Source of the DNA: a virus
DNA length: 64,000 nucleotides
Direction: 5' to 3' (one strand)
IMG/VR virus record: IMGVR_UViG_3300043787_000193
Location: 1 to 64,000 of that record
In this document: piece by piece, positions 1 through 64,000 of the stretch
Position numbering within the stretch: the stretch's first letter is position 1
Layout: each line of letters opens with the position of its first letter
Program-made: the position numbers and the translations under genes
Notes under the pieces: model-generated
Databases searched by the model: none
Seen by the model: the letters and a program-made list of their open reading frames with translations, nothing else
Told to the model about the DNA's origin: nothing

Positions 1-158
1 TGGCCCTCCTCAACTTACTCGGCGTAGTGCAGCACGCCATCGGCAACCTCAACTTAAACGATCCACCAGCCGCGCTCCGAACACTGTTGCGGGGGCTGGA
101 GTTCTACGACCAGGCAGTCGAAAACGAAAAGAAGTGCGCGGCTAAGGAGGCCGCTTAG
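1..158 (+). CDS. C-terminal end of an unrecognised small protein
   Basis: An open frame enters from the left edge (first whole codon at base 3) and ends at TAG 156-158. About 51 residues are visible. They read like a real protein (an amphipathic, Leu- and Asn-rich stretch, then an acidic and lysine-rich tail, ...ENEKKCAAKEAA). The stop lies 2 bases before the next ATG and the sequence AAGGAGG near its end serves as that gene's ribosome site, so the two are cotranscribed. I do not recognise the family; its start is outside the window. Confidence 0.6.
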   Translation, partial: ALLNLLGVVQHAIGNLNLNDPPAALRTLLRGLEFYDQAVENEKKCAAKEAA

Positions 159-160
159 TC

Positions 161-1465
161 ATGCCGTTCAAACCAGCAACCAAAGAAGTCGGATTCGTGA
201 AGGGAAGTATGTTCGGGCCGAACGGCACGGGCAAAACCACGCTGCTCGCCATGCTGCTCATCTATTTGTCAAAGACCTATCACAACAGCGCGCCCGTCGC
301 CTGGTTAGCTTCGGAGAAGGGCGTCGATTTCGTGCTCGACATCTTCAAGGCGGAAGGCGTACCGCTGCTGCTCAACCGTTCGCGTTCGTTTCTCGATCTG
401 CGGGCCGCATCAAAAGATGCGATCAAAGAGGGCTGCTGCGCGGTGGGCGTCGATTCCGTCTCTCACTACTGGCAGGACTTGTTTACCGAAGGCATGAAGG
501 CCAAGGGGCCGCGACTGGCGCGGATCGGGCGCATCAAGGAAGAGTGGGCGCCATTCGCTCAAGACTTCCAGGACTCGAACATTCACTACCTGGTGACGGG
601 GCGCATGGGCTTCATCTGGGATGAAGTCGAGTTGCTGAACGAGCGCGGCGAGATGGAGAAGGAAATCTCGAAGGGCGGCACGAAGATCAAGGCGGAAGGC
701 GACTTCGGCCACGAGCCGGACCTGGAGATCGAGACGGCGCGGATGGACGATCCCGACCTGGTGCGCTTCGACCAAGTGCGTGGGCGGGCACGGCGCAACT
801 TCAAATCGCAGATGATCCACGTCGCCACGGTGAAAAAGTGCCGGGTGTGGGCTCTCAACGGAAAAGCCTTCACCTGGAAGGACCAGTCCGCATACAAGCC
901 GGGATATTTCCAACAGGTCGCGGCATCGTTTCAGCCCTACTTCGATTCCATCGCCATCGGCGGCGGGCATGCCATCGCAAAATCGGAGCGCGGCGGCGCG
1001 GAAGTTCTGTTTCAATCAAACAGCGAATCGAGTGCCCACGAAGCCCACATTCAGCGCAAGTGCTTCCTGGAAGAACTGGACAATGAACTTTCGCATTGCT
1101 TCCCCGGTGGCGAGAAGCGGTCGAAGATCGACGCCATGTATCGCAACCTGACGCTTGAATTCCTCAACGGGTTCACTTCGTGGACGCGGATGGAAGAGGA
1201 AGTGCCGACGATCAACCTGCGGCGCAATGCGCTGATTGTCAAAGCGCTGCGGGCGCGGATGGATGCAGGCGAGAAGATCACCGACCAGGCCTCGTTCGCC
1301 GCACTCATGCACCTGTCGAGTGATGACGTGCTCAAACCAGGGCACGGAGTCACACTGATGGAACTCATGTTGGCGAAGAGCGTGGACGCGGTAAAGCCGA
1401 AGGGACCGCAACCCATCGTCCCCATCATGGATAATTGGCCGAATCGGGAAATCGCCGGAGACTAA
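161..1465 (+). CDS. Phage P-loop ATPase (AAA_24/RecA-like)
   Basis: 434 residues. A Walker A motif GPNGTGKTT lies at residues 19-27, and a hydrophobic strand ending in Asp (CCAVGVDS, about 92-99) fits Walker B. The architecture, with a short N-terminus before the P-loop and a long C-terminal half, matches the phage nucleotide-binding family AAA_24, whose members usually sit beside recombination or replication genes (family knowledge). The C-terminal third is helical and charged and I cannot assign it. The ATG follows a strong AAGGAGG with about 10-base spacing. It lies on the plus strand, opposite to the early operon it converges on. The exact DNA transaction is not visible from sequence. Confidence 0.85.
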   Translation: MPFKPATKEVGFVKGSMFGPNGTGKTTLLAMLLIYLSKTYHNSAPVAWLASEKGVDFVLDIFKAEGVPLLLNRSRSFLDLRAASKDAIKEGCCAVGVDSVSHYWQDLFTEGMKAKGPRLARIGRIKEEWAPFAQDFQDSNIHYLVTGRMGFIWDEVELLNERGEMEKEISKGGTKIKAEGDFGHEPDLEIETARMDDPDLVRFDQVRGRARRNFKSQMIHVATVKKCRVWALNGKAFTWKDQSAYKPGYFQQVAASFQPYFDSIAIGGGHAIAKSERGGAEVLFQSNSESSAHEAHIQRKCFLEELDNELSHCFPGGEKRSKIDAMYRNLTLEFLNGFTSWTRMEEEVPTINLRRNALIVKALRARMDAGEKITDQASFAALMHLSSDDVLKPGHGVTLMELMLAKSVDAVKPKGPQPIVPIMDNWPNREIAGD

Positions 1466-1557
1466 GATTGCTGGAACCTTACGGTGCTCAGGTGAACCGT
1501 CACAATTCCACCTTCCCGGCCCTCCACAGATGGGCTTGCGACGCCGGGAATAAACAG

Positions 1558-1585
1558 GAACGTCCGAGGGGAGGGGCGGACGTTC
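1558..1585. repeat. Inverted repeat between ATPase and zinc-finger gene
   Basis: A perfect 9-bp stem, GAACGTCCG (1558-1566) and CGGACGTTC (1577-1585), encloses a 10-base purine loop AGGGGAGGGG. It lies in the 149-base gap between the ATPase stop and the next ATG (1615). No T-run follows, so it is not a classic terminator; an operator, an attenuator or an mRNA-processing hairpin are all possible. Confidence 0.6.
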
Positions 1586-1614
1586 TAAACAACTTAACGA
1601 CAGGAAGACTGATC

Positions 1615-1851
1615 ATGGCACCCGAACTTTGTTTCTGCGGCGAAGAGTTAGACTACGCGGGCGAATGCTAGCAGGGAAGGATTACCGGCGGGCATCAGGG
1701 CAACTGCATCATCTGTGGCGAGAACGCACTGCTTGACGGCGAACGTTGCTGCTCGGCAGAGTGCGACGAGATGGCCGCTGCAGAATCCGCGGCGCGGCTC
1801 GAAGACGATCCCACATGGAAGGCGCAACTCGAAGCCGAAGGGCTGATGTAA
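1615..1851 (+). pseudogene. Small double zinc-finger protein interrupted by in-frame TAG
   Basis: Reading from ATG 1615, 18 codons (MAPELCFCGEELDYAGEC) end at TAG 1669-1671. The same frame then continues for 59 more codons to TAA 1849-1851. The continuation holds a clear zinc ribbon (CIICGENALLDGERCCSAEC) and an acidic helical tail, so the whole 78-codon frame looks like one small protein with CxC, CxxC and CxxxC clusters. TAG is used as a normal stop elsewhere (for example at 156, 2552, 5637 and 46906), so global recoding is unlikely. A CAG-to-TAG nonsense change is simplest, since the next codon is CAG; leaky readthrough is the alternative. The ATG has GGAAG about 8 bases upstream. Confidence 0.55.
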
Positions 1852-1871
1852 CAGCCAGGTCGAAACCGGGT

Positions 1872-1997
1872 TTAAGTCTGGAGGGTCAGCGTGCTCAGAC
1901 CTTCGAGAATGCGGCGGACGTCTTCCCTCAGACGGGGGCTCTGGGTCAGTTGGTTGACCTGCTCCATCAGTTCGGAAAGGAGTTGATCACGGGTCAT
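1872..1997 (-). CDS. 41-residue hypothetical protein, last gene of early operon
   Basis: The start ATG (1997-1995) overlaps the stop of the upstream methyltransferase in an ATGA arrangement, implying translational coupling. The 41-residue product (MTRDQLLSELMEQVNQL...) is mostly one or two amphipathic helices with no cysteines. I do not recognise it. It is the promoter-distal end of the minus-strand early operon and converges on the plus-strand zinc-finger gene with only 20 bases between stops; I see no terminator hairpin in that gap. Confidence 0.55.
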   Translation of the reverse strand: MTRDQLLSELMEQVNQLTQSPRLREDVRRILEGLSTLTLQT

Positions 1998-2548
1998 GGC
2001 TTCTTCGCCTCCACAAAAAATCGGACTCCCTCGTGCCGGCACTTGATCTCCGACAATCCCGCCTGCTGCAAAGCCTTCTCCATCCCGCGCTCCGTCTGGC
2101 AACACTCGCTCTTGCCGCCCACCGTCCACACTTTCCCAGTGCAGTGGAATACGAAACCGTTCAGCAAGACAAACATTCGGAACAACATCGCCTTCGGACT
2201 GGGGAACGCCTGACGAAACTCGCTGCAGGTGAATCTAGGGCTGTGCAGCGTGGCCCGGAAGATGCCTCCTGAATGGAGAACGCGGTGGATCTCGGAAAGG
2301 GTTTTCGGGATATGCATATAGGGCAAGGCTATGGAGCACACGACGGAGGAGACGCTCGAATCGGGCAAGGGCAGGGCTTCGCCTCGTCCGTGAAGATAGC
2401 GCCAGCCGCGGGATGAGTTCTTCTGGCGGGCCAGTTCTAAAGCGGAATCGTTGATGTCCACTCCTATGAGGGAGGATTCTTCCGGGATGCCGAATTTTCG
2501 CCAGGAGTCGCCGGCGCCGCAACCTAAATCTAGGATCATGGTGCTCAT
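1994..2548 (-). CDS. SAM-dependent methyltransferase, class I
   Basis: 184 residues with motif I DLGCGAG at residues 7-13, an acidic motif II (GVDIND) and a later SVVCSIALPYMHIP strand typical of the Methyltransf_11 group (family knowledge). The N-terminus is short, so motif I begins almost at the start. The substrate is not evident: small-molecule, protein or base methylation are all possible. ATG 2548 lies just after the TAG of the upstream gene (2552). The C-terminal third carries several cysteines (FHCTGKVW, SECCQTE) that may be structural. It overlaps the downstream 41-residue gene by 4 bases. Confidence 0.8.
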   Translation of the reverse strand: MSTMILDLGCGAGDSWRKFGIPEESSLIGVDINDSALELARQKNSSRGWRYLHGRGEALPLPDSSVSSVVCSIALPYMHIPKTLSEIHRVLHSGGIFRATLHSPRFTCSEFRQAFPSPKAMLFRMFVLLNGFVFHCTGKVWTVGGKSECCQTERGMEKALQQAGLSEIKCRHEGVRFFVEAKKP

Positions 2549-2551
2549 GGT

Positions 2552-2791
2552 CTATGGGTTCCTCTCTTCGGGCGCGGGGCTACCGGGTCCCTGCCCTCGG
2601 GCTTGCGTGCTCGTTGCGTAGGGCGTGAAGTGCGGGTTGCCTTCGTTGAGGCGGTTCAACAGTTCGCACGCCCTTTTCCATGAGACGATGCGTTCGCCCG
2701 CCACACCCGCGCCGAGGAGCATCAGCACTAACTGGTAATCGTCCCGGCTCAGGGCGAGGATCACTTGCCCGTTCTCTTCGCGGTAGCTCAC
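2552..2791 (-). CDS. 79-residue hypothetical protein
   Basis: Starts at GTG (2791-2789), overlapping the TGA of the upstream gene as GTGA, with GGAAAGGA just upstream as ribosome site. The first 50 residues (MSYREENGQVILALSRDDYQ...) look folded, while the last 25 are Pro/Gly-rich and probably disordered. The longer upstream reading of this frame is arginine- and leucine-rich and shadows the neighbouring gene, so I rejected it. No family recognised. Confidence 0.6.
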   Translation of the reverse strand: MSYREENGQVILALSRDDYQLVLMLLGAGVAGERIVSWKRACELLNRLNEGNPHFTPYATSTQARGQGPGSPAPEERNP

Positions 2792-3381
2792 TGTGACTTC
2801 CTTTCCGTGCTCATCTCCACCCGCGCTCCCAAGCACAGGCTCCAAGGCCAGCGCATCGGTTCTTTCGGGGCGAAGCGGACTAGCAAATCGTAGTAGTCGG
2901 TGTAGGCTCCGGGCTTCTCGGAGCGGATGTTCGCGTGGATGCTCAACTCGTGCGGGTAAGGGCGCTGGGCGCAGGAGCAGAGCAGCGGGGCGTCGTAAGC
3001 AAAGGAATTTTCCTTGAGCCAGAGCGCGGTCCATTCAGCGCGAGTCAGGGTGACAGAACGCTGATTGGCATCCTTCGCCTCGGCTATTTTTTCTTCAGCC
3101 AATTCGAGCGGCGTAGCAGGAGTGGACTGTGCGCGGCGTTTCGCTTCGTGATAGCGAGCCGTGGCACTTTCTCTCTGCCGGTCCATCTCGCGCTTTTCGG
3201 CGGAGGCGTTGTAAGACTTCGTGCCCACTCCGTAGGACGTGACCGCGGCCGCCGCGCGCGCATTCAATTCCTCCGCGCTGAGAAACGTGTGACCGCCTTC
3301 GTGGTAAGCATTCGAGGTGCAACCGGGAAAGTCGCAGGGAACTGGATCGCCGGAGAAGTCGAGTTGAAAGGCGGCGCTCAC
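2788..3381 (-). CDS. Hypothetical protein with C2H2-like zinc site
   Basis: 197 residues from a GTG start (3381-3379) that overlaps the previous stop as GTGA. An N-terminal CDFPGCTSNAYHEGGH segment (residues 16-31) has the spacing C-x4-C-x5-H-x3-H and probably binds zinc. A charged, Ala/Glu/Lys-rich helical region follows (about 60-110), then a compact C-terminal part with a CSC pair. The function is unknown; its place in the early operon suggests nucleic-acid binding or a regulatory role (inference only). Confidence 0.65.
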   Translation of the reverse strand: MSAAFQLDFSGDPVPCDFPGCTSNAYHEGGHTFLSAEELNARAAAAVTSYGVGTKSYNASAEKREMDRQRESATARYHEAKRRAQSTPATPLELAEEKIAEAKDANQRSVTLTRAEWTALWLKENSFAYDAPLLCSCAQRPYPHELSIHANIRSEKPGAYTDYYDLLVRFAPKEPMRWPWSLCLGARVEMSTERKSQ

Positions 3382-3551
3382 AGCTTTTTCTCCTCTCGCA
3401 GCGCTTTCTCGATCTCATAAATCGGTTCGCCGGTTTTTGCCGCCACACCCGCCAGCACTCGCGCCCGTTCCCAGAGAGGCATCCCGAGCAGCCTTTCGCG
3501 CAGTTCGGCTAATTCGGCGGAGACGGTGGAGCGGGGAAAGTGCTGGGTCAT
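3378..3551 (-). CDS. 57-residue helical protein, duplicated 5' end
   Basis: ATG 3551-3549 overlaps the upstream stop (ATGA). The product begins MTQHFPRSTV, the same ten residues as the zinc microprotein starting at 3852, because the DNA around the start is a near-perfect copy (3522-3556 and 3823-3857). The rest is one charged helical domain (AELAELRERLLGMPLWERAR...). It may be a small DNA-binding or partner protein; no family recognised. Confidence 0.55.
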   Translation of the reverse strand: MTQHFPRSTVSAELAELRERLLGMPLWERARVLAGVAAKTGEPIYEIEKALREEKKL

Positions 3552-3556
3552 CGCGC
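3522..3556. repeat. 35-bp direct repeat, copy 1
   Basis: Identical to 3823-3857 except for one base. It covers the start codon and first ten codons of the 57-residue gene on the minus strand, plus the coupled stop of the gene upstream. The copies are 301 bp apart. Confidence 0.9.
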
Positions 3557-3736
3557 ACTCACCGGATAACGCACAACGTTGATGGACTGAACGTCGCCTT
3601 CCATGCCTATCTTCATGAATTCCACTTGTCGCTGCGCGGCGGAGCGTGAGGGAAATTTCGCAACGACGTTCCCCAAACCGTCGCACAACCACTGCTCGTT
3701 CCCATCTTCGTCGATAACTTTGATCGCGTATTTCAT
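3548..3736 (-). CDS. 62-residue hypothetical protein
   Basis: Starts at ATG 3736-3734 with GGAAGG seven bases upstream, overlapping the stop of the upstream 39-residue zinc protein. The product (MKYAIKVIDEDGNEQWLCDG...) has the look of a small beta-rich domain: alternating hydrophobics, a central Gly-Asn turn and a basic helix SRSAAQRQVEF. It resembles many short phage early proteins but I cannot name a family. Confidence 0.6.
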   Translation of the reverse strand: MKYAIKVIDEDGNEQWLCDGLGNVVAKFPSRSAAQRQVEFMKIGMEGDVQSINVVRYPVSAR

Positions 3737-3852
3737 CGTGGAACCTTCCGATCCAGCAGGCACATGATTCCAGCGCAGAAGCGGCCTCTGCTAATTTCTC
3801 GACCGCATCTTTCGCATCTAACGACGGTGGAGCGGGGGAAGTGCTGGGTCAT
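3733..3852 (-). CDS. 39-residue zinc-ribbon microprotein
   Basis: ATG 3852-3850 overlaps the stop of the radical SAM gene (ATGA) and its own TGA overlaps the next ATG. The product starts MTQHFPRSTV and continues with CERCGREISRGRFCAGIMC, a four-cysteine site (CxxC...C...C) expected to bind zinc. Its length, coupling at both ends and Cys pattern support a real gene despite its size. The shared N-terminus with the gene at 3551 arises from a 35-bp duplication. Role unknown; similar tiny ribbons often modulate nucleic-acid enzymes (inference). Confidence 0.6.
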   Translation of the reverse strand: MTQHFPRSTVVRCERCGREISRGRFCAGIMCLLDRKVPR

Positions 3853-3857
3853 CGCGC
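3823..3857. repeat. 35-bp direct repeat, copy 2
   Basis: The partner of 3522-3556 with one mismatch. It spans the start of the 39-residue zinc microprotein and the stop of the radical SAM gene. Confidence 0.9.
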
Positions 3858-4697
3858 TGCCTCTTTGTGTTGATAGAACCATTGCATCAGTCGGCGGCGC
3901 TCGTAATCGTTCCAGCCGAGTTCAGCTTGGCGCGGCGTGACGATGTTTCTTTCGAGCGCGTCGAGTTCGTGAAACCACATGGGCAGCGGCTTGATTCCGT
4001 GGCCTTCAACGTATTCGCAGACCTTCCAGCATTCATCGGGCGACGTGCCGAAGGCCATCAGGCAGTAGCAACGAATATTCCGCTTTGCCACTCCCGCTGA
4101 AAGAAGTTTGTCGAGTGCGCGATCCCACGCATCCACATAGCTCATTGAATCGAGCGCGAGGCGAACGGTCGGGCGCTTGATTCGCGCAATTCTCTGGGCG
4201 TGGTGCTCTGTGACGAGTCGCGCATCGGTGCCTTGATTAAAGTCGCACCATCCCCATCTTTCGAGACGGTCACAAACCCGGTCGAAGTGTGCTATCGAGT
4301 TCGCCAGCAGATTGTTATCCGCTGTGACCGGTAGGTCGGGCCAATCTTCCAACTCTACTTGCCGCTTGCCGAACTTTGCGAGAGCCTGAGCGCCTTCCAC
4401 ATTCGGGACAGAGCAGAACTTGCACATGCGGATACAGCCAATCGAAGTGCGCGTTGCCAGCGGATTCCAGCGTTGAAGCACTCCCGGATAATCGCCGCCG
4501 ATCTCCGCGTTAAGGCCAAATAGAACCTGCGGCATCAGCCCCACGGCAGGACCCCCGATCCGCACCCGGCGCGGTTGCATGGCTTCGGCATACTTCCGAG
4601 CCATCGGCAAATCCCAAGTGAAAACAACAGAGATACACAGCGCATCGCCATCGTCCCACGTTAGAATTCCGCCGCGCCAGATGTGCTCAACTTTCAC
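3849..4697 (-). CDS. Radical SAM-like Fe-S protein
   Basis: 282 residues from GTG 4697-4695, preceded by GGAAGGGG at good spacing; the longer reading to 4769 is less likely. Residues 88-95 (CIRMCKFC) give the CX3CX2C motif that ligates the 4Fe-4S cluster of radical SAM enzymes. The N-terminal strand-rich part with a GGPAVGLMP loop recalls the region before the cluster in B12-binding radical SAM proteins, but a full B12 domain is not evident. The remainder (charged strands and helices, e.g. FNQGTDARLVTEHHAQRI) fits a TIM-barrel core. The substrate is unknown; modification of nucleobases, RNA or a protein is possible. It is embedded in the early operon and coupled to the next gene. Confidence 0.75.
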   Translation of the reverse strand: MKVEHIWRGGILTWDDGDALCISVVFTWDLPMARKYAEAMQPRRVRIGGPAVGLMPQVLFGLNAEIGGDYPGVLQRWNPLATRTSIGCIRMCKFCSVPNVEGAQALAKFGKRQVELEDWPDLPVTADNNLLANSIAHFDRVCDRLERWGWCDFNQGTDARLVTEHHAQRIARIKRPTVRLALDSMSYVDAWDRALDKLLSAGVAKRNIRCYCLMAFGTSPDECWKVCEYVEGHGIKPLPMWFHELDALERNIVTPRQAELGWNDYERRRLMQWFYQHKEAAR

Positions 4698-4714
4698 GTC
4701 GCCCCTTCCTTTCC

Positions 4715-4897
4715 TCACCGAGCTCCGGCAATCTCTGCTGCAACTGCCGCCTGAGCCAACGTCGAACACGGGCCAGCAATGTGCTGATCGCAGTGATAAA
4801 TTTTTTCGTCGCGGTCAAGGTCATGTTCGATCATGCGAACGCGCCGCACAAACCAAGCATCTCCATCGAACACGATTAATATTCGGCCAAGTTGCAC
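4715..4897 (-). CDS. 60-residue hypothetical protein
   Basis: Starts at GTG 4897 after an AGGAAAGGAA ribosome site and ends in TGAGGAAAGG, which supplies the ribosome site of the radical SAM gene. The N-terminal half (ILIVFDGDAWFVRRVRMIEHD) is beta-like, with a CDQH segment and an Ala-rich helical end. It is possibly a small regulatory or structural protein; no family recognised. Confidence 0.55.
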   Translation of the reverse strand: MQLGRILIVFDGDAWFVRRVRMIEHDLDRDEKIYHCDQHIAGPCSTLAQAAVAAEIAGAR

Positions 4898-4907
4898 GCC
4901 TAGGTTC

Positions 4908-4930
4908 CTTTCCTCAGGGCCTCCGCCGCC
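4908..4930. repeat. Partial copy of the early-operon junction repeat
   Basis: 22 of 23 bases match 5215-5237. On the minus strand this is the stretch that, in the full copies, carries the end of one gene and the TGAGGAAAG ribosome-binding stretch of the next. Here it lies between the genes at 4935 and 4897. Confidence 0.75.
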
Positions 4931-4934
4931 TCGC

Positions 4935-5201
4935 TCAACGCGCAGCCTCCGACATCAGAAGCAGCAACTCAAAATACCTTTGCTCCCAACCTGCATTACC
5001 GGGAGTGATTACATCCATCTCGGCTAATTTGCCTTCGATCAGGGCGCGCAGTCCATGCAGTTCTGTCTCTCGCGTCTCTAGCCTCTTTTGATCCCCAGCG
5101 ATTGCTTGGCGTAACTCAGCGATGTCCCGCCGTGTCCGAATAAAATCCTCACACGTCATCTGTAAGCTTCTGACTCCTTCGGCATTTGGCTTGCCGCTCA
5201 C
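4935..5201 (-). CDS. 88-residue coiled-coil hypothetical protein
   Basis: The best start is GTG 5201-5199, five bases after GGAGGA inside the 43-bp repeat; an internal ATG at 5159 lacks a good ribosome site. The middle is a long charged helix (RRDIAELRQAIAGDQKRLETR) typical of a short coiled coil, followed by a small helical C-terminus. It has no cysteines and no recognised family. Confidence 0.55.
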   Translation of the reverse strand: MSGKPNAEGVRSLQMTCEDFIRTRRDIAELRQAIAGDQKRLETRETELHGLRALIEGKLAEMDVITPGNAGWEQRYFELLLLMSEAAR

Positions 5202-5237
5202 GCGCTCCTCCGATCTTTCCTCAGGGTCTCCGCCGCC
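5195..5237. repeat. 43-bp junction repeat, copy A
   Basis: Matches 5451-5493 with a single mismatch. On the minus strand it contains a stop codon, GAGGAAAGATCGGAGGAGC as ribosome site and GTGAGC as the start of the next gene. The repeat has therefore duplicated a complete translational junction. Confidence 0.9.
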
Positions 5238-5457
5238 CTTCAACTGGAACCACGTCAAAGATAAAGTTGCCGATTTCATCCATCGTCAGTTTGTCCGAAA
5301 AGTGCTTCATCATTGCCGCTCGGAGATATTCCCGGTCGGCACGTCCAATCTTAAGTAGCCGATATACCTCCGCCAGTTCTTCACGCGAAAGCAGAATGCC
5401 GCGCCCTTCGCCGCAGTGGACCGCGATTCGTGTCCTCAAGTTAAGCTCTTCGCTCAC
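5221..5457 (-). CDS. 78-residue hypothetical protein
   Basis: GTG 5457-5455 lies in copy B of the 43-bp repeat, overlaps the stop of the upstream gene and follows GGAGGAGC. It ends at TGA 5223-5221 inside copy A. The sequence (MSEELNLRTRIAVHCGEGRG...) is a small helical domain with no obvious motif. Because both ends lie in repeat copies, it may be a cassette inserted or duplicated with its junction. Confidence 0.6.
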   Translation of the reverse strand: MSEELNLRTRIAVHCGEGRGILLSREELAEVYRLLKIGRADREYLRAAMMKHFSDKLTMDEIGNFIFDVVPVEGRRRP

Positions 5458-5493
5458 GCGCTCCTCCGATCTTTCCTCAGAGTCTCCGCCGCC
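5451..5493. repeat. 43-bp junction repeat, copy B
   Basis: The counterpart of 5195-5237. In this copy the repeat encodes the C-terminus AAETLRKDRRSA of the 59-residue gene and the GTG start of the 78-residue gene. Confidence 0.9.
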
Positions 5494-5633
5494 TTCAATC
5501 CGGACTTTCTTCTGGTTCGCAAGGTTTTGCGAAAATGCGCCAGCAGCGCGGCTCTGGCTTCATCCGATGCGCAGCGGGATAACTGCTCCTGTTCGCGCCG
5601 GATGCGGATTCGATCTTCGTTGCTCAAACTCAT
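5454..5633 (-). CDS. 59-residue basic helical protein
   Basis: ATG 5633 follows the TAG of the HNH gene by three bases. It encodes a basic helical protein (MSLSNEDRIRIRREQEQ...FRKTLRTRRKSGLKAAE) and ends at TGA 5456-5454, which overlaps the next GTG. Its C-terminal 13 codons lie in the junction repeat. The high Arg/Lys content suggests nucleic-acid binding (inference). Confidence 0.55.
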   Translation of the reverse strand: MSLSNEDRIRIRREQEQLSRCASDEARAALLAHFRKTLRTRRKSGLKAAETLRKDRRSA

Positions 5634-5636
5634 GCG

Positions 5637-6032
5637 CTACGCCTCGCGTCTCCGCCGGTTGTAGGTCGCCCGCCTATGGCAGTTCGCGCATCGAACCTCG
5701 CACTTTCCAACCTCGATTACTATTTTCGCCAGCGCAGTGCGGTGCTGCACCAGTTGGCAAATGTCCGCTACTTTTGAGCCGCGAACATGATCGAACTCAA
5801 GAACGATGGGGTCCGATTCGCCACAATCTACGCATGGGTGCACCGCGAAGTAATCGCGCACCCATTGCTGCAAGATCTTGCGCTTCTGTGCATTCTTGCG
5901 GCGGTGATACTCCGGGTGTGAATTGTTCCATTTCTTCACATGGCGAGATTTGGCCTTCAGATAGGCCCGGTATCTAACCGGATCTGCCTTGATCGCCTCG
6001 TACCGCTCTCTGTCGTAGTCAGCTCTCGTCAA
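5637..6032 (-). CDS. HNH endonuclease-like protein
   Basis: 131 residues. Two CxxC pairs (C67/C70 and C115/C118) and the core EFDHVRG (D81-H82) followed by CANCHR (H119) match a Cys-containing HNH fold, where the cysteines bind structural zinc and the histidines hold the catalytic metal (family knowledge). The N-terminal 55 residues are basic and helical (RAYLKAKSRHVKKW...), as in homing or phage HNH nucleases. The start is TTG 6032-6030, overlapping the upstream stop as TTGA, with AGGAAAGGAG upstream. It may act in packaging, as a free-standing homing nuclease, or in host DNA degradation. Confidence 0.8.
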   Translation of the reverse strand: MTRADYDRERYEAIKADPVRYRAYLKAKSRHVKKWNNSHPEYHRRKNAQKRKILQQWVRDYFAVHPCVDCGESDPIVLEFDHVRGSKVADICQLVQHRTALAKIVIEVGKCEVRCANCHRRATYNRRRREA

Positions 6033-6238
6033 GCGGCCCTACTCCTTTCCTCGCGGCGGATGTTTGCTGTTGGCAAGCTCACCACCAGATCGTCGGATGG
6101 CTGGGCAGGGCCCCGGAATACTTTCACCAACAGTTGTGCCGCGTAGACAAAAAGAATTGCCGGAACAAATCCAGTAAGGACCAGAATCTTCCCCACACAG
6201 TGAGCCAGCAGGGAGAGGTTCGAGAAAAGGGTGGTCAT
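6029..6238 (-). CDS. 69-residue membrane protein
   Basis: One long hydrophobic stretch (LLAHCVGKILVLTGFVPAILFVYAA, about residues 10-34) can span the membrane once or form a hairpin; the C-terminus is polar and basic. It is coupled to its neighbours by ATGA (start) and TTGA (stop) overlaps. It could be a superinfection-exclusion or host-modifying protein, but nothing specific identifies it. Confidence 0.6.
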   Translation of the reverse strand: MTTLFSNLSLLAHCVGKILVLTGFVPAILFVYAAQLLVKVFRGPAQPSDDLVVSLPTANIRREERSRAA

Positions 6239-6681
6239 GCGGTTTTCTCCGCACGGTAGATTGCGAAAAAGTTTCCCTGACGCGGCCTGTCAATCGGCGT
6301 GCCCATCCAGCCCAGAAAGCAAACACGTCCGCGAATCCAGCGAATTTCGGCACGATCTTTCACGAGTTCATGGAACCATCCGGTGCTCGTGTCGCACGGC
6401 AGCAGCGCAACGACCAGCGAAGCGCGACCCCGACTCGTCTCCTCGATTGCTTTTTCCAGCCACGGCGCAGGCTTGCTGTAGGGCGGATTCAGGAACACTC
6501 TGCCGTGCCAGTTTCGCCGCAACCCATCTTCGCGCACGGTGAAGAAATGCGGAGCCTTCGCGGTTCGCGGCGTGGCGCACGGATCAAGATCGAACGGCCC
6601 AAAATCCCGCGCAATATCCCGCACGACGTCCACGGGCGTTGCCCAGTGATCCGTTGTCCACCACTTTGGTCGACGTCTCAT
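6235..6681 (-). CDS. Phage DNA N6-adenine methyltransferase (Dam type)
   Basis: 148 residues from ATG 6681, which overlaps the previous stop as ATGA. It starts with the typical TTDHWATPVDVVRDIARDFGPFDLDPCAT of phage Dam proteins and has the catalytic NPPYS at residues 65-69. The enzyme would methylate adenine in phage or host DNA, for restriction evasion or regulation (family knowledge). The length is near the family norm of 150-180. The longer reading to 6735 only adds a stretch overlapping the upstream gene. Confidence 0.9.
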   Translation of the reverse strand: MRRRPKWWTTDHWATPVDVVRDIARDFGPFDLDPCATPRTAKAPHFFTVREDGLRRNWHGRVFLNPPYSKPAPWLEKAIEETSRGRASLVVALLPCDTSTGWFHELVKDRAEIRWIRGRVCFLGWMGTPIDRPRQGNFFAIYRAEKTA

Positions 6682-6914
6682 TGCGAATGACTCCGCGTGA
6701 ACCCCACGATCTTCTCCTCCCCGCACCCCAGACAATATCCAGCTCGTCCGCCTTCAAATTCGTACACCGGAACAAACGTCTGCTCTCCGCCGCAGTTGGC
6801 GCACCAGCGCGGCTCCTGATGAATTAAACCGAGGACGGCGACACTCTGGGGAGTATCTGCGCCGCCGTCCCCCAGACAGACGGAACTGGTACGGAGTTCG
6901 GTCTGCAAGGTCAT
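6678..6914 (-). CDS. 78-residue zinc-ribbon protein
   Basis: ATG 6914 follows GGGGAGGC and overlaps the TGA (6913-6911) of the ATPase-remnant reading frame. The C-terminal half has a canonical ribbon: CANCG, then YCLGCG about 20 residues later. The N-terminal 40 residues are low-complexity. It is probably a nucleic-acid or protein-binding accessory factor; it is coupled to dam. Confidence 0.65.
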   Translation of the reverse strand: MTLQTELRTSSVCLGDGGADTPQSVAVLGLIHQEPRWCANCGGEQTFVPVYEFEGGRAGYCLGCGEEKIVGFTRSHSQ

Positions 6915-7179
6915 GCTGCCTCCCCGTTTTCGAGGAAAATCCACTTCTGCATAAACACGGTTTTGTCCGCCCCGTAATCAATCATTCCAGCCGAACGAAG
7001 GGAACCCAGATTATTTGCGAACGATGAACTGGTAGGGGAAGCTCCCGCGGCGCTGGCAAGTTCATCAGCCGTCGCAGCAGGTAGGATTTTCCGCCACCGG
7101 AATTCGCTTGGATCAACAGACGGCTCGGAATCAGCAGGTCCCCATCGTTAATGCTTTTTCCGATGACGATCTTGCACAT
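6911..7179 (-). pseudogene. HerA/DUF853-type ATPase with internal deletion
   Basis: From ATG 7179 the frame encodes an N-terminal beta strand and Walker A (LIQANSGGGKSYLLRRLM), as in HerA-like phage ATPases, then goes out of register and stops at 6982. In the next frame the DNA encodes the usual C-terminal winged helix of the same family (ADELASAAGASPTSSSFANN, then LGSLRSAGMIDYG). That frame ends at TGA 6913-6911, which overlaps the next gene's ATG exactly as functional genes here do. The middle of the ATPase (about 300-400 residues, including Walker B) is missing. The simplest reading is a frame-shifting internal deletion. A 65-residue truncated P-loop peptide may still be made. Confidence 0.75.
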
Positions 7180-7397
7180 TGCACAATCCCTTCCACCCGC
7201 GCCGCACCCGGCTCCGGCAACAGAGAAAATAATCTTCCCGACTTTCTCGGCGCTCTTGCAGGCAGGGCATGAACTTCGTCGATGATTTCTTCGACGTACT
7301 CGCTTTCGATGTGGTGCATCAGCTTGTTGTGGGCTTCCATGCGGCGTTCCAGGAATTCGGAACTCCAGCCTCCAGCGGAAATCCAGTTAGTCTCCAT
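7131..7397 (-). CDS. 88-residue hypothetical protein
   Basis: ATG 7397 follows GGAG at about nine bases and overlaps the end of the cold-shock-like gene by 11 bases. The N-terminal 45 residues (METNWISAGGWSSEFLERRM...) are helical and acidic, with HHIESEYVEEIIDEV. The C-terminal half is less structured and overlaps the start of the ATPase remnant by 49 bases, unusual for this operon and perhaps a result of the same rearrangement. Function unknown. Confidence 0.5.
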   Translation of the reverse strand: METNWISAGGWSSEFLERRMEAHNKLMHHIESEYVEEIIDEVHALPARAPRKSGRLFSLLPEPGAARVEGIVQCARSSSEKALTMGTC

Positions 7398-7665
7398 GTG
7401 CGGTGGCTCCTTTGCGGAATTCGGCGACAGGTGCGTACGAACGCTTGTTGAGAGGGCGGACCCAGAGAGCGCGCGGGCTGGGGTAGTGCGGGACCAACTC
7501 GTATTCGACCTCGGAATACTTGGCGGGCATTTTGTGTCCGGCTTCCACATCGGTTTCGTGGAAGAAAACCTGAGAGTCTTTGTCCTCGGGCTTTTTCCCC
7601 TCAGGGATGATGTGCCCGAACAGGCCGTCAATGCCGCGCTTTAGGTATTTGACGTGTCCGGTCAC
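7387..7665 (-). CDS. Cold-shock-domain-like protein
   Basis: 92 residues from GTG 7665 (GTGA overlap with the upstream stop). The pattern GHVKYLKRGIDGLFGHI, then DSQVFFHETDVE and YELVPHYPSPRALWVRPL, follows the beta strands and the FFH RNA-binding motif of cold-shock (OB-fold) domains. In CspA-type proteins these bind single-stranded nucleic acid. The C-terminal 20 residues are an extra basic tail. A likely role is single-strand or RNA chaperoning in early infection. Confidence 0.7.
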   Translation of the reverse strand: MTGHVKYLKRGIDGLFGHIIPEGKKPEDKDSQVFFHETDVEAGHKMPAKYSEVEYELVPHYPSPRALWVRPLNKRSYAPVAEFRKGATAHGD

Positions 7666-8180
7666 GCGCGAACCTCCATCCGGCCGGCTTCGCGCGCCAG
7701 TTCACGGCTCAGATCGGCGCAGTCGCGTTCATCTTCGGCGGGTCGGGTTGCTGCGAGTTTTTCCTGACGCTTGCGCCAGATCAATTCGACGAACGGCTTC
7801 CATGAGGATTCGTAGTTCGGGGAGTTTCGCAACTGGACGAGCTCGTCGTCCGTGGGATAGCGGGCGATTCCGGCGAAGTGGTAGTTCTGCTGTTCGATGG
7901 CGGCGACCAGGTTGGGTCGGAAATTACGCGCGCGCTCGAAGAGGCGTTTGTTCGGAGGCAGGGTGAGGAGCATACAGCACCGCGAGAGCACGGCCCCCAG
8001 ATACATCGGGCGAATGAAGCTCTGAAAGTCCTCCCGGCGCATGACCCGTTCCAGGCTTTGCTTGGCGCGAACCCAGGCGGCGAGTGCGTGCCGGCTTTCC
8101 ACAGAAAGAGGGGAGTTTTCCGCAGATTTTTCGCTTGAAACGAAGCGCGAGTTGTGGGATTCTCTCAGTTGAGTCTCCAT
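7662..8180 (-). CDS. DnaA domain-I-like replication-associated protein
   Basis: 172 residues. The central part (WVRAKQSLERVMRREDFQSF, then IRPMYLGAVLSRCC, LLTLPPNKRLFERA) matches the DnaA N-terminal (domain I) pattern, with a W at the start, hydrophobic heptads, a 'F..wIrPl' core and 'l..pN...' at the end. In DnaA this domain recruits the helicase and DiaA-type partners. The rest is charged and helical, with no AAA+ module. It may hijack the host DnaB loader or be part of a phage initiator. Confidence in the domain is moderate; the weak ribosome site leaves the start uncertain. Confidence 0.55.
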   Translation of the reverse strand: METQLRESHNSRFVSSEKSAENSPLSVESRHALAAWVRAKQSLERVMRREDFQSFIRPMYLGAVLSRCCMLLTLPPNKRLFERARNFRPNLVAAIEQQNYHFAGIARYPTDDELVQLRNSPNYESSWKPFVELIWRKRQEKLAATRPAEDERDCADLSRELAREAGRMEVRA

Positions 8181-8204
8181 CGCAAGGTGACTTAATGTTC
8201 GTAG

Positions 8205-8239
8205 TCGGCGAGGATTCGAGCCTCGCCGATTTTGTTTTT
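8205..8239 (+). terminator. Hairpin with T-run (plus-strand polarity)
   Basis: A perfect 9-bp stem TCGGCGAGG/CCTCGCCGA (8205-8213 and 8221-8229) with a 7-base loop is followed by TTTTGTTTTT on the plus strand. It sits directly after the stop of the minus-strand gene at 8238, where its A-rich 5' side and lack of a 3' U-tract make it a poor terminator for that direction. It is therefore either a terminator against antisense transcription or bidirectional. Confidence 0.55.
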
Positions 8240-8495
8240 AAGCGGCCTTCCTCTGCGGCGCACTCCGCGCCGGGAATTCGATCACGTTCACGGGACACTC
8301 GGCACAACGCCGCCGCTTGGCGATCAGGGTTTCGAGCGGAGGGATGAAAAACTGGCTGACCTGGTGGCCGCATTCGAGCGTCTCGACCACGTAGGCCGCG
8401 AGAAAATTCAGCGCATCCTCTCGCTCGGGGAAATGACAAATGGCGATGGGCTTGCGGCTCACCACGAGCCGAAGCACACTTCGGGCTGGGGACAT
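8238..8495 (-). CDS. 85-residue hypothetical protein with Cys pair
   Basis: The preferred start is ATG 8495 (AGGAA upstream), giving MSPARSVLRLVVSRKPIAIC...ETLECGHQVSQFF...RRRCAECPVNV, with C-G-H and CxxC elements that may bind one metal. The same frame stays open to ATG 8655, which has a good GGAGG site and would add a hydrophobic signal-like segment (FGFIAFVVFFCQSFHPVPAL). I cannot exclude that longer, exported form. The 148 bases between 8496 and 8643 hold nothing else convincing. Confidence 0.5.
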   Translation of the reverse strand: MSPARSVLRLVVSRKPIAICHFPEREDALNFLAAYVVETLECGHQVSQFFIPPLETLIAKRRRCAECPVNVIEFPARSAPQRKAA

Positions 8496-8643
8496 TGAGG
8501 GGTTCCTGGGGGAAGCGCCTCGACAATCGATTGAACGCAAAGCCGCGAGTGTACTGGTTGGGCGCTCAAGGTTTCCAGCGAGTGCCGGAACTGGGTGGAA
8601 GGACTGGCAGAAAAACACGACGAAGGCGATGAAACCGAAGGCG

Positions 8644-9063
8644 TTAGGCCACCGCATCGACGCCTCCCGCAACCGTGCTGGACGGCTGAACTGGCTTGGG
8701 AGAAGTGACCTGCGGCTCGGGAACCGGATCGGCCTCATGTCCGATAACAGGTAAAGTGGAAATTTGAGTGGGCTGCATGAGGGCATGCTTTTCATACATG
8801 CCGTTTTCGTACACGAACAGGGGCGCCGTCTCCGGGCGGGCGGGCTTCACGCGCTTGGCGCTGATCGACTGCTTCGAGAACAAGGCCATCTGACGGCGCT
8901 TGCCACCCCCGCCATCGCCTCCGCCCATCTTGTCGCGCCTTCTCTTGCGGCGCATTCGCATCCGGGCTGCGCACTGCTCGCTGTGATACTTCTTGCCGGG
9001 GTTAACGGGGTCGAAATGGAAAGTCTCGGCGCAATCGTCAGCGGCGCAAATTAAACGCTCCAT
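8644..9063 (-). CDS. Zinc-finger protein with basic arm, head of early operon
   Basis: 139 residues. The N-terminus (CAADDCAETFHFDPVNPGKK, then YHSEQCAARMRMRRKRRRDK) has the C-x4-C...H...C layout of a treble-clef or CGNR-like zinc finger followed by a strongly basic stretch, a typical DNA-binding arrangement. The rest is Gly-rich and then Pro-rich, with no clear fold. ATG 9063 lies only about 8 bases after a consensus -10, so the mRNA is probably leaderless. As the first gene after the promoter at 9072-9100 it is a candidate regulator of the operon. Confidence 0.65.
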   Translation of the reverse strand: MERLICAADDCAETFHFDPVNPGKKYHSEQCAARMRMRRKRRRDKMGGGDGGGGKRRQMALFSKQSISAKRVKPARPETAPLFVYENGMYEKHALMQPTQISTLPVIGHEADPVPEPQVTSPKPVQPSSTVAGGVDAVA

Positions 9064-9071
9064 GCCATCGA

Positions 9072-9100
9072 ACCATACGTTACGCCCGTAACACTGTCAA
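9072..9100 (-). promoter_or_regulatory. Sigma-70-type promoter with palindromic operator in the spacer
   Basis: On the minus strand TTGACA (9100-9095) and TATGGT (9077-9072) are separated by exactly 17 bases. The spacer contains the palindrome GTTACGGGCGTAAC. The predicted transcription start falls at about 9066-9064, next to ATG 9063. A repressor dimer bound to the palindrome would block polymerase, so this looks like an early-promoter switch. Confidence 0.75.
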
Positions 9101-9103
9101 GCC

Positions 9104-9444
9104 CTATTCTCGGCTCCCTTGTGCAAAAAGGCGAAAATTCGCGCGCCGCGCAAAAAAACGAGGAGGCGAAAGAGGCGGAGGAAGAAGAAGAAAAACCAGA
9201 GGAAGAAGAAAAAGCTAGGAGGCGGAGGAAAATTCAAAGCGGAGGAAAAGTCAAAATCATCACGGTTGCGGCGCAAAAACCGCGCCGCGATCTTGAACCA
9301 GAAAGATCAACACATTTTTTTGGACAACCAACCCCAAAACCTCGCCTGTCGAAGCGGCGAAGCAACTGCAACACCAAACCCAAGAGCAAAAATCGGGATG
9401 GAAAAACGGGCGGGAAAAACCGGGGGGCGAAAGGTGCGGAGGAA
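9104..9444. other. Purine-rich non-coding tract (possible origin or regulatory region)
   Basis: These 340 bases have a strong strand bias. The plus strand is a run of GAA, GAG and GGA triplets between about 9155 and 9260, with three close copies of GGCGGAGGAA-like sequence, then A-rich stretches and a 7-bp inverted repeat GCGGCGC/GCGCCGC (9268-9288). Plus-strand frames through it give only Lys/Arg/Glu low-complexity protein that runs antisense into the gene at 9445, so I do not call a gene. A replication origin, a transcription-pausing or a triplex-forming region are all possible. Confidence 0.5.
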
Positions 9445-9759
9445 CTACGGGTTCACAACTTTGGGATCGAACTGGCGCACGGCTCCGTGGCCCCAGCCCA
9501 TGATGCCCTTTTCATCCGCGGCGGATTCACGCAGGTGAAGTTGCTGGCCGCTTTCGGAGATGCGGATGGTGTGGCGCGAACTCGCGAGCGTAGCCAGGTC
9601 CGCGCGCATCTTAGTGAGCTTCGGCCCTTCCAGTTGCTGCGCGATCTCGGTCAGGATGCCATCGGCCTTGTCGTAGAGAGCTTTGGCTTTCTCTTTGGTC
9701 TGCTCCCACTTGCGGAATTTGGCCGCGATGGAGCGTTCGCGTTTGGTGAGAGGGGGCAT
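9445..9759 (-). CDS. 104-residue charged helical protein
   Basis: The start is ATG 9759 after GGGAG. The first 55 residues (LTKRERSIAAKFRKWEQTKE...) are a basic helical domain that could form a coiled coil; the rest has a TIRISESGQQLHLRESA beta segment. It resembles small phage proteins of unknown role. It lies upstream of the purine-rich region and may be transcribed from the control region at 9780-9880. Confidence 0.6.
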   Translation of the reverse strand: MPPLTKRERSIAAKFRKWEQTKEKAKALYDKADGILTEIAQQLEGPKLTKMRADLATLASSRHTIRISESGQQLHLRESAADEKGIMGWGHGAVRQFDPKVVNP

Positions 9760-9838
9760 CGCTGTGAGTCTCCCTGATCGTGAAGTTGACTGACTAGATT
9801 CCCGAAGTAACTACCCTGTGGTAGGGTGGGGCTGGAGA

Positions 9839-9874
9839 GTTTATTAATAAACCCGCAACAGTTTATTAATTAAC
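9839..9874. promoter_or_regulatory. Two AT-rich palindromic operators
   Basis: GTTTATTAATAAAC (9839-9852) is a perfect 14-bp palindrome. GTTTATTAATTAAC (9861-9874) is its near copy. Their centres are 22 bp apart, two helical turns, as expected for two repressor dimers on one DNA face. They lie between the divergent genes at 9759 (minus) and 9890 (plus). Another inverted repeat, CTACC/GGTAG, sits at 9811-9824. No clear -35/-10 pair was found for the plus gene. Confidence 0.75.
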
Positions 9875-9889
9875 CCCCAGGAGGCGATC

Positions 9890-10267
9890 ATGGCCCGTCC
9901 CCGACACCCGCAAGTCTGCTGTTCCTCACTCTGCCGCCGCGAAATTCATCCCTACGAAAGCGCGGTCGCAATCTCGTGTTTCGCGCAGACGGTTGGGATG
10001 GGCAAACAGCGCACTTCAAAATCACAACGCTACTTCCTCTGCCCACAATGCGCCACTCGGATCGCCAGCGAAAAAGAGCCTTCCAAAAACGCTCCCTTCG
10101 ATGTCGCCATCTTCCGCATCCTGCTTGACCTGGTAGGCGCAATGCCGGATGTGACAGAAGCCACATTCCAGCAACTCCGGCAGCGCCGCGAGCAAATTCT
10201 TTACCCGCCAGCGCTACCGGAGCCGGAGATTCTTCCGCCCATGAAGCGGCTCAAGGAAGCGAGTTAA
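9890..10267 (+). CDS. Plus-strand zinc-binding protein
   Basis: 125 residues with a strong AGGAGG seven bases before ATG. Cysteines form two half-sites: VCCSSLC near residue 10 and CPQCA near residue 52, with a basic stretch between; a helical, Pro-ended C-terminus follows. This fits a zinc-stabilised treble-clef or ribbon protein. It is the only plus gene in this part, controlled by the twin operators just upstream, so a repressor or antirepressor role is possible but not shown. Its TAA shares the bases TTAA with the stop of the convergent gene at 10264. Confidence 0.65.
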   Translation: MARPRHPQVCCSSLCRREIHPYESAVAISCFAQTVGMGKQRTSKSQRYFLCPQCATRIASEKEPSKNAPFDVAIFRILLDLVGAMPDVTEATFQQLRQRREQILYPPALPEPEILPPMKRLKEAS

Positions 10268-10638
10268 GCCGTAGGTGCAGCCGGTGCTGCCGGAGCCGGT
10301 GCCGCATTCAACACCGTCACCACGGAGTTGACGTAGTTCTGCACTGCGGCATCGTCGCTGGCTTTCCCTGCGTCCGCGAGTCCTTGCTTGATGAGTCCGC
10401 CCGCGATCCCGACTACAGCAGCGAGTTTCGATGCGCCGCTTCCAGTCTGTTTTCCGAGCGCCGTGAAGTTCTGTTCCGCCGTCGCCACTGCGGTCACTGT
10501 CGAATTGAATAGCGGGCCGAGCGATGGCGCGAAAGCCGCGACCGCCGCCTCGCCGAACGTTTCTGCTTTGGGAAGAATGAAGTCGAGGCCCTTCTTGAAG
10601 TCCTCGCCAACTTTTTGCAGCCAAGATTTGAAGCTCAT
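10264..10638 (-). CDS. Ala-rich phage protein near lysis genes
   Basis: 124 residues from ATG 10638 with AGGAGA upstream. After a basic amphipathic start (MSFKSWLQKVGEDFKKGLDF) it is Ala/Gly/Val-rich, with moderately hydrophobic segments (GEAAVAAFAPSLGPLF, SKLAAVVGIAGGLI) and an Ala-Pro tail. Proteins of this kind are often found beside holins; it might be membrane-associated. It is the last gene of the middle minus-strand operon. No family can be named with confidence. Confidence 0.6.
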   Translation of the reverse strand: MSFKSWLQKVGEDFKKGLDFILPKAETFGEAAVAAFAPSLGPLFNSTVTAVATAEQNFTALGKQTGSGASKLAAVVGIAGGLIKQGLADAGKASDDAAVQNYVNSVVTVLNAAPAPAAPAAPTA

Positions 10639-10640
10639 AG

Positions 10641-10769
10641 TTATTCTCCTGTAGGTTGAGTTGCTGGATAGATCGGCGCGCGGAAAATACACGTCCACGC
10701 GGACCCGTTCTCAAGACAGACGATGAAACGCCAGCCAGAAACCGGATCATAATAAAGGCGGATGGTCAC
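10641..10769 (-). CDS. 42-residue hypothetical protein
   Basis: Reads GTG 10769 to TAA 10643-10641, starting four bases after the holin-candidate stop and ending two bases before the next ATG. The product (MTIRLYYDPVSGWRFIVCLE...) is aromatic-rich and beta-like, quite unlike random sequence, and fills an otherwise empty gap. Its role is unknown; it could be a small lysis-module or regulatory peptide. Confidence 0.5.
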   Translation of the reverse strand: MTIRLYYDPVSGWRFIVCLENGSAWTCIFRAPIYPATQPTGE

Positions 10770-10773
10770 GGAC

Positions 10774-10998
10774 TTACTGCTGATTCGGGGAAGGGGCGTG
10801 GTAGGCGGCGATTACCGCAGCCAGTAAAACTCCGACCACGCTTTTCGGGTTAGCCGCCGCGAACGCCTGCAGCGACGGTAAAAGGAAATGCAGCGCCGCA
10901 AGCCCAGCTACGCCGAGCGACGGCAGATATTTTGCGAATTGCTTCATGGCTTCTCTCCTTAAAATGGTGCGTTCGATTGGATTCAGGTCTTCACTCAC
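10774..10998 (-). CDS. Holin candidate with two possible starts
   Basis: 74 residues from GTG 10998, or 57 from ATG 10947. Two hydrophobic segments (LPSLGVAGLAALHFLLPSLQ and SVVGVLLAAVIAAYHA) fit a small two-span holin. Each start has its own ribosome site (AGGAG before GTG, AAGGAGAG before ATG). The longer form adds a charged segment NPIERTILRREA before the first span, recalling holin/antiholin dual starts. It lies next to the peptidoglycan-active Tlde1-like gene, as expected for a lysis module. Confidence 0.6.
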   Translation of the reverse strand: MSEDLNPIERTILRREAMKQFAKYLPSLGVAGLAALHFLLPSLQAFAAANPKSVVGVLLAAVIAAYHAPSPNQQ

Positions 10999-11007
10999 GA
11001 CAGACTC

Positions 11008-11418
11008 CTAGACGGAAATTTCCGGGTCCACCACCACAATTCCTGAGATCACTTGCAGCCGCGAATCTCCCGACTGCCAAACTCTTGAGCGCGTCGCTGG
11101 TCCCGCGCAGATGCAGCCTTTACTTCCCGACCGAATATCCGCCGGCGGCTTCGGTTTGCCGTGCAGCAAAAAGCCCACTCTGCCAAACATCACGTTGTTT
11201 GCGTCCGGTTCCAGCCGCAGGATGTAAGGCCCGTGCTCGGTGTCTGAGTAGGGTGGACCTTCGATGGTGTAGAAGCCTTCCGGGATCGGCCCCACGTCGG
11301 GAACGTTTTGCTTCGTCGCATCGTTGAAACCATCCGGGTATGCGCCGGAATAGCAATCGGTGTCAACTATGTTTCCGTTTTGGCCGAGTGTCCCGGTCGA
11401 GACGTTGTAGGTCCACAT
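11008..11418 (-). CDS. Tlde1/DUF2778-type L,D-transpeptidase-like protein
   Basis: 136 residues from ATG 11418. Features of the DUF2778 (Tlde1) family are present in order: the YSG turn, DVGPIPEGFYTIEG (41-54), a MFGRVGFLLHG strand with His86, and a SGSKGCI motif with Cys102, which together make the His/Cys catalytic pair of YkuD-like enzymes. Characterised relatives act on peptidoglycan cross-links (L,D-transpeptidase exchange or carboxypeptidase activity). No signal peptide is seen, so it would need a holin. Position beside the holin candidate suggests it serves as, or assists, the endolysin. No other muralytic gene is visible. Confidence 0.7.
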   Translation of the reverse strand: MWTYNVSTGTLGQNGNIVDTDCYSGAYPDGFNDATKQNVPDVGPIPEGFYTIEGPPYSDTEHGPYILRLEPDANNVMFGRVGFLLHGKPKPPADIRSGSKGCICAGPATRSRVWQSGDSRLQVISGIVVVDPEISV

Positions 11419-11431
11419 ATATAGCTGTGTG

Positions 11432-14245
11432 TTATTGCAACCGCACGCAGAAGAAATCCGCGTGGTAGTTCCCGTTCGAATCAAGTCCCAACCCTTGCAG
11501 CATGGAGGATGCGAAGCAGTACCGCCCGCCCTTGGCGGTGGGGAGCCCAATCGAGTACTGCGATCCGAAGTAGCTGTCCGGCGCCCCACTCTTGCAACGC
11601 GCGTAGATGCTGCCCGGCGGCCCGCAACCGTAGGTGTGAGTGAACATCGTCGGCAACTGGTTCAGGGCGTTTGGAAACAGCGCCTGAATGACGTTGACCT
11701 GATTGAGGGGGCATTCTGGCGGATAGTGCGCCGGGGTCGAGCAGCCAGAAAATTGCGCCGCCAGCATCGAGTCCGTCGCTCCCACTGCGGGATAGCTGTC
11801 ATCCCCGAGCGGGTGGGGTTGGCCGTAGTGCGCGTCTTGCACGATGCCGCCGGGGGCGAACAGGGTATAGCTCTGCGGGCTGGCGATTGGCCGGATATTC
11901 ATGCCCGAGAACACATAGCTGATGGCATGGGTTACCCCAGTGCTGGGGTGATTGTTGAAGAACGGCCCCCCGCCGGCGTTTGAGCCGTTGTAGAACCACG
12001 AATCTCCGATAGTTCCGTTATGCCAGACGGTTAACTGGTTGCTGATTGTGCTGCCCGCGCACTGGCCCTGCGACCAAGGAGGGCCGTTGATGGACCAGAG
12101 CGTGTAGTTTCCATCGAGTGACATCTGGCCGTCGTGGATGCCGTGTCCTCCCGCGCCATTTGATCCCCAGCAGGAGGTGCCGGTGACGACTGCGCCGGAG
12201 GAGTGAAGCTGGGTGAAGTTGGCCGTGAGCCGCCATCCACCGAACCCGCATGGACCGCCAGTGGGAACTGCCGCTTGAACCTGCTCTTGCGTCGCCAGTC
12301 CGGGATCAATAATGAAACTGTCTCCAACTCGGAGATTCGTGCTCGCCAAGACGCAAGTCGTTTGACTCCCCGTAGAAGTCACCGCCTGTGTGAGCGTCGT
12401 GTTCACCGTCCCCTGCAACGTCCCAATCGGCGGAATTGCTTCCGAACACGCCGAAGTCGAGCACGTTCCCGGCGCGAGGAATCCCCAGATCTGCCCGGTA
12501 TTGAAATTCGCAGTGGAGCACCCGAGCGTCTTGTCCCACACGAATGCCCAGTCCGCCGTGCCCTGTCCTCCGGGAGCGATGGTGATGGCGAATCTTTGAT
12601 CGGTTTGCGAAACCGTCATAATGCTGTTCGAGGCCGGAGTGAAAGGCACCACTCCGGGACAGACTCCAGCGCCGAGCAGATCCACCAACTCTGTCTCTAT
12701 AGCGATGTCGGTTTTCGCGTAAGGCTTGTTGGTGAGCGTTCCCGTGTTGCCCACGATGGTGCATGTGGACGAAGTGCAGCTCGAGATCGGGTAGTTCACG
12801 TAATTGACTGCCAGCGTTCCGGTCCAACTCGAGAGCGGCGGTGCGGCGGAATTATTCGTGACGAAGGTGACGATGGAGTTTCCGCCCGAGTTCACGCTGT
12901 TTGCCGTGCCTGCCGGGATGTCCGCTTGCCAGATTTGCGACCGGCTTTGGGTGTAATAGAAGCGCGTGTCCAGGGTGCGGCTGAAGCTGAATTCTCCCGT
13001 GACTCCGATACCTTTTGATCCGCTGATGTCGCCCGTGTTGACCACTGCATCGCAATTCCCGGTGGTGTTCACGTAGAGAATGCGCGTGCCGCCGCCGTTT
13101 CCATAAAAGGCCAGGAAGTCCTCGTTGATAGAACCCGAAAAATCGTTGGCGCTGCCATCGACGGTTCCATTGCTCGATTGCCCGACATTGGTAGCCTGGT
13201 CCGTCATCTGCGTGATGCAATCCGTTCCTGAAGGATTAAGCGTCGTGTCGTAGCCGGTCGAGTTCTGGCCGCCGGTCAGGGGCGCTCCATAGAAGGTGTA
13301 AGAAACCCCGGTCAGTCCAGCAGCGAGTGCAGGCGTAGCCGCAACCGTCGCTACCGTGGTAGAGTTCCACGCCACCACGGTGTACGGCCCCCCACCATTG
13401 ACCACCAGCGCTTTCGTGAGCGGCCAGCTTGTGTTGAAGTTCGTTCCTCCAGTGAGCTGAACGCAGGTTTGACCACCGACTGGGGTGCATCCCCCGGTGG
13501 TAGTGCTGTAAGTCGAAACTGTTCCCGAGGCAAGGGTTGTGGCAAAGGGCGCGGTGATCAGGCCGGGATTCGTGGTGGGAGCCTGGGAGCAGTAATAGTT
13601 TGGCGGACCCGGCGTGCAGGCCGAGCCGCTGATGGTGATGGAGACTTGCACCGCCGCGCTCACGTTCGAGTTGCTGTCTGTCGCCTGCACGCTCCAGGTC
13701 GTCGTGCCTGAGCCCGTCGGCGTCCCCGTCAGGGCTCCGGTCGAGGTATTCAGCGAGATCCCCGTCGGCGGCGAGCCCGAGGAATTGGCCCAGGTGCAGC
13801 AGGTGATTCCCGGATCAGACGCGGTAAAGGTGAAGCCCACATACGCGACGCTCGTTGTACCAGCCGGGAGAACACAGGGCTGCGTACATCCAGCCGGCGG
13901 ATTGTTGATTACGGGAACGGCGCTCACCGTGATGCTGACAGAACCCGTGACGCCGCCGATGGTGCAACTCGCCATCGCCGTGCCAGCCGCCACACCAGTG
14001 ACCACGCTTCCCGAGATGGTGAAGATGGCAGTGTTGGAAGACTGGAATGGGCAGTCATTGCGGAAGATGTTCGGCGCGGGATTATTCAACTGCGCGGTCA
14101 GCACAGAAGTTCCCCCGACTGCGATCGTCGAGGGCGTGGCAACCACGGTGATGCTGGTAGCTGGGGTGATCACCGGGGTGACGACGATCTGCTGGGCCGA
14201 AAGCGGCGCACACAAGAGCGCGAGAGCGAGAAGAATGCGTTTCAT
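11432..14245 (-). CDS. Secreted-type giant fibre protein with Ig-like domains
   Basis: 937 residues. It begins with a clear Sec signal peptide (MKRILLALALLCAPLSAQ). A BIG_2-like Ig domain (about residues 25-110) is followed by a putative-Ig (He_PIG-like) repeat with ISLNTSTGALTGTPTGSGT (about 120-205), then a long Ser/Thr/Gly-rich beta region of propeller-like character with several Cys pairs. It is grouped with two other giant secreted-type proteins between terminase and lysis genes, where receptor-binding proteins often lie. Its role as a tail fibre or surface-binding protein is inferred; a secreted enzyme remains possible. Confidence 0.65.
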   Translation of the reverse strand: MKRILLALALLCAPLSAQQIVVTPVITPATSITVVATPSTIAVGGTSVLTAQLNNPAPNIFRNDCPFQSSNTAIFTISGSVVTGVAAGTAMASCTIGGVTGSVSITVSAVPVINNPPAGCTQPCVLPAGTTSVAYVGFTFTASDPGITCCTWANSSGSPPTGISLNTSTGALTGTPTGSGTTTWSVQATDSNSNVSAAVQVSITISGSACTPGPPNYYCSQAPTTNPGLITAPFATTLASGTVSTYSTTTGGCTPVGGQTCVQLTGGTNFNTSWPLTKALVVNGGGPYTVVAWNSTTVATVAATPALAAGLTGVSYTFYGAPLTGGQNSTGYDTTLNPSGTDCITQMTDQATNVGQSSNGTVDGSANDFSGSINEDFLAFYGNGGGTRILYVNTTGNCDAVVNTGDISGSKGIGVTGEFSFSRTLDTRFYYTQSRSQIWQADIPAGTANSVNSGGNSIVTFVTNNSAAPPLSSWTGTLAVNYVNYPISSCTSSTCTIVGNTGTLTNKPYAKTDIAIETELVDLLGAGVCPGVVPFTPASNSIMTVSQTDQRFAITIAPGGQGTADWAFVWDKTLGCSTANFNTGQIWGFLAPGTCSTSACSEAIPPIGTLQGTVNTTLTQAVTSTGSQTTCVLASTNLRVGDSFIIDPGLATQEQVQAAVPTGGPCGFGGWRLTANFTQLHSSGAVVTGTSCWGSNGAGGHGIHDGQMSLDGNYTLWSINGPPWSQGQCAGSTISNQLTVWHNGTIGDSWFYNGSNAGGGPFFNNHPSTGVTHAISYVFSGMNIRPIASPQSYTLFAPGGIVQDAHYGQPHPLGDDSYPAVGATDSMLAAQFSGCSTPAHYPPECPLNQVNVIQALFPNALNQLPTMFTHTYGCGPPGSIYARCKSGAPDSYFGSQYSIGLPTAKGGRYCFASSMLQGLGLDSNGNYHADFFCVRLQ

Positions 14246-14278
14246 GGGAGTGTGGGTAAAAAGGGAAGAGGTTGTTTT

Positions 14279-17227
14279 CTAGAACTGATTCAGTGGCAAA
14301 GTCGCTATCGGGTATGTATCGGTCACCGGCGGAATCGTGATCCGCACCGTGGGGCCGAAGGTGTAAGTCATGCCTGTGCCGCCGACGACGAAGCCGAAGC
14401 CGGGCCCGGTTCCGTTGGTAAATGTGAAGTCATCGCAGGTTCCCGGTACCGGAATAGTTGAATTGTTCGCGCAGTTGCTCGGAGCGGTGAAGCCTGGATT
14501 CGTAGAGATCGTTCCCGCCGTGTCCTCACTGTTGCTTTGCCAGGTCGCAAAGTTTTGGTTCGCTGAGTTCGAGAAGTTGAACTTCCACACTCCGCTGGCG
14601 CTTTGGTAGTAGAGGTTCTTCACGAATTGCTGAATGCTCGGAGATGTCCCGGTAGGCGGCCCGGTCTGCCCGTTGGCCGTGACGTTGGCGAGCACATCCA
14701 TGCCAAAGATGTTGGACTGGGCAGTGAATTCCAGGATCGTATTGAGCGGACTTTGTACACGAATCCCCCCGCCGAGGTTGCTGAAAATCGCCGAGTTGAG
14801 CAGGATGTTGTTCTGAAAAAGATTATTCTGGCTCGCCAGTTGCGGGCCGAAGTTTTGGTTGATCAGATACCCGGTGGTCCGGTAGCAGAGGTTATATTCC
14901 ACCGTCCACAGTCCGGTGTTGCCGTCGAAGTACAGGCAATGCACGCCGATGTCGGCGGTGTCGCCATTCACGGCGGCGGAGTTCAAATCGTGAACCCGGT
15001 TATGGGAAAACACATTCCCGGTCGCGTTGGTGATCTGGTTCGTGCTCTGACAGGTGGAGACGGAACTGTTCGGGCAGTACGAGGTCATGAAGTAAACCCC
15101 CGTATCCACCGTGATGCCCTGAACGAGATCGTGAAAATCGTTGTACTTGAAAACGATGTTGAAGTCGCCGTGATTCGTCGATACCCACGGACTTGCGGAG
15201 CACTGGTTCGGCCCCGGCTGGCCCGGCTCGCAGACTTCCGATGCACCGTGATAGGTGTGGCCGACGTCGTTGTTCGTCACAGTGACGTTGTTCGCCAAGC
15301 CCACCATGAAACCATCGGCAGAGGAGAACCATCGGCCTGTCTCCTCAAACCAGTTCTGACTGACGGTGACGTTGTTGGGCACTTGCGTGTCGCTCGGGGA
15401 AGTGCCGCTCTGGTTCGGCGCTACGCCGATGCGCGCGCCATAGGCTCCAATGTCGTTGAAGATGTTTCCCGTGATCGTCGGGCTGCTGGCTCCGGTCACC
15501 GCAAGGCCGACAGTAACCGTGTCCTGAAACGTATCCCCAGAAAAAGTGACGTGCGATCCGCAGGCCGCGCACTGCACCATCGAAGCTGTGATCGGCAGGT
15601 TGTAGTCAAGCTGCGTGGAGAGATAGCCGGTCGAAGGAACGGTCCAGTTGTCGTGCTCAAAAGTCAGCCCTTGGAAAGTGGTGTAGTCAATGCTCGTGGC
15701 GGTCAGGACTTGCGCGTTGTTGGGGATGACGACTGCATCGGTATTCGGATTCTCCCCGCCCAGCTCGATGTAATTCAGGGTCCAGTTGGGATAGTTCGGA
15801 TTGGTGCTCGAACGGTCGAGATACCACTGCCCCGGCTGGTAGAAGCACTCCAGACAGTTCTCCACCATGTAGCGGTAGCCGCCCTGGTAGGGCACCCCGG
15901 CGCCGCCCGAGCCGCGGCAGTTCGATGGTCCGCAGGTCGTCGTGATGGTGTGGTGGGTGTCATCCGTCGAAGAAATTCTCTGAAAATCCTCGGTCCACTT
16001 GTCCCATGCAAACACTTCGCAGTCGAACGGTCCTCCGAGGTTGCAACTGGTCAGGCCGGTGGGCAGGTTATTGTCTGCGGTGCTGTAGACGAAACTCGCA
16101 TTGATGGCGTTCGGCCCTTGCGTCGCGATGCCAACAGAGATCATGGTTGAAGTGATGTCGGCATGGGTGTACGGGCATTGGAAAGAACTGGACGAAAGGC
16201 CGGTCGCTGAAACGGTGCAGGTCGTCGTACCGTCTAGAAACTTCCAAGTCGTATTCGTGATTCCGGTGAAGGTGACGTTGTAGCTGGAAAGAAAAGTGTT
16301 GCTCACCGTGACCGTGAGCACGTTGCTGGTGAGTGCTAAATTGCTGATCGTGCCGCTCGGGTTTCCCGCATGCTCGAAGGTTCCGATGTCGTTGACGACG
16401 GTCGCCGCGCTGCCTGGAGTCTCCGCTACGCCTGTCGCGCCATTCACAATCAAAGTGGACGAGGTGCAGGAGTTGACCTGAAACAGCCCGTTGTTCGCGG
16501 CGTTCGAGAAGCCCATGATAAACACGGAGCTGGTCGAACTGACTCCCGCAGGACCGCCAGAGACTTGCGTCGGGCTGTAGCATCCCGTGAATGTGCCGTT
16601 GTACTGCGTCAAGCCGCCGCTCGCGCCATTGTTGACGCTCGTCGCTGAATAGGTGTTCGCTCCCAGCCTTGGCCGGAATCGTCGCGCCCCGTAATTCACG
16701 GACCCAGCGTTGTAGTAGAACAGCGCCTCGAAAAATGGCGTGGTGTTTGCGATCGCCACTTGATCGCAGGTAAAACCAGCCGTATGCGCCGCCGCGCAGG
16801 TTCCGGTTGTGACGTTGCGAGTCCATCCCGTGATTTGCGTGCCGCCGCTGAAGACGGGAGACTGGCCGGGAAGCGCAAGATAGGTCACGGGACAGAGCGA
16901 TGTTCCAGTGTCGGAAGCAATGAAGGCCGACGTCGTGTTGTAGTACGGATTGGATGCGAGGCCGGAGACAGCAATTGTGATCGGCCCAGCACAAGTCGAT
17001 AGCGCCGTCCTGACTAAAGACCGCGTGTGATCGAGCGTCAGGCAGGGTGTCCCCAGAGCCGTGCAATTGTTGCTGTCGCTTCCCGCCGGGGAAAGATAGA
17101 AGCTGTAGCCCGTCGTCACGGGCGAGACCGTCATCCCCGTCGTGGTGAAGCCCGTGGACGTAACCTGCGCCCACGCGAAAGCCGCGAGCAGCGGGACCAA
17201 CCACGTAATTGTCGCGAGTCTCTTCAA
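14279..17227 (-). CDS. Secreted beta-helix protein (tailspike-like)
   Basis: 982 residues from a TTG start just after the previous stop. The N-terminal signal peptide ends at about AAFAWAQ. The next part (YSFYLSPAGSDSNNCTALGT...) is the usual opening of right-handed parallel beta-helix proteins (pectate-lyase-like, DUF1565-type), and the body has many Asn- and Gly-rich repeats of helix turns (e.g. GNVFSHNRVHDLN). Such folds are typical of phage tailspike depolymerases and of secreted polysaccharide lyases. Catalytic residues cannot be assigned. Cysteine content is high for a virion protein and compatible with export. Confidence 0.7.
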   Translation of the reverse strand: MKRLATITWLVPLLAAFAWAQVTSTGFTTTGMTVSPVTTGYSFYLSPAGSDSNNCTALGTPCLTLDHTRSLVRTALSTCAGPITIAVSGLASNPYYNTTSAFIASDTGTSLCPVTYLALPGQSPVFSGGTQITGWTRNVTTGTCAAAHTAGFTCDQVAIANTTPFFEALFYYNAGSVNYGARRFRPRLGANTYSATSVNNGASGGLTQYNGTFTGCYSPTQVSGGPAGVSSTSSVFIMGFSNAANNGLFQVNSCTSSTLIVNGATGVAETPGSAATVVNDIGTFEHAGNPSGTISNLALTSNVLTVTVSNTFLSSYNVTFTGITNTTWKFLDGTTTCTVSATGLSSSSFQCPYTHADITSTMISVGIATQGPNAINASFVYSTADNNLPTGLTSCNLGGPFDCEVFAWDKWTEDFQRISSTDDTHHTITTTCGPSNCRGSGGAGVPYQGGYRYMVENCLECFYQPGQWYLDRSSTNPNYPNWTLNYIELGGENPNTDAVVIPNNAQVLTATSIDYTTFQGLTFEHDNWTVPSTGYLSTQLDYNLPITASMVQCAACGSHVTFSGDTFQDTVTVGLAVTGASSPTITGNIFNDIGAYGARIGVAPNQSGTSPSDTQVPNNVTVSQNWFEETGRWFSSADGFMVGLANNVTVTNNDVGHTYHGASEVCEPGQPGPNQCSASPWVSTNHGDFNIVFKYNDFHDLVQGITVDTGVYFMTSYCPNSSVSTCQSTNQITNATGNVFSHNRVHDLNSAAVNGDTADIGVHCLYFDGNTGLWTVEYNLCYRTTGYLINQNFGPQLASQNNLFQNNILLNSAIFSNLGGGIRVQSPLNTILEFTAQSNIFGMDVLANVTANGQTGPPTGTSPSIQQFVKNLYYQSASGVWKFNFSNSANQNFATWQSNSEDTAGTISTNPGFTAPSNCANNSTIPVPGTCDDFTFTNGTGPGFGFVVGGTGMTYTFGPTVRITIPPVTDTYPIATLPLNQF

Positions 17228-17228
17228 C

Positions 17229-19640
17229 TCAGTACATCCTCACGGCGTAGGCGTGAACGTCATAGGTCCAGGTTCCCGTGGTGCAAGCGGTGTAGGTCGC
17301 GGTCAAGGTAAGGTTGGAGCTGCTGCCCACATAAACATCGTTCACCTGGTTCACGTATGAACCCGTGCCGGTTGCCGCTGTGCCCGGAGTCAGCGTGAGC
17401 GTTGCTCCGACGCGCGCGTGTGTGCCGTCAGTCCAGCCGACCGAGATCGTCAGGACGCCGGAGCCCACGGTCGTACAGCCAGCGCTTTGATCGGCGTACA
17501 CGTTGAACTGGTAGTGCCCAGCAGAAACCGACGAAGCCACAGTTTGCGGACTCCCGGAATTCGCGGTGGAGACGCCGGTTTGATCCAGCCGGTAGGAACT
17601 TGGGACGCAACCCTGAAGTTGATTTGTGCTGTTGCCCAAAGCCAGACAATCGGTGGGCAGGGAACCGGTTACATAGGCCGTACTAGATGGAGTGTTTAAC
17701 ACCCATTCTGTCCCGTCATAGCAGGCCTCAAAAACGCCCCCGCTCGTCATATCAACGCCGGTGGCTGCGAGAGCCGCGACTCCCGCCTCCGTGCGCTTGT
17801 AAAGATTGATCGCGCCGTAGGCCGTCGCTCCGGTGTAGGGTGTGACGTTGAGGGTGCTGGTCGCATTTCCTGCGCTGGCAGTCTTGAAATTCACGCACAG
17901 CCCAGTCGCGATGCTGGCCGGAAGTCCCTGGACGGTGATGACAACATTTCCTCCGGAGCCACTGTCGAGTGCGTAGGGGATGGGCGGCGGACAATTTGTG
18001 GTGGAGAGTCCCCCGTTGGCCGTGGAACATGCGGGATTCAAAGCAGTCGTGCTGATCGTGGCCGCAGTCGCAATCCCGGCATCCGTTCCGACCATCGCTT
18101 TATGGTTGAACGTTGCCGCACTCACATCCCCCGAACCGCTGCCATAAGTGAGAGTCGTGCCGTTGTCGGTCAGGTTGGCATCGCCTGAGATCGTGTTGCC
18201 GGAGGCGTTGTAAATTCCAAGCTGGTGAATCGTCGCCGAGTTGACTGTTCCTCCCCCTGATGCGGAGACTGTGCCCGGTTCGATATCGTCCCACTCGGTT
18301 CCGTCCCACACTGCTTTTACGATGAAGGGCGCAACGTTGATGTCATTTGCCAGCAGCGCGGCCAAGCCCGAGGAACTGATTTTCTTGATAGGCTGAATGC
18401 CCGTCGTGCACCAGTTCAACGTGGAGGCTCCTGTGTTCGCGTGGAGCGCCACGAAGTAAGCCATGAGTCCGACGCTGAGAGAAACAGTCGGCGCGCTCAC
18501 CCCCACGGGGCAGGCCACATAAGCGTTTGCTGTGCCGGTGTCAGTGGGGACGGAAATTCCCACCGCAGGCGCCGTCTCAATTCCGTTCTGCGAGTTGACC
18601 GTGAAATTCGGGCAGGTGATCGGCATCCCCGTCGCGGCGCTGTAGCACATGATGTTGCCGTCTACATAGGGAACCGACTGAAAGGCGGTGGTATAGACTC
18701 TCTGATTCGCCAGACCGTTTGGGTCCCACGACAGCGCGCTTGATCCCGTTGCTAAATCGACCTGATCGCACAGTTGGTCGTAGCCGAGAGGATTCAGCAG
18801 GCAAAACGGGTCTTCCTGATTGAAGAGAACGGCAGAGACGCCCGGAGGGGTGGAGGGGCCGATGGTCAGGGGGCCGTTCACCGGGGGCAGGGTGATGGGG
18901 CTTGGCAAGGACACCGTGGCCGTGCTCCCGACTGTTGTAACGTTGACTTGGTTGGGCGTGCCGACGACGGTGGTGGGCGTGGCTCCGGGCAATCCGATGA
19001 TGGTGGCGCCGGTGAAATCAAATGTGCAGGGGCCAAGGCCGTCCGTGGGGCTGCACAGAAACGAGCCGATAAAATTACCCGTTGTGCCCGCTGGCTGGTT
19101 CCACGTTTGGGTGTTGGTCGGATTCTCGTAAAGCTGCGAGAATCCCGGCGTCGGTGGCGGCTGCGTCATCGGGTCGGCAGTGACCAGGTTGAAAGTTCCG
19201 AGGCTCGCCTGGTTGCCGCAGGTGGTGATGGTCGCCGAGGCCGAGCAGATGACGTAAGGGATGCCGCCGCGCAAGGGATGCGAGGCGTCCTTCATGGGCG
19301 TGACCACGTAGTAGGTCGAGATCACGTTGCCGCAGGTCATCTGGTCGTTGCCGAGAATCGAGCCCACGATGGCGGAGCCGGGGGTGACCGGATAGAGATC
19401 GAAAGCGTCTTGCGCGACTACGGAGGGCTGGCCAGGGATGACCGGGATGTTGTCGCCGCAGTTCACCAACTGGAAGTGCAGATAAGCGGTGCGGTAGGCG
19501 TTGGCGATGCCGCCGGTCATGGTGCCTGTGGTCAGGGTGGTGTTGATCGAGACCTGGGCCGCGAGCGGAATCGTCGAGACCAGGACGGTCGAGAAAAAGA
19601 CCGCCGCGAGCAGGGAAGCGAAAACGATGGCTTTACGCAT
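17229..19640 (-). CDS. Secreted-type tail fibre protein
   Basis: 803 residues with an N-terminal hydrophobic signal segment (ASLLAAVFFSTVLVSTIPLA) and AQ near residues 28-29. The middle has Gly/Thr/Ser-rich repeats, and the C-terminus a compact beta domain (GVLTISVGWTDGTHARVGAT) like the head of many collar or fibre proteins. Its position directly after the terminase and tandem arrangement with two other secreted-type proteins support a role in host binding. The ATG at 19640 lies 33 bases after the terminase-side gene boundary on the minus strand. Confidence 0.6.
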   Translation of the reverse strand: MRKAIVFASLLAAVFFSTVLVSTIPLAAQVSINTTLTTGTMTGGIANAYRTAYLHFQLVNCGDNIPVIPGQPSVVAQDAFDLYPVTPGSAIVGSILGNDQMTCGNVISTYYVVTPMKDASHPLRGGIPYVICSASATITTCGNQASLGTFNLVTADPMTQPPPTPGFSQLYENPTNTQTWNQPAGTTGNFIGSFLCSPTDGLGPCTFDFTGATIIGLPGATPTTVVGTPNQVNVTTVGSTATVSLPSPITLPPVNGPLTIGPSTPPGVSAVLFNQEDPFCLLNPLGYDQLCDQVDLATGSSALSWDPNGLANQRVYTTAFQSVPYVDGNIMCYSAATGMPITCPNFTVNSQNGIETAPAVGISVPTDTGTANAYVACPVGVSAPTVSLSVGLMAYFVALHANTGASTLNWCTTGIQPIKKISSSGLAALLANDINVAPFIVKAVWDGTEWDDIEPGTVSASGGGTVNSATIHQLGIYNASGNTISGDANLTDNGTTLTYGSGSGDVSAATFNHKAMVGTDAGIATAATISTTALNPACSTANGGLSTTNCPPPIPYALDSGSGGNVVITVQGLPASIATGLCVNFKTASAGNATSTLNVTPYTGATAYGAINLYKRTEAGVAALAATGVDMTSGGVFEACYDGTEWVLNTPSSTAYVTGSLPTDCLALGNSTNQLQGCVPSSYRLDQTGVSTANSGSPQTVASSVSAGHYQFNVYADQSAGCTTVGSGVLTISVGWTDGTHARVGATLTLTPGTAATGTGSYVNQVNDVYVGSSSNLTLTATYTACTTGTWTYDVHAYAVRMY

Positions 19641-19672
19641 GGGAATCTATCGGCTGGTTTTATTGACGGAGG

Positions 19673-20794
19673 CTATCGGCGTTGCTTGCGGGCTTCCTCG
19701 GCTAGGGCGTGGCGGATGTTGCCGCCGTAATAGCTCATGGCGGGGCCTTCCGCTTCCCGTTCTTCTTGCTGGATCTTCGAGAGTTCGAGCATGGCTTCGG
19801 TGGGGGATTTCTTTTTCCAGAGTTCGCCCACGCGCTCGCTCACGCGCTGATCGTAAGTTTTCTTGGTAGGCTCAGGGTGCGACATGACGACGTATTTCGA
19901 GGCGTCCGCCGCGTGGTTGTCTTTATCGACGATGGCCTCACTCAAGTTGCGGCTCATCAACTGCTGCGCCGTAAGCTTCACTCGGCGGGTGCGCATCAGC
20001 TCCCACAGCAGGTTTGGACAGTCCCACTGGTGAAGTCCCGGCTGCGGACGTTCGCTCGAATTGCGGCAGACGATGCGGATCGTAGGTTCGCGTTCGTCGA
20101 GATTCGACCAGTGCAGCAACATGCGCTCCGCGAAACTCACGTCGGAGCGGTCGCCGTGAAACTTCGAGAAGATTCCCAGGCCTTCCTCGTCGTAGAGTTC
20201 CGCGATCGACTTGGCGCGCGCCTGCGCTTCTCCTGGCCGGGCCTGCCCCTGCTCCATGTTGGCGGGGAAGATGCTCGGGTCGGCGTGACACACGTCCATG
20301 CGAAACACGTCCTGCATTTCTTTCAACCGAGGCGCGTGCTGCGCCACTTCCATGCCCGGCACGTAGTACTCGCCGCAGAAATAACCCACTCCGTCGTGAT
20401 CGAAGTAGCAGCGCTCCAAAACGGTGGGATTGGTTTTGCCGTAATCGAAACCGCCTTCGAGACGCCACTCCGGATGCGGCCGCCAGCGCGGATCGGTGAT
20501 AACGATCTTCGACCAATAAGTGGTGAGCGTGGATGCAAACACTAATTCTCCGCCGCCGGCTTCATCGCGGATGTCCTGCTCGCGGTCCCAATCGGCCTGC
20601 GAAGTGTATTTCTTGCGTTCCGTCTTTTTCCAGTCGGGATTGGTGTCAGGGTTGCGCTCAGGATGGACCGAGTAGTGCAGGCGAACCACAGGAATGCCGC
20701 CCGAGGTGCGACGGATGCGCTCGCCGGGGCGCACTTCCACGTCGCTCTGGGCGGGCAGTTTTCTTGTCTTCACTAACGCTTCGAGCGCTTTCAT
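19673..20794 (-). CDS. terL: Large terminase, nuclease half
   Basis: 373 residues from ATG 20794. It carries the RNase H-like nuclease features of large terminases: a first acidic strand (LEGGFDYGKTNP), a second (MDVCHADPSIFP) and a third (DNHAADASKYVV), plus an N-terminal linker with RIRRTSGGIPVVRLHYSVHP. It cuts the phage concatemer during packaging. It is in the same frame as the ATPase half and separated from it only by TGA 20803-20801 and two codons (Ser-Cys). Thus the normally single terminase is split by one stop. Reinitiation at ATG 20794, six bases after the stop, could supply this half. Confidence 0.85.
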   Translation of the reverse strand: MKALEALVKTRKLPAQSDVEVRPGERIRRTSGGIPVVRLHYSVHPERNPDTNPDWKKTERKKYTSQADWDREQDIRDEAGGGELVFASTLTTYWSKIVITDPRWRPHPEWRLEGGFDYGKTNPTVLERCYFDHDGVGYFCGEYYVPGMEVAQHAPRLKEMQDVFRMDVCHADPSIFPANMEQGQARPGEAQARAKSIAELYDEEGLGIFSKFHGDRSDVSFAERMLLHWSNLDEREPTIRIVCRNSSERPQPGLHQWDCPNLLWELMRTRRVKLTAQQLMSRNLSEAIVDKDNHAADASKYVVMSHPEPTKKTYDQRVSERVGELWKKKSPTEAMLELSKIQQEEREAEGPAMSYYGGNIRHALAEEARKQRR

Positions 20795-20800
20795 GCAGGA

Positions 20801-21577
20801 TCAATCTTCGCTGGTGCGGATGATGTCGTGGCGTGCGTCGGCGTACCAGCCGGGTCCAGCAGAGGAGTTGAAAATAATCTTGCCCTTCACCGCGGAAATC
20901 GCTTCGTTGTAGCATTCGCCGGCGTCCGCCTGAAACGAGCTTTCATCGTTCAAGTAGCCCCAAGGGTGATAGCTGCGCACCTGGTCGGCCCCTCCGGGGA
21001 TGCCCACGATGTATCCGCCGGCCGCAAAACTCAGCGAATGCTCCGGCTGCAGGTCCACGGGCTTCGTGAGTGGGTAGGCATCCTTCAACCACTGAGGTTG
21101 TCTTCGATAGAGACACTTCGCGTATTCAACGAGCTGGATTACCTTGTCGTCCTTCTGGGTCTGGAAGAGAACGCCGCGGTGCGGGACGCGCATCGCATTC
21201 AAGGTGAGATAGGCGACACAAGCCCAGGAGACCATCAGGTCGCGCGATTTCTCAATCCATGTGATCTGTTCCGCTTCGAAAATCTGGAACAGATCCTGAA
21301 AATAATCGAAGCGGGGAAACTTCTCGTAAGGCGACGGCCGCTTTTCCTCCACCCAGTGTTCGTTGTAGGTTTCAGTGTGCTCCGTAGCCCAGATATAGGC
21401 GTCGCGCGTGGCTTCTTCGGCCTTGCCATCGCGCTCGGCCACTTGCACGCTGAGATCCTCGGGCGGTTTGTAGCGCGCGCGCTGGGTCAATTCGAAACGG
21501 GCATTGGCCAAGCCCCAGCGCGGATCGGTGCGCAAGCGGTAGTTTGAGAGCTGCGGCAGTGTCGCGTTACGTTTCAT
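20801..21577 (-). CDS. terL: Large terminase, ATPase half
   Basis: 258 residues from ATG 21577 (11-base overlap with the small-subunit gene). KSRDLMVS at 110-117 fits the atypical Walker A of terminases, and PWGYLNDESS fits Walker B. The coupling-motif region NSSAGPGWYADARHD follows. The frame stops at TGA 20803-20801 after IIRTSED. The same frame continues uninterrupted into the nuclease domain, so either the ATPase acts as a separate subunit, or UGA is read through (for example as Trp), or the sequence carries a nonsense mutation. Confidence 0.85.
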   Translation of the reverse strand: MKRNATLPQLSNYRLRTDPRWGLANARFELTQRARYKPPEDLSVQVAERDGKAEEATRDAYIWATEHTETYNEHWVEEKRPSPYEKFPRFDYFQDLFQIFEAEQITWIEKSRDLMVSWACVAYLTLNAMRVPHRGVLFQTQKDDKVIQLVEYAKCLYRRQPQWLKDAYPLTKPVDLQPEHSLSFAAGGYIVGIPGGADQVRSYHPWGYLNDESSFQADAGECYNEAISAVKGKIIFNSSAGPGWYADARHDIIRTSED

Positions 21578-22079
21578 CGTCAGGAGCGGCAAAGCGAGCA
21601 GGCAGAGCGCCAGTGCGGTGATAGGTTTCCAGTTCCTCATCGGTCCAGCCGGCGAAGAGATCATGTGAAGAATTCCGGCTCGACATGCCGAAGATGTCTT
21701 TGAGTTCGCGCAGGGCGGCGACCTTGGCGGAATCGGTTTCGGCGCTGGTCGAAAGTGCGTCCAATCGGTTGATGATGTCGTTGCGCGTGATGGTGACGCC
21801 TTCGGCTTCGCGTTCTCCGAGGTTGGCGACGAACGCATCTTCCTTTTTCTTCAGCGCAGCCTGTACGTTGGGCAGGCTGAATAGCTTCGACGCTACCCGG
21901 TCGGGAGTCTTTGACTTCGAGCCGGCGTCGATGACCGCCTGAGTTTTGTTGCCCTTGAATTTCTCTACGCATTTGCGTTGAAAGGCGGTGAGGGGCTTGT
22001 CTTCCGGAGCTACCTGTTTACGCTTCTGGTTCTTCGTTTTCGAGTGCTTGGGTGCTGGTTTTGCCGGGTGCTTGGGCAT
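21567..22079 (-). CDS. terS: Small terminase subunit
   Basis: 170 residues. After a basic tail (KTKNQKRKQ) comes LTAFQRKCVEKFKGNKTQAV, then SLPNVQAALKKKEDAF, the Terminase_2 helix-turn-helix signature (family knowledge: recognises the packaging site). A central coiled-coil region and an acidic C-terminus (GWTDEELETYH) for docking on the large subunit follow. It is located immediately upstream of the large subunit, as usual. Confidence 0.8.
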   Translation of the reverse strand: MPKHPAKPAPKHSKTKNQKRKQVAPEDKPLTAFQRKCVEKFKGNKTQAVIDAGSKSKTPDRVASKLFSLPNVQAALKKKEDAFVANLGEREAEGVTITRNDIINRLDALSTSAETDSAKVAALRELKDIFGMSSRNSSHDLFAGWTDEELETYHRTGALPARFAAPDDET

Positions 22080-22142
22080 ACGAGTTGCTCCGTTCTTCGT
22101 AACTCGTTTGAGTTGGGGCGGTGCATGAGTAGGGCAGTGCGG

Positions 22143-25100
22143 TTATTGCGCGACCAGTTCGGATTGCGCCGGCGCTGGGCTCTGCCAGCTATAGCGGGCG
22201 CGGGCCTTCTTCTGGGACAAAATCTTTTCGAGCATCTTGATCTCGTGCTCGTCTTTGTCTTTGCGCGCGGCTTCCAGAACTTTTTCGGTCTCGGCGATCG
22301 TGAAGTTGTGCACCATGTCTTCGAGGGGGTCTAACTTGGCGCGATGTTCGAGGCTCAAAATCTGGCGGTGTGTCAGTTCGCGCTTGGCTTCGGCGTCTTT
22401 CAAGGGCTGGCGGTTGCCCTGGCGCAACTGGTCGAGGATCTCGCGGCGCTCCACGCGACTCTTGTGATCTTCCGGATACTCGGCTTCAGTGCCTACTTTC
22501 GCGGCGGCGATGTCTCCCGCAACTTTCTCGGCGCGGGTTTTCCCGAACTGCACCCCCGCCTGCTGCCAGAAGAATTTCTTTTTCTGTGCAGTGGTCTCGG
22601 CGCGTTCGTATTGCCCGACCTGTCCGAAGTCTCCGAGCAGGTAGTGCGCGAGTTGCTGATACTGGATGTCCCAAGGGGCGTGCGGGTCGTAAATTTGGTG
22701 CCCGGAAAAGAATTCCCGGTTGAGCGCCAACTCTGCCGCGCCTTTGGAGAACGGGGAAGGGGTCACCACTTTCTGCAACGCGCTCAATACATCCTGTTTG
22801 TGCTCGGCAACTTGCGTGGCGGCATCGACATAGCCGGCGGGTCCGGGACGACGCCATCGCGCATGCTTGTCGCCGGTCAACTTCTGCGCGGCTTTGTCGA
22901 AGACGTAGGGGAAGAGAACCATAGTGATCAACCCCAGCATGGCAAGGCGGTCCCAGCCTTTGCCGACTTCTTCCGCCTTGGTACGCCCAGCAGAAGGGGT
23001 CTGCGCGCCCAAGGCGGATTTCGCGCTTTCCGCGAAACTCTTCAGCAGGCCGTAGTGATACGCTCCGAACCAACTGATGAGCGGATTGCCCATGATCTTC
23101 GAAGCGGCGCGGCTGTCGGCGATGCGCGAGGGCAGGCGATATTCGGGGATGATCTTGCCCACTTCCTTGAAAGCGTCCGAGAGGGAAGTTCCGGGGTGTT
23201 CCGACTGGTACTGGTAGGCCGCCTGCAGATACATCACGTCGGAAGAGAACCAGGCCGCGATCGAGGAAGGCTTGTGCAGCAAGTTCAGCAGGTTCCCATG
23301 CTCGATGCCGAGCGCTTCCGCGATCTTCATGGCCCAGTGTTCTTTTTTGTCGAGGCCTTCGGCAAGCCGGTCGAAGAATAGTTTGTGGATGTCCTTCAGG
23401 TCTTCGCGGTGGGATTGCAGGGCGGCGCCGGCGTCGAGCGCGTCGAGGAAGTCCTGATTCTTTTCGAGCACGGCTTTCACTGCTTTGCCGCCCGTCTTGT
23501 AGATTGATTTCCACTTCCACGGGGCAAAACCGCTCAATCCCTTTTCGAAGCCCCAGCTTGCCGCGACGTTCAGCGGGTGGACGATGGGGTTGATCAGGTA
23601 GGCCGCGCGCAGGAACTTTTGTACGGTTTCCAGAACGCCAAATTGTCCCTTGTCTAATCTCTCGGCGTAGTCATTCAGCACTTCGGCGGTGCGGGGCTCG
23701 AAGTAGTAGCCGCGGAACTGGGGTAGAGTGGTGGTCTTCCAGCCTTTGGGCGGATTGCCGGTTCCGTTCCACGCTACTTCTTTGAATTCCGGGGAGGCTT
23801 TGTAGGCGTTGAGGAAGCGCAGGGCATCGACAGCCGAGCCAAGTTGTACGTTGGACGCAAAGAGAGAGGCGAACAGCGAGTGATAGTACTCCAGTTCGGT
23901 GTTGGCTTCGATCTCCTTAGTGGTAGCCTGCGTCACTTTCCAGTCGTAGCCGTCCGGCCCTTCCACGATCTTTCCTTTTTCGTAGAAGACAGAATTCGGC
24001 TCGCCCTCGGGGAAGGTTTCATTCTCGACCGGCGAGCGGCCTTTGGCGTTTTTCACAGCGCCTAGCTCCGTGGGTTCGCCGTTCACCCACATGGTTGCTT
24101 TACCGTCTTTGATCGAGATCACGCGCCGTTCGTCACCGTCCGGGGATTCAATCGCCATCATGGTGCGGGTTTTGGTCTGGGGGGCGGATTTCGAGAGAGT
24201 CCCTCTGGTCCCGACAGCTTTCACGCCGCGGGCGATGCGGTCCAGCATGCCGCCTTTGCCTTTCACTGATCGCGAGACGTAGTTCTCGATGGGGATGCCG
24301 CCGTCGGTTAACTCTTCGAAATACTCCGTGTTCTGCTCATCGAGCGGCAGGGCCACGTCGTCGAACCAATCATCCTGGCGCGCGTCGAGTTGCACGTTCT
24401 CGGGGTCTTCCTTGTGATCGTAGAGAACGGCATCGGAAGCGTGAGTCAGTCCTTGCTTCTTGAGTTTCTCGAAGGCGTCTTTCGCCCGGAGAATGCGCGC
24501 CTGTTTTCGAGTGTCAAGGGTTTCGAGGCCGCGTTGTAAGTTGCGCGCGAGTTCGGTCGCGCGATTGACTTCCCGCACGTAGTTACCGATCGTGCCGGCG
24601 GCCTCGGCCACGGCTTTTGCGAGTTCACCGGGGCGGGCTTCGCCGGATTCATCCTTGATCAGCCGGCCCAGCACGGAATCGCCGCTCTCTGGTTCGTCTT
24701 CTCCCTGATCGGCGCTGGCGTCGATGTCGGAAGCGATTTCCTGTTCGTGCGCCGCCTGAAATTCGTCGTTGCCAAGACGCTGGTTGACTTCGCGCAATTC
24801 GCGGCGGCCTTCAGTCAGTTCCTTGGTGTCGAAGGCTTTCTCTTCTTTCGCGAGTTCTTCAAGGCGGGCGACGCGATCGCGGCGGAACTTGATTGCCCCT
24901 TCCATCTCTTCAATGGTGTGCGGCAGGTTGCGCAGAACGTGTTCTGCTGATCGAACCACAGAGGAGAGGGTTGTTTCGGGGGCGGTATATGTCCCGTTCG
25001 AGAGTCCGTCGATGCCTTCTGGCCCCCTGTGTTCTCCGACTCCCGCGCCGCCCCATGAGCGGTAGATGGTGGGGTAGGGAAGCCGGTATTCGAGGTATTC

Positions 25101-28100
25101 AACCTGCCCCTCGCTCAATTTTCCGCTTTCTTTGCGGTCTCTTAGATAGTCGTTGATGCCCTTTGTCGGGTTCTTCTTCAGGAATTCGGCGAGGTGGTCG
25201 CTACTGTCGCCCTGCTTGAGTTTGGGCTCAACGATGATTGGTAGCCCGTTCAGCTTGAGGTGTAGATTGGAAAGAGGGGTTTCCTGCTTTTCCAGCCACT
25301 CGTTTGCTTTGGTCCGGTCATCAAACTTCTGCCCGAGAATGTCGAGGCTGAAGGTTTTTCCGTCCGCGCCTGTGGCTTCGCGGTAGTTGGCCGCCGCCTG
25401 CTCCATCGAGGCTTTGCCCGCCTTGAAGCGTGCGATGCGGTTCTCTTCGCTTTCGATCAGCCCTTGCCGTTGCCGCGCCTGGGCATCGTGCTGCTCGGAT
25501 AGAATCTCCTGTTTGCGAATCTTTGCTTCCAGTTCCATCTTCCGCTTTACGTCGGGGTTGCCGGAGGCGATGGCCTTCATTTCTTCGTAGGAGAGAACGG
25601 CGTCCGAGGCGGCGTCGGTGATGGTGTCGCCCACGTCCTTGCCGGCGAGCGCCTGCCAGATGAATTTCGCTTTCCCCTCGAGCGTCTGCCCCATGTAGGC
25701 ATCGAAGGAGTGCTCGGTTGCGTACCAGTAGAGCCGGACAACGGGGTTAGTGTTGCCCTGGCGCTCGATGCGACCGGTGCGCTGCTCCAGTTCGCCCGGC
25801 TTCCACGGGAAATCTACGTGATGCTCGGCGATGAGCCGCCGCTGTGCGTTGGTCCCCGCGCCCATCTTCTGCGTCGAACCCAGCAGGACGCGGACCTTGC
25901 CCTCGTTGACTTCATCGAACAGGGCGAGTTTCTTTTCCGGGTTGTCGTAATCGTGGATGATGGCGATTTCGTTTTTCGGAATCCCTTGCTTCACCAGCAG
26001 ATCGCGGATCTCGTGGTAGAGATTGAATTCTTCTTTCTTGGTCGCGGGGTTGGTGTAGCGGAAGCGATCGGCGAAGATCATTTGCGTGACCTTGTTGGCT
26101 TCGCCGTCTTTATATTCCCGAACTACGTTCTTGACCACATCGTGAATCTTTGAGTACTGCCCGGAGGCCTTCGGATCGAGCAGGCGCGGATCGGTCGCCG
26201 CCAGCCGCCCCTCGGTGACCACCGAGAGCATGTTGTCTTCCTCCGGCTTCGGCTTCGGGAAGTACTCCATCTTCACGCGCTTGCCCACCTTGCCGGTCTT
26301 CGGGTCGGTGTATTCCTCCATCACGGGCTTCCCGGCGTCGTCGAGCACGGGAACGCCTTCTCCGCGGATCGCCGCGGCGCGCCGGACCAGGTTGCGCACA
26401 ATCGGTTCGATGTCGGGGTTCTTGACGCTCACCATCTTCGGCCCGCCGCCTTCGATCTTCGGCAGCAGGGCTTTTAATTCCGGCAAGTCCTCATTGGTCT
26501 TCACGTCGGCGAAGGAGTTGAACATCCGTTGCAACTCTTGCACGTTGGTGAATTCGGCGAACTTGGAGCGGGGTTTGTAGCTCTCGGCGTCGGGCGAGAG
26601 TTCCATGGCGGTGATGATCTTGCCGAAGTTGGCGGCCCAGTCGTCGAAGTATTTGATCCCGGCCTTTTCGAGCACGTCCGGGGCGACGTAGCGAATCATG
26701 TTGTACATCTCCGCCATGGTGTTCTGCACCGGGGTGCCGGTCGCGAAGTACACGCCGCGGTTGTTGTTGCGGTCGAGAAGGTAGTCCGTCTTCATCTTCA
26801 GCCGCGTGGCGCGTTTTGCGTTGCCCTGGGCGAGGCCGGCCACGCGCTGCATCTTGGTGTAGAACAGCAGATTCTTGTATTCGTGGGCTTCGTCCACGAA
26901 CAGAGTGTCGATGCCGGTATCGTCGAAGTTGATGGCCTTGTCTGATTTCAGGTTGGCGAGCGAGGCGATCTTCGCCTCCAGATTGGCCTTTGCCTTCTCC
27001 ATCTGTTTCACTGAACGCTTGTGCGCGCGACTGGAGGCCTTGTCCCGGTTGCCGCGGCCCTGCGCTTCCATGCCTCGAATCGTTTCTTCCAGTTCGTCGA
27101 GGTCCTTTTCGAGCGTCTTGCGCTGGCGCTCGGCGGAAATATCCATCAGGTTGAAATGGGAGTGGGGCATGATGATGGCGTCCCAATCGTTGTTCGCCAT
27201 CTTTGCCATCGCGATCTGCCGGTTCTTCGCGCTGAAATCGTCTTTTCCTACCACCATGACGTTCGCGCCGGGGTAGAGCTTCGACCAGTCCCGCGCCCAC
27301 TGCTCGACCAGGTGATTCGGGACGGCGTAAAGAATCTTCTTGGCAAGCCCCAACCGCCGCAACTCGGCTCCGCTCGCGATCATGTTGTAGGTCTTGCCCG
27401 CGCCGACGACTTGCGCGATCAGGCCACGGCCCTGCTGCACGTTGCGCCAGATTCCATCTCGCTGGTGGGGCATGAACTGACTATTGCGCAGCACTGCCAG
27501 ATTCGCGCCGGGGAAGGTCAGGTGTGCGCCGTCCGCCTTCGGTGCGACCAGATTGTTGTATTTGTCGTTGAACAGGCGCGCCAGTTGCGGAGACCACTCG
27601 CGGTGATCCTTCATCCACTTCGAGAAGTTGTCGCTGAGTTTCTCTTGCAGTTCGCGGGCGGCGACGGTGCGCTTCTGATTCACCACGCGCCGCTCTGCGG
27701 TTTTCCCCTCGTCGTTGATGTAGGTTTGCAGATCGTAGGAAGTCGGCTGTTTCAGGTTCAGCGCCAGCTCCATCAGATCGGTCGCGGAGAATTCGGCGTT
27801 CCCGTATTGGCTGATGTTCTCCGCCGACTCGCGCGTGTTGTCGATCTTCCAGGTGCCGCCGACGCTTGAAACCTTCACGTCATAGGGTTGCTTCAGGAAG
27901 TCGTTCAGGAATTGCTGGGTGGCTTCGGTGGGAATCCACGTCGCTCCCGGCCGCACGGCGATGCGCTCGATAGGCTTGTCGGGAGGGATGACCTTTTCGA
28001 GGGCCTCCACATTGGCCTGATATTCTTTGGCTCCTTGCGCGACGGCCGCTTTCGCGTCGGCGAGTTTGTCGCGCACGTAGCCCGAGAGATAGTCGTCGGC

Positions 28101-31100
28101 CATCTTGTAATCGCCGCCGACTGGATCGCGGAAGACCAAGCCCTTATCCAGCAACTCCTTTGCGACTTCAGCGAGATCCTTGCCGGCGAGCTGTGCCATG
28201 AACTCCAGGTCGGGCCGGCCACGTTCGTTGAGCACCTGAAAGAGCGCGTCTTTCGGGTTGGAGGAGAGTGAAGTTGCGGTCAACTGCTCGCGCGGGAAGA
28301 TGGTGCGCCGGGTGAAGATTTCCGCCGGTGTGGTTCGCTTGGTGGTCTTGTTGAATTGTTCCAGGGCCGCGAGGCGCGGGTAGTACGGGTCTTGCCCGAA
28401 GACGTTCGCCGCCGCGGGGCTGCGCACCAGGCCGTGCTTGTCGAGGTAGGTTTTGTAATCCTTCAGCAAAGCCTTCTGCTTCTGGGCCACGATGCTGTTC
28501 CCGATGTCGTCGTTGGGAACGGTTTTCATGGTGTACATCAGATCGGTGAGGGTGTCGCGCAGCTTGATCAGCTTCTTGACTCGATCCACAAACACCGGAG
28601 ACGTTCCGCCTTCCTTGGCGCGGATGTTCGGCGGGTTCAGCAGAGTCCCACCGTTGTGCTTCTGGCGGACCTCGCCCTTGTCGTCAAGGAAGTAGTTGCC
28701 GTCGATCAGGTGCTCGGGGGCGAGGTTCAAAGTCTCAGCCGGGAATAGTCGCGTGGATTTGTAATCGTCGATGACGTTCTTCGGCACGCGCTCCAGGGCT
28801 TCCTTGAGTTGATCTTCGAAGGGCTTCTCTTTATCCGGCAGCAGCACGAGATCGTTCGAGCCGTACATGCGGCGCGAGATGGCGAGTTTGCCGAGCATGT
28901 TCTCGGGGTGCTTATTGAAGTACTCGTTCAGAAAATCCTTCGCCATGCCGCCGTCTTGCTCGTGCGGGGCTTCGACGGGAACGACCTTGGTGAAAGGCTG
29001 GCCTTCGGACTCAACCCCTGGCGCGCGCTTTTGAAAGATCAGCAAATCGGTGGTGACGTGGGTGCCGGCGGTCTTCTCGAATGTCGTAGCAGGGAAGCGA
29101 AGGGCAAATACCAGATCGGCCTTATTCGCCATGACCTCCCGGATGCGCTCGTTCGGTTTATCGAGTGTGCCGGTTGAGGAGATCAGCGCCGCCACTCCGC
29201 CGGGCCGCAATTTGTCGAGAGACTTCACGATGAAGTAATCGTGGATGCGCGCCTTCAGCTTGGGATAGTGCGGGTCAAAGATTTCCTCCCCGAACGGAAC
29301 GTTGCCGATCACCATGTCAATGGAGTTGTCCGGCAGCATGAGATCGACGAAGTTCTTGTTAAACAGGTTCGCCGAGGGATATAGCAATTTTGCGATGTTG
29401 AACGTGGTCGGGTCGAGTTCATTGCCGATGGCCTGGCTCTTACCGCGGATCGCCTTCGGCATCGTCCCAAAGAAGTTCCCGCTACCCATCGAGGGCTCTA
29501 ACAACGTTCCGCCCGTGAAGCCGAGCCGCTTGGCGGCGTCCCACATGAAGCGCGTGATCTGCGGGGAAGTGAAGTGGGCGTTGATGGTCGAGGCGCGGGC
29601 GCGCGTGATCTCGTCCGGAGTCATCAACTCTTTGAGTTGGTTGTGGGCTTCGATCCACTTCTTCTGTTCGCCGTAGGGAGAATCGTAGGGACGGAAAGCG
29701 TGCGGCAGTGCGCCCCAGCCCACGTAGTGCGCCAGAGCATCACGGTCTTCGTCGGTGAGTTTGATTTCGCCGGCGAGAACTTTCTTGAGGATGTTAAGGG
29801 CTTTGAGATTCCACGCGAGGCGTTGCGTGTTGCCGGCGGCGACCGAGAAATCTTCCGGATGAGTGAACCAGTCGGCGTTCTTGCGAGTGGCTACGCCTTC
29901 TGTTCTTCGAGTTCCGCGTCCTCCGGCAGTCTCTCCGACGGCAGGAATAGGTGTTCGTTCGCCAGTTCCTGTGCCTGGTCGAGGCTCAACCCCTTCTTTT
30001 CCGCTTCCTGCAACACGCGGACTGCGTTCTCCGCCGCGTTGTCCAGGCGTGGATTCAACTGATTGCTCCGTTCGAGCGACTTCACCAGCTTGGGGTTCCA
30101 CTCGCGCCAGTTCCGCTCCGCGTCCGCTCTCAGGACTGGGAACCTCGCGTCTTCCTTCGGTGGTAGGCTGAGGTTGTTCATGGCCTGCTCCGGGCTCTAT
30201 TTTAGCCCCGTTGGGAGCGGTTGGCGCAAGATTTTCTTTTGTGGGCTCTACCGCTTGGCCGCGGAAGGTGAAGGGGTGTTTCTTACGGTAGGCCTGCTCT
30301 TTCTGCAACATCGCCAGTTCTTTTTGCAGGGCTGGAACCGTGGCCGCGCGATTCGGATTCGCAATGTGAGCCTCAACCTGCGCCGCCCGTTTCGCGATAA
30401 CTTCGTCGCTGGCTTTCTGGATCGGATGCCAGTCTCCCTTAAAGAAGAAGCCTTTCTCGTGACCCTGTTCCATCTCCGGAGTGTGTTCTGCCGCCGCCGG
30501 CTTCGCTTCCGCATTCCTAGTGTCGATCCAGTCTTCAGCTTCTGCGCGGGTTTTGAATCCGGTTGCAACCGTTTTCGTTGGCCCAGAGGTGTCGATAACG
30601 TTGAAGCCAGCGCCAACACCCGGCATTGCCACTTCGTATTGTGGCTTTTCGGTGACCGGAGTCGCAGCAATGCCGCCCTCTTCGGTCGGGGTGATCTCGT
30701 GTTTCTGCCAGGAGAATTTCGGCTTGGGCTTTTCTGCGACAGCGACGCCTTCATCCTTAGGTCGCTCGAAGGCTTCCAGATTCTCAAGCTTGATATTCTC
30801 GACGTGGCCGCTGAGTTCTTCGCTGCCGTGCCCAACGTAGCGTTCCACTGTGGCTGATTTCGCGTCGGAGTCAACGATCTTGCCGTGGCGCACGGTGCCG
30901 CTCTTATCGGTCCAGCGAACAGGCTGCCCGTCTTTGAACTTCGGCCCCCCACCCTTCCCAACTCCCGCTCCCACAAACGTCGGCAGCCCATAAGAGTAGT
31001 TCGGCTCGACTTGCGGAGTGACGGGCTTCTTCGGTTTCTCCAGCGCGATCTCCGGCATCTTCATCCCCGCCGCCGTGCCGCGCTTCGTCATAAACGACTT

Positions 31101-34100
31101 GATCGGCGACATCGCTTTCGCGAGAGCCTCTTCGGTCGCGAGCTTCGGACTCTGAATTAAATCCATCAGGGATTGCGCTGCGTGCGCGGGCGCTTTCCAG
31201 TAGGGCCATCCGTCGCTGTGGGAATCGACTTCTTCGACAAATTCTTTGAGGAACTTTGTGGCCTTGCCGAGTACGGGATGTTTGGCGAATCGTTCTACGG
31301 CTTCATCCACATCCCAGCGGTTCAGCCAGTGGCCGTGGGGGATTTCGACCGGTCGCGTCTCGCCGGCGCCCGACGACTGATCCGTCGTTTCCTCCGGCGC
31401 AGGCGACGGCTTCGCTCTCCACGATTCCCGTCGCGGGGCGGGCTTGCCCTCCAGCTTGACCATTTCCTGCGATCCATCTTTTTTCGAGATGGCGATTTCT
31501 GAGACCGTGAACTTCTTTCCCTTGGTGACATCCATCCCCACGTAGCGATCCGCTTTCGCTGGATCCACGTAAGCCACCGTTGCGTGCGGTTTGTACTCTT
31601 TGAACGAGGGTTCGGCGAAGTCTCCGTGCTTTTCGAGGTCCGCGTTCAGGCGATGCAACTCTGGGGCAACGATTGGCGCGATGATCGGGGCAGAGCCTTC
31701 GGAGTGTTCGCTGACGGGGAATTTCTCGGTCGGGCCGAGCGACGCCTCAAACGGAGCTTGTTCGGAGAGGAACTTGCGGACGCCTTCGGTATCTTCCCCT
31801 TGAATCCCATATCTGACGGTAACGTGATTGCCGCCGTCCCCAATTTCTTTTCCCTTACCCGCGAGGTCGGAGTCCGAGATGCGAGAGCGCGCCGATTCTA
31901 GGGCTTTCGCCGCTTCGGATTCGGCGGGGATGTTGGCCTGAGTGGAACCAAATTTGTACTTCGGGGTTTCAGCTTCAGCAACTTTCGCAATTTGCGCTGG
32001 TTCTCCGGGCGGCTGAGGATGTCCGCTACCGCTGGGTCGTCCAGCAGTTTCAGCAGGGATTCCGCCTGCTCCGCTCGGCTCACGAGGCGGAAGGGCAGTT
32101 GAAACGGTTTCATTGGCTGGGGTTTTGGCGGGTTCCGCAACCGCTCCAGATACAACTCGTTGCACCGCTCCACCGTTAGGTCCACGATCTGCTGTATTGT
32201 GATCTGCGCCATTTCCCGATTCTACTTTCTTCCCCGGTTCAACCGCTCCCCCTTTTTCTCGTCCGCTTCTGGTGATGAATCCCCCCGGCTTCGGCTTCTC
32301 TCCCAACTCCATTTCCAAGTTGCGGGAGTGGGTGACGACGACCGGCTTTTCCCCCTTAGCGACTAACGCTTCGACATCCTTCAATGCCGCATCTTGCCGC
32401 TCGCGGGCCTGATTCCACGTTTCGCCGCCTTTCGGAAGCTGGTCAGGGTTCTGCTCGTAGGAGTTCCAGATGGGAGTAGCTTCGCCGACCTTTAGGCCTT
32501 CGGTTTCCGGAACGTGCTGCGGGCGGAGGCGAGAATCTTCTTGGACCGGTATTCCTAATTGCTTGCCGACGATGTCTGCGGTCTGTCGGGCGCGGGGTAA
32601 ATCGCTGGTGATGATCACTGTCGGCTTTTGCTCTTGGATGCCCGCAGCGAGCTTCTGGGCGGCGGCTCGGCCCCGTTCGTCAAGGGGTTCGTCCGTCCAG
32701 CCGGCTACGGTCTCGTTCGCCCCCGCCTGGTCGAGTTTGGTTTCCCCGTGGCGGGCGAAGATGATGGAGCCTTTGGTGACGTCAGATTGGGCGACTTGTT
32801 CTACTGCGGGTGCGCTGGCTCGTCCTGAATTCTCTGGAGTTCCTTCGCCGAGATGAACCACCCCTGACTCGCCAGCGCTTCCGAGATTTCCTGTTTCGTT
32901 CGCGGGTCGCGTGCTAACGCCGCGCGCAGTTCCTTGTTCGTCCTGATGAAGTCCCCTGCGTCCATTCGGGAGGCCATTTTCTTGAGTGCCGCTCTGAGCC
33001 GCTCGTGCACTTCCATTGCCCGATTCTACCTCCGCCCTCTTCACCGCTCCCCATTTTTCTGCCGGGACACTGGCTTTTCCCCCACCATCGAGCGCCACAC
33101 GAATCAGTCTTGAATTGGCGTGGGCAACCGTTCCAGTATCGCCCTTCGGTAGGACAACCCGATCTCCGACTGCAAATGCTTGCGATGGCTTCCCCGGTTC
33201 CTGAGTTGATTCGTCGAGCGTAAATCCGGCGGGAGGGGCGGGAACTGGTTCTGCGGCTGCTTTCTTTGCTTGCGCGTCTTGCCGGCCGATTTCTTCATTG
33301 ATCAACCTCTGGGCCAAAGTCTCCGCTTGTTTCTGGTTGCGCACGATCTCGACTTTGCCGTCGATGGTGAGCTTGCCCTGGTTCAATAATTCTGTGGCGA
33401 GGGCGGTGTGTGCCGCGAGCGTCGCCTGCGGCCGCTCTTCGTGCGGAAGTTTCGCGATCTTGTCCCCGATGTCCGCGATCTCGTCCATGCTGATCGAGTG
33501 CATGGGTTGGACTTGGCCAGGTAAGGCAAGAGGAGGTTCTCCGGGCTGACGCGGGGCGGGCGGCGGAGGTGTCGGGCTGAAGCGTCCGGCACGTCGCAGA
33601 ATGTCGGCTGAATGGTTGAGGTTTGTCATCTCCTCCATGTGTGCCGGATTCACGTCGGGGTGAAGATTGAAAGCCGCAGCACGGTGAGCTGCGTTGAATT
33701 GCTCAAGCGCCGGTTCTGCAGGAAGATCGACGCCTGTGTAGTTGTAGACCAGGTTCCGGAACAGTGCTTCAGCTCGAGGAACGCCTTCGGGGGGAAGGGC
33801 TTCGTAGGGCTTGCCATGCAGGGCGGGACTGAGTAACAGCGCTCCTACTCCGGTTTGTGCGCCGAGTTCCGCGCGCTGCTCGGGCGTCATCTCATCCCAG
33901 TGCTCGTAGAGATTCTGGGCTCCCTCTGCGGTCTGCAATCCGATTTGGCCCCGGAAGCCTACGGACATCAGTTTTTGCAACAAGGGCCGGGCCGCACTGC
34001 TGGCGAAGAACGGCCACATGCGCGGATCAGCTACAACGCCGCCAGCCATTTCTCCAGCACCTTTCAACACCCCCTGCTCGACCGGATGTTCCTCTTCGGC

Positions 34101-34610
34101 TTCTGCGGTCAATTGGGCGAATGGGGTAGAGTTCTGCGCCGCCGGATAATCGGCAGGCGGCGCTCCAGTGTGTGCAGCGGCAGTGTAAGGCGCTGCCGCT
34201 CCGAATCCTTTGGCCAATTCTCCGCCCGCTTTCGCACCTGCCTGCGCCGCGCGAACCGGAAGCTGCACAACCTTATTGGCGGTGGCGAGGGCGGGCATCA
34301 CAGATTGCGGGACAGCTTCACCCCCGCCCGTTCCCGTGGTAGCGGCTTCGAGCAAGTCGAGAGCGCCCTCCTTACCCTTGACGATCTGCGCCTTCGGCGG
34401 CGGCGTGCTGAAATCAAAATTACTTTTCGCCTCGGGTATCGTCCCGCTCCAACTCGGTCGCCGTTGGTTCATCGTCACAGGCACAGACGGAGTTGCGCCT
34501 GTATCCGCATCCAGCGCAAAGCCTTTCGGCGGCGGCGGCACTGCCCCCGAAGAGTCGTCGTCTAAGACGAAACCCTTCGGAGGCGCCGGGATGTCCTGAA
34601 CTTCAGGCAA
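22143..34610 (-). CDS. Giant polyvalent protein: methylase-helicase with phosphatase and phosphoesterase domains
   Basis: 4155 residues from TTG 34610. Domains in order: PPxGFxLD motifs (about 10-36 and 458-468); a J-domain-like helix with HPD at 317-319; a KOW-like strand set (478-520); a histidine phosphatase (RHGET at 620, TH at 760); a 2H phosphoesterase with HVTV (929) and HATV (1009); a second KOW-like segment (about 1225-1258); an N6-type DNA methylase (LLEPSMGSGNFFG at 1703, NVPFGE replacing NPPY at 1770); an SNF2-type helicase (VGAGKT 2402, DEAH 2573, ATGTPVQN about 2623, QRTGRIERQGN 2943); coiled coils; and a C-terminal helical region with a hydrophobic segment near 3890-3905. This matches the 'polyvalent protein' class and resembles P1 DarB, a methylase-helicase packaged in the virion for anti-restriction. 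Its place among internal virion genes suggests ejection with the DNA (inference). Confidence 0.9.
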   Translation of the reverse strand: MPEVQDIPAPPKGFVLDDDSSGAVPPPPKGFALDADTGATPSVPVTMNQRRPSWSGTIPEAKSNFDFSTPPPKAQIVKGKEGALDLLEAATTGTGGGEAVPQSVMPALATANKVVQLPVRAAQAGAKAGGELAKGFGAAAPYTAAAHTGAPPADYPAAQNSTPFAQLTAEAEEEHPVEQGVLKGAGEMAGGVVADPRMWPFFASSAARPLLQKLMSVGFRGQIGLQTAEGAQNLYEHWDEMTPEQRAELGAQTGVGALLLSPALHGKPYEALPPEGVPRAEALFRNLVYNYTGVDLPAEPALEQFNAAHRAAAFNLHPDVNPAHMEEMTNLNHSADILRRAGRFSPTPPPPAPRQPGEPPLALPGQVQPMHSISMDEIADIGDKIAKLPHEERPQATLAAHTALATELLNQGKLTIDGKVEIVRNQKQAETLAQRLINEEIGRQDAQAKKAAAEPVPAPPAGFTLDESTQEPGKPSQAFAVGDRVVLPKGDTGTVAHANSRLIRVALDGGGKASVPAEKWGAVKRAEVESGNGSARAAQSGTQENGLPNGRRGLHQDEQGTARGVSTRPANETGNLGSAGESGVVHLGEGTPENSGRASAPAVEQVAQSDVTKGSIIFARHGETKLDQAGANETVAGWTDEPLDERGRAAAQKLAAGIQEQKPTVIITSDLPRARQTADIVGKQLGIPVQEDSRLRPQHVPETEGLKVGEATPIWNSYEQNPDQLPKGGETWNQARERQDAALKDVEALVAKGEKPVVVTHSRNLEMELGEKPKPGGFITRSGREKGGAVEPGKKVESGNGADHNTADRGPNGGAVQRVVSGAVAEPAKTPANETVSTALPPREPSGAGGIPAETAGRPSGSGHPQPPGEPAQIAKVAEAETPKYKFGSTQANIPAESEAAKALESARSRISDSDLAGKGKEIGDGGNHVTVRYGIQGEDTEGVRKFLSEQAPFEASLGPTEKFPVSEHSEGSAPIIAPIVAPELHRLNADLEKHGDFAEPSFKEYKPHATVAYVDPAKADRYVGMDVTKGKKFTVSEIAISKKDGSQEMVKLEGKPAPRRESWRAKPSPAPEETTDQSSGAGETRPVEIPHGHWLNRWDVDEAVERFAKHPVLGKATKFLKEFVEEVDSHSDGWPYWKAPAHAAQSLMDLIQSPKLATEEALAKAMSPIKSFMTKRGTAAGMKMPEIALEKPKKPVTPQVEPNYSYGLPTFVGAGVGKGGGPKFKDGQPVRWTDKSGTVRHGKIVDSDAKSATVERYVGHGSEELSGHVENIKLENLEAFERPKDEGVAVAEKPKPKFSWQKHEITPTEEGGIAATPVTEKPQYEVAMPGVGAGFNVIDTSGPTKTVATGFKTRAEAEDWIDTRNAEAKPAAAEHTPEMEQGHEKGFFFKGDWHPIQKASDEVIAKRAAQVEAHIANPNRAATVPALQKELAMLQKEQAYRKKHPFTFRGQAVEPTKENLAPTAPNGAKIEPGAGHEQPQPTTEGRREVPSPESGRGAELARVEPQAGEVARTEQSVESTPGQRGGERSPRVAGSGKEGVEPRPGTGTGERTPIPAVGETAGGRGTRRTEGVATRKNADWFTHPEDFSVAAGNTQRLAWNLKALNILKKVLAGEIKLTDEDRDALAHYVGWGALPHAFRPYDSPYGEQKKWIEAHNQLKELMTPDEITRARASTINAHFTSPQITRFMWDAAKRLGFTGGTLLEPSMGSGNFFGTMPKAIRGKSQAIGNELDPTTFNIAKLLYPSANLFNKNFVDLMLPDNSIDMVIGNVPFGEEIFDPHYPKLKARIHDYFIVKSLDKLRPGGVAALISSTGTLDKPNERIREVMANKADLVFALRFPATTFEKTAGTHVTTDLLIFQKRAPGVESEGQPFTKVVPVEAPHEQDGGMAKDFLNEYFNKHPENMLGKLAISRRMYGSNDLVLLPDKEKPFEDQLKEALERVPKNVIDDYKSTRLFPAETLNLAPEHLIDGNYFLDDKGEVRQKHNGGTLLNPPNIRAKEGGTSPVFVDRVKKLIKLRDTLTDLMYTMKTVPNDDIGNSIVAQKQKALLKDYKTYLDKHGLVRSPAAANVFGQDPYYPRLAALEQFNKTTKRTTPAEIFTRRTIFPREQLTATSLSSNPKDALFQVLNERGRPDLEFMAQLAGKDLAEVAKELLDKGLVFRDPVGGDYKMADDYLSGYVRDKLADAKAAVAQGAKEYQANVEALEKVIPPDKPIERIAVRPGATWIPTEATQQFLNDFLKQPYDVKVSSVGGTWKIDNTRESAENISQYGNAEFSATDLMELALNLKQPTSYDLQTYINDEGKTAERRVVNQKRTVAARELQEKLSDNFSKWMKDHREWSPQLARLFNDKYNNLVAPKADGAHLTFPGANLAVLRNSQFMPHQRDGIWRNVQQGRGLIAQVVGAGKTYNMIASGAELRRLGLAKKILYAVPNHLVEQWARDWSKLYPGANVMVVGKDDFSAKNRQIAMAKMANNDWDAIIMPHSHFNLMDISAERQRKTLEKDLDELEETIRGMEAQGRGNRDKASSRAHKRSVKQMEKAKANLEAKIASLANLKSDKAINFDDTGIDTLFVDEAHEYKNLLFYTKMQRVAGLAQGNAKRATRLKMKTDYLLDRNNNRGVYFATGTPVQNTMAEMYNMIRYVAPDVLEKAGIKYFDDWAANFGKIITAMELSPDAESYKPRSKFAEFTNVQELQRMFNSFADVKTNEDLPELKALLPKIEGGGPKMVSVKNPDIEPIVRNLVRRAAAIRGEGVPVLDDAGKPVMEEYTDPKTGKVGKRVKMEYFPKPKPEEDNMLSVVTEGRLAATDPRLLDPKASGQYSKIHDVVKNVVREYKDGEANKVTQMIFADRFRYTNPATKKEEFNLYHEIRDLLVKQGIPKNEIAIIHDYDNPEKKLALFDEVNEGKVRVLLGSTQKMGAGTNAQRRLIAEHHVDFPWKPGELEQRTGRIERQGNTNPVVRLYWYATEHSFDAYMGQTLEGKAKFIWQALAGKDVGDTITDAASDAVLSYEEMKAIASGNPDVKRKMELEAKIRKQEILSEQHDAQARQRQGLIESEENRIARFKAGKASMEQAAANYREATGADGKTFSLDILGQKFDDRTKANEWLEKQETPLSNLHLKLNGLPIIVEPKLKQGDSSDHLAEFLKKNPTKGINDYLRDRKESGKLSEGQVEYLEYRLPYPTIYRSWGGAGVGEHRGPEGIDGLSNGTYTAPETTLSSVVRSAEHVLRNLPHTIEEMEGAIKFRRDRVARLEELAKEEKAFDTKELTEGRRELREVNQRLGNDEFQAAHEQEIASDIDASADQGEDEPESGDSVLGRLIKDESGEARPGELAKAVAEAAGTIGNYVREVNRATELARNLQRGLETLDTRKQARILRAKDAFEKLKKQGLTHASDAVLYDHKEDPENVQLDARQDDWFDDVALPLDEQNTEYFEELTDGGIPIENYVSRSVKGKGGMLDRIARGVKAVGTRGTLSKSAPQTKTRTMMAIESPDGDERRVISIKDGKATMWVNGEPTELGAVKNAKGRSPVENETFPEGEPNSVFYEKGKIVEGPDGYDWKVTQATTKEIEANTELEYYHSLFASLFASNVQLGSAVDALRFLNAYKASPEFKEVAWNGTGNPPKGWKTTTLPQFRGYYFEPRTAEVLNDYAERLDKGQFGVLETVQKFLRAAYLINPIVHPLNVAASWGFEKGLSGFAPWKWKSIYKTGGKAVKAVLEKNQDFLDALDAGAALQSHREDLKDIHKLFFDRLAEGLDKKEHWAMKIAEALGIEHGNLLNLLHKPSSIAAWFSSDVMYLQAAYQYQSEHPGTSLSDAFKEVGKIIPEYRLPSRIADSRAASKIMGNPLISWFGAYHYGLLKSFAESAKSALGAQTPSAGRTKAEEVGKGWDRLAMLGLITMVLFPYVFDKAAQKLTGDKHARWRRPGPAGYVDAATQVAEHKQDVLSALQKVVTPSPFSKGAAELALNREFFSGHQIYDPHAPWDIQYQQLAHYLLGDFGQVGQYERAETTAQKKKFFWQQAGVQFGKTRAEKVAGDIAAAKVGTEAEYPEDHKSRVERREILDQLRQGNRQPLKDAEAKRELTHRQILSLEHRAKLDPLEDMVHNFTIAETEKVLEAARKDKDEHEIKMLEKILSQKKARARYSWQSPAPAQSELVAQ

Positions 34611-34613
34611 GGT

Positions 34614-35216
34614 TTACTCGGTTGGTTCCGGGCTGTCCTGGGCAGGCTTCGGAGCTTCGGGCGCGGCGGGCGCTTGGTCAAGAAGCGTAGCGACATCTTG
34701 CCCGGTGGTATCCGTCGCTCCGTCCGGCGCGGGCGACGAGTCGGCGGGATCCGCAGGCGACGACGAGTCGGCGGTCGACGTCGGAGACGAATCCTCATCC
34801 TCATTCTCGTCTTCATCTTCCTCGGGCGCGGCGGGCGGTGTGTATTCTCCCGGTAGGAACCAGAACCGCTCGCTCTCTTGCGCTCCTTCGGCATCGACGT
34901 GAGGAACGTCGTGTTCCACGGAGACGGCGTTTTGCCAGTCCGCACCCATCATCGAATTCCCGTTGTGATAGATCAAGCTGATGCGCGGCGCGGAGCCGTT
35001 CTGCGATGGCGGTGCGACCAGCACCAGCGCATCGTCCACTACCAGTTCCGTGGGAACCGGCTTGTGATGGCGGAATTGGGTTTTCACCGTCTTGCTGCTT
35101 TTAGGATCGAGATCGGTGGGGTCTTTGCTTACGACCGTGAAGGGTTTGCCGAGAACCGAATGCCCGGTCGCGACGCGATGCTGAAACCTGACTGCGGTGC
35201 CTACTCCGTCGTTCAT
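34614..35216 (-). CDS. Hypothetical protein with acidic disordered tail
   Basis: 200 residues. The first 125 look folded (beta-rich: FQHRVATGHSVLGKPFTVVS, ELVVDDALVLVAPP). The remaining 75 are an Asp/Glu/Ser/Pro tail (EEDEDENEDEDSS...). It ends three bases before the TTG of the giant protein, so translation is probably coupled. Acidic tails of this sort occur in virion-internal and DNA-mimic proteins; no assignment is possible. Confidence 0.6.
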   Translation of the reverse strand: MNDGVGTAVRFQHRVATGHSVLGKPFTVVSKDPTDLDPKSSKTVKTQFRHHKPVPTELVVDDALVLVAPPSQNGSAPRISLIYHNGNSMMGADWQNAVSVEHDVPHVDAEGAQESERFWFLPGEYTPPAAPEEDEDENEDEDSSPTSTADSSSPADPADSSPAPDGATDTTGQDVATLLDQAPAAPEAPKPAQDSPEPTE

Positions 35217-35219
35217 AAA

Positions 35220-36620
35220 TTACTTTCCTCCTGAATTGGGTACGAGCATCCATTGCCCGGTTGATTTGTAGTAGCCGATCTTGCCTTGTCCGGCGGTGCG
35301 CAGAGGCTTCTCGCCGGCTGGACCTGTCTTGGTGGGGGCTTCGTCGGAAGTGGCCGCTGGTTTCGGTTTCGCTGCCGGAGTTGCCGCGGGCGTTGTGCTT
35401 GCCGGTTGTGCGGCCTGTGAGCCTTTTTGCCACGAGGCTACGTCTTGATGCGGGATATTGCCACCGAGTTCTGTGCCCTTCACTTCGTAAGCGTTCTCGG
35501 CGCGTTGCAGGTCGTTAGTGTGTTCGTCTTCAATGGCCGCGAGCGCCTGTTTGTATTCTTCGGTTCCGGGCTGCTTGTCGATGTCGAGTTGTTTGCGTGC
35601 TTTGCGATACTTATCTTCGGCTGCGGTGATCGCAATCTCTTTGGTTTTTTCCGTCGCCAGGACCTGGTTGGTGTGATCCTTCGCCTTGTCGCCTTTCGCT
35701 TCTTTCCAGTCCTGCACCCGCTCCCGCAGATGTTCCAGTTCCTGATGCAGCGCGTAATCGTCTTTGTATTTCGCGGCGAGATCCTGAATGTGTTGCAGGT
35801 AGGCCGCGTTTTTTTCCTGACTATTCTTGTCGCGCTCGCTGTTCCACTGCTCGCGCAGGGCGTTGAGTTCTTCTTTTGCCTCCGCGTTCTTAATGGCGCT
35901 GAAGCGTTCCCGATTCTCCGTGGCTTCTCTGAGCCCGAGTTCGCCTTGATGGTAAGCAGTTGTGGCCGCCGATTCCGCCAAGGGCACTCCCGCCTTGTCC
36001 ATCTCTAGGCGTTGCGTCCACGGAGCAAGGGCAGTGGCGCGGGATTGTTCGGCTCCCGCACGTCTCCGGTTCACCACTTCGCTCGCGACCGCTCCGGCGT
36101 TCTGCGGGTCTTTGAGTTGCGTGGCCCCCAAGCCGAATCCCACCAGTCTTTCCCACAGCCGGGGCTTCACCTTCTGGGGGTCGATCCGGTTGGCTTCGTC
36201 GGCATGTTGATAGCCTGCGAGGTCCGATTTGTACTGATTCAGTGCGGGATTTAAGTAGGAGCCGAGGTCGGGCGTCTTCGGCATCTCCCCCATGCTGGTT
36301 GCGGCACCTCTTACATTCGGGTCGTCGGTGACCGCGGGCAACTTCATCGTTGGGGTCGCGGCGGAAGCTCCCTGCGCCGACTGCGCGATGGGAGAAGGCT
36401 GCGCCATGGCGGTCGGCGCCATTCCCGGCGTCATAGCCGCAGAGCCAGTCGGCGGACGTGGAGGTCCAAACGGAGTAGCCACAGGCGGGCGTGGAGGTCC
36501 GAACGGCGCGGCATCCGGCGGCGCTACAGGTGCTCCCGGCGCGGCTCCATTCGGCGCGTACTGCCGCTTCAGCGCCGCGACCAGTTGGTCGGGCATGGGT
36601 GGAACAATGAAAGAAGGCAT
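35220..36620 (-). CDS. Coiled-coil virion or ejection-type protein
   Basis: 466 residues in three parts: a Pro/Ala-rich N-terminus with a repeated PFGPPRPP motif (about 38-60), a long charged coiled-coil centre (about 180-380; KNAEAKEELNALREQWNSE and similar), and an Ala/Thr/Pro linker ending in a small domain GKIGYYKSTGQWMLVPN. This architecture is common in internal head or ejection proteins. It lies between the 201-residue protein and the giant gene in one operon. Confidence 0.55.
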   Translation of the reverse strand: MPSFIVPPMPDQLVAALKRQYAPNGAAPGAPVAPPDAAPFGPPRPPVATPFGPPRPPTGSAAMTPGMAPTAMAQPSPIAQSAQGASAATPTMKLPAVTDDPNVRGAATSMGEMPKTPDLGSYLNPALNQYKSDLAGYQHADEANRIDPQKVKPRLWERLVGFGLGATQLKDPQNAGAVASEVVNRRRAGAEQSRATALAPWTQRLEMDKAGVPLAESAATTAYHQGELGLREATENRERFSAIKNAEAKEELNALREQWNSERDKNSQEKNAAYLQHIQDLAAKYKDDYALHQELEHLRERVQDWKEAKGDKAKDHTNQVLATEKTKEIAITAAEDKYRKARKQLDIDKQPGTEEYKQALAAIEDEHTNDLQRAENAYEVKGTELGGNIPHQDVASWQKGSQAAQPASTTPAATPAAKPKPAATSDEAPTKTGPAGEKPLRTAGQGKIGYYKSTGQWMLVPNSGGK

Positions 36621-36629
36621 GAGAGAGAG

Positions 36630-37235
36630 TTAGCTCTCTTCGTCGTCGTTGCCGCCGCTGTTGGCGTACTTCAGTGCCGCCGCTCCTGCTCCGCCTGCGG
36701 CACTGAGAGCGCTCATCCACGGCCCGTAGCTGGCGATTCCGAATTGCGTCAGGTTTCTCAGCGCATCGTTTTGCCCGCCGGTCGCGGTGCCGTAGAGTCC
36801 GCCCTGCACTTTGGCTGCTTCGATGGGTTGCTGCGCCAGATTCAACTGGTAACCGATGTTCTTGGTCCAGTCCCCGGCGGTTTGCTCTGCGCCCAACTGA
36901 TCTCCGAGGCGGGCTCTGTCGAGCGCGAGTTTCCCGATCGCGCCTGTCGTCGCCGTGCCATTCATCCCGCCGGTGCGGGCATTCAAGGCCCGGATTTGCT
37001 CGGTGCCTGCGTTGGTATTCTGGTCAAGCGAACTGGAGCGTAAACGATTGACTGCTGCGAGATACTGCGGGTTGAGGTAGGGATCGGCTCCAACATTCTT
37101 CCCGGCGCGGAGATTCGTCTGGTCCTGCTTGGCTTGCGTGAGATCCTGCTGCGCGTTATCGAACGAGGTTTGACTCTGGCCGCCGTAGGTGGTGTTCGCT
37201 TGATTCGACTGCGCTTGTCCGGGACGTGACGGCAT
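36630..37235 (-). CDS. Small virion-internal (ejection-type) protein
   Basis: 201 residues from ATG 37235 (AAGGAAAG upstream). It is Gln/Asn/Ala/Gly-rich with helical heptads (NAQQDLTQAKQDQTNLRAGK; GAIGKLALDRARLGDQLGAE) and a Gly/Ala hydrophobic helix near the end (MSALSAAGGAGAAAL). This composition is that of P22 gp7- or gp16-like ejected proteins, but no specific motif is present. It is part of the cluster feeding into the giant gene. Confidence 0.5.
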   Translation of the reverse strand: MPSRPGQAQSNQANTTYGGQSQTSFDNAQQDLTQAKQDQTNLRAGKNVGADPYLNPQYLAAVNRLRSSSLDQNTNAGTEQIRALNARTGGMNGTATTGAIGKLALDRARLGDQLGAEQTAGDWTKNIGYQLNLAQQPIEAAKVQGGLYGTATGGQNDALRNLTQFGIASYGPWMSALSAAGGAGAAALKYANSGGNDDEES

Positions 37236-37237
37236 AG

Positions 37238-37699
37238 TTAGCTTTCCTTCTTCTCTGGCTGGCGCAGATCGAGAACCATGTGCCGCAGACCATTCAGTGG
37301 TTTGAAGTGGCGCACTTCGTTGCCGATGGGATAGCTCACGGACTCCAGCGCGGCGGAAATGGTTTCGGTGTCGCGGTCGATCCACTCCGGCACGAAACAC
37401 TTGGTAAAGCGGAAGCCGTTCTCCCGCAGCACGTCGCACACGATCGGAGCGCGACGGATGGCCGCCTCCGTGAATCGTGGGTCACGCGAGAACATGCAGT
37501 ACTCGGGAATCGCTTCGAGGGTATGCACGCCGATGATTGAGCCTGCGATCTCGCCCACTTCCGCGATCAGCACTGGATGTTTCGTGAGGTCGCCTAAGTC
37601 CATCGGTTGGCCGAGAAGCTTGTCCTGTTCGAGCTTCAGCGCGAGGACCGCGTGTTCGTCCGCCGGGGTGTAGCGTCGCCAGTGAATCTCTGCGCTCAT
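37238..37699 (-). CDS. GNAT-like N-acetyltransferase
   Basis: 153 residues. The strand/loop series IHWRRYTPADEHAVLALKLEQD, then HPVLIAEVGEIAGSIIGVHT and a C-terminal beta/alpha part follow the GNAT core order, though the Q/RxxGxG/A acetyl-CoA loop is only loosely matched. Similar GNAT-like genes are often found among head genes of phages infecting diverse hosts. Substrate unknown. It starts inside the first copy of a 42-bp tandem duplication and is divergent from the plus gene at 37756. Confidence 0.55.
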   Translation of the reverse strand: MSAEIHWRRYTPADEHAVLALKLEQDKLLGQPMDLGDLTKHPVLIAEVGEIAGSIIGVHTLEAIPEYCMFSRDPRFTEAAIRRAPIVCDVLRENGFRFTKCFVPEWIDRDTETISAALESVSYPIGNEVRHFKPLNGLRHMVLDLRQPEKKES

Positions 37700-37777
37700 G
37701 CTAGAGTTTGCTTATGTCGATTGCTGCTGCCGACCGCTCATGCTAGAGTTTGCTTATGTCGATTGCTGCTGCCGACC
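37694..37777. repeat. Perfect 42-bp tandem duplication in a divergent promoter region
   Basis: 37694-37735 and 37736-37777 are identical. Each copy holds TGCTAGAGTTTGCTTATG, so the start codon of the plus gene is doubled. From the upstream copy translation gives only MSIAAADRSC then stop. A TTG-type -35 in copy 1 (37721-37726) sits 17 bases before the -10-like TAGAGT of copy 2 (37744-37749), a combination that exists only because of the duplication. Confidence 0.85.
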
Positions 37778-38121
37778 GCATTTGCCGCCTTCTTACGGAC
37801 ATCAGTTACAAGCAGGACTGGCGCTTCAAAGTGGTACCCATCTACAACTCCGAGGGACATCCCTGCGATCGCGTCGCGGTTCACATTTGCTATCGGCAGA
37901 GAAGCGTCGAGGAGCCAGAAACGTTCGCAGAGTTCTCTCGTTTCCCTTCGCTCCCGACTGATTATTTCGACCACATGACCGACGATCAAATCGTCGACTG
38001 GTTATTCCGCATCACCGAGGAAACCGAGATGCACGAAGTTAGGGAGTGGTTCAAGTATCGAGGCTGCCACGTTCGCGATCCCCATCCCGAACTTCACGAA
38101 ACGAACGGCCCCAAAATCTGA
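37756..38121 (+). CDS. Plus-strand moron-like hypothetical protein
   Basis: 121 residues. It has no strong ribosome site; ATG lies six bases after a -10-like TAGAGT, suggesting a leaderless message. The product is acidic, with FSRFPSLPTDYFDHMTDDQI and a C-terminal WFKYRGCHVRDPHPELH. It is an isolated plus gene inside a minus-strand structural operon with its own promoter-like sequence, the hallmark of a phage moron (inference). Its end overlaps the convergent gene at 38094 by 28 bases. No family recognised. Confidence 0.6.
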   Translation: MSIAAADRICRLLTDISYKQDWRFKVVPIYNSEGHPCDRVAVHICYRQRSVEEPETFAEFSRFPSLPTDYFDHMTDDQIVDWLFRITEETEMHEVREWFKYRGCHVRDPHPELHETNGPKI

Positions 38122-38582
38122 CTCTGATTAAAGTTGATCCCATCAAACGACGAACTGGCCCGCACCCACTTCCTCTGCCCCGTCCCGTACTTCGACACTT
38201 CGTAGTAAGTCTGCTGGCCGATGGGCAACGTGTCCGAGGTCGCAAAGTCTGAGGTCGAAGAAAACTCCAGCTTGTGTTGAATCGGAGTGCGCGGCAGATT
38301 GCCCTTACCCGTAAATTCCGGATTCGTGATCTGGATGATGAACGTTCCCGGCTGCGTGCTCACGCCGAAACTGGCGGCGGGCGGCGGCGAACTCACTGGG
38401 GAAGAATGCTTCAGGCTGATCGATCCGGTTCCGGCGCGGTTCTCTAAATCCGAGACTCTTGCCGCCGTCGTAGCGAGAAAGCGATACAACTCATTCTTGT
38501 TGTGCGCCGCCGATCGCGCATTCAGCGCGGGCCGGGTAAAGGTTGTCCGCTGACGGCTGGTGAAGTAAGGGGTGGCGCTCAT
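38094..38582 (-). CDS. Head or connector-associated hypothetical protein
   Basis: 162 residues. An N-terminal Arg/Thr-rich segment and helix (NKNELYRFLATTAARVSDLE) are followed by Pro/Ser linkers and a beta domain (GTFIIQITNPEFTGKGNLPR..., GQQTYYEVSKYGTGQRKWVR). It begins two bases after the end of the 1538-residue gene, in the same operon. Such small beta proteins often act as fibre or neck components, which fits here but is not proven. Confidence 0.5.
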   Translation of the reverse strand: MSATPYFTSRQRTTFTRPALNARSAAHNKNELYRFLATTAARVSDLENRAGTGSISLKHSSPVSSPPPAASFGVSTQPGTFIIQITNPEFTGKGNLPRTPIQHKLEFSSTSDFATSDTLPIGQQTYYEVSKYGTGQRKWVRASSSFDGINFNQSQILGPFVS

Positions 38583-38583
38583 T

Positions 38584-41500
38584 TTAGTCTTCGTCCGTCC
38601 CCGAATCTCTCACCTTGCCGTAGCGCACGCTGCGATGCAGTTCCATGGCTCCGCCGGGAATCGGCACGCCTGAGTTTGCATCCTGATTGCTGTAGAGCAC
38701 TCCGAATAGCTGGTTCACTTCTTGGGAGAAACTGACATTGCGCGAATCCGGCAAGCCGTCTGAGACGTCGACCGTCGACGGTTCGAGTTCCGCATTCGGG
38801 TCTTCCGTCACCGGCTGCAATGTCACTGGCGTGAGCGCTCCGAGGCCGAGAATTCTGGTCTTCATCTTGTCCCACACCAGATTTTCGAGCGTCGGCGATT
38901 GCGCGAAAGAGGGTTGATACCCCCAGTCGATCGCCGCCCCGTTATCGGTGAACTGGTTGGGCACGCTCATGTCCACGTAGCCGGTTGCACCCTCTCGCTG
39001 CTGGATTCCCGAGAGGCAAAACACCAGTTGCCGATGCACAATCAGCGGGCTCGGAGGATTCGCGAGCGTGCGTTGCAACACTTTGATGAAACGGAAACTT
39101 CCGCCATTGGCCGCGCCGTCGTTGTCACTCCATCTTCGTCCGTGCGGGTTCGGCATCAACTCGCCCGACATGGTGAGCATCAGCGGTTCTTCCCAGCCAT
39201 TGAAGTAGTTGCACACAATGTCGTGATTCGGCACCGTTGCTCCGTCGAGTGGCAGCGCGATGTGCACTTCCTTGCGGATGTTGTCGACGCAAACGCAAAC
39301 TTGTGAAGAGGCTGATTTGTTGAGCCGGTCCCAAGTGCCCTGCAGTTCCTGCCCCACTTGCACGGCTCTCCCGTTTTCGTAGCGGTAGAGTCCGGAATCT
39401 TCGTCGAAGTAAACAATGAAGTCGTCGGCGGTGTCCCAGGCCCGCACGCCGCAAGGCCCGTGCCCAAACCATCTACGGGAAACTCCCCACTGGCTCGGCG
39501 TACTTGAACCCGGCGTCACTTCGTAGCCGCTTTTCTCCTTAAGCGAGATGATTTCGCCGGAGATGGTTTCGACCAGGCCGCGCGTGCGTTGCCCGTTCGA
39601 TTCCGCGATGCCGAGAATCCCTCCGGGGCTTGCGATGTTCGCCGGGTCGCCGGGATTGGAGAAGTAGTGTGACGAGTCTTGCCCCGTGGTGTAGACCATC
39701 ACGTTTAGCTGCTCGGCGAAAACCAGGTTCGCGCAACTCGGTACAGGGATGGTCGAAAGCTGCGCCGTCACATCGTCCCCGTTCGCTAGATCGTTGTCGT
39801 CGGCGTCGAGAATGATTCCCGGAAGTCCAACCAGGTAGCCTCCGGTCGTTGTTGCCGGCGTATCGTCACTGGATTGCCATGTTGCCGTTCCTGCAAGCGG
39901 CGTGGGCGAACCCGGTAGTTGATTCTGGCTCACCGAGAGCACCACAAACTGTCCATCGAAAGAACTGTCGGTCACTCCCGTGACTTGAATACGCTGGCCG
40001 GGGTTGAGGTTGTTCACGTCTGCGATCTGCGCCGAGACGATGCCCGTGGCCAAACGACTGAGGCTGTAGATTTGCACGGGGTTGTTCTGCCCCATGGCGT
40101 CGGTGGGTTGTGTGGGGACCAGCGCTATCGTCCCGCCGGCATAGCCCGTGCCCGGTCCAACTCCGGCCCACTCGACAATGTTGCCGGCAACTTCCGCGAG
40201 CACAAACACCCCGTCAAACCAGCCGTTTGGGGTGCCTGTGACTTGGATGGTGTCTCCCGCCTGCAAGCCGCTGGTGTTTGAGAGCAGCGCGGTGACCGCA
40301 CCGTTGACTGCGCCGATCGATTGAATGGTGGCCGAGAAGGGCGTCACTGGGTCTTGCGCCGGCAGAAAAGTAAATGGCCCCGCCTGCACTGCCCCTTGTA
40401 CGCTCCATGCCGCGATATCTTCGGCAATAAAGGGGCCGCCCGGCGGGAGAATCGCAACTGGAGTAGGTTGCTGCACCCCGCCGGTGGTTTGCGTGATTTC
40501 GCCGCCGGTGGAGGAACTGTTCGGCCCGATCTGCGACCATTGCAATTGCGAGGAGCCTGGGTTCACGCTGGTGATGATGAACGTCCCGTCATAGGTCGGG
40601 TCGGTGACATCGTTCACCTGAATCTCTGCGCCCTGGATGAAGTTCGCGACTGTATCGAGCGTGGCTGTGACCACATTGCTCGCGCGGCTGATGGCGGTGA
40701 CGTTGCCGAGGCCCTGTTGCGGGCCTCCGCCTGAAATCAGTGTCATCGTGCCCGTGGCCGGACTGTATTTCAGATTCCCACCCGCCTGCTGCCACCACAC
40801 GGAGTAGCCGCCTCCCAGTCCGTCGTGACTGCCGGGATTCTGGCTGACTTTCACGATGGTGAAGGTTCCATCAAGACTGGAATTCGGGGCGCCTGCGATC
40901 GTGATCTGCGCCCCTACCACGAAGCCCGGCGGAGGGTTGGTCGGCGTGCCTGCCGGGTTGTAGACAATGGCGATGACGGTTCCGGGCGAGGCCGGGTATT
41001 CGTTGCGCGCGATGAAGCCGATGTTCTGCGGCTGGTTGGTGCCGACTCCTGCGCCCACCGGAGAAATTGTTCCCCCCGTGGAGCTGTCGTTGGCGGCCGT
41101 CTGCGCCCACTGCACCGTGCCGCCGCCCCCGAGATTCGGGTTGATGGCGGTGATGGTGAAGGTTCCATCCCAGGTCGTCGATGTCGGCACAACGCCGGCC
41201 ACGGTAATTTCTATACCGACGGCGAGGCCAGAGAGGGAATTCACCACCGCACTCACCACATCGCTTGCGCGAGCAATGGTCGCGATCAAATCTTGCGGGG
41301 TAACGAAAGCCGAAGCCGCGCTCGCGCTGGTCGCCGTGCCGCCTGTCGAAGCGGCTGCCGGTGGTTGCGTGCTCTCGGTCTGGGTCCAGATCAGCGTGGC
41401 GCCGCCGTATTGGTTCGGACCTACTCCAGTGAGCGTGAAAGTTCCATCGAAGGAACTGTCGGTCACGCCGGCAATGACCACTTGCGCGCCTTGCGCAAAG

Positions 41501-43200
41501 CCGGCGAGATTGTCCACGGTGCAGGTCACGACTCCCGCGGCTGTCCGCTGGATGAATGTGATGTTCGCCGTGCCTGCGGCTGCGATCGACGAAAGGAAAT
41601 TACAAAGCAAGGGGCTGCCGGGATCGATCGGGACCTGACTTTCGTTCAGGTCGATGCGCGCGACAGCCAGATAGCGCGGGCCGCTTGCGCCGATGAAAGG
41701 CAAACTGGAAATCGCGGCCGTCGGAATGGCGCGCGGGGCAAACGTGGTTCCGGTTGACGGGATCGACGAGATGATCGCCGGCTCATAGACCGGGGCGCCG
41801 CTCAGGTACTGGTAGAAACTCAGCGGCGCCGTCGCTCCGGTCGCAACCGCCGCCACATACACATTCAAAGACTTCAGGTTCGGCCAGGATAGAACCGGGT
41901 CCGTCAACCCCAGCACCGAGATCAACCACTGCGGCATGCGCGGCCCGCCATAACCTGCGGCGTTATAAGCTGCCGCGGTTGTGGGGCCGGGAACTTCGTT
42001 CTGCTGCTGGAAAAATACTTCCAGGCAGTCGCTCGCCGCCGTGTTCGTAAAAACAATGGGTGCGGTCCACTGCGATTCTCCCGCCGCATTCTGATAGGCG
42101 AAGCAGACGTAAACATCCTGCCCGGAAGAAATGGATCCCGAGGGCGCTCCCGCCTGGCCTTTGATGCTGAGGATTTGTTCGGGAGCTTCCGGCTGGGGAA
42201 CGAATTGCGCTGCGCCCGGAGTCCACTCAGTCCATACGCTTGTGCCGTTCGGGTCCGTGACTTGTGCAGGGTTCGAGACCACGCCGCTGCCACTGGCCTG
42301 TGTGACTGTGCCGCCGGTCCCGGTCTGGTTCACGCCACCACTGACGGTGTAGGAGATGGTATTGCTGCCGATCGCGGTGATGGTGAAGTTGCCGTTGAAA
42401 AAAGGGTTGCTGTTGCCCGCTACCGTGATCGCGCTTCCGACCGTAAACCCAGAAGTGGATGCCACGGTGAGGATGGCGGTGTTGTGGCCGAGAAAGCCTG
42501 CCTGCTCCCGTGCGGCGAGTATCGAGGTCTCCGCCGAGGCGGATGCACTCAAGTATCCGTCGAGCACCGGCCACGTCGGTTCCACATTCCCCTGCGTTCC
42601 CGGCACGATGCAGCGGAACCAGCGCGACGGATTCTGCGAGGTCCGAACCACATCCCCCACCAAGGCGTAGCGTCCCGGCGTCCAGATCGCCCCGATAGGA
42701 TTCTGCGAGATCGGGCTGACTACTCCGGTCGGCCCGTCGAGCACCATCGGCGGAGAAAAGGCGCTCATCAGGTTCGAGAACGCCATATGGATGCGGTTGT
42801 AGGCCTTCGCCGTCTGCATGGAGATTCCCGGCACAGGCAGGACCGGCAAGGGGATGGGCAGAGGAAGCGGCACCATGGCCCCGCTCCCGGCTGGGCTTTC
42901 CTGCAGAAGCGTTCCCTGGCTCGTGAGCGCCGCCACCACCTGCTGCGGATTGTTGACCAGCACATCGAGCGCATCGACGCCGGTCATGTCGAAGGGCGGC
43001 AGATTCGGGATGAGTGGATCCACCCCGATGGCATAGCTCATGGTGTGCAGGTAGCCATCGCGCGTCCGCGGGGAACGCTTGCGGAAGCGCATGTTCCGGC
43101 ACACCACAGCGAGCCCGAGCGGAATTTGCGTGGCATCGTCGTAATTGGCGAGGCCGCCAAGTTCCTTGTCGGGAAATGGAGTGTAGCCGGAAAAATCCAT
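38584..43200 (-). CDS. 1538-residue structural protein with seven tandem beta repeats
   Basis: The N-terminus (LANYDDATQIPLGLAVVCRN, then MRFRKRSPRTRDGY) and the C-terminal half (residues 1150-1500; SLKEKSGYEVTPGS, WFGHGPCGVRAWD) recall P22 gp10-like head-completion proteins, which seal the portal. Between them seven repeats of about 60-80 residues occur at roughly 242-300, 556-622, 647-712, 741-822, 842-905, 967-1027 and 1052-1122, with a consensus near GxxIxVxGVxDSSFDGTFxI. Repeats 2 to 7 are largely contiguous; repeat 1 is separated. The expanded repeats may project from the tail hub as decoration or adhesion modules. Located after the connector genes, as expected. Confidence 0.65.
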   Translation of the reverse strand: MDFSGYTPFPDKELGGLANYDDATQIPLGLAVVCRNMRFRKRSPRTRDGYLHTMSYAIGVDPLIPNLPPFDMTGVDALDVLVNNPQQVVAALTSQGTLLQESPAGSGAMVPLPLPIPLPVLPVPGISMQTAKAYNRIHMAFSNLMSAFSPPMVLDGPTGVVSPISQNPIGAIWTPGRYALVGDVVRTSQNPSRWFRCIVPGTQGNVEPTWPVLDGYLSASASAETSILAAREQAGFLGHNTAILTVASTSGFTVGSAITVAGNSNPFFNGNFTITAIGSNTISYTVSGGVNQTGTGGTVTQASGSGVVSNPAQVTDPNGTSVWTEWTPGAAQFVPQPEAPEQILSIKGQAGAPSGSISSGQDVYVCFAYQNAAGESQWTAPIVFTNTAASDCLEVFFQQQNEVPGPTTAAAYNAAGYGGPRMPQWLISVLGLTDPVLSWPNLKSLNVYVAAVATGATAPLSFYQYLSGAPVYEPAIISSIPSTGTTFAPRAIPTAAISSLPFIGASGPRYLAVARIDLNESQVPIDPGSPLLCNFLSSIAAAGTANITFIQRTAAGVVTCTVDNLAGFAQGAQVVIAGVTDSSFDGTFTLTGVGPNQYGGATLIWTQTESTQPPAAASTGGTATSASAASAFVTPQDLIATIARASDVVSAVVNSLSGLAVGIEITVAGVVPTSTTWDGTFTITAINPNLGGGGTVQWAQTAANDSSTGGTISPVGAGVGTNQPQNIGFIARNEYPASPGTVIAIVYNPAGTPTNPPPGFVVGAQITIAGAPNSSLDGTFTIVKVSQNPGSHDGLGGGYSVWWQQAGGNLKYSPATGTMTLISGGGPQQGLGNVTAISRASNVVTATLDTVANFIQGAEIQVNDVTDPTYDGTFIITSVNPGSSQLQWSQIGPNSSSTGGEITQTTGGVQQPTPVAILPPGGPFIAEDIAAWSVQGAVQAGPFTFLPAQDPVTPFSATIQSIGAVNGAVTALLSNTSGLQAGDTIQVTGTPNGWFDGVFVLAEVAGNIVEWAGVGPGTGYAGGTIALVPTQPTDAMGQNNPVQIYSLSRLATGIVSAQIADVNNLNPGQRIQVTGVTDSSFDGQFVVLSVSQNQLPGSPTPLAGTATWQSSDDTPATTTGGYLVGLPGIILDADDNDLANGDDVTAQLSTIPVPSCANLVFAEQLNVMVYTTGQDSSHYFSNPGDPANIASPGGILGIAESNGQRTRGLVETISGEIISLKEKSGYEVTPGSSTPSQWGVSRRWFGHGPCGVRAWDTADDFIVYFDEDSGLYRYENGRAVQVGQELQGTWDRLNKSASSQVCVCVDNIRKEVHIALPLDGATVPNHDIVCNYFNGWEEPLMLTMSGELMPNPHGRRWSDNDGAANGGSFRFIKVLQRTLANPPSPLIVHRQLVFCLSGIQQREGATGYVDMSVPNQFTDNGAAIDWGYQPSFAQSPTLENLVWDKMKTRILGLGALTPVTLQPVTEDPNAELEPSTVDVSDGLPDSRNVSFSQEVNQLFGVLYSNQDANSGVPIPGGAMELHRSVRYGKVRDSGTDED

Positions 43201-43280
43201 GGGTTAAGGAAGAAGCCGCTCAGGAAAACGGCACGGTCACGGAAAGCACCGAACCGTCAGGGAAGGGAAGCGGGCCGCGC

Positions 43281-43715
43281 TCAGTCGTACTTCTGCGGCA
43301 CGTCGACTTCGATGGTGAGGCCCTTGAACCCGGCGGCGGTCAGAGCGGCCGCAACGCTGGCGTAGGTTCCGCTAGAGAGTTCCGTGCCGTCGCTCGCGAA
43401 AATGCGCAAGGCGTAGTTCGCGTTCGTCGGCGAGGCTGCGTTCTGCTCGACCTGGAAGGTGAATCCAGAGTAGGGCAGCACGCGGAAGGCGCTGTTCGGC
43501 GGCAGGGATGTCGTCGAACCATTCAGGGTGCTGGGAATCTTCGCCCGGTCCGCGTAAGCCGGATTCAAGGCGGTGGAGAAGTTGAGGGTTTCGCCCGGCG
43601 TGCCGATCGCGCCGCCGTTCAGATAGCTGCCGGAAAGCGCGCACTGGAAAACTTTCGTGATGAAATTGTCTCCCGCGGCTTTTCTTTTTCGGAGGTAAGT
43701 TAAGACGTTTGCCAT
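43281..43715 (-). CDS. Small structural protein
   Basis: 144 residues from ATG 43715 with AGGAGA at suitable distance. The basic N-terminus (MANVLTYLRKRKAAGDNFIT) is followed by a beta-rich Ser/Asn body (SAFRVLPYSGFTFQVEQNAA) ending in a mixed alpha/beta tail. It lies between a connector-like gene and the 1538-residue gene; a gap of 80 bases downstream holds no gene. Probably a minor capsid, neck or decoration protein. Confidence 0.55.
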   Translation of the reverse strand: MANVLTYLRKRKAAGDNFITKVFQCALSGSYLNGGAIGTPGETLNFSTALNPAYADRAKIPSTLNGSTTSLPPNSAFRVLPYSGFTFQVEQNAASPTNANYALRIFASDGTELSSGTYASVAAALTAAGFKGLTIEVDVPQKYD

Positions 43716-43739
43716 GGTGATGTTTCTCCTTGAAATTCT

Positions 43740-44498
43740 CTATCCCACAATCGGCGGCGTGAACTGCCCGCCAGCGCCCGCCCACTGGGTTCTTCGCCCG
43801 CCCAGACGGATGTTCTCGCTCATCTGCGACTTCGAGAGCAGACAAACAAAGTCGTCTTCCGCCCGCTGCGCCATCTTCACCAGTTGCTCATGCACCGGGC
43901 CGCCTTCTGCCCCCGGCCCGATGGCTGAGATCAGTTCGCAGGTCCAATAGACGAAAACATTCAATGCGCCCTTGATGAAGGTTGCAGCGTCGTTGTTCGC
44001 CGGGGAGGGAATGAAATCTCCGCGAATACGCAGGTCTACGATCTGGTTGCAGGGCGAGAGGTAAATAATCCCTCCGCGGAGCTCGAATGACTCCACAATG
44101 TCGGAGTCCGAAGCTACGGGCTGGCCCGCGGCGGCGGTGTTGGTGTCAAAAACTTTCCCCGACATCGGCACGGGCTGCCAGTCGATATCGGATTGCCCTG
44201 AGAGTCTCCACTCAATCGGCGAGCTTCCATCGGTTGAATCCGGGGTGACCAGATTCCCTAACGGTTGCCCGTCTGCTTGATACGAAGACAGGTCGGTGGT
44301 GTTGGCCGGAACATTGGTCAGCACCACCACCTGTGTGTCGTAGTTGAGCCCCAGCGCCTGAAACCGATTGTTGATGTCGGTGTTCACCAGGTCGATGAAG
44401 TTGATGATGTAGTCGTAATCGGCGTAGCTTGACTTCGACCCATACGCCGTCTTCATCAGCGTCTGGCAGCGGAGCGCAACGGTTTTGATCAGGGCCAA
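43740..44498 (-). CDS. Head-tail connector (adaptor)-type protein
   Basis: 252 residues. The N-terminal helical stretch (VALRCQTLMKTAYGSKSSYA DYDYIINFIDLVN, residues 8-40) followed by a beta core (PIEWRLSGQSDIDWQPV, IIYLSPCNQIVDLRIRGDF) and a long C-terminal helical part with EQLVKMAQRAEDDF matches the layout of phage adaptor proteins that join portal to tail. It is located downstream of the capsid genes and upstream of the gp10-like protein. Confidence 0.5.
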   Translation of the reverse strand: MALIKTVALRCQTLMKTAYGSKSSYADYDYIINFIDLVNTDINNRFQALGLNYDTQVVVLTNVPANTTDLSSYQADGQPLGNLVTPDSTDGSSPIEWRLSGQSDIDWQPVPMSGKVFDTNTAAAGQPVASDSDIVESFELRGGIIYLSPCNQIVDLRIRGDFIPSPANNDAATFIKGALNVFVYWTCELISAIGPGAEGGPVHEQLVKMAQRAEDDFVCLLSKSQMSENIRLGGRRTQWAGAGGQFTPPIVG

Positions 44499-44503
44499 CG
44501 GCT

Positions 44504-45589
44504 TTAGTCCTTGTCTTCGTTCTTCTCTTCTGGTTTTGCGCCGCGCTTCTTTTCCGCCTTCTCATTCTTGGCGGCGTCACGCTTCAGGTCAGTGAGGTGT
44601 TCTTTCAGCGGCTTAATGCGCGGGTAAAGTTCGAGCGTTTGCAACTGCTCTTTCGTCATGCGCCGCGCGGTCATCAGGCCGCCATCCGTGTCTTCGGTGT
44701 AAAGCGTGCCGTAGGCGACGAAGGGATCGACGATGTACCCGCACTGGCATTTCACGGTCCCGGTCTCGATGCGGCGCGGGCACATCGGGCACTTCGCCGT
44801 CTTCGATCCCGAGGCCGAGCCGCCGCGTTCGAGGAACCACGCGGGCGCATCCGTCAGGACACCCACGTTCAACAGGTAGCTCACGCACTGGTTTTTGCGG
44901 TTGCCCCGGTTTTCCCGAATCGCTTCCTTGTCGGTTGAGCGGAAGGCGTCATTGGCGCGCGAGACCGTATCCTGCATGTGCGCGAGCATGCGCGAAAAGG
45001 CTTGCTCGGCGGCCTGCGGCAGGGGCATGTACTCGTTCCACCCCACCGCCGCGTTGAGTTTCTCGTCCAGCCACTTCCCGTTTGCATCCTGGGGAAGATG
45101 TTCGCCTTCGTAAGCGAAGATTCCGCCCTGGGTTTGCAGCATGTTCTGCTGCCGCACCATGTCGCAGGCGAGCACCATGGGCAGATCCACGGTGGCTTTC
45201 AATTCGGCGTAGGAGTCGGTTTTCCCCGTGCCCCGAAATCTGGTTCCGGCGCTCGCGTAGGGAGTCAGAATCACGTCGTAAGTGATGGGAATCGAGAGGC
45301 CGCTCGCAAGCACAATGCGGGGAACGTGCGCATCCCAGAGATCGCGTTCGACGGGGACTCCGATCAACCGCTTGTTCTGGTGCGCCGCTCCGTCCGGGCT
45401 TAACGTCCAGGGGCAGAGGCGGCAGACGATGGCGGGCTTGAATCCCCGCTGTTCGGCATCGCGCAGGGCTTCGTTGTAGACTTCGACGCGCTCCCGCTCG
45501 GCGGGGGCCATCAAGGGATCGACGGTCATGGAACCGCCGGCGAATTTCTCTCTAGCGCCGGTGTAACCGATGGTGGATGGGGCTGGCAT
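44504..45589 (-). CDS. Virion-cluster protein with zinc ribbon
   Basis: 361 residues. A helical N-terminal region holds AIVCRLCPWTLSP (a CxxC pair near residue 57). The middle is alpha/beta (LIGVPVERDLWDAHVPRIVL...), and a second ribbon CPMCPRRIETGTVKCQCG lies at about 270-287. The C-terminal 60 residues are very charged (KNEKAEKKRGAKPEEKNEDKD). The four cysteines of the second site should bind zinc. Its function is unknown; its position suggests a minor head protein. Confidence 0.6.
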   Translation of the reverse strand: MPAPSTIGYTGAREKFAGGSMTVDPLMAPAERERVEVYNEALRDAEQRGFKPAIVCRLCPWTLSPDGAAHQNKRLIGVPVERDLWDAHVPRIVLASGLSIPITYDVILTPYASAGTRFRGTGKTDSYAELKATVDLPMVLACDMVRQQNMLQTQGGIFAYEGEHLPQDANGKWLDEKLNAAVGWNEYMPLPQAAEQAFSRMLAHMQDTVSRANDAFRSTDKEAIRENRGNRKNQCVSYLLNVGVLTDAPAWFLERGGSASGSKTAKCPMCPRRIETGTVKCQCGYIVDPFVAYGTLYTEDTDGGLMTARRMTKEQLQTLELYPRIKPLKEHLTDLKRDAAKNEKAEKKRGAKPEEKNEDKD

Positions 45590-45641
45590 GGTGTTTATTT
45601 CTCCTGTGGGTGTGCTTGGGCCTGCCGCTCCGGAAAGTGCT

Positions 45642-45671
45642 TTGGGGGTCAGGCGGGTGTGGTGCTAAAGT
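45642..45671 (+). promoter_or_regulatory. Extended -10 promoter candidate for the plus-strand moron cluster
   Basis: TGCTAAAGT (45663-45671) is an extended -10-like element ending six bases before ATG 45678, with a weak TTGGGG at 45642-45647 (18-bp spacer). The same arrangement, TGCTAGAGT followed by ATG, precedes the plus gene at 37756. Both predict messages with almost no leader. Confidence 0.4.
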
Positions 45672-45677
45672 GTTTTT

Positions 45678-45902
45678 ATGGCTCTTGATCGGAAGCTATG
45701 GCCGCAACCGTTCTCGGAAGAGGCGAACGCCATGGCTCTGATGCGCGCGAAGTTTCAAGGCTTGATTCCAGAAACCGTAACCGACGAAGAGTGTCTCGAC
45801 CTGATGCTGAAGTTCGCCGAATTCCAGAGCGCGTACATCGAGAACTTGATGAACCTGCTCAACACGCTGCCCGTGCGACACATGATGTTGGTGAAACCGT
45901 GA
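45678..45902 (+). CDS. 74-residue moron-like hypothetical protein
   Basis: A helical, Leu/Met-rich acidic protein (MALDRKLWPQPFSEEANAMA...ECLDLMLKFAEFQSAYIE). It is divergent from the minus gene at 45589 and the first of three plus genes. Its TGA overlaps the GTG of the next gene. No ribosome site is evident; translation from a leaderless message is likely. No family recognised. Confidence 0.6.
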   Translation: MALDRKLWPQPFSEEANAMALMRAKFQGLIPETVTDEECLDLMLKFAEFQSAYIENLMNLLNTLPVRHMMLVKP

Positions 45903-46147
45903 CTCGCAGCCGTTGCATAGAACTCGCCGTCATCGTTCTGCTGCTCCTGCTCTGGCTCGACTGGCGCATGGTGCGAAACCTAGCGATGGGATTGCTGGCG
46001 TTTCTTCACTTGCCCATCTACCTCATCGAAAGCGGCAACTGGCGCATCTTTCTGCCGGTGCTGGCGCTGGCTGCGTTGATGATGGCCGTCGCCGTCGGAA
46101 TCGATCTCTGGAAATGGATCACTCACCGGGGAACACGATCCAGTTAG
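45899..46147 (+). CDS. Two-span membrane protein
   Basis: 82 residues starting at GTG 45899 with GTGA coupling. It contains two hydrophobic spans (LAVIVLLLLLWLDW and IFLPVLALAALMMAVAVGI) separated by a MGLLAFLHLPIYLIESGNW region that could be a third, re-entrant, segment. The C-terminus is basic. Membrane proteins in moron clusters commonly act in superinfection exclusion or host surface change (inference). Its stop lies in the first copy of a 25-bp repeat. Confidence 0.6.
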   Translation: MTRSRCIELAVIVLLLLLWLDWRMVRNLAMGLLAFLHLPIYLIESGNWRIFLPVLALAALMMAVAVGIDLWKWITHRGTRSS

Positions 46148-46167
46148 AAAGTGAAGCTGTCGAGAGG
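46143..46167. repeat. 25-bp direct repeat, copy 1
   Basis: Identical to 46394-46418 (251 bp apart). This copy spans the stop of the membrane-protein gene and the GAGAGG ribosome site of the Tat gene. Confidence 0.9.
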
Positions 46168-46178
46168 GAGCCATTCAG

Positions 46179-46577
46179 ATGCCGATGAACCGCCGCAACT
46201 TTCTTCGCACCTTAATCGGTGGAGTCGCCGCCGCCGCTGCCGTCAGAACCTTTCCCTTCCGGGTGTTCTCGTTTCCGAGCAAGCCGCTGGTGCATCAGGC
46301 GACGAACCAAGAAATCCTTGCGCTGCAACTAGAGCGATTCGGCCACAGGATTCCTGATCTCATTGCACGCGACCAAAGGCTTTACCGGATGATGTTAGAA
46401 AGTGAAGCTGTCGAGAGGAGGCACGGCGGCGGCGCTCACACCATCGAAGAACTGATTCTCCTCCGCGGCGACGTTCGCGAAGTCTGTCCAGACAAAGGCT
46501 TCTTGCCGCTTGGGTCAGCCCCGCCACGCATCAAGAGCATCGACACCGACAACCGAGTCATCGTCTGGGAATCCTGA
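46179..46577 (+). CDS. Protein with N-terminal Tat signal
   Basis: 132 residues. It starts at ATG 46179, eight bases after GAGAGGGAG. The N-terminus MPMNRRNFLRTLIGGVAAAA AV is a textbook twin-arginine signal (RRNFL, then a hydrophobic stretch) with an AxxF cleavage zone. The mature part is helical, with HIPDLIARDQ-type sequence (GHRIPDLIARDQRLYRMMLE). Export via Tat would be unusual for a phage protein. It is the last of three plus genes, and the second copy of the 25-bp repeat lies inside it (codons for LESEAVERR). Function unknown. Confidence 0.65.
   Translation: MPMNRRNFLRTLIGGVAAAAAVRTFPFRVFSFPSKPLVHQATNQEILALQLERFGHRIPDLIARDQRLYRMMLESEAVERRHGGGAHTIEELILLRGDVREVCPDKGFLPLGSAPPRIKSIDTDNRVIVWES
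46394..46418. repeat. 25-bp direct repeat, copy 2
   Basis: A perfect copy of 46143-46167, here within the coding sequence of the Tat-signal gene. Confidence 0.9.
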
Positions 46578-46580
46578 AAT

Positions 46581-46919
46581 CTACTTCGCCGTCCCGCACA
46601 CCAGCCTGAACTCAAACCCTTCTAATCGTGCCTTCGATAAATCCGGCTTGCGGTTCCATCCCACCGGCGCAACCAACTCTGTCTTGTCGGTTACTTTGAA
46701 ATCGCGGACACAATCGAGCGCGGGCCAGACCACAAATTCTTCCTCTTCCGGTTTGGGCACGCACTTGTAGCCGCCGCGCCCGTCGGTGACTTGCTTTTCA
46801 TCATCATGGCACGGCTTCTCGTCCTGAGCGGCGACAACCGGAAGCTGCGATGCCAGCAAACACACAAGGGCCAACAGGCACAGGCACGCAATTGCCCAGC
46901 AGAATCTAGTTCCCCACAT
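46581..46919 (-). CDS. Secreted Cys-containing protein
   Basis: 112 residues from ATG 46919, which overlaps the end of the gene upstream. Residues 1-35 are a signal peptide (WAIACLCLLALVCLLASQLP, then VVAAQ). The mature part has four to five cysteines (KPCHDDE, YKCVPK, LDCVRDF, RLVCGT) likely to form disulphides in the periplasm. It is minus strand and convergent with the Tat gene. Function unknown; a periplasmic or envelope role is probable. Confidence 0.6.
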   Translation of the reverse strand: MWGTRFCWAIACLCLLALVCLLASQLPVVAAQDEKPCHDDEKQVTDGRGGYKCVPKPEEEEFVVWPALDCVRDFKVTDKTELVAPVGWNRKPDLSKARLEGFEFRLVCGTAK

Positions 46920-47763
46920 GCCCCATCTCAATCCCTTGTGCTCGCAGGGTCCGCGCAATCCCTTCGCGGATGCGCCCCGCTTCAAGCGAACTCGACAGCA
47001 CAAAGCTGATGTCGTCTTTGTATTCCTTCGCCAACTCGTCCCGCTCTTTCTTTTCCTGCGCGTCTTCTCGCGCGTGCGCCTCTTGCAGCGCCGACAGTTG
47101 CCGGAAGGTGGGATCGACGATGTTTTCGGGCAGGCTGGTGTGATATTCGTATTGCGCGATGGCCCGCTCCATCCATGCGCGGGACGGAATCTCGTCGAAC
47201 GTTGCGTAGGTCACTTGCTTATTCACGGGATCAAAGCCTTCGCAGAACGTCCAGTACAAGCCCTTCTCCGGCCACGGCCCGAGAATCTGCAAATTCGTTC
47301 CCGGAACTTTCCACTGTTCCCACCAGCTTCTTGAGCATCCCCCTGCACCTGGTTCCCAGTGCACAATCGCCCAGCCCTTCAACTGTGGCCAGCGCTTCAC
47401 CCAGCGCATCTCCTTCACGATCCGGAACGCTTTATTGCTGACGTGCATCCCGGCAGGCATCTCGACGTGCACCGTGGTCTTGTGCGAGGTTCCTTCCTGC
47501 TTCAGCGAAACCGGGACGGTGACCATCTCTTCGTCGAATTCCAGTTTGTTCTGGTCGAGGCCTTTCACTCCGGGTAGATGATCTTCGAACGCGCCCCCAG
47601 AGAGGTAGCGCACTTCGTGCGCTAGCACTGCCAGATATTTATTCTCGCCGTAGGGGTTGGTGCCGCCGACTCGACGCAGGAATCGGTAGACGTCTTCGGT
47701 CGAGCGGCAGTTCGGCGGGAAAGCGTCTTCGCGCCAGACGGGGCGTTTGATGGAGGTTTTCAT
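46906..47763 (-). CDS. 285-residue hypothetical protein
   Basis: Starts at ATG 47763 (ATGA overlap with the upstream stop). It is a mixed alpha/beta protein with a tryptophan-rich stretch (KGWAIVHWEPGAGGCSRSWW) and a charged helical C-terminus (EDAQEKKERDELAKEYKDDI). The length and the absence of Cys pairs argue against a zinc protein. It could be a head-cluster accessory protein; no family recognised. Confidence 0.6.
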   Translation of the reverse strand: MKTSIKRPVWREDAFPPNCRSTEDVYRFLRRVGGTNPYGENKYLAVLAHEVRYLSGGAFEDHLPGVKGLDQNKLEFDEEMVTVPVSLKQEGTSHKTTVHVEMPAGMHVSNKAFRIVKEMRWVKRWPQLKGWAIVHWEPGAGGCSRSWWEQWKVPGTNLQILGPWPEKGLYWTFCEGFDPVNKQVTYATFDEIPSRAWMERAIAQYEYHTSLPENIVDPTFRQLSALQEAHAREDAQEKKERDELAKEYKDDISFVLSSSLEAGRIREGIARTLRAQGIEMGHVGN

Positions 47764-48002
47764 GCGTGCGGGATCGCCATGATGTAGAGAACGTCTCGGG
47801 TCATCGCTTCGTAGTCCTGTGGGTCGCAGTCGAACAGGGAGTGCTCCCAGAGTTCGGCGAAGCAACGCACTGCCGCCGCCGCTCTCTCCGAATCTACAGC
47901 CCGTCCGATGGCGTCGCGTGGATGATCTGCGAGGTTCGGGTTACTTTGGTTTCTGGCCGAATGGAACCGCCGCGCCGTAGGATTGCTTCCGGAGGTAATC
48001 AT
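47760..48002 (-). CDS. Hypothetical protein, start uncertain
   Basis: The reading frame ends at TGA 47762-47760, coupled to the next ATG. The well-composed part is the C-terminal 45 residues (AAAVRCFAELWEHSLFDCDP...RDVLYIMAIPHA). The only ATG far enough upstream (48002) overlaps the divergent plus gene's start; a GTG at about 47870 would give a 36-residue form. I cannot decide between them. Confidence 0.45.
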   Translation of the reverse strand: MITSGSNPTARRFHSARNQSNPNLADHPRDAIGRAVDSERAAAAVRCFAELWEHSLFDCDPQDYEAMTRDVLYIMAIPHA

Positions 48003-48288
48003 GTCGAGAGCTGCAACTGCAACTGCGCCCGCTCGTCCCAAAGTTCAGGACGTGGAGAAAGCTATCGGGGAAATTCATCCCGACGGGCTGAAAGAAATCA
48101 CTTACCGCTGTTCGAACGAGAAATGCGACAACGAGCAGGTCATCCGCTACTTCGCCAACCTGCAAGTCTTGCCGGTGACGTGTTGCACGAAATGTAAAGC
48201 CGGATTCGGCATCGAAGTCCCGAAGATGCTGGAGTTCCGCGTCGGCATGTTCCCCGTCGATGGCTCCGAGCGCCGCTTCGAGCGCTGA
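48001..48288 (+). CDS. Plus-strand zinc-ribbon protein
   Basis: 95 residues, ATG five bases after GGAGG. After an Ala/Pro-rich start comes YRCSNEKCDNEQVIRYFANL, then CCTKCKAGF, giving CxxxxC and CxxC half-sites of a zinc ribbon (about residues 36-67). It is an isolated plus gene just downstream of the capsid gene and convergent with it, probably a further moron or regulator. Confidence 0.65.
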   Translation: MSRAATATAPARPKVQDVEKAIGEIHPDGLKEITYRCSNEKCDNEQVIRYFANLQVLPVTCCTKCKAGFGIEVPKMLEFRVGMFPVDGSERRFER

Positions 48289-48303
48289 AAAAGGTAAAGA
48301 AGA

Positions 48304-48336
48304 AAGGGCGGCGGCTGCTTGAGGTCCGCCGCCCTT
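48304..48336 (-). terminator. Terminator downstream of the major capsid gene
   Basis: A perfect 11-bp stem AAGGGCGGCGG/CCGCCGCCCTT (48304-48314 and 48326-48336) with an 11-base loop. On the minus strand it is followed by TCTTCTTT, i.e. a T-rich tail in the direction of transcription of the capsid gene that ends at 48408. On the plus strand it also follows the zinc-ribbon gene, but without a good U-tract. Confidence 0.75.
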
Positions 48337-48407
48337 CCGTTGGTCGCAGGCTATCTTATTCCGCTCGCGCGGCTTACGGCCCTTGTCCAGTCAATCACGT
48401 CCAGTCG

Positions 48408-49682
48408 TTAGTACCCGAACGCTGATCCCCCTGGGACTCCGCAGCCTGTGATCACGCCCTGGGCCGCGGCGTTATCGAGGTAGCACTGGCTGAAGTCCAC
48501 CATGCAACTCGCGTACTGCAAGTTCGGCGTGCCCCCGCTGTTGTACGTGTTGTACACGCGGCTGCCGAAGAACTGCAGCCAGTAGGGATCGGCGAACTTC
48601 ACCCAACCGAAGGCGTCGGGCACGATCATGTACCAGGCCTGCTGGTCGGCGTGCTGGCCTTTGACGATCATCTCGCCTTCGAGCGTCACCGCTCCCCGGA
48701 AAAATGGATCGAAGCCTTCCGCCTTCCCGCCCGACAGTGGGATGTATTCCATGTCGTAGCCGATTTCCTTCAGCGAGTTGATCTGGGTTTCGTGGGTGTA
48801 CCAGAAGGTTCCCTTCAGATCGTCTTCGCTGATGCGGGCGTTGCGCTGCAGCTTGAGCAGCATGATCGCCGAGCGCGTGATCGGGTTGTTGCCCATGTCG
48901 AATCCATTGCTGACGACTTGGGGCGTGGTCGAGCGCGGGATGCCGTGCAGGTTTCCCGTCGCCGAATACGAGATCAGCGCGCGCAGTCCGTTGATCCAGA
49001 CCGGCGTCCCGTCGGTCAGGCCGCCGTAGCGCACGATGTCGTTCGTGTTCGAGCCGGCCGGCGCGTTGCCCGCGTACTGGAAGTTGTTCTGGCTGCCCAT
49101 GAACGCGGTTTTGTTGGTGATGGTGAGCGAACCGCGGCTGGTGTTGTTCGCCGGGTTCACGATGTCGGGCGATTGCCCGATTTCGATGTTGCGCGCGCCG
49201 AAGGGCATGGTGTTGACGTTCGCCACGCCGTTGGCGGGAGCCGCTGACAGCGTAGCCAGGTTGCCCGTGCCGTCGGTGTGCAGACCGATGTCCAGCCAGT
49301 TCTTGTGCATGACGGTCAGGTCTGCGAGTGCTTCGGAGACGACGTTGGCGATGGCGACTTGCTCGACCTTCTGGCCGATCAACGCCACTTCTTCGGTCCA
49401 GTTGGTCGAAACCGAAATGCCGGTCGGGGTGACGCCGCCGGCGATCCACGAAGGAGCGTTGCCAAGAGGCGCGGCGCCGCCGTCGGGGTTCACGTAGCGC
49501 GAATCGCCGCCCGCGTTCGCGATTTTCTCCACGATGCGGAACAGGCGGTTCGATACCCGGTCAGCGCGCTGGTTGGTGAAGCGGCTGGCCAGGGCCTTGC
49601 TGGTAATCAAAACTTTGGGGATGCGGGTGGTCACCCGTTCCAGGGTGAGGTTGAGCATCTGAAATACGTCTAAGGTAGACAT
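48408..49682 (-). CDS. Major capsid protein (HK97-type)
   Basis: 424 residues. The order of elements fits the HK97 fold: a mobile N-arm, long helical region (TNQRADRVSNRLFRIVEKIA), E-loop-like segment with GGGVTP-type glycine turns, a peripheral domain with TEEVALIGQKVEQVAIANVV, and a C-terminal beta domain with FFRGAVTLEGEMIV and PYWLQFFGSRVYN. The size is typical. It lies downstream of portal and scaffold-like genes, the standard order. No protease is evident nearby. Confidence 0.75.
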   Translation of the reverse strand: MSTLDVFQMLNLTLERVTTRIPKVLITSKALASRFTNQRADRVSNRLFRIVEKIANAGGDSRYVNPDGGAAPLGNAPSWIAGGVTPTGISVSTNWTEEVALIGQKVEQVAIANVVSEALADLTVMHKNWLDIGLHTDGTGNLATLSAAPANGVANVNTMPFGARNIEIGQSPDIVNPANNTSRGSLTITNKTAFMGSQNNFQYAGNAPAGSNTNDIVRYGGLTDGTPVWINGLRALISYSATGNLHGIPRSTTPQVVSNGFDMGNNPITRSAIMLLKLQRNARISEDDLKGTFWYTHETQINSLKEIGYDMEYIPLSGGKAEGFDPFFRGAVTLEGEMIVKGQHADQQAWYMIVPDAFGWVKFADPYWLQFFGSRVYNTYNSGGTPNLQYASCMVDFSQCYLDNAAAQGVITGCGVPGGSAFGY

Positions 49683-49758
49683 GGGTTAGGTTCTCCGTTG
49701 TGGTTGGGCGCGGGCAGATTCACCCGTGCAGTGGCTTGCCTCTCGCGAGTCTTTACGG

Positions 49759-51300
49759 CTATTGGTCCAGCTTCAGCACCGCGCGGAAGTACTCCGGGCC
49801 GCCTTCTTTGGCGTTCGGATTCTCGGCGCGCGCAAGCTCCATCGCTTTCGCGTGGAACTGGTCGCCCGAGGCGGTGGCGGGGAAGTTGGTCGGCGTGGTT
49901 CCGGAAGTTTTCGGTTCCATGCGTCCGGCCGTGGACTGCGAGTCGATTTTGTTGAGACGGTCTTTGTTGGCGTCCACGATGGGAGCGCCGAACTGACCTA
50001 CGACAGATTCAAGGAGCTTCACTACCCGCTCCTTCATGTAGGTCTGGTTGAGGGCCACGCGCCGCTGCTCGTAATCTTTGGCAGTGGGCGACAGTCGATC
50101 GCGTTCCTGCAAATACAGGTCGTTCTTCAGCATCCGTTCGGTGAGTTCGTTCCAAACGGTTTTGGTGACCAACGCTTTCAGTTCATTGGTGAGCGCTGTC
50201 TTGTCGAGAAAATCCTTAATGAGCGGGGAGATGGCCTTGTCGGTTTCCCCAACGATGCGGTCCTCGCGCTGATTAAAAGAGGTTTCCGTGGTTCTGGCAT
50301 CGCGGGCTTTCGAGTCTCGTTCGATCTGGTCGGCGCGGGCCAAGCGCTCCTGCACCTCTTTCGGTAAATCCTTGGTCGCGTCGGCGGCTTTTGTGCCCGG
50401 CTTCTGGTAGCCGTTCTTGATGAAGGCTCCGAGGAAGTCGACGGCACCCTTCAGATCGGTGGCGAAAGCTTTATCTTCGTCGTTCGTGGCGGCTGCGATC
50501 AGCTTGTCGGCCAGTTCGCCGATCTTGGCGTCGCGCACGCCGGCGGAGAAGTCGATGAGCTTTGAAATCGAGCCATCGTTCTTGAATGCGCCGGGGATGT
50601 TCGGATCGGGGACGGGCTGGCCGTTCTCGTCCCGGATGAAGGACATCGGAACCAGTGTGTCCATCATGAACTTGTCGAAGTCTTCCACCGTCTTCACTGC
50701 AGGCAGGCCGCGATCGAGCTTCACGAAGTTGGCGTTGCCCTCAAGTGCGATGTCGAGCGCTTCCATGCTCGGAACTTTTTCAAGGAACTGGCTGGTCTGG
50801 GCGGCCAACCGCGCGTTCTCCGAGAGGGTTTCGACGGTCAGCCCTTTCGCGGCGAGGAAATCTTTGACTTCCTGCGGGGCTTCGGCGAGGGCGGCGGTGA
50901 TCTTCTCGGCAGGCAAGGGGCCGAGTTTGTCGAGAGGATTCGCGACGGCTGCGGGCTTGGCGGGCTCTGCGGCGGGTTTCGCTGCTTCGGCGGCGGGCGT
51001 GGCCGATTCTGCTGGTTTCGCAGGCTCGGCGGCCGGTGGCGCGACTTCCGCAGGTCTCGCGGCAGTGAGTTCCTTCTCGACTTCGGCGGCGGACTCGCGA
51101 ACAATATCTTGAATCGAAGGTTCAGCAGCGGGTTGCGACGCGGGCGCGGGTTGTGATCCGGAAGTATCCGGCGCAGATGCTGGCGCGGGAGAAGAGGCGG
51201 GCGCAGCTCCAGCGGCAGGTTCGGCCACGGCTCCCGCAGCGAGAAACAGCGTCCCGGTGTAGAGAAAGAAATGCAGCAACTTGCTGATGAGTAAGTTCAT
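49759..51300 (-). CDS. Scaffold-like protein with N-terminal membrane segment
   Basis: 513 residues immediately upstream of the capsid gene. It begins with a hydrophobic segment (LLISKLLHFFLYTGTLFLAA, residues 3-22) with AGAVAEPAAG after it, a typical signal or anchor. Then comes a Pro/Ala/Glu-rich linker (about 30-130, repeated PAKPAA motifs), a helical region and an extended charged coiled-coil C-terminal half (e.g. DYEQRRVALNQTYMKERVVK). Position and composition are those of a scaffold or capsid-assembly protein. An N-terminal signal there is unusual and may mean membrane-associated capsid assembly. Confidence 0.6.
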   Translation of the reverse strand: MNLLISKLLHFFLYTGTLFLAAGAVAEPAAGAAPASSPAPASAPDTSGSQPAPASQPAAEPSIQDIVRESAAEVEKELTAARPAEVAPPAAEPAKPAESATPAAEAAKPAAEPAKPAAVANPLDKLGPLPAEKITAALAEAPQEVKDFLAAKGLTVETLSENARLAAQTSQFLEKVPSMEALDIALEGNANFVKLDRGLPAVKTVEDFDKFMMDTLVPMSFIRDENGQPVPDPNIPGAFKNDGSISKLIDFSAGVRDAKIGELADKLIAAATNDEDKAFATDLKGAVDFLGAFIKNGYQKPGTKAADATKDLPKEVQERLARADQIERDSKARDARTTETSFNQREDRIVGETDKAISPLIKDFLDKTALTNELKALVTKTVWNELTERMLKNDLYLQERDRLSPTAKDYEQRRVALNQTYMKERVVKLLESVVGQFGAPIVDANKDRLNKIDSQSTAGRMEPKTSGTTPTNFPATASGDQFHAKAMELARAENPNAKEGGPEYFRAVLKLDQ

Positions 51301-51357
51301 TGTGCTTGTCCTTTTTGGGTTGTGCTTGGAGTGGGTGGTGCTTAGAAGATTGGTGCT

Positions 51358-51564
51358 TTAGAGAAAGCGTCGGTTCTGGTTCACGGAATCATCGAGAGCG
51401 GTGAAGACCTGAGTTGCACTGCGTCGACGGCGCGGTTCCGGCTTTTCTAAACCGAACGGGTCCTGCCGCTCCTGCGTTTTCTTGTAGGGACACTGCTCGC
51501 TGCCTTCATAGTGGCCGAGAGAGCCACAGGTCCCGCAGGCTCGATAGCGTCCGTTGATTCCCAT
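51358..51564 (-). CDS. 68-residue CCHC zinc-knuckle protein
   Basis: Residues 10-25 (CGTCGSLGHYEGSEQC) give C-x2-C-x4-H-x6-C, close to the classic CCHC knuckle that binds single-stranded nucleic acid or protein. The rest is basic (EPRRRRSATQ) with an unstructured end. It lies between the portal and scaffold-like genes and may be a packaged or assembly cofactor. Confidence 0.65.
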   Translation of the reverse strand: MGINGRYRACGTCGSLGHYEGSEQCPYKKTQERQDPFGLEKPEPRRRRSATQVFTALDDSVNQNRRFL

Positions 51565-51581
51565 TTTTCAAAGTCAGATTG

Positions 51582-54083
51582 TCACTGAATACTCATCGGC
51601 GCGAGTGACGCTCCCGGTACCGGTGGCACAGGTCCGGGCTGCGGCGCTCCAGCAGGTAGAGGCGGGGCACTCGTCGGCTCTGGTCCACTCGCGGCGGCTC
51701 CCGGCCCACCCGGTCCCGGCATCGGCGGAGCCATCTGCATCTGCTGCATCATGCGCAGCTTTTCGAGGTAGAGCATCAGGTTCTGGAAGCCGGGCTCGAA
51801 TTCTTCCAAGAGTTTCGCGCCGTTCTTCAGTCCATAGATGACGACGACTTCGATGGCCTGGTCCCAGTAATCTTTCAACAAGTCCGCGTTCGGCGCGATC
51901 GAGCACTGCATCTCGGGCGCGCCTGTGACCGCGTTCGGCCCTTCGCTCGGCGGCTGCTCGATCAGCTTCGCGACGTCGGCCTGCACCCAGCGCCGGGCAT
52001 CTTCTTCCGGCAACTGCATATCGGGAGGACCTAAGTAGCGGATCATCTGCCGCCGGTTCTGGTAGTTGTTCAGAATCTCCATTAGGATCGGGTTCTCTTT
52101 GCCGCGCTGCAGGATGAACTCGATCATCTTCATGTAGAGATCGCGCTGCTGTTCAAAGCCCATGGGGTAGGCTTGATCGGCTTCGGGGTGGGCATGCGCT
52201 TTGCCGGCGAGATCGGCGAGCCGGATAGGTTCGTTGCGCTTGGCGTCGGGGTTGTCGTCGTCCTGGATCACGTCGTACACGTCATCGACGGCGTTCGCGG
52301 CGAAGCAATCCACGCTGAGATTCGAAGACTGCGCGGTTTCCTGCCGGATCATGTCCCAATCGCCCCAGAGCACGCCCATGGCGACGCGCAGGGCTTGCTC
52401 CTGGCCTTTGGCGGTGTCGATGTCTTTCTGGGTGCCGCCGTAAGTCTGGGGCACGATGCGAGTCAAAAGCTGAATCGTCATCTTCAGCGCTTCGCTTCGC
52501 TTGAAGACTTCGCCGGAAATTTCCGTCTTCAACTGCATGAAGACTTTATTCAGGTCGTTGTCCATCCCTCCCGCGGACATGGGAATGCCGATCATGCGGC
52601 CCGGCGGCATGTGCTGATTGTTTAACTGCTTTCCCACCAGCTTCATGTTGTAGAGCAGCACTCCGGAGGCGAGCCGGTCGCAGTACTCCTGCAGCGTGTT
52701 CTCGTTGTCGTTGATCTCGTCCTGGATGCACATCGCCGGATTCACGCGCGAGGTGGGGAACAACCCAATGTCGGTTCTCACTCCCGCCCAGGACCATTCC
52801 TTGTGCATGGGACATTTGCGGCCGTCGAGCGCGTCTTCGCCGAGTGTGGCCAGACAGAGCCCTTCCGGGAATTTGTCGTGCAGCGCGCCGGCGTCCGCTT
52901 TCTTGTCCAGGTAGTCGAAGGAGTCGGGCTGGAAGAACGTTCTATGGTAGGTGGGCAACATCTGCGGCGTGATCAGGCCGCGCTGAATGCTTGGGGAAAG
53001 AGCGCGCAATCGCGCAATCCGCTCAATTTCCCCGTCCGGCGCCGCGGTGTCCGATCCTCGCTTCACCATGTCCCAGGCGTCGGGATACATGCCGCGCAAC
53101 GCGCCCGTGAAAATCTCCGCTTCCAGATCGATCAGCGGGGTATTCAGCAAAGGCACGCGGCTATCGGCGCGGGCCATGGGCATGGCATCGACCTGCAGGC
53201 AGTTGAAAATCGATTGCTGCACCTGGCCCTTCACCACTTTCTTTTTCCCGGTGACCACCGGCATCTTGGCGGTGATGCCGGGGAAGAAGTGTTGCGAGCC
53301 CAGTTTCATGCCGCAGCCGGCGCAGATCGCGCCCGGAGGCTCCGGCATGTCGGCGGTGATTTGCGTGGGGTTGTCGGTACCGCAGTTGGGGCAGGAATAG
53401 CGGTGAGGAACGACTTGCTGGTAGTCCCAGTCGATCACATCTTCATAGACGGGATCACAGAGGCGCTCATCCATGGTCCAGCGGGTGTAGCGGAAATAAC
53501 TTCCGGCGTAGAAGAAAGCCTTGAGCTGCTGTTCGAGCATCTGGCTTTCGTTGTTCTGCCGCCCGATCATCCTGGCCGCCCGGCTCCGGGTTTGCGCCGC
53601 CCGGTTGTCGAGGTCGTCTTCCGCGTTGTCGGGCCACCACTCCACTCTTGGAATCGAAGCCTTCAGGACGGAGACGTAGACGCCTTCGAGAAATTGAATG
53701 TAGTTGTGCGAGTACTGGTAGAGGTTCGCGAGATTGGCTGCGTTGTTTGCGTCGGCGATGCCGCCACCGCCCGACATGAACGGGTTGTAGTAGGAATTGG
53801 TGTAGGGATCGAGGATGCAGAACTGGTTGTCTTTCGAGTACTCGATGGCTTTCAGGGTGTCGCGGATTTTCAATCGGCGCTGGATGGCCCAGCTTTCCTT
53901 CAGCTCGCGCCGGATCATCATCAGGTTGTCGCAGATGGGCTTGGTCAGGCCGATAGCGTCGAGGCGCTGCTGAATCTTGCCGCGGGCGGGCGAATTGCGG
54001 GCAGGCTCCGCCCCTTGGCGGTATTGCGAGGGATCGATGGGGGGCTTCGAGAAAAGCCCGCTAGGATTTGGGGAGAGACCCAA
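51582..54083 (-). CDS. Portal protein with embedded zinc ribbon
   Basis: 833 residues from TTG 54083, immediately after the stop of the small gene upstream. The N-terminal region (RRELKESWAIQRRLKIRDTL) and the central region (NENTLQEYCDRLASGVLLYN, TYGGTQKDIDTAKGQEQALR) fit large P22-like portals. The C-terminus is a long helical barrel-like part followed by a Pro/Gly/Met-rich tail. An unusual feature is a zinc ribbon inserted near residues 228-255 (SCPNCGTDNPTQ, then CAGCGMK). Position next to scaffold-like and capsid genes supports the assignment. Confidence 0.75.
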   Translation of the reverse strand: MGLSPNPSGLFSKPPIDPSQYRQGAEPARNSPARGKIQQRLDAIGLTKPICDNLMMIRRELKESWAIQRRLKIRDTLKAIEYSKDNQFCILDPYTNSYYNPFMSGGGGIADANNAANLANLYQYSHNYIQFLEGVYVSVLKASIPRVEWWPDNAEDDLDNRAAQTRSRAARMIGRQNNESQMLEQQLKAFFYAGSYFRYTRWTMDERLCDPVYEDVIDWDYQQVVPHRYSCPNCGTDNPTQITADMPEPPGAICAGCGMKLGSQHFFPGITAKMPVVTGKKKVVKGQVQQSIFNCLQVDAMPMARADSRVPLLNTPLIDLEAEIFTGALRGMYPDAWDMVKRGSDTAAPDGEIERIARLRALSPSIQRGLITPQMLPTYHRTFFQPDSFDYLDKKADAGALHDKFPEGLCLATLGEDALDGRKCPMHKEWSWAGVRTDIGLFPTSRVNPAMCIQDEINDNENTLQEYCDRLASGVLLYNMKLVGKQLNNQHMPPGRMIGIPMSAGGMDNDLNKVFMQLKTEISGEVFKRSEALKMTIQLLTRIVPQTYGGTQKDIDTAKGQEQALRVAMGVLWGDWDMIRQETAQSSNLSVDCFAANAVDDVYDVIQDDDNPDAKRNEPIRLADLAGKAHAHPEADQAYPMGFEQQRDLYMKMIEFILQRGKENPILMEILNNYQNRRQMIRYLGPPDMQLPEEDARRWVQADVAKLIEQPPSEGPNAVTGAPEMQCSIAPNADLLKDYWDQAIEVVVIYGLKNGAKLLEEFEPGFQNLMLYLEKLRMMQQMQMAPPMPGPGGPGAAASGPEPTSAPPLPAGAPQPGPVPPVPGASLAPMSIQ

Positions 54084-54401
54084 TTACATCTTCCGTTTCA
54101 GCCGGTGCATAGGGTGATCTTCCGGGATCGCCGGCATGTCGTCCGCATCCGGTTCTTCGTGATCGCCACTGGCTTTGCCTTCGTGCGCGTCCATCAGGCG
54201 GTCGAGGTGCTTGTGGAGCTCGCCGCGCTCGCCGTGAGCGAAGAGTTTCTCGTTCTTCTCCTCTTCACCCATTGCCATCGGTGCGGCGGTTTCCTTGCCG
54301 CCTTCCGGTTCGTGCACCGGATCGTGCCGCACTTCGTAGTGCGTTCCCGCTTTGGGGGAGATGTGGATGCCGTGGAACTTGCCCATCTTCTTTTTTGCCA
54401 T
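54084..54401 (-). CDS. 105-residue charged His/Glu-rich protein with DHPMHRL tail
   Basis: Starts at ATG 54401 with MAKKKMGKFHGIHISPKAGT; it is very rich in His, Glu and Lys. The C-terminus IPEDHPMHRLKRKM carries the motif also found at the ends of the proteins at 56969 (KDHPLHRLRAKPKG) and 59094 (KDHPLQQLRAKPRG). It ends one base before the portal start, so the two are coupled. The role is unknown; the shared tail may be a binding tag for a common virion partner. Confidence 0.65.
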   Translation of the reverse strand: MAKKKMGKFHGIHISPKAGTHYEVRHDPVHEPEGGKETAAPMAMGEEEKNEKLFAHGERGELHKHLDRLMDAHEGKASGDHEEPDADDMPAIPEDHPMHRLKRKM

Positions 54402-54414
54402 GAAAGTTGTTCTC

Positions 54415-54834
54415 CTAAGCCTGTGGCGGCGCTGGCTTGCCGCGCAAAATCTCTTCCATCATGTTGGCCGCCTTCGCCTGTAACTCAGCACGCTGTTTCT
54501 GGTCGTAGTCTTTTTCTTTTTGCTGGTGCTCTGTGGCGGCGGTCGATTCCAAATAGCTGCGGATGGCGCTCGGCCTGGTCCCGACTTGCTGGATGACCGC
54601 GCCGATCCCGGTCGGCTGCTCGGATTCCTCGGCCTGCGCTGCCGAGAGTTGCGGGGCTTCGTCTTTTTTTACAAAGCGTTCGTCGAGATGGAAGCCGGTC
54701 GAGCGGAAGTTGATCTCGTCCACCACGCGGGCATGCGCGTATTTCACCTCGGCCAACTCGCGGCGCAGTTCGAGGATTTCCCGCTCACGGTCGGCGTAGC
54801 GGGCGCGGGATACGAAGGGGAGAGAGAAGGTCAT
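54415..54834 (-). CDS. 139-residue coiled-coil protein
   Basis: A charged helix (DREREILELRRELAEVKYAH) opens the protein, followed by a variable middle and a C-terminal helix (QKQRAELQAKAANMMEEILR). It is expected to dimerise through its coiled coils. It lies upstream of the portal cluster and downstream of a fibre gene. Possibly a chaperone or minor head protein; no family recognised. Confidence 0.55.
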   Translation of the reverse strand: MTFSLPFVSRARYADREREILELRRELAEVKYAHARVVDEINFRSTGFHLDERFVKKDEAPQLSAAQAEESEQPTGIGAVIQQVGTRPSAIRSYLESTAATEHQQKEKDYDQKQRAELQAKAANMMEEILRGKPAPPQA

Positions 54835-54836
54835 GA

Positions 54837-56465
54837 CTAGTTCAGAACCAGCACAAACGGAATGTTGACGGTGGTCGCGTTGGTGATGTTGGTGCTGGTG
54901 ATGGTGGTCTGCAAAGTGCCATTCACGCAGGCATCGGTGGTGTCTTTGCCGTAGGTGTTGGCCGTCGCGCTGGACCCGCCCAATTGATTTCCAATCGGGG
55001 CTGATCCGATGATGTCGATCAGCGCCGTCGTGTCATCTGAACAGGACGCTAGATAATAAGACGTATTCGCCAGCATCGTGAAGGTCGTCAGAGAGGTTCC
55101 GCAAACTGACCCGGTGGCTCCGGTGCTTTGCTGCCCGATGTGCCAGCGCAGGGTGAGCGTGGTGCCTGAAATTGAATAAACGCCAACATCGACGTGTCCG
55201 CCAGCGTGAAGCGTAGTGACGTTGATGCAGCCGGTCGCCCCGAGGAGTCGCTGGTTGGTGTTGTAAAAACGACCGATATGATATTGATTTGCGGTGTAGG
55301 CCGCGCCCGGACCGGGGCCAACGAATCCCCAGTTTTCTCCACCTATCATGTAGGAGCAACCCGACTGACATCCGATTGCGGCAACCGCCGAATCGACATA
55401 AGAGTCGGTCGCTACTTTCGTATCGTTGCTTAAAGCAGATTGCTTCGTAGCGGTCATGCCGTTCGCCAATGCTCCAGCCACGACCCCAGCAGCAGGTAAG
55501 CCCGAGGCGTTCGTTAACGTAGCTGCCGAAGGCGTCCCGAGATTTGGTGTCGTGAGCACGGCATTGGTGATCGCTGTGCCGCTGGTCAGAGTAGACGGCA
55601 GATCACCCGCTGAAATCGCAGCATCTACGAAGTTTGTTCCGTTGTTGCGGAGATAGTGGCCCGCCGTGGTTGCGCTCGTAATCGAGAATCCCGCGGCCGG
55701 GAAGTTCCAGACGTTCGAAGAGGTGACGGTGGCCGCGTCCGCCGCCGAGTTATTCGCCACGAAATGGATAGCGTTCGCCCCCAGCGTTCCGAGTCCGAGA
55801 TCCCCTGACTGCCCGTAGAGGTAGATTTCTCCCGCTAGGCCCGTTAGATTGCCGGTTCCGGAGAACCCGCTGCTGTTGATGCCAAAGTCGCCGTAGTGCG
55901 TCGTCGCGGTGCCTTGATCGTTGTTGACGATGTAATCGGTGCTGGCGCTGGCTCCGGAGTTCGTGTTCTGCAATATCATCTGCACGAAGGAGTTCGCGCT
56001 GGCTTGCCCGCTGTAGAGGATGTTGGTGTCCGAGAAACTCAGCGTGCCGACGTTAAACCCGGCTGCCGTGAGCACACTCGAAGAGTCAGTGATTCCAGTG
56101 TCGCAACCAATCGTCGTTCCTGAACCGGAGTAATAGCCAAGGCCCGCGGCCGCGCAACTGCCCACCGTTCCCGAGCCGCCCCCGGTTGCCGTCATGGTGA
56201 ACGTCGAGCCAGAGAATGAGCACGACATCCCAGTCGAGCACTTCAGGGCGGCGTAACTTGTGGCCGTCCCCAGGTTCGAGGAACCGTTAAAGAACTGAAG
56301 AATGAACCCCTGAGGGGGCACGGGCGAGGCGAGAAATTCCTTGGGCACGCGCACATCGGCCATCAGCGGCGGCACCTGTTTAGGCACACTTTGGGCAACA
56401 GCCGCCAAACTCAACAGAGTGAAGACCAGAACAGGGAAGAGGCGTTTCATGATTCCAGAGTTCAT
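54837..56465 (-). CDS. Secreted-type fibre protein
   Basis: 542 residues. The start at ATG 56465 (GGAG upstream) gives MNSGIMKRLFPVLVFTLLSL, AAVAQS, a Sec signal with cleavage after about residue 26. The body is a Ser/Thr/Gly/Asn-rich repeat region (GTATTHYGDFGINSSGFSGT) and then alpha/beta segments with a TKVATDSYVDSAVAAI linker found in many phage fibres, ending in a compact head domain with a SYYLASCSDDTTALIDIIG stretch. It lies between small virion genes, so it probably forms part of a fibre or baseplate-like structure. Confidence 0.6.
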   Translation of the reverse strand: MNSGIMKRLFPVLVFTLLSLAAVAQSVPKQVPPLMADVRVPKEFLASPVPPQGFILQFFNGSSNLGTATSYAALKCSTGMSCSFSGSTFTMTATGGGSGTVGSCAAAGLGYYSGSGTTIGCDTGITDSSSVLTAAGFNVGTLSFSDTNILYSGQASANSFVQMILQNTNSGASASTDYIVNNDQGTATTHYGDFGINSSGFSGTGNLTGLAGEIYLYGQSGDLGLGTLGANAIHFVANNSAADAATVTSSNVWNFPAAGFSITSATTAGHYLRNNGTNFVDAAISAGDLPSTLTSGTAITNAVLTTPNLGTPSAATLTNASGLPAAGVVAGALANGMTATKQSALSNDTKVATDSYVDSAVAAIGCQSGCSYMIGGENWGFVGPGPGAAYTANQYHIGRFYNTNQRLLGATGCINVTTLHAGGHVDVGVYSISGTTLTLRWHIGQQSTGATGSVCGTSLTTFTMLANTSYYLASCSDDTTALIDIIGSAPIGNQLGGSSATANTYGKDTTDACVNGTLQTTITSTNITNATTVNIPFVLVLN

Positions 56466-56467
56466 GG

Positions 56468-56845
56468 CTACGACCACTCCCGCACGCGCACCTGCGTAGC
56501 TGTCACGGTGGCGCTGAGGACCTGAATGTAGACCGTGGCCGGGATGGAATTGTTCGCCGGATCCGTCATGGCTGGGGAAGCGAAGCCAAGTTTCCCGCGG
56601 TAGGTGTTATCCCCAAGCGGCAGCACTTCGCCGGGAAGCAAGGGGTAGCTGGCGACGAAGTTGTCGTCCGGCTTCTGATAGACCAGGCCTTCCGGCGCGA
56701 AGTTTGAACCGGTGTAGCCCTTCGGCGGGCACTCCTGGATTTCGACGTACTTGGCGAACTTCGAGGCGCTGATCTTCACTGCGGCGCCGCCGCTGCCGTT
56801 GATGGCGACGATGGTTTCGCTCGGGTTGCTTATTCTTGTGGACAT
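56468..56845 (-). CDS. 125-residue beta-rich structural protein
   Basis: The start is ATG 56845, overlapping the small gene upstream. The product (MSTRISNPSETIVAINGSGG..., VYIQVLSATVTATQVRVREW) is a compact beta domain with a conserved-looking FAPEGLVYQKPDDNF turn. Its place before a fibre gene suggests a capsid decoration or fibre-adaptor protein; the ribosome site is weak. Confidence 0.55.
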   Translation of the reverse strand: MSTRISNPSETIVAINGSGGAAVKISASKFAKYVEIQECPPKGYTGSNFAPEGLVYQKPDDNFVASYPLLPGEVLPLGDNTYRGKLGFASPAMTDPANNSIPATVYIQVLSATVTATQVRVREWS

Positions 56846-57006
56846 GAAGGTTGAGTCGCTTTCTGTGCGAACTGCTGCTTCCACTCGGAGGCGTGAAGCT
56901 GCTCGGTCCAGTCGCGCTGATAGCTCTGCTGGGTTTCAATCACAGCGTCGATGCACTCGCTGAGGTCGTCAGCGAGTTCCTGTGGGGTAGCCTTTTGGTT
57001 TGGCAC
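56830..57006 (-). CDS. 58-residue hypothetical protein overlapping its neighbours
   Basis: Reads GTG 57006 to TAA 56832-56830. The product (MPNQKATPQELADDLSECIDAVIETQQSYQ..., i.e. an acidic helical protein ending in KATQPSCPQE) has the composition of a real protein and fills the gap between the DHPL gene and the structural gene, overlapping both by 38 and 16 bases. No strong ribosome site; moderate confidence. Confidence 0.45.
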   Translation of the reverse strand: MPNQKATPQELADDLSECIDAVIETQQSYQRDWTEQLHASEWKQQFAQKATQPSCPQE

Positions 57007-57157
57007 GGAGTCGATGCAGCGGATGATCTTTCGGAACGTGCGAGGGAAGCTTCGAGAAATCGGTGGAAGCTTCCCACTCTTTCAGCTTCTCCGGGCCGCC
57101 GATCTTTTCCGGGTGCGCCTCAAGAAAGTGTTGCTGGGCTGTCGATTCGAAGGGCAT
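56969..57157 (-). CDS. 62-residue protein with DHPLHRLRAKPKG tail
   Basis: ATG 57157. An amphipathic N-terminal region (AQQHFLEAHPEKIGGPEKLK) is followed by SKLPSHVPKDHPLHRLRAKP and a short tail. The end shares the KDHPL..LRAKP motif with the proteins at 54084 and 59094. It is probably a small virion or assembly factor, and is separated from its likely operon partner at 59094 by the IS element. Confidence 0.6.
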   Translation of the reverse strand: MPFESTAQQHFLEAHPEKIGGPEKLKEWEASTDFSKLPSHVPKDHPLHRLRAKPKGYPTGTR

Positions 57158-57260
57158 TGTTCTTGGCGCAAGTGTGTTCTTCGGGCTCCGTCCACTCGCG
57201 ACGCTTGTCTCTCTCGCACGCGCTGCACCGAGACAACTGCGGCGGTTCTTCCACTTTCAT
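57120..57260 (-). CDS. 46-residue Cys/His zinc microprotein
   Basis: Reads ATG 57260 to TGA 57122-57120. The product MKVEEPPQLSRCSACERDKR..., EEHTCAKNNA has CxxC and HxC-type ligands, enough for one zinc site. It overlaps the start of the DHPL gene by 38 bases in another frame and has a weak ribosome site, so it is a candidate rather than a firm gene. Confidence 0.4.
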   Translation of the reverse strand: MKVEEPPQLSRCSACERDKRREWTEPEEHTCAKNNALRIDSPATLS

Positions 57261-57367
57261 GATTATTCACTTGACAAGTTTTCTCCCACATGGGCAACCG
57301 CGAGGACCAAAGTTCCCTTTACGGGCACTTCCGCTTGGCCGCTTCAGTTCCCGGCGGGCCATAGCCT

Positions 57368-57375
57368 CAAAATAT
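57368..57375. repeat. Target-site duplication (CAAAATAT), left
   Basis: The eight bases immediately left of the insertion sequence are repeated exactly at 59061-59068, the expected 8-bp duplication of IS1595-family insertion. Confidence 0.9.
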
Positions 57376-57514
57376 GGGAATTATATAGATGACTCGCTCC
57401 TTCGACGCTTCGCATATTGATTCCTTCGCTTCCGGCGCTTGGCCGCTTTGGTCTTTGGTTTCGGACGATAGGACAGCACGCGGTCTGCGATGCGGTCTAG
57501 TTCTGGGGGAGTTT

Positions 57515-58441
57515 TCATGCTGTCAGTTCCTTGTAGGTGAGATGCTTTCCAACTACCGCAACTACGAACGAGTCCAGCCGCTCCAAGGTGTGACGGCTCA
57601 CGTTGCCGACATTCAGGCGGAACGTGAACTCGTCCACATAGCGATGAAGGTGCTTCTTGGAAACCTGATGGTAAACGCCATACACTCCGCGCTTGAGCAC
57701 TGCCCAGACGGATTCGATGCTGTTCGTGCTGACTCCGTTCTCGGAGTAGTTTCCAGCCGTGTGATTGATGGACTCGTGACGAAAGAACAGACCGTCAAGG
57801 CCGATATATCCGGTCGCCTCATCCGTAAAGATCGTAGAGCCTACTTCGACATTCGCATGGACGGCCGATTGCAGCGCAGCCATGTCAGTTGCTTCGATAG
57901 GCATTGCTACGGTGCGTCCACCGCGCTCCCTGAGTCCTACGACAGCCGTCTTGCCGACGCTGCCACGTCCAGCTCGGAGCTTCTTGTGCTCGTGCTTGTT
58001 GCGCTCCTTTCCGCCAATGAAGCATTCGTCTACTTCGACAATGCCGCGCAACTTGTTAAGGTCATCGCCAGAGCCGCACGCTTCGCGCAAACGTTGGAGC
58101 ATGAACCATGCCGACTTCTGGGTTACGCCGATCTCCTTTGCCAGTTGCAGGCTGGAGATGCCCTTGCGTGCGGTTACGAGCAGGTACATGGCATAGAGCC
58201 ACTTGTGCAGGGGAATGTGGCTGCGCTCGAAGATCGTGCCTGTACGGATCGTGAAATCGAGGGAACAGGCATTGCAGCGAAAGAAGCCAAGCTTAGGTTG
58301 TTTGCCGATGCGCTCACGGCTCTTACACTCAGGGCAGAACGCGCCGTCAGGCCAGAGCCGAGATTCCAGATAAATCCGCGCCGACTCAGGCGTCGGGAAC
58401 ATCTCGAAAAGCTGAAAGGTGCTGATTGTGCTTTTGCTCAT
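57515..58441 (-). CDS. IS1595-family (ISXO2-like) transposase
   Basis: 308 residues. An N-terminal zinc ribbon (CPECKSRERIGKQ ... FFRCNAC) is followed by an HTH (SSLQLAKEIGVTQKSAWFML) and a DDE/DDN-type core: VEVDECFIGG, FTDEATGYIG and STNSIESVWAVLKR, the last carrying the N/E and K residues typical of this family. The length is normal and there are no internal stops. ATG 58441 immediately follows the passenger gene's stop. It appears intact and could be active. Confidence 0.9.
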   Translation of the reverse strand: MSKSTISTFQLFEMFPTPESARIYLESRLWPDGAFCPECKSRERIGKQPKLGFFRCNACSLDFTIRTGTIFERSHIPLHKWLYAMYLLVTARKGISSLQLAKEIGVTQKSAWFMLQRLREACGSGDDLNKLRGIVEVDECFIGGKERNKHEHKKLRAGRGSVGKTAVVGLRERGGRTVAMPIEATDMAALQSAVHANVEVGSTIFTDEATGYIGLDGLFFRHESINHTAGNYSENGVSTNSIESVWAVLKRGVYGVYHQVSKKHLHRYVDEFTFRLNVGNVSRHTLERLDSFVVAVVGKHLTYKELTA

Positions 58442-58960
58442 TTAGCGACCTTCCCGGCGAAGTTGCTCAAAGAACTCATCCGAAGGCATCTTGAGTTCGG
58501 GATTAACCTCGCGCAATTCATGGGAACCCATAACGATCAACTGGTAGGTAGCAAGCGCCTGTTTTACGACCTTCGCTGGGCGGAGTTCTTGTTTCTTCGA
58601 GATTTCGGCAATGACCGATTTTTCGTTCTCGGTGAACTCAAGCCCCATGTCATCCGCAGCGGTTGGCTGTGCCAGATGGGTACGAATCCAATCTTGATTA
58701 CCGAAATAGATATTCAGCGCCCCCGTCTTACGGTCAAGCTCAAATACGTGTTTTTCGCACCAGAAAATGAAGCCATTAGTGGAGAGCGCTGCTCCGCACT
58801 TAGGGCAACTAATAGTCAGCGCGTGCTCAAGTTGCTGAATGCAGGTTGCGCGATACGCACCTTCCGCGTCAGGAAGTCTACGAAGGCATTGCAGAGCATC
58901 TTTTGCGGCCTCATAAAGAGAAGGCCACGCGGCAGAGTCCGGTGTGTCGGTCAAAGTCAT
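58442..58960 (-). CDS. IS passenger protein with zinc ribbon
   Basis: 172 residues from ATG 58960 (GGAGG upstream). The centre has CPKCGAALSTNGFIFWCEKH, a CxxC...C-x2-H zinc site. The C-terminal half (SVIAEISKKQELRPAKVVKQ...MPSDEFFEQLRREGR) is helical and may be a DNA-binding ribbon-helix-helix-like segment. It lies inside the IS, upstream of and coupled to the transposase, so it may regulate or assist transposition. Passenger genes are known for IS1595 elements, but this one is not recognised. Confidence 0.65.
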   Translation of the reverse strand: MTLTDTPDSAAWPSLYEAAKDALQCLRRLPDAEGAYRATCIQQLEHALTISCPKCGAALSTNGFIFWCEKHVFELDRKTGALNIYFGNQDWIRTHLAQPTAADDMGLEFTENEKSVIAEISKKQELRPAKVVKQALATYQLIVMGSHELREVNPELKMPSDEFFEQLRREGR

Positions 58961-58978
58961 AACGTCCTCCATGCCGCT

Positions 58979-59007
58979 ATAGTAGATAACTCGCTGCCCT
59001 CTGTCAA
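58979..59007 (-). promoter_or_regulatory. Consensus promoter of the IS genes
   Basis: On the minus strand TTGACA (59007-59002) is separated by 17 bases from TACTAT (58984-58979), followed by the ribosome site GGAGG and ATG 58960. A very good sigma-70-type promoter, located just inside the right end of the element. Confidence 0.75.
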
Positions 59008-59060
59008 GAACTTTAGTCGCTTTGTTCTGAAAGGGTTAGCGACTCATGTATATAATTACC

Positions 59061-59068
59061 CAAAATAT
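59061..59068. repeat. Target-site duplication (CAAAATAT), right
   Basis: The right-hand copy of the 8-bp duplication created by insertion of the IS1595-family element. Confidence 0.9.
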
Positions 59069-59093
59069 CTAGGGTCACGGTGTGAGACGAATG

Positions 59094-59471
59094 TCACAGC
59101 CCCATCCCTCGCGGCTTCGCTCTTAACTGCTGCAGCGGATGATCTTTCGCCAGGTCTTGCTGATTGCCGCCGGTGTCGTTCTGTGCCCCGGCTTGCTCCG
59201 AACCGTATTTGCAGTTGCCGCAGGAGAACGTGTCGGTCTGTTCGTCCTCGGGCTCGAATTCGTTGCAGCAGCCGCGATCGAGCGAGACTCCGCCCTCTAC
59301 GTCGACCTTCGAGCAGTCGCCGTCCTTCGTCGCGCCCTGAAGCTCCATATAGCCAGCCTGGGCTTCAGGGATTTTGTTTTGGTCGGGAGAGACCCCGGAC
59401 GGACCCGCACTTTGGGGTGTGGCCGTGGGAGCGGCAGGGCCGCCCGAGGTCAAGTCGTCAGACATTGCCAT
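59094..59471 (-). CDS. 125-residue Cys-rich virion-type protein with DHPL tail
   Basis: ATG 59471 (an alternative start lies six bases on, MSDDLTS...). The centre holds CSKVDVEGGVSLDRGCCNEF and FSCGNCKYG, five cysteines in a pattern resembling small Fe-S or zinc proteins found near phage head genes. A disordered Pro/Ala/Gly N-terminus precedes it, and AKDHPLQQLRAKPRG at the C-terminus matches the tails of the proteins at 56969 and 54084. The role is unknown; metal binding is likely. Confidence 0.6.
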   Translation of the reverse strand: MAMSDDLTSGGPAAPTATPQSAGPSGVSPDQNKIPEAQAGYMELQGATKDGDCSKVDVEGGVSLDRGCCNEFEPEDEQTDTFSCGNCKYGSEQAGAQNDTGGNQQDLAKDHPLQQLRAKPRGMGL

Positions 59472-59484
59472 CGGAGGCCGCCTT

Positions 59485-61143
59485 TTAGTTGATCTGGCTG
59501 ATGGTTAGCTTTGCGAGCGTGGGGCCAGTGGTTTCCGCCGAGGAGGTCTGCGAAAACACGATGTAGAGTAAATCCTGGTCCTGAACGTCCGCGGTGATGG
59601 CGCCAGTATCCTGCTCGGGGGCGACGATGGCCAGCGTGGTGCCGGCTTCGAGGCCGTCGACCAGGAATCCCCCGGGCTGAATCGTGCCCGTGGTTCCCGT
59701 GGTCTGGGTCTGCAAGGTGCAGGTGAAGTCGACTGAATACGCCGCCGTGGTGGTGGTGTGAACTTCGAGCAGCGTGCAAAGCGCCTTCGGGGTTCCCGTG
59801 GAGAAGTCGGTGACATCCCCGATTTCGACCAGCACTTCCGGAGCGGTGCCGCCGGTGGTGGGAGTGTAGTTGAACCGGCCGCGAAGCTCGATGTCCTTCG
59901 GCACATAGTTCAGATAGCCGGTGGGCAGCACGACTGTCCCGAGTACTCCAAGCTGTCCCGCCGTCAGCGCCGGGACCGCGTTAAACGGCCCGTACTCCGT
60001 CTGGAATCCCAGATAGGGGGTTCGCGAGGGAACGTAGCCAAAAGCGGTGTGATTCTGAATGTTGGGGTTGTAGACGTTCGCCAAACCGCCTGCCACGGGG
60101 TAGAGCGCGAAGGTGGTCAGGGGTTTCGGAATGAAAGCGTTCGATCCCGTCTGTCCATAGGCCGTGTTGGTGAGAGCGCAGGCCGGGGTGACGGTCTCAA
60201 TCGTGGTCAGCGTGCAGTACGCCGAGGTCATCGGAAACCAGTAAGCTGTGGCGTAAGAGAGTCCAACTCCTGCGATCCAGCCGACTTGCCCGGTGGCGGC
60301 CGCCGGCGCGTTGAAGAAAATATCCAAGGCGCCTGCTGAGGTGTAGTGCGCCGTAGCGGAAGCCTGGCTCACGCCCCCGAGCACGTCGACATAGGCCACC
60401 CAGACATACTGCGCGGCGTTGGTGAAGCCGCCGGAAGCGACCGCGATGGTCGAATCGCAAACCGTGGTCGCGAGAAGCGGTGTCGGGCAGGTGGCAACTG
60501 CGGTTCGCGTGGCCGGAGCTCCGGTCGAAGTCGTGGCGGCGCCCGTCGGCTGCGGATTCCAGTACTGCAAATAGGGCGCGCGCAAGTCGACGATCTGCAC
60601 CGTCGGGTAGACCTGGGCGGCGGTAAGCTGCGCGTTGGTAATTCCCGAGGTCGAATCGATCACCACGTCGCCGATGCCTTTGGCGATGGCGTAGTTGATT
60701 GCGGCTTCGAGTCCGCCGTCGTTCGAACTCACGCTGAAACCCGGATTTAGATGAGAGTTCGCGAAGGTGGCGGTAAAGGTGCAGTTGTAGGCGCTCACGG
60801 TCGAGGGGCCGGTGACCTGCGTCGGAGATGTCACGGAGGTGGGGGTGACCGCCTCCGAGTTGGCGCCGTCGGTGATGTAGAGCGGTTCGTTCACCGCAAT
60901 GGGATAAAACAGTTCGTAGCTGGTGCCGACTTTGATGTAGCAGCCGTTGAGCGTCACGGTCTGCGCGCCGGACGAGATGCCGGTTTGCGACTGGAACGCC
61001 CACTTGCCGAATTCCGAAGCCATCACCGCGCCGGCGGAGTTGGCGGCGAACTTCGGATTCGCGAAGGCCTGGCCGAAAGCCGCGCCAGTCAGGGCAATCG
61101 CGAGCAAAAGGGTTGTAACGACAGCAGTTTTCACGGACTTCAT
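59485..61143 (-). CDS. Secreted-type structural or fibre protein
   Basis: 552 residues. ATG 61143 follows GGAGGAACAC and begins a clear Sec signal peptide (MKSVKTAVVTTLLLAIALTG, AAFGQA). The body is Ser/Thr/Ala/Gly-rich beta with repeated aromatic strands (PYLQYWNPQPTG, NAAQYVWVAYVDVLGGVSQA) and a C-terminal jelly-roll-like part. It is near the head of the structural operon, before the 125-residue protein. A fibre, baseplate or capsid-surface protein is likely. Confidence 0.6.
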   Translation of the reverse strand: MKSVKTAVVTTLLLAIALTGAAFGQAFANPKFAANSAGAVMASEFGKWAFQSQTGISSGAQTVTLNGCYIKVGTSYELFYPIAVNEPLYITDGANSEAVTPTSVTSPTQVTGPSTVSAYNCTFTATFANSHLNPGFSVSSNDGGLEAAINYAIAKGIGDVVIDSTSGITNAQLTAAQVYPTVQIVDLRAPYLQYWNPQPTGAATTSTGAPATRTAVATCPTPLLATTVCDSTIAVASGGFTNAAQYVWVAYVDVLGGVSQASATAHYTSAGALDIFFNAPAAATGQVGWIAGVGLSYATAYWFPMTSAYCTLTTIETVTPACALTNTAYGQTGSNAFIPKPLTTFALYPVAGGLANVYNPNIQNHTAFGYVPSRTPYLGFQTEYGPFNAVPALTAGQLGVLGTVVLPTGYLNYVPKDIELRGRFNYTPTTGGTAPEVLVEIGDVTDFSTGTPKALCTLLEVHTTTTAAYSVDFTCTLQTQTTGTTGTIQPGGFLVDGLEAGTTLAIVAPEQDTGAITADVQDQDLLYIVFSQTSSAETTGPTLAKLTISQIN

Positions 61144-61198
61144 TGTGTTCCTCCGATGGAATTGAAAGCGAAAATCACAACCAAAAACCAACCGAAAC

Positions 61199-61294
61199 TC
61201 AACCGCGGGAAGCGGTGATGACCGAGGCCACGAGCAGCGTGGCGGCGAAGAAGAAGACCGCCCAGCGCGGGTTCTCGTGGAAGAAGCGGATCAA
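61199..61294 (-). CDS. 31-residue single-span membrane microprotein
   Basis: Reads TTG 61294-61292 to TGA 61201-61199, with the TTGA overlap on the upstream stop seen at other gene junctions here. The product (MIRFFHENPRWAVFFFAATL, LVASVITASRG) has one strong transmembrane segment. Coupling and composition make it a plausible real microprotein, perhaps a lysis or capsid-assembly factor. Confidence 0.45.
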   Translation of the reverse strand: MIRFFHENPRWAVFFFAATLLVASVITASRG

Positions 61295-61671
61295 GCAAGA
61301 AGTGTGTAGCCGTCTTCGAAGGCTTTCGCCGGCGAGAACGATTTATAGCCGTCGTCGTAGACCACGAAGTAGCCGCCGACTTCAGGACGGTGTTTCTCCA
61401 TGAAATCACCGTCCACTTGGAAAGGCGCGTAGCCTTCATCGGCGGGGGTGATTGTCGCGCCGCGTTTCAGGCCGGCCGCGCCGCACGTTCGTTCCCAGGT
61501 GCAGCGTTCACAGTTTCCGCAAGCCGTGCCGAGCGTGAAGGAACCCCTACACGTCGCTCCGGACCAGACCGGTAATTTCTCTGGCTCAATCTTCGCGATC
61601 TTCAGCGCCCAAACTTTCTTGTGACACTGGTATCGCGGCATCTCGCGTCCGGCTTGTGCTTGTGTGCTCAT
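61291..61671 (-). CDS. 126-residue conserved-type phage protein
   Basis: ATG 61671 after AGAGGGTTAAGG. The start MSTQAQAGREMPRYQCHKKV leads into a Cys pair CGNCERC near the middle and an end with GGYFVVYDDGYKSFSPAKAF, a combination common in small phage head-cluster proteins of unknown function. The cysteines may bind metal. It is the first gene after the promoter candidate at 61711, hence the head of the structural operon. Confidence 0.65.
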   Translation of the reverse strand: MSTQAQAGREMPRYQCHKKVWALKIAKIEPEKLPVWSGATCRGSFTLGTACGNCERCTWERTCGAAGLKRGATITPADEGYAPFQVDGDFMEKHRPEVGGYFVVYDDGYKSFSPAKAFEDGYTLLA

Positions 61672-61710
61672 CCTTAACCCTCTCGCGGCCAGTAGAATCA
61701 ATCACTTACG

Positions 61711-61751
61711 CAGGCTTTAGGTATAACTAAAGCCTGAAAAGCTGTTTCCAA
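61711..61751 (-). promoter_or_regulatory. Promoter candidate with -10 inside a 10-bp palindrome
   Basis: CAGGCTTTAG (61711-61720) and CTAAAGCCTG (61727-61736) form a perfect palindrome whose central six bases read TTATAC on the minus strand, a -10-like hexamer. TTGGAA, a fair -35, lies 19 bases upstream (61751-61746). A repressor binding the palindrome would cover the -10. It precedes the long structural operon, so it may be the late promoter. Confidence 0.55.
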
Positions 61752-61770
61752 TCCCCTGTAAGTTGTTGAT

Positions 61771-61821
61771 GTTTCCTTTCGACCGTAAGGAAACGGGCCG
61801 CTGGGCGTTTGTTTCCTTTCG
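61771..61821. repeat. Repeats beside the recombinase (crossover-site candidate)
   Basis: GTTTCCTTTCG occurs at 61771-61781 and 61811-61821, and its inverted partner AAGGAAAC at 61787-61794 makes an 8-bp hairpin with the first copy. The cluster lies just after the 3' end of the serine recombinase gene. Its spacing recalls recombinase-binding subsites, but it could also serve transcription control. Confidence 0.4.
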
Positions 61822-61842
61822 CATGGGTTGGGAACATCGAAA

Positions 61843-62478
61843 TCACCCTCGGGTGAGCCTCACAATGATGCAGGCGACTGCAGCGAGGCCGGCGAGGGCT
61901 CGCGCCCCGATCCCCTGGCGCCATCGCGTCGTCCGGCTGGGTCCCTTCGCTGGATCGATCTTGCGTCCGGGGATATGGCCTTCTGTGCGGGCCTTCTTGA
62001 GCCCGTCCTTGGTGCGCTCTGCGATCACGTTACGTTCGAACTCGGCAAACGTCGCGAGGATCCCAAAGAGGAGTTTCCCCATGGGTGTGGTGAGATCGAA
62101 GCCATCCTTGACGCTGATGAATTCCACTTTCGCGGCGAGAAGCTTTCCTACGGCAACGTGGAGATGTTGCACGGAGCGGCCGAAGCGATCGAGGCGCAGC
62201 ACAGCGACGACCTGGATGTCGCGCAGGCCCTTGGTTGCGTCTGCCATGAGCCGGTCGAGCTGGGGACGCGAGGCTTTCGTGCCGGAGACGCCGCGGTCGA
62301 CGTACTCTTCCACGATGGTGTGTTTCTGGGCAGCGCACCAGGCGCGCAGCTCGAGTAATTGAACTTCGGGATCCTGTCCGCGGAATTGATGAGGGCTGGA
62401 GGAATTGTGAGAGGAGGGGTTCTTGCCGCAGAGTTCGCACTTGTCGGTGGAGACGCGGGCGTAGAGGGCGACATTCAT
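61843..62478 (-). CDS. Serine recombinase (resolvase/invertase type)
   Basis: 211 residues. The N-terminal catalytic motif ALYARVSTD has the nucleophile Ser10. The conserved VLRLDRFGRSVQHL and GKLLFGILATFAEFERNVIA segments follow the resolvase core, then a basic hinge (EGHIPGRKIDPAKGPSRTTR). An unusual Cys pair and CELCGKNPSSH stretch is inserted right after the catalytic motif. The C-terminal HTH is short and poorly matched, so DNA binding may be altered. Likely roles are integration, DNA inversion or resolution of phage multimers. Confidence 0.8.
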   Translation of the reverse strand: MNVALYARVSTDKCELCGKNPSSHNSSSPHQFRGQDPEVQLLELRAWCAAQKHTIVEEYVDRGVSGTKASRPQLDRLMADATKGLRDIQVVAVLRLDRFGRSVQHLHVAVGKLLAAKVEFISVKDGFDLTTPMGKLLFGILATFAEFERNVIAERTKDGLKKARTEGHIPGRKIDPAKGPSRTTRWRQGIGARALAGLAAVACIIVRLTRG

Positions 62479-62564
62479 GGTCTACGAAGCAGGGGCTTCG
62501 AGCGGGGCTACTCCGGGTCCCATGCCCATAAAGCTCGGTATGCGCGTCGCGTGAGTCGTTGGAA

Positions 62565-62870
62565 TCATTTCAGCAGGGCTCTCACCCATGCCATGATCTC
62601 CGGCGCCCTCGCCAGGACCGCGGCGAAGGCCATCACGATCAGATGACGGCGGAACTGAGTCTTATCCCGCTTGCGCTGGTTGCAACCCAGCGCGTCGATG
62701 CCGCGAAGCAAAGCCTTGGGGGAGTAGTCGCCCTGATATTGGAGTGAGCGATCAATCTGGTTGTAGGTGCCCAGGCGCTTGGCGGTTTCGATGGCGGATT
62801 CCAGTTTGGGATCTCGCATGACGGGAGGGCTTAAATAAGCGTCGGTAACCAGCAGCGAGTATTCGAACAC
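62565..62870 (-). CDS. Hypothetical basic helical protein
   Basis: 101 residues from GTG 62870, or 84 from ATG 62819; neither has a clear ribosome site. The sequence is helical and basic (NQRKRDKTQFRRHLIVMAFA) with a hydrophobic C-terminal helix (VMAFAAVLARAPEIMAWVRA). It lies upstream of the recombinase gene with 86 bases between. It could be a recombination-associated small protein; no family recognised. Confidence 0.45.
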   Translation of the reverse strand: MFEYSLLVTDAYLSPPVMRDPKLESAIETAKRLGTYNQIDRSLQYQGDYSPKALLRGIDALGCNQRKRDKTQFRRHLIVMAFAAVLARAPEIMAWVRALLK

Positions 62871-62889
62871 TCCGCGAAACGTCCGGAGA

Positions 62890-63096
62890 TCATGCCGGGA
62901 TGAGTCCTTGGCCTCGAGTCCCCTCTGGTAGAAGTTCGCAATCGGAATAGTCCGGCTTCAGGTCGAGGGAAGTCACGAGTTCGCGGGCGAGCTTTTCCCG
63001 GACCCAACGGCAGGCGGGGCACTCTTCGGCACACTTGTGCCCATGGCGGTCGAGTTCATGCGCAAAGGGTGCGAGGTTGGCTCGGTTGTGCTGCAT
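62890..63096 (-). CDS. Small Cys/His zinc-binding protein
   Basis: 68 residues from ATG 63096 (a longer form from GTG 63141 is possible). The motif HGHKCAEECPACRWVREKLA carries His, Cys and CxxC ligands for zinc. The rest is acidic with a C-terminal LLPEGTRGQGLIPA tail. It overlaps the upstream gene by 41 bases in another frame, a sign that one of the two starts is wrong. Function unknown. Confidence 0.45.
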   Translation of the reverse strand: MQHNRANLAPFAHELDRHGHKCAEECPACRWVREKLARELVTSLDLKPDYSDCELLPEGTRGQGLIPA

Positions 63097-63292
63097 TTTG
63101 GTTCTGGGAGTTCTTGGCCCAGGCTTCGTCGTTACAAACACAGGGGCAGGCGTGAGTTTCGCAGTGATGATGTTGGGCCTTGAGGCAAGGTTCGCACATC
63201 TGCCGCTTCAGGCGGCGCTTCGAGGAACTGTAGCTGTGCGCTCTTCGCCAGCCCGCTACCGGCGGAACGTGGGCGAAGTCGAGGAAGTTCAC
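63056..63292 (-). CDS. Cys/His-rich small protein
   Basis: 78 residues from GTG 63292, overlapping the sigma-factor stop as GTGA. The centre CEPCLKAQHHHCETHACPCV has many potential metal ligands (CxxC, HHHC, CPC). The C-terminus is polar and unstructured. It is translationally coupled to the sigma factor, which suggests joint regulation; it might be a zinc-type anti-sigma factor (inference only). Confidence 0.55.
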   Translation of the reverse strand: MNFLDFAHVPPVAGWRRAHSYSSSKRRLKRQMCEPCLKAQHHHCETHACPCVCNDEAWAKNSQNQNAAQPSQPRTLCA

Positions 63293-63798
63293 GCGCTCAC
63301 CGCGCCACTCGCGATTTGCCGATAATGTTGCGCCAGATGCTTGCGGCTCCGGGAAAGTCTAGCTTTCACTGTGCCGACAGGTACTCCGAGTTGCTTCGCG
63401 ACATCCTGCAACGTTCGCCCGTCTTCATCAGAGATAAGAAGGCATACGGTTTCACGTTCACGGCTGCGCAGTTTTCCGATTGCTGCTCGCAACAGGGCTA
63501 GAGATTCTGCCCGTAGCAGCAATTCTTCTTGCGTGGGCCGCGAGCATCGGTATTGCTCTTCATCGCTCAACCGTTCTGATACTCTCCGCCTGAGTCGCTT
63601 CAGCGCGGCGTTGACGACGATGTGGTGAAGCCAGGTGGAGAATCGAGAACGTCCTTCAAACTGATGAAAATGCTTCAGGGCGCTCAGGAGGGCATCCTGT
63701 ACCGCGTCTTCCGCCTCAGCCTGGTTTGGCAGATAACGGCGGGCGACAGCCGTTAGGTGCTTGAAATCTTTCGGGCCGAGATTCGCGAAGGCTTCCAC
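63289..63798 (-). CDS. ECF-type RNA polymerase sigma factor
   Basis: 169 residues from GTG 63798. Region 2 spans about 8-75 with AVARRYLPNQAEAEDAVQDA and RSRFSTWLHHIVVNAALKRL; region 4 spans about 105-160 with the HTH DGRTLQDVAKQLGVPVGTVK. These are the two domains of group-4 (ECF) sigma factors, which redirect host RNA polymerase. A longer reading to 63990 includes the neighbouring gene's frame and is less likely. Phage-encoded ECF sigmas could drive late genes; it lies next to the presumed late promoter region. Confidence 0.8.
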   Translation of the reverse strand: MEAFANLGPKDFKHLTAVARRYLPNQAEAEDAVQDALLSALKHFHQFEGRSRFSTWLHHIVVNAALKRLRRRVSERLSDEEQYRCSRPTQEELLLRAESLALLRAAIGKLRSRERETVCLLISDEDGRTLQDVAKQLGVPVGTVKARLSRSRKHLAQHYRQIASGAVSA

Positions 63799-63799
63799 G

Positions 63800-64000
63800 T
63801 TACGCCGTGACTCTCCGCAAGTAGCTGGCCCACTGAATCCCCGGCTGATTGAAAAGTGCGCGCGAGGAGGGATGGAGTTCTTTGCGGAACGACCGCGCGT
63901 AGGCTGTGCGATCTCCCGCCATCGGCATTTCGTAGTGCAGCTTGTCCCCGTAGTTATGGGCCTTGGCGAAGGGCAGGAGATTGCCCACACCGAGCGGACC
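63800..64000 (-). CDS. C-terminal end of an unrecognised protein
   Basis: The frame enters from the right edge and ends at TAA 63802-63800, one base before the sigma factor's GTG. About 66 residues are visible: GVGNLLPFAKAHNYGDKLHY and then RTAYARSFRKELHPSSRALF, with an SYLRRVTA end. The length of the whole gene is unknown. It is very probably cotranscribed with the sigma factor. Confidence 0.5.
   Translation of the reverse strand, partial: GPLGVGNLLPFAKAHNYGDKLHYEMPMAGDRTAYARSFRKELHPSSRALFNQPGIQWASYLRRVTA

What the first reader, a model, noticed from the sequence alone, without database searches (positions are those of the whole stretch)
22143..34610. A 4155-residue methylase-helicase 'polyvalent' protein, apparently virion-associated
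Seen: one uninterrupted gene with J-domain-like HPD, histidine phosphatase, 2H phosphoesterase, N6 methylase (NVPFG instead of NPPY) and SNF2 helicase motifs. Known: P1 DarB and other polyvalent proteins with methylase-helicase cores are packaged and protect phage DNA from restriction. Inferred: its place between ejection-type genes and terminase suggests it is injected with the DNA. The phosphatase plus 2H phosphoesterase pair could act on nucleotide second messengers or tRNA ends used in host defence.
Basis: partly seen in the sequence, partly recalled or inferred. Interest (0 to 1): 0.8.

Follow-up and report, generated by a model that had tools for sequence, protein, structure and literature searches.

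The report
Giant phage anti-defence protein, DarB-like
A soil phage, probably of Acidobacteriota, encodes one 4,155-residue protein that joins a known kind of DNA-protecting methylase-helicase to two enzymes, a phosphatase and a cyclic-nucleotide-type phosphodiesterase, that could disarm host alarm signals or heal cut RNA; the class is known, but this enzyme pair in it appears to be new.

Summary
The gene is real: one open frame of 4,155 codons on the minus strand (22143-34610). Its core (residues about 1590-3040) is a DarB-like methylase-helicase (PHROG 'DarB-like antirestriction', 1379 bits). Histidine-phosphatase and 2H-phosphoesterase domains are confirmed with catalytic residues intact. 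The J-domain is not confirmed. NVPF for NPP(Y/F) is a stable clade variant (30 of 82 relatives, 4 changes on the tree) with all other motifs intact, so it does not suggest decay. Virion packaging is well supported but indirect: the gene lies in the late operon before terminase, the homologues JC1 gp69 and P1 DarB are in virions, and the N-terminus carries a tandem short motif. Such duplicated N-terminal motifs recur, with different sequences, in 24 of 41 related giants against 9 of 110 control ORFs. The 2H domain's best solved relative by profile is the anti-CBASS nuclease Acb1; both HxT motifs are invariant in 65 homologues. In relatives the partner phosphatase is replaced by an unrelated HAD domain, or the core is swapped or absent: a chassis with exchangeable cargo. 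Best reading: a packaged polyvalent effector that protects entering DNA and clears cyclic-phosphate signals or RNA ends. Substrates are unproven.

The parts
22143..34610 (-). Giant polyvalent protein gene, 4155 codons, TTG start
   Evidence: relative L002 with a start codon six residues before the same motif
34500..34592 (-). N-terminal tandem short motif (IPAPPKGFVLDDDS residues 7-20, VPPPPKGFALDADT residues 24-37); proposed capsid-targeting signal
   Evidence: self-match z=7.8, 0 of 14 internal windows as high; class test 24/41 vs 9/110
33213..33242 (-). Third copy of the motif (PAPPAGFTLD, from residue 457)
33552..33836 (-). J-domain-like segment with HPD (residues 259-353), unconfirmed
   Evidence: DnaJ E 0.035, below cut-off; low-confidence 3-helix model; no Foldseek match
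32316..32765 (-). Histidine phosphatase domain (residues 616-765; RHGET, second Arg and second His present)
31440..31961 (-). 2H phosphoesterase domain (residues 884-1057; HVT 929-931, HAT 1009-1011), Acb1-related by profile
29022..29834 (-). LPD36-like segment (GWGA 1631) plus adenine methylase (FTSP 1680, GSGNF 1709, ELD 1731, NVPF 1770)
25641..27488 (-). SNF2/SWI2 translocase (Walker A GAGKT 2403, DEAH 2573, TGTP 2624, motif VI from 2942)
22305..24662 (-). C-terminal region conserved in this phage lineage even where the methylase-helicase core is absent
34614..35216 (-). Upstream gene, 200 aa, three bases before the giant gene
35220..36620 (-). Upstream late gene, 466 aa, in the same position in L002 and L010
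37238..37699 (-). GNAT-acyltransferase-like gene in the late operon (no Pfam match; assigned by eye and by position)
   Evidence: conserved in L002, L010, L015; Lastavirus and Lessievirus have an acyltransferase in a similar position
21567..22079 (-). Probable terminase small subunit, next gene downstream
   Evidence: by eye; conserved in L002
20801..21838 (-). Terminase large subunit, ATPase half
   Evidence: PHROG terminase E 0.011
19673..20794 (-). Terminase large subunit, nuclease half
   Evidence: PHROG terminase E 3e-4

Best explanation
It is a DarB-like polyvalent effector of a tailed phage, probably of Acidobacteriota. It is made late, packaged in the head (the duplicated N-terminal motif is the likely targeting signal), and enters the cell with the DNA. 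There the SNF2 motor moves along the entering DNA and the adenine methylase modifies it, so that restriction enzymes do not cut. The 2H domain opens cyclic phosphodiesters (defence cyclic oligonucleotides, or 2',3'-cyclic-phosphate RNA ends left by defence RNases), leaving a terminal phosphate that the histidine phosphatase removes. Shown by computation: domains, intact motifs, late-operon position, homologues in virions, modular cargo. Inferred: packaging and injection of this protein (about 0.8), antirestriction (about 0.6), 2H acting on a cyclic phosphodiester (about 0.85), CBASS-type signals as the main target (about 0.4), RNA ends (about 0.3), phosphatase acting on the 2H product (about 0.35).
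For: Core: phrog_10089 DarB-like, 1379 bits; 118 phage records match, 10 of them over at least 80% of the query, the best listed mostly at 30-37% identity. All diagnostic motifs of methylase and helicase kept across 82 cores. Virions: JC1 gp69 (4515 aa, homologous core) has 51 unique peptides in purified virions (PMC9144972); P1 DarB is a head protein whose N-terminal 30 residues target cargo to the capsid (PMC9024508). N-terminal tandem motif, z=7.8; related giants 24/41 against controls 9/110. 2H: in 65 homologues the only invariant columns are H49, T51, G55, P128, H129, T131, which include both HxT motifs; best profile match in the PDB is Acb1 at 2.7e-6; model pLDDT 92 with the 2H fold. Two relatives pass the Pfam Acb1 cut-off. 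2H proteins carry a histidine or HAD phosphatase in 14 of 58 clusters against 1 of 55 DarB-like clusters without 2H; the HAD lies before or after the 2H domain in different phages and resembles polynucleotide-kinase and deoxyribonucleotidase families. Acb1 leaves a 3'-phosphate product (PMC9117128).
Against: No virion proteomics or assay for this phage. Neighbouring late genes and the C-terminus are not detectably homologous to those of the phages with virion mass spectrometry, so packaging is transferred only through the core and the position. The window's 2H domain is below the Pfam Acb1 cut-off (12 against 27 bits), and by fold it is as close to LigT, CPDases and Usb1, so the substrate is open. 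Acb1's adenosine-contacting Glu and lid could not be aligned. The phosphatase association is confounded by shared ancestry; L014 has HAD without 2H. P1-type antirestriction needs further Dar proteins, not sought here.
Confidence: 0.6

Rival explanations
1. RNA repair rather than signal clearing: the 2H domain opens 2',3'-cyclic phosphates on tRNA or rRNA cut by host anticodon nucleases and the phosphatase removes the remaining phosphate, so that RNA can be re-ligated.
For: Fold neighbours include LigT, RNA CPDases and Usb1. Partner HAD domains resemble the polynucleotide kinase family. 2H clean-up of cyclic-phosphate ends is a known repair step (PMC9503650).
Against: No RNA ligase or kinase domain was found in the protein. 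Iyer et al. never saw this type of 2H with RNA ligases (PMC5512222). The best profile match is Acb1, not LigT.
Confidence: 0.3
2. The core protects DNA without methylating it: NVPF marks a methylase that binds DNA but is inactive, and the motor or bulk of the protein shields the DNA.
For: NVPF departs from the NPP(Y/F) motif given for the family.
Against: NVPF is fixed in a large clade (30 of 82, 4 changes on the tree against 25 in shuffles) with the SAM-binding and TP motifs intact. From general knowledge, KsgA and Erm adenine-N6 methylases use NLPY or NIPY, so the second residue need not be proline.
Confidence: 0.2
3. The protein acts only in the producing cell, as a late regulator or assembly factor, and is not injected.
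For: It lies in the late operon and no virion data exist for this lineage.
Against: Homologous giants are among the best-covered virion proteins; the N-terminal tandem motif resembles a targeting signal.
Confidence: 0.12
4. The histidine phosphatase and 2H domains serve unrelated tasks (for example dephosphorylating host proteins or metabolites) and sit together only because cargo domains are shuffled.
For: Cargo is highly variable: GGDEF, RelA/SpoT and other domains occur in the same slot; the closest solved phosphatase is the broad-specificity PhoE.
Against: Two unrelated phosphatase folds recur with this 2H type.
Confidence: 0.35

Closest known systems
DarB-like antirestriction giants of Bcep22-like and Lastavirus-like podoviruses (JC1 gp69, LASTA gp01, PEp14 gp27)
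   Same: Core about 35-40% identical in the same methylase-helicase order, a single giant late gene next to virion genes
   Different: Annotations of several of these name a lytic transglycosylase part, not histidine phosphatase plus 2H; neighbouring genes and C-termini not detectably homologous; NPPF instead of NVPF
P1 DarB (about 250 kDa)
   Same: Archetype of the methylase-SNF2 dyad; virion-packaged through an N-terminal signal (PMC9024508)
   Different: Smaller; works with DarA, Hdf, DdrA, DdrB and Ulx, none of which was sought here
Acb1 anti-CBASS nuclease (T4, FBB1, BCSR5)
   Same: 2H fold and HxT/HxT tetrad; best profile match in the PDB
   Different: Stand-alone protein of about 150 aa; window domain below the Pfam Acb1 cut-off; lid and adenosine-contacting Glu not aligned
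UBASH3/Sts/TULA proteins of animals
   Same: One polypeptide combining a 2H phosphodiesterase, an SH3 domain and a histidine phosphatase (PMC10218301)
   Different: Opposite domain order, protein-tyrosine phosphatase activity, no methylase-helicase; taken as an analogy, homology not tested

Membership tests
DarB-like methylase-helicase polyvalent proteins | Adenine methylase fused at its C side to a SNF2-type helicase | tested here: met
DarB-like methylase-helicase polyvalent proteins | LPD36 segment with GXG(G/A/S), and TP motif before the methylase core | tested here: met
   GWGA at 1631 and AHFTSP at 1678, conserved across the family; motif definitions. Pfam has no LPD36 hit here
DarB-like methylase-helicase polyvalent proteins | NPP(Y/F) motif IV | tested here: inconclusive
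   NVPF instead; 30 of 82 family members share it as a clade, so the published motif is narrower than the family
DarB-like methylase-helicase polyvalent proteins | Protein present in virions and delivered with DNA | not testable with these tools
   Presence in virions shown for JC1 gp69 and P1 DarB, not for this phage
DarB-like methylase-helicase polyvalent proteins | Protects DNA in cis against restriction | not testable with these tools
   needs an experiment
Polyvalent proteins (Iyer et al. 2017) | Several effector domains in one polypeptide linked to packaging or late genes of an invasive element | tested here: met
   terminase directly downstream
Acb1 anti-CBASS nucleases | 2H fold with two HxT motifs | tested here: met
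Acb1 anti-CBASS nucleases | Pfam Acb1 (PF23474) curated cut-off | tested here: not met
   12.0 bits against 27 for this protein; met by relatives L171 and L112
Acb1 anti-CBASS nucleases | Hydrolysis of 3'3'-cGAMP-type signals | not testable with these tools
   needs an experiment
Histidine phosphatase superfamily, branch 1 | RHG motif, second Arg, second catalytic His | tested here: met
   RHGET from 620, R in SDLPRARQ from 669, H in VVTHSRN from 758
J-domain (DnaJ) proteins | Pfam DnaJ cut-off and J-domain fold | tested here: inconclusive
   14.7 bits against 27.8; low-confidence three-helix model; no Foldseek match

The most novel reading that the evidence does not exclude
The phage head carries a preloaded, two-step enzyme set: an Acb1-like 2H domain linearises defence cyclic oligonucleotides and a fused phosphatase strips the terminal phosphate, in the same injected protein that protects the DNA. 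It would be a virion-delivered anti-CBASS-type activity working before any phage gene is expressed, on a chassis targeted to the head by lineage-specific duplicated N-terminal motifs.
Probability: 0.25. Interest if true: 0.8.

Novelty: new variant of a known kind. Interest (0 to 1): 0.52.

Why it matters
Known anti-CBASS enzymes such as Acb1 are made after infection starts. A packaged one would act at time zero, alongside DNA protection. The recurrent pairing of one 2H type with two unrelated phosphatases suggests a definite two-step chemistry that can be tested with small recombinant domains. The duplicated N-terminal motifs, if they are capsid-targeting signals, would give a sequence rule for recognising injected proteins in uncultured phages and a handle for loading cargo into phage heads.

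Tried and rejected
J domain: fragment Pfam scan, single-sequence AlphaFold model and Foldseek gave no firm support, and a search for relatives of the segment found only the flanking part in L002. Inactive methylase because of NVPF: rejected as the default, since the motif is stable in a clade with intact partner motifs. Common C-terminal domain with Lessievirus-type giants: no profile match. Reading substrate from fold: LigT, CPDase, Usb1, YjcG and Acb1 are all close, so fold does not decide. Named bacterial host through the C-terminal region: no relative in genome contigs; the 2H profile found two Acidobacteriota MAG contigs instead. A PADLOC scan returned only generic SNF2 helicase and methylase similarities. 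A Pfam LPD domain was expected but none was hit. HAD domains in relatives have no Pfam or PDB match; they rest on the DxDGT motif and PHROG matches. A cellular origin was dismissed: G000 is an IMG/VR virus record of 71,229 bases with terminase and late genes.

Full report
What is there. The window lies in an IMG/VR virus record of 71,229 bases. The feature is one open frame of 4,155 codons on the minus strand, 22143-34610, starting with TTG. The previous gene ends three bases upstream, and a probable terminase small subunit and the large subunit follow. In the close relative L002 a GTG start lies six residues before the same IPAPPKGF motif, which supports the start.

Domains. Pfam finds a histidine phosphatase (616-765, E 1e-28), a 2H phosphoesterase (924-1046, E 2e-8) and SNF2-type helicase parts. 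PHROG 'DarB-like antirestriction' covers 1372-3306 with 1379 bits. In the phage collection 118 records match the core, the best listed mostly at 30-37% identity. The LPD36-type GWGA, the FTSP, the SAM-binding motif and all helicase motifs are present and conserved in 82 relatives. The methylase motif NVPF is shared by 30 of 82, with four changes on the tree against about 25 in shuffles: an old clade variant. From general knowledge, active adenine-N6 methylases of the KsgA and Erm type carry NLPY or NIPY, so this is not a sign of decay.

The 2H domain. A viral-contig search found 143 relatives, 80 of which were kept, mostly inside long multidomain proteins. In 65 aligned domains the only invariant columns are H49, T51, G55, P128, H129 and T131, which include the two HxT motifs. 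The profile's best solved match is Acb1 of a Burkholderia phage (2.7e-6), followed by YjcG, a second Acb1 entry, a plant CPDase, FBB1 Acb1 and the penguinpox cGAMP phosphodiesterase. Two relatives pass the Pfam Acb1 cut-off; the window domain does not. The AlphaFold model (pLDDT 92) has the 2H fold, about equally close to LigT, CPDases, Usb1 and Acb1. So a cyclic phosphodiester substrate is likely, but which one is open. Acb1 leaves a linear product with a 3'-phosphate (PMC9117128), which is what a phosphatase could remove.

The phosphatase partner. The window, L002 and L010 carry histidine phosphatase plus 2H. Others carry instead a HAD-type domain (DxDGT motif), before or after the 2H domain, related to PHROG polynucleotide kinase and deoxyribonucleotidase families. 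Counting clusters, 14 of 58 sets of 2H proteins have a histidine or HAD phosphatase, against 1 of 55 DarB-like sets without 2H. Lineages are not independent and the control set is more distant, so this is suggestive only. The Sts/UBASH3 proteins of animals also join a 2H phosphodiesterase and a histidine phosphatase (PMC10218301), as an analogy.

A chassis with exchangeable cargo. L010 keeps the N-terminal enzymes and the C-terminus but has a different methylase (NPPFG) and, by eye, a Strawberry-notch-like helicase in place of the core; L011 keeps the C-terminus without any methylase-helicase. The C-terminal region is shared by the window protein and 14 other entries, some of them duplicates, all within this lineage, and is not detectably related to that of Lessievirus-type giants. 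Other cargo seen includes RelA/SpoT and GGDEF.

The N-terminus. The protein begins with IPAPPKGFVLDDDS and VPPPPKGFALDADT, a near-duplicate (z=7.8; none of 14 internal windows scores as high). Related giants begin with duplicated motifs of quite different sequence, for example FQIVGEEPIP (with YQIVGEEPIP) in L010 and PWEEAAQ twice in L013. Of 41 such giants 24 exceed z=3, against 9 of 110 control ORFs from the same loci (Fisher p about 4e-10, ignoring relatedness). P1 DarB is targeted to the head by its first 30 residues (PMC9024508). I propose that these motifs are capsid-targeting signals; this is inference.

Packaging and function. JC1 gp69, a 4,515-residue relative, gave 51 unique peptides from purified virions (PMC9144972). 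The class and its proposed role, methylating injected DNA and possibly degrading defence nucleotides, are published (PMC5512222). That paper does not mention a histidine phosphatase or a J domain, and no paper found in the held library joins histidine phosphatase, 2H and polyvalent phage proteins.

Host. The 2H profile found two Acidobacteriota MAG contigs at 73% and 53% identity, both with long 2H proteins, so the host is probably in that phylum; binning errors are possible.

Verdict. Ordinary in class, unusual in cargo: a new variant of DarB-like polyvalent proteins. The J domain is not established. The most interesting open point is whether a packaged Acb1-like enzyme with its own phosphatase acts at the moment of DNA entry.

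Noticed in passing
19673-21838 (-): The terminase large subunit seems split into an ATPase ORF (20801-21838) and a nuclease ORF (19673-20794), six bases apart. L002 and L036 also have two ORFs, overlapping in different frames, while L010 has a single 541-aa ORF: gene split or frameshifting.
   Followed up: partly
57515-58441 (-): IS1595-type (ISXO2-like) transposase inside the phage late region.
   Followed up: no
61843-62478 (-): Serine recombinase (resolvase-like) read from the translation, possibly an integrase or part of a mobile element.
   Followed up: no
11432-14245, 14279-17227, 17229-19640, 54837-56477, 59485-61191 (-): Several long ORFs in or next to the late region begin with what look like Sec signal peptides (by eye); one has an Ig-like domain. 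Unusual for virion proteins.
   Followed up: no
L002 3348-4358: The C-terminal part of a late protein looks like a Hint or intein-type domain, absent from the window's counterpart at 36630-37439 (by eye).
   Followed up: no
L171 (HP region) and L015 (HAD region): Both phosphatase domains look circularly permuted: the catalytic motif that normally comes first lies at the C-terminal end (by eye).
   Followed up: no
L017, giant protein, about residues 880-1100: A cargo segment resembles tRNA-guanine or DpdA-type transglycosylases (by eye), which would suggest another packaged DNA- or RNA-modifying enzyme.
   Followed up: no
L175 and L177 (Gemmataceae genomes): Proteins of about 950-1140 aa carrying the same 2H type occur in planctomycete genomes; context not examined.
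   Followed up: no
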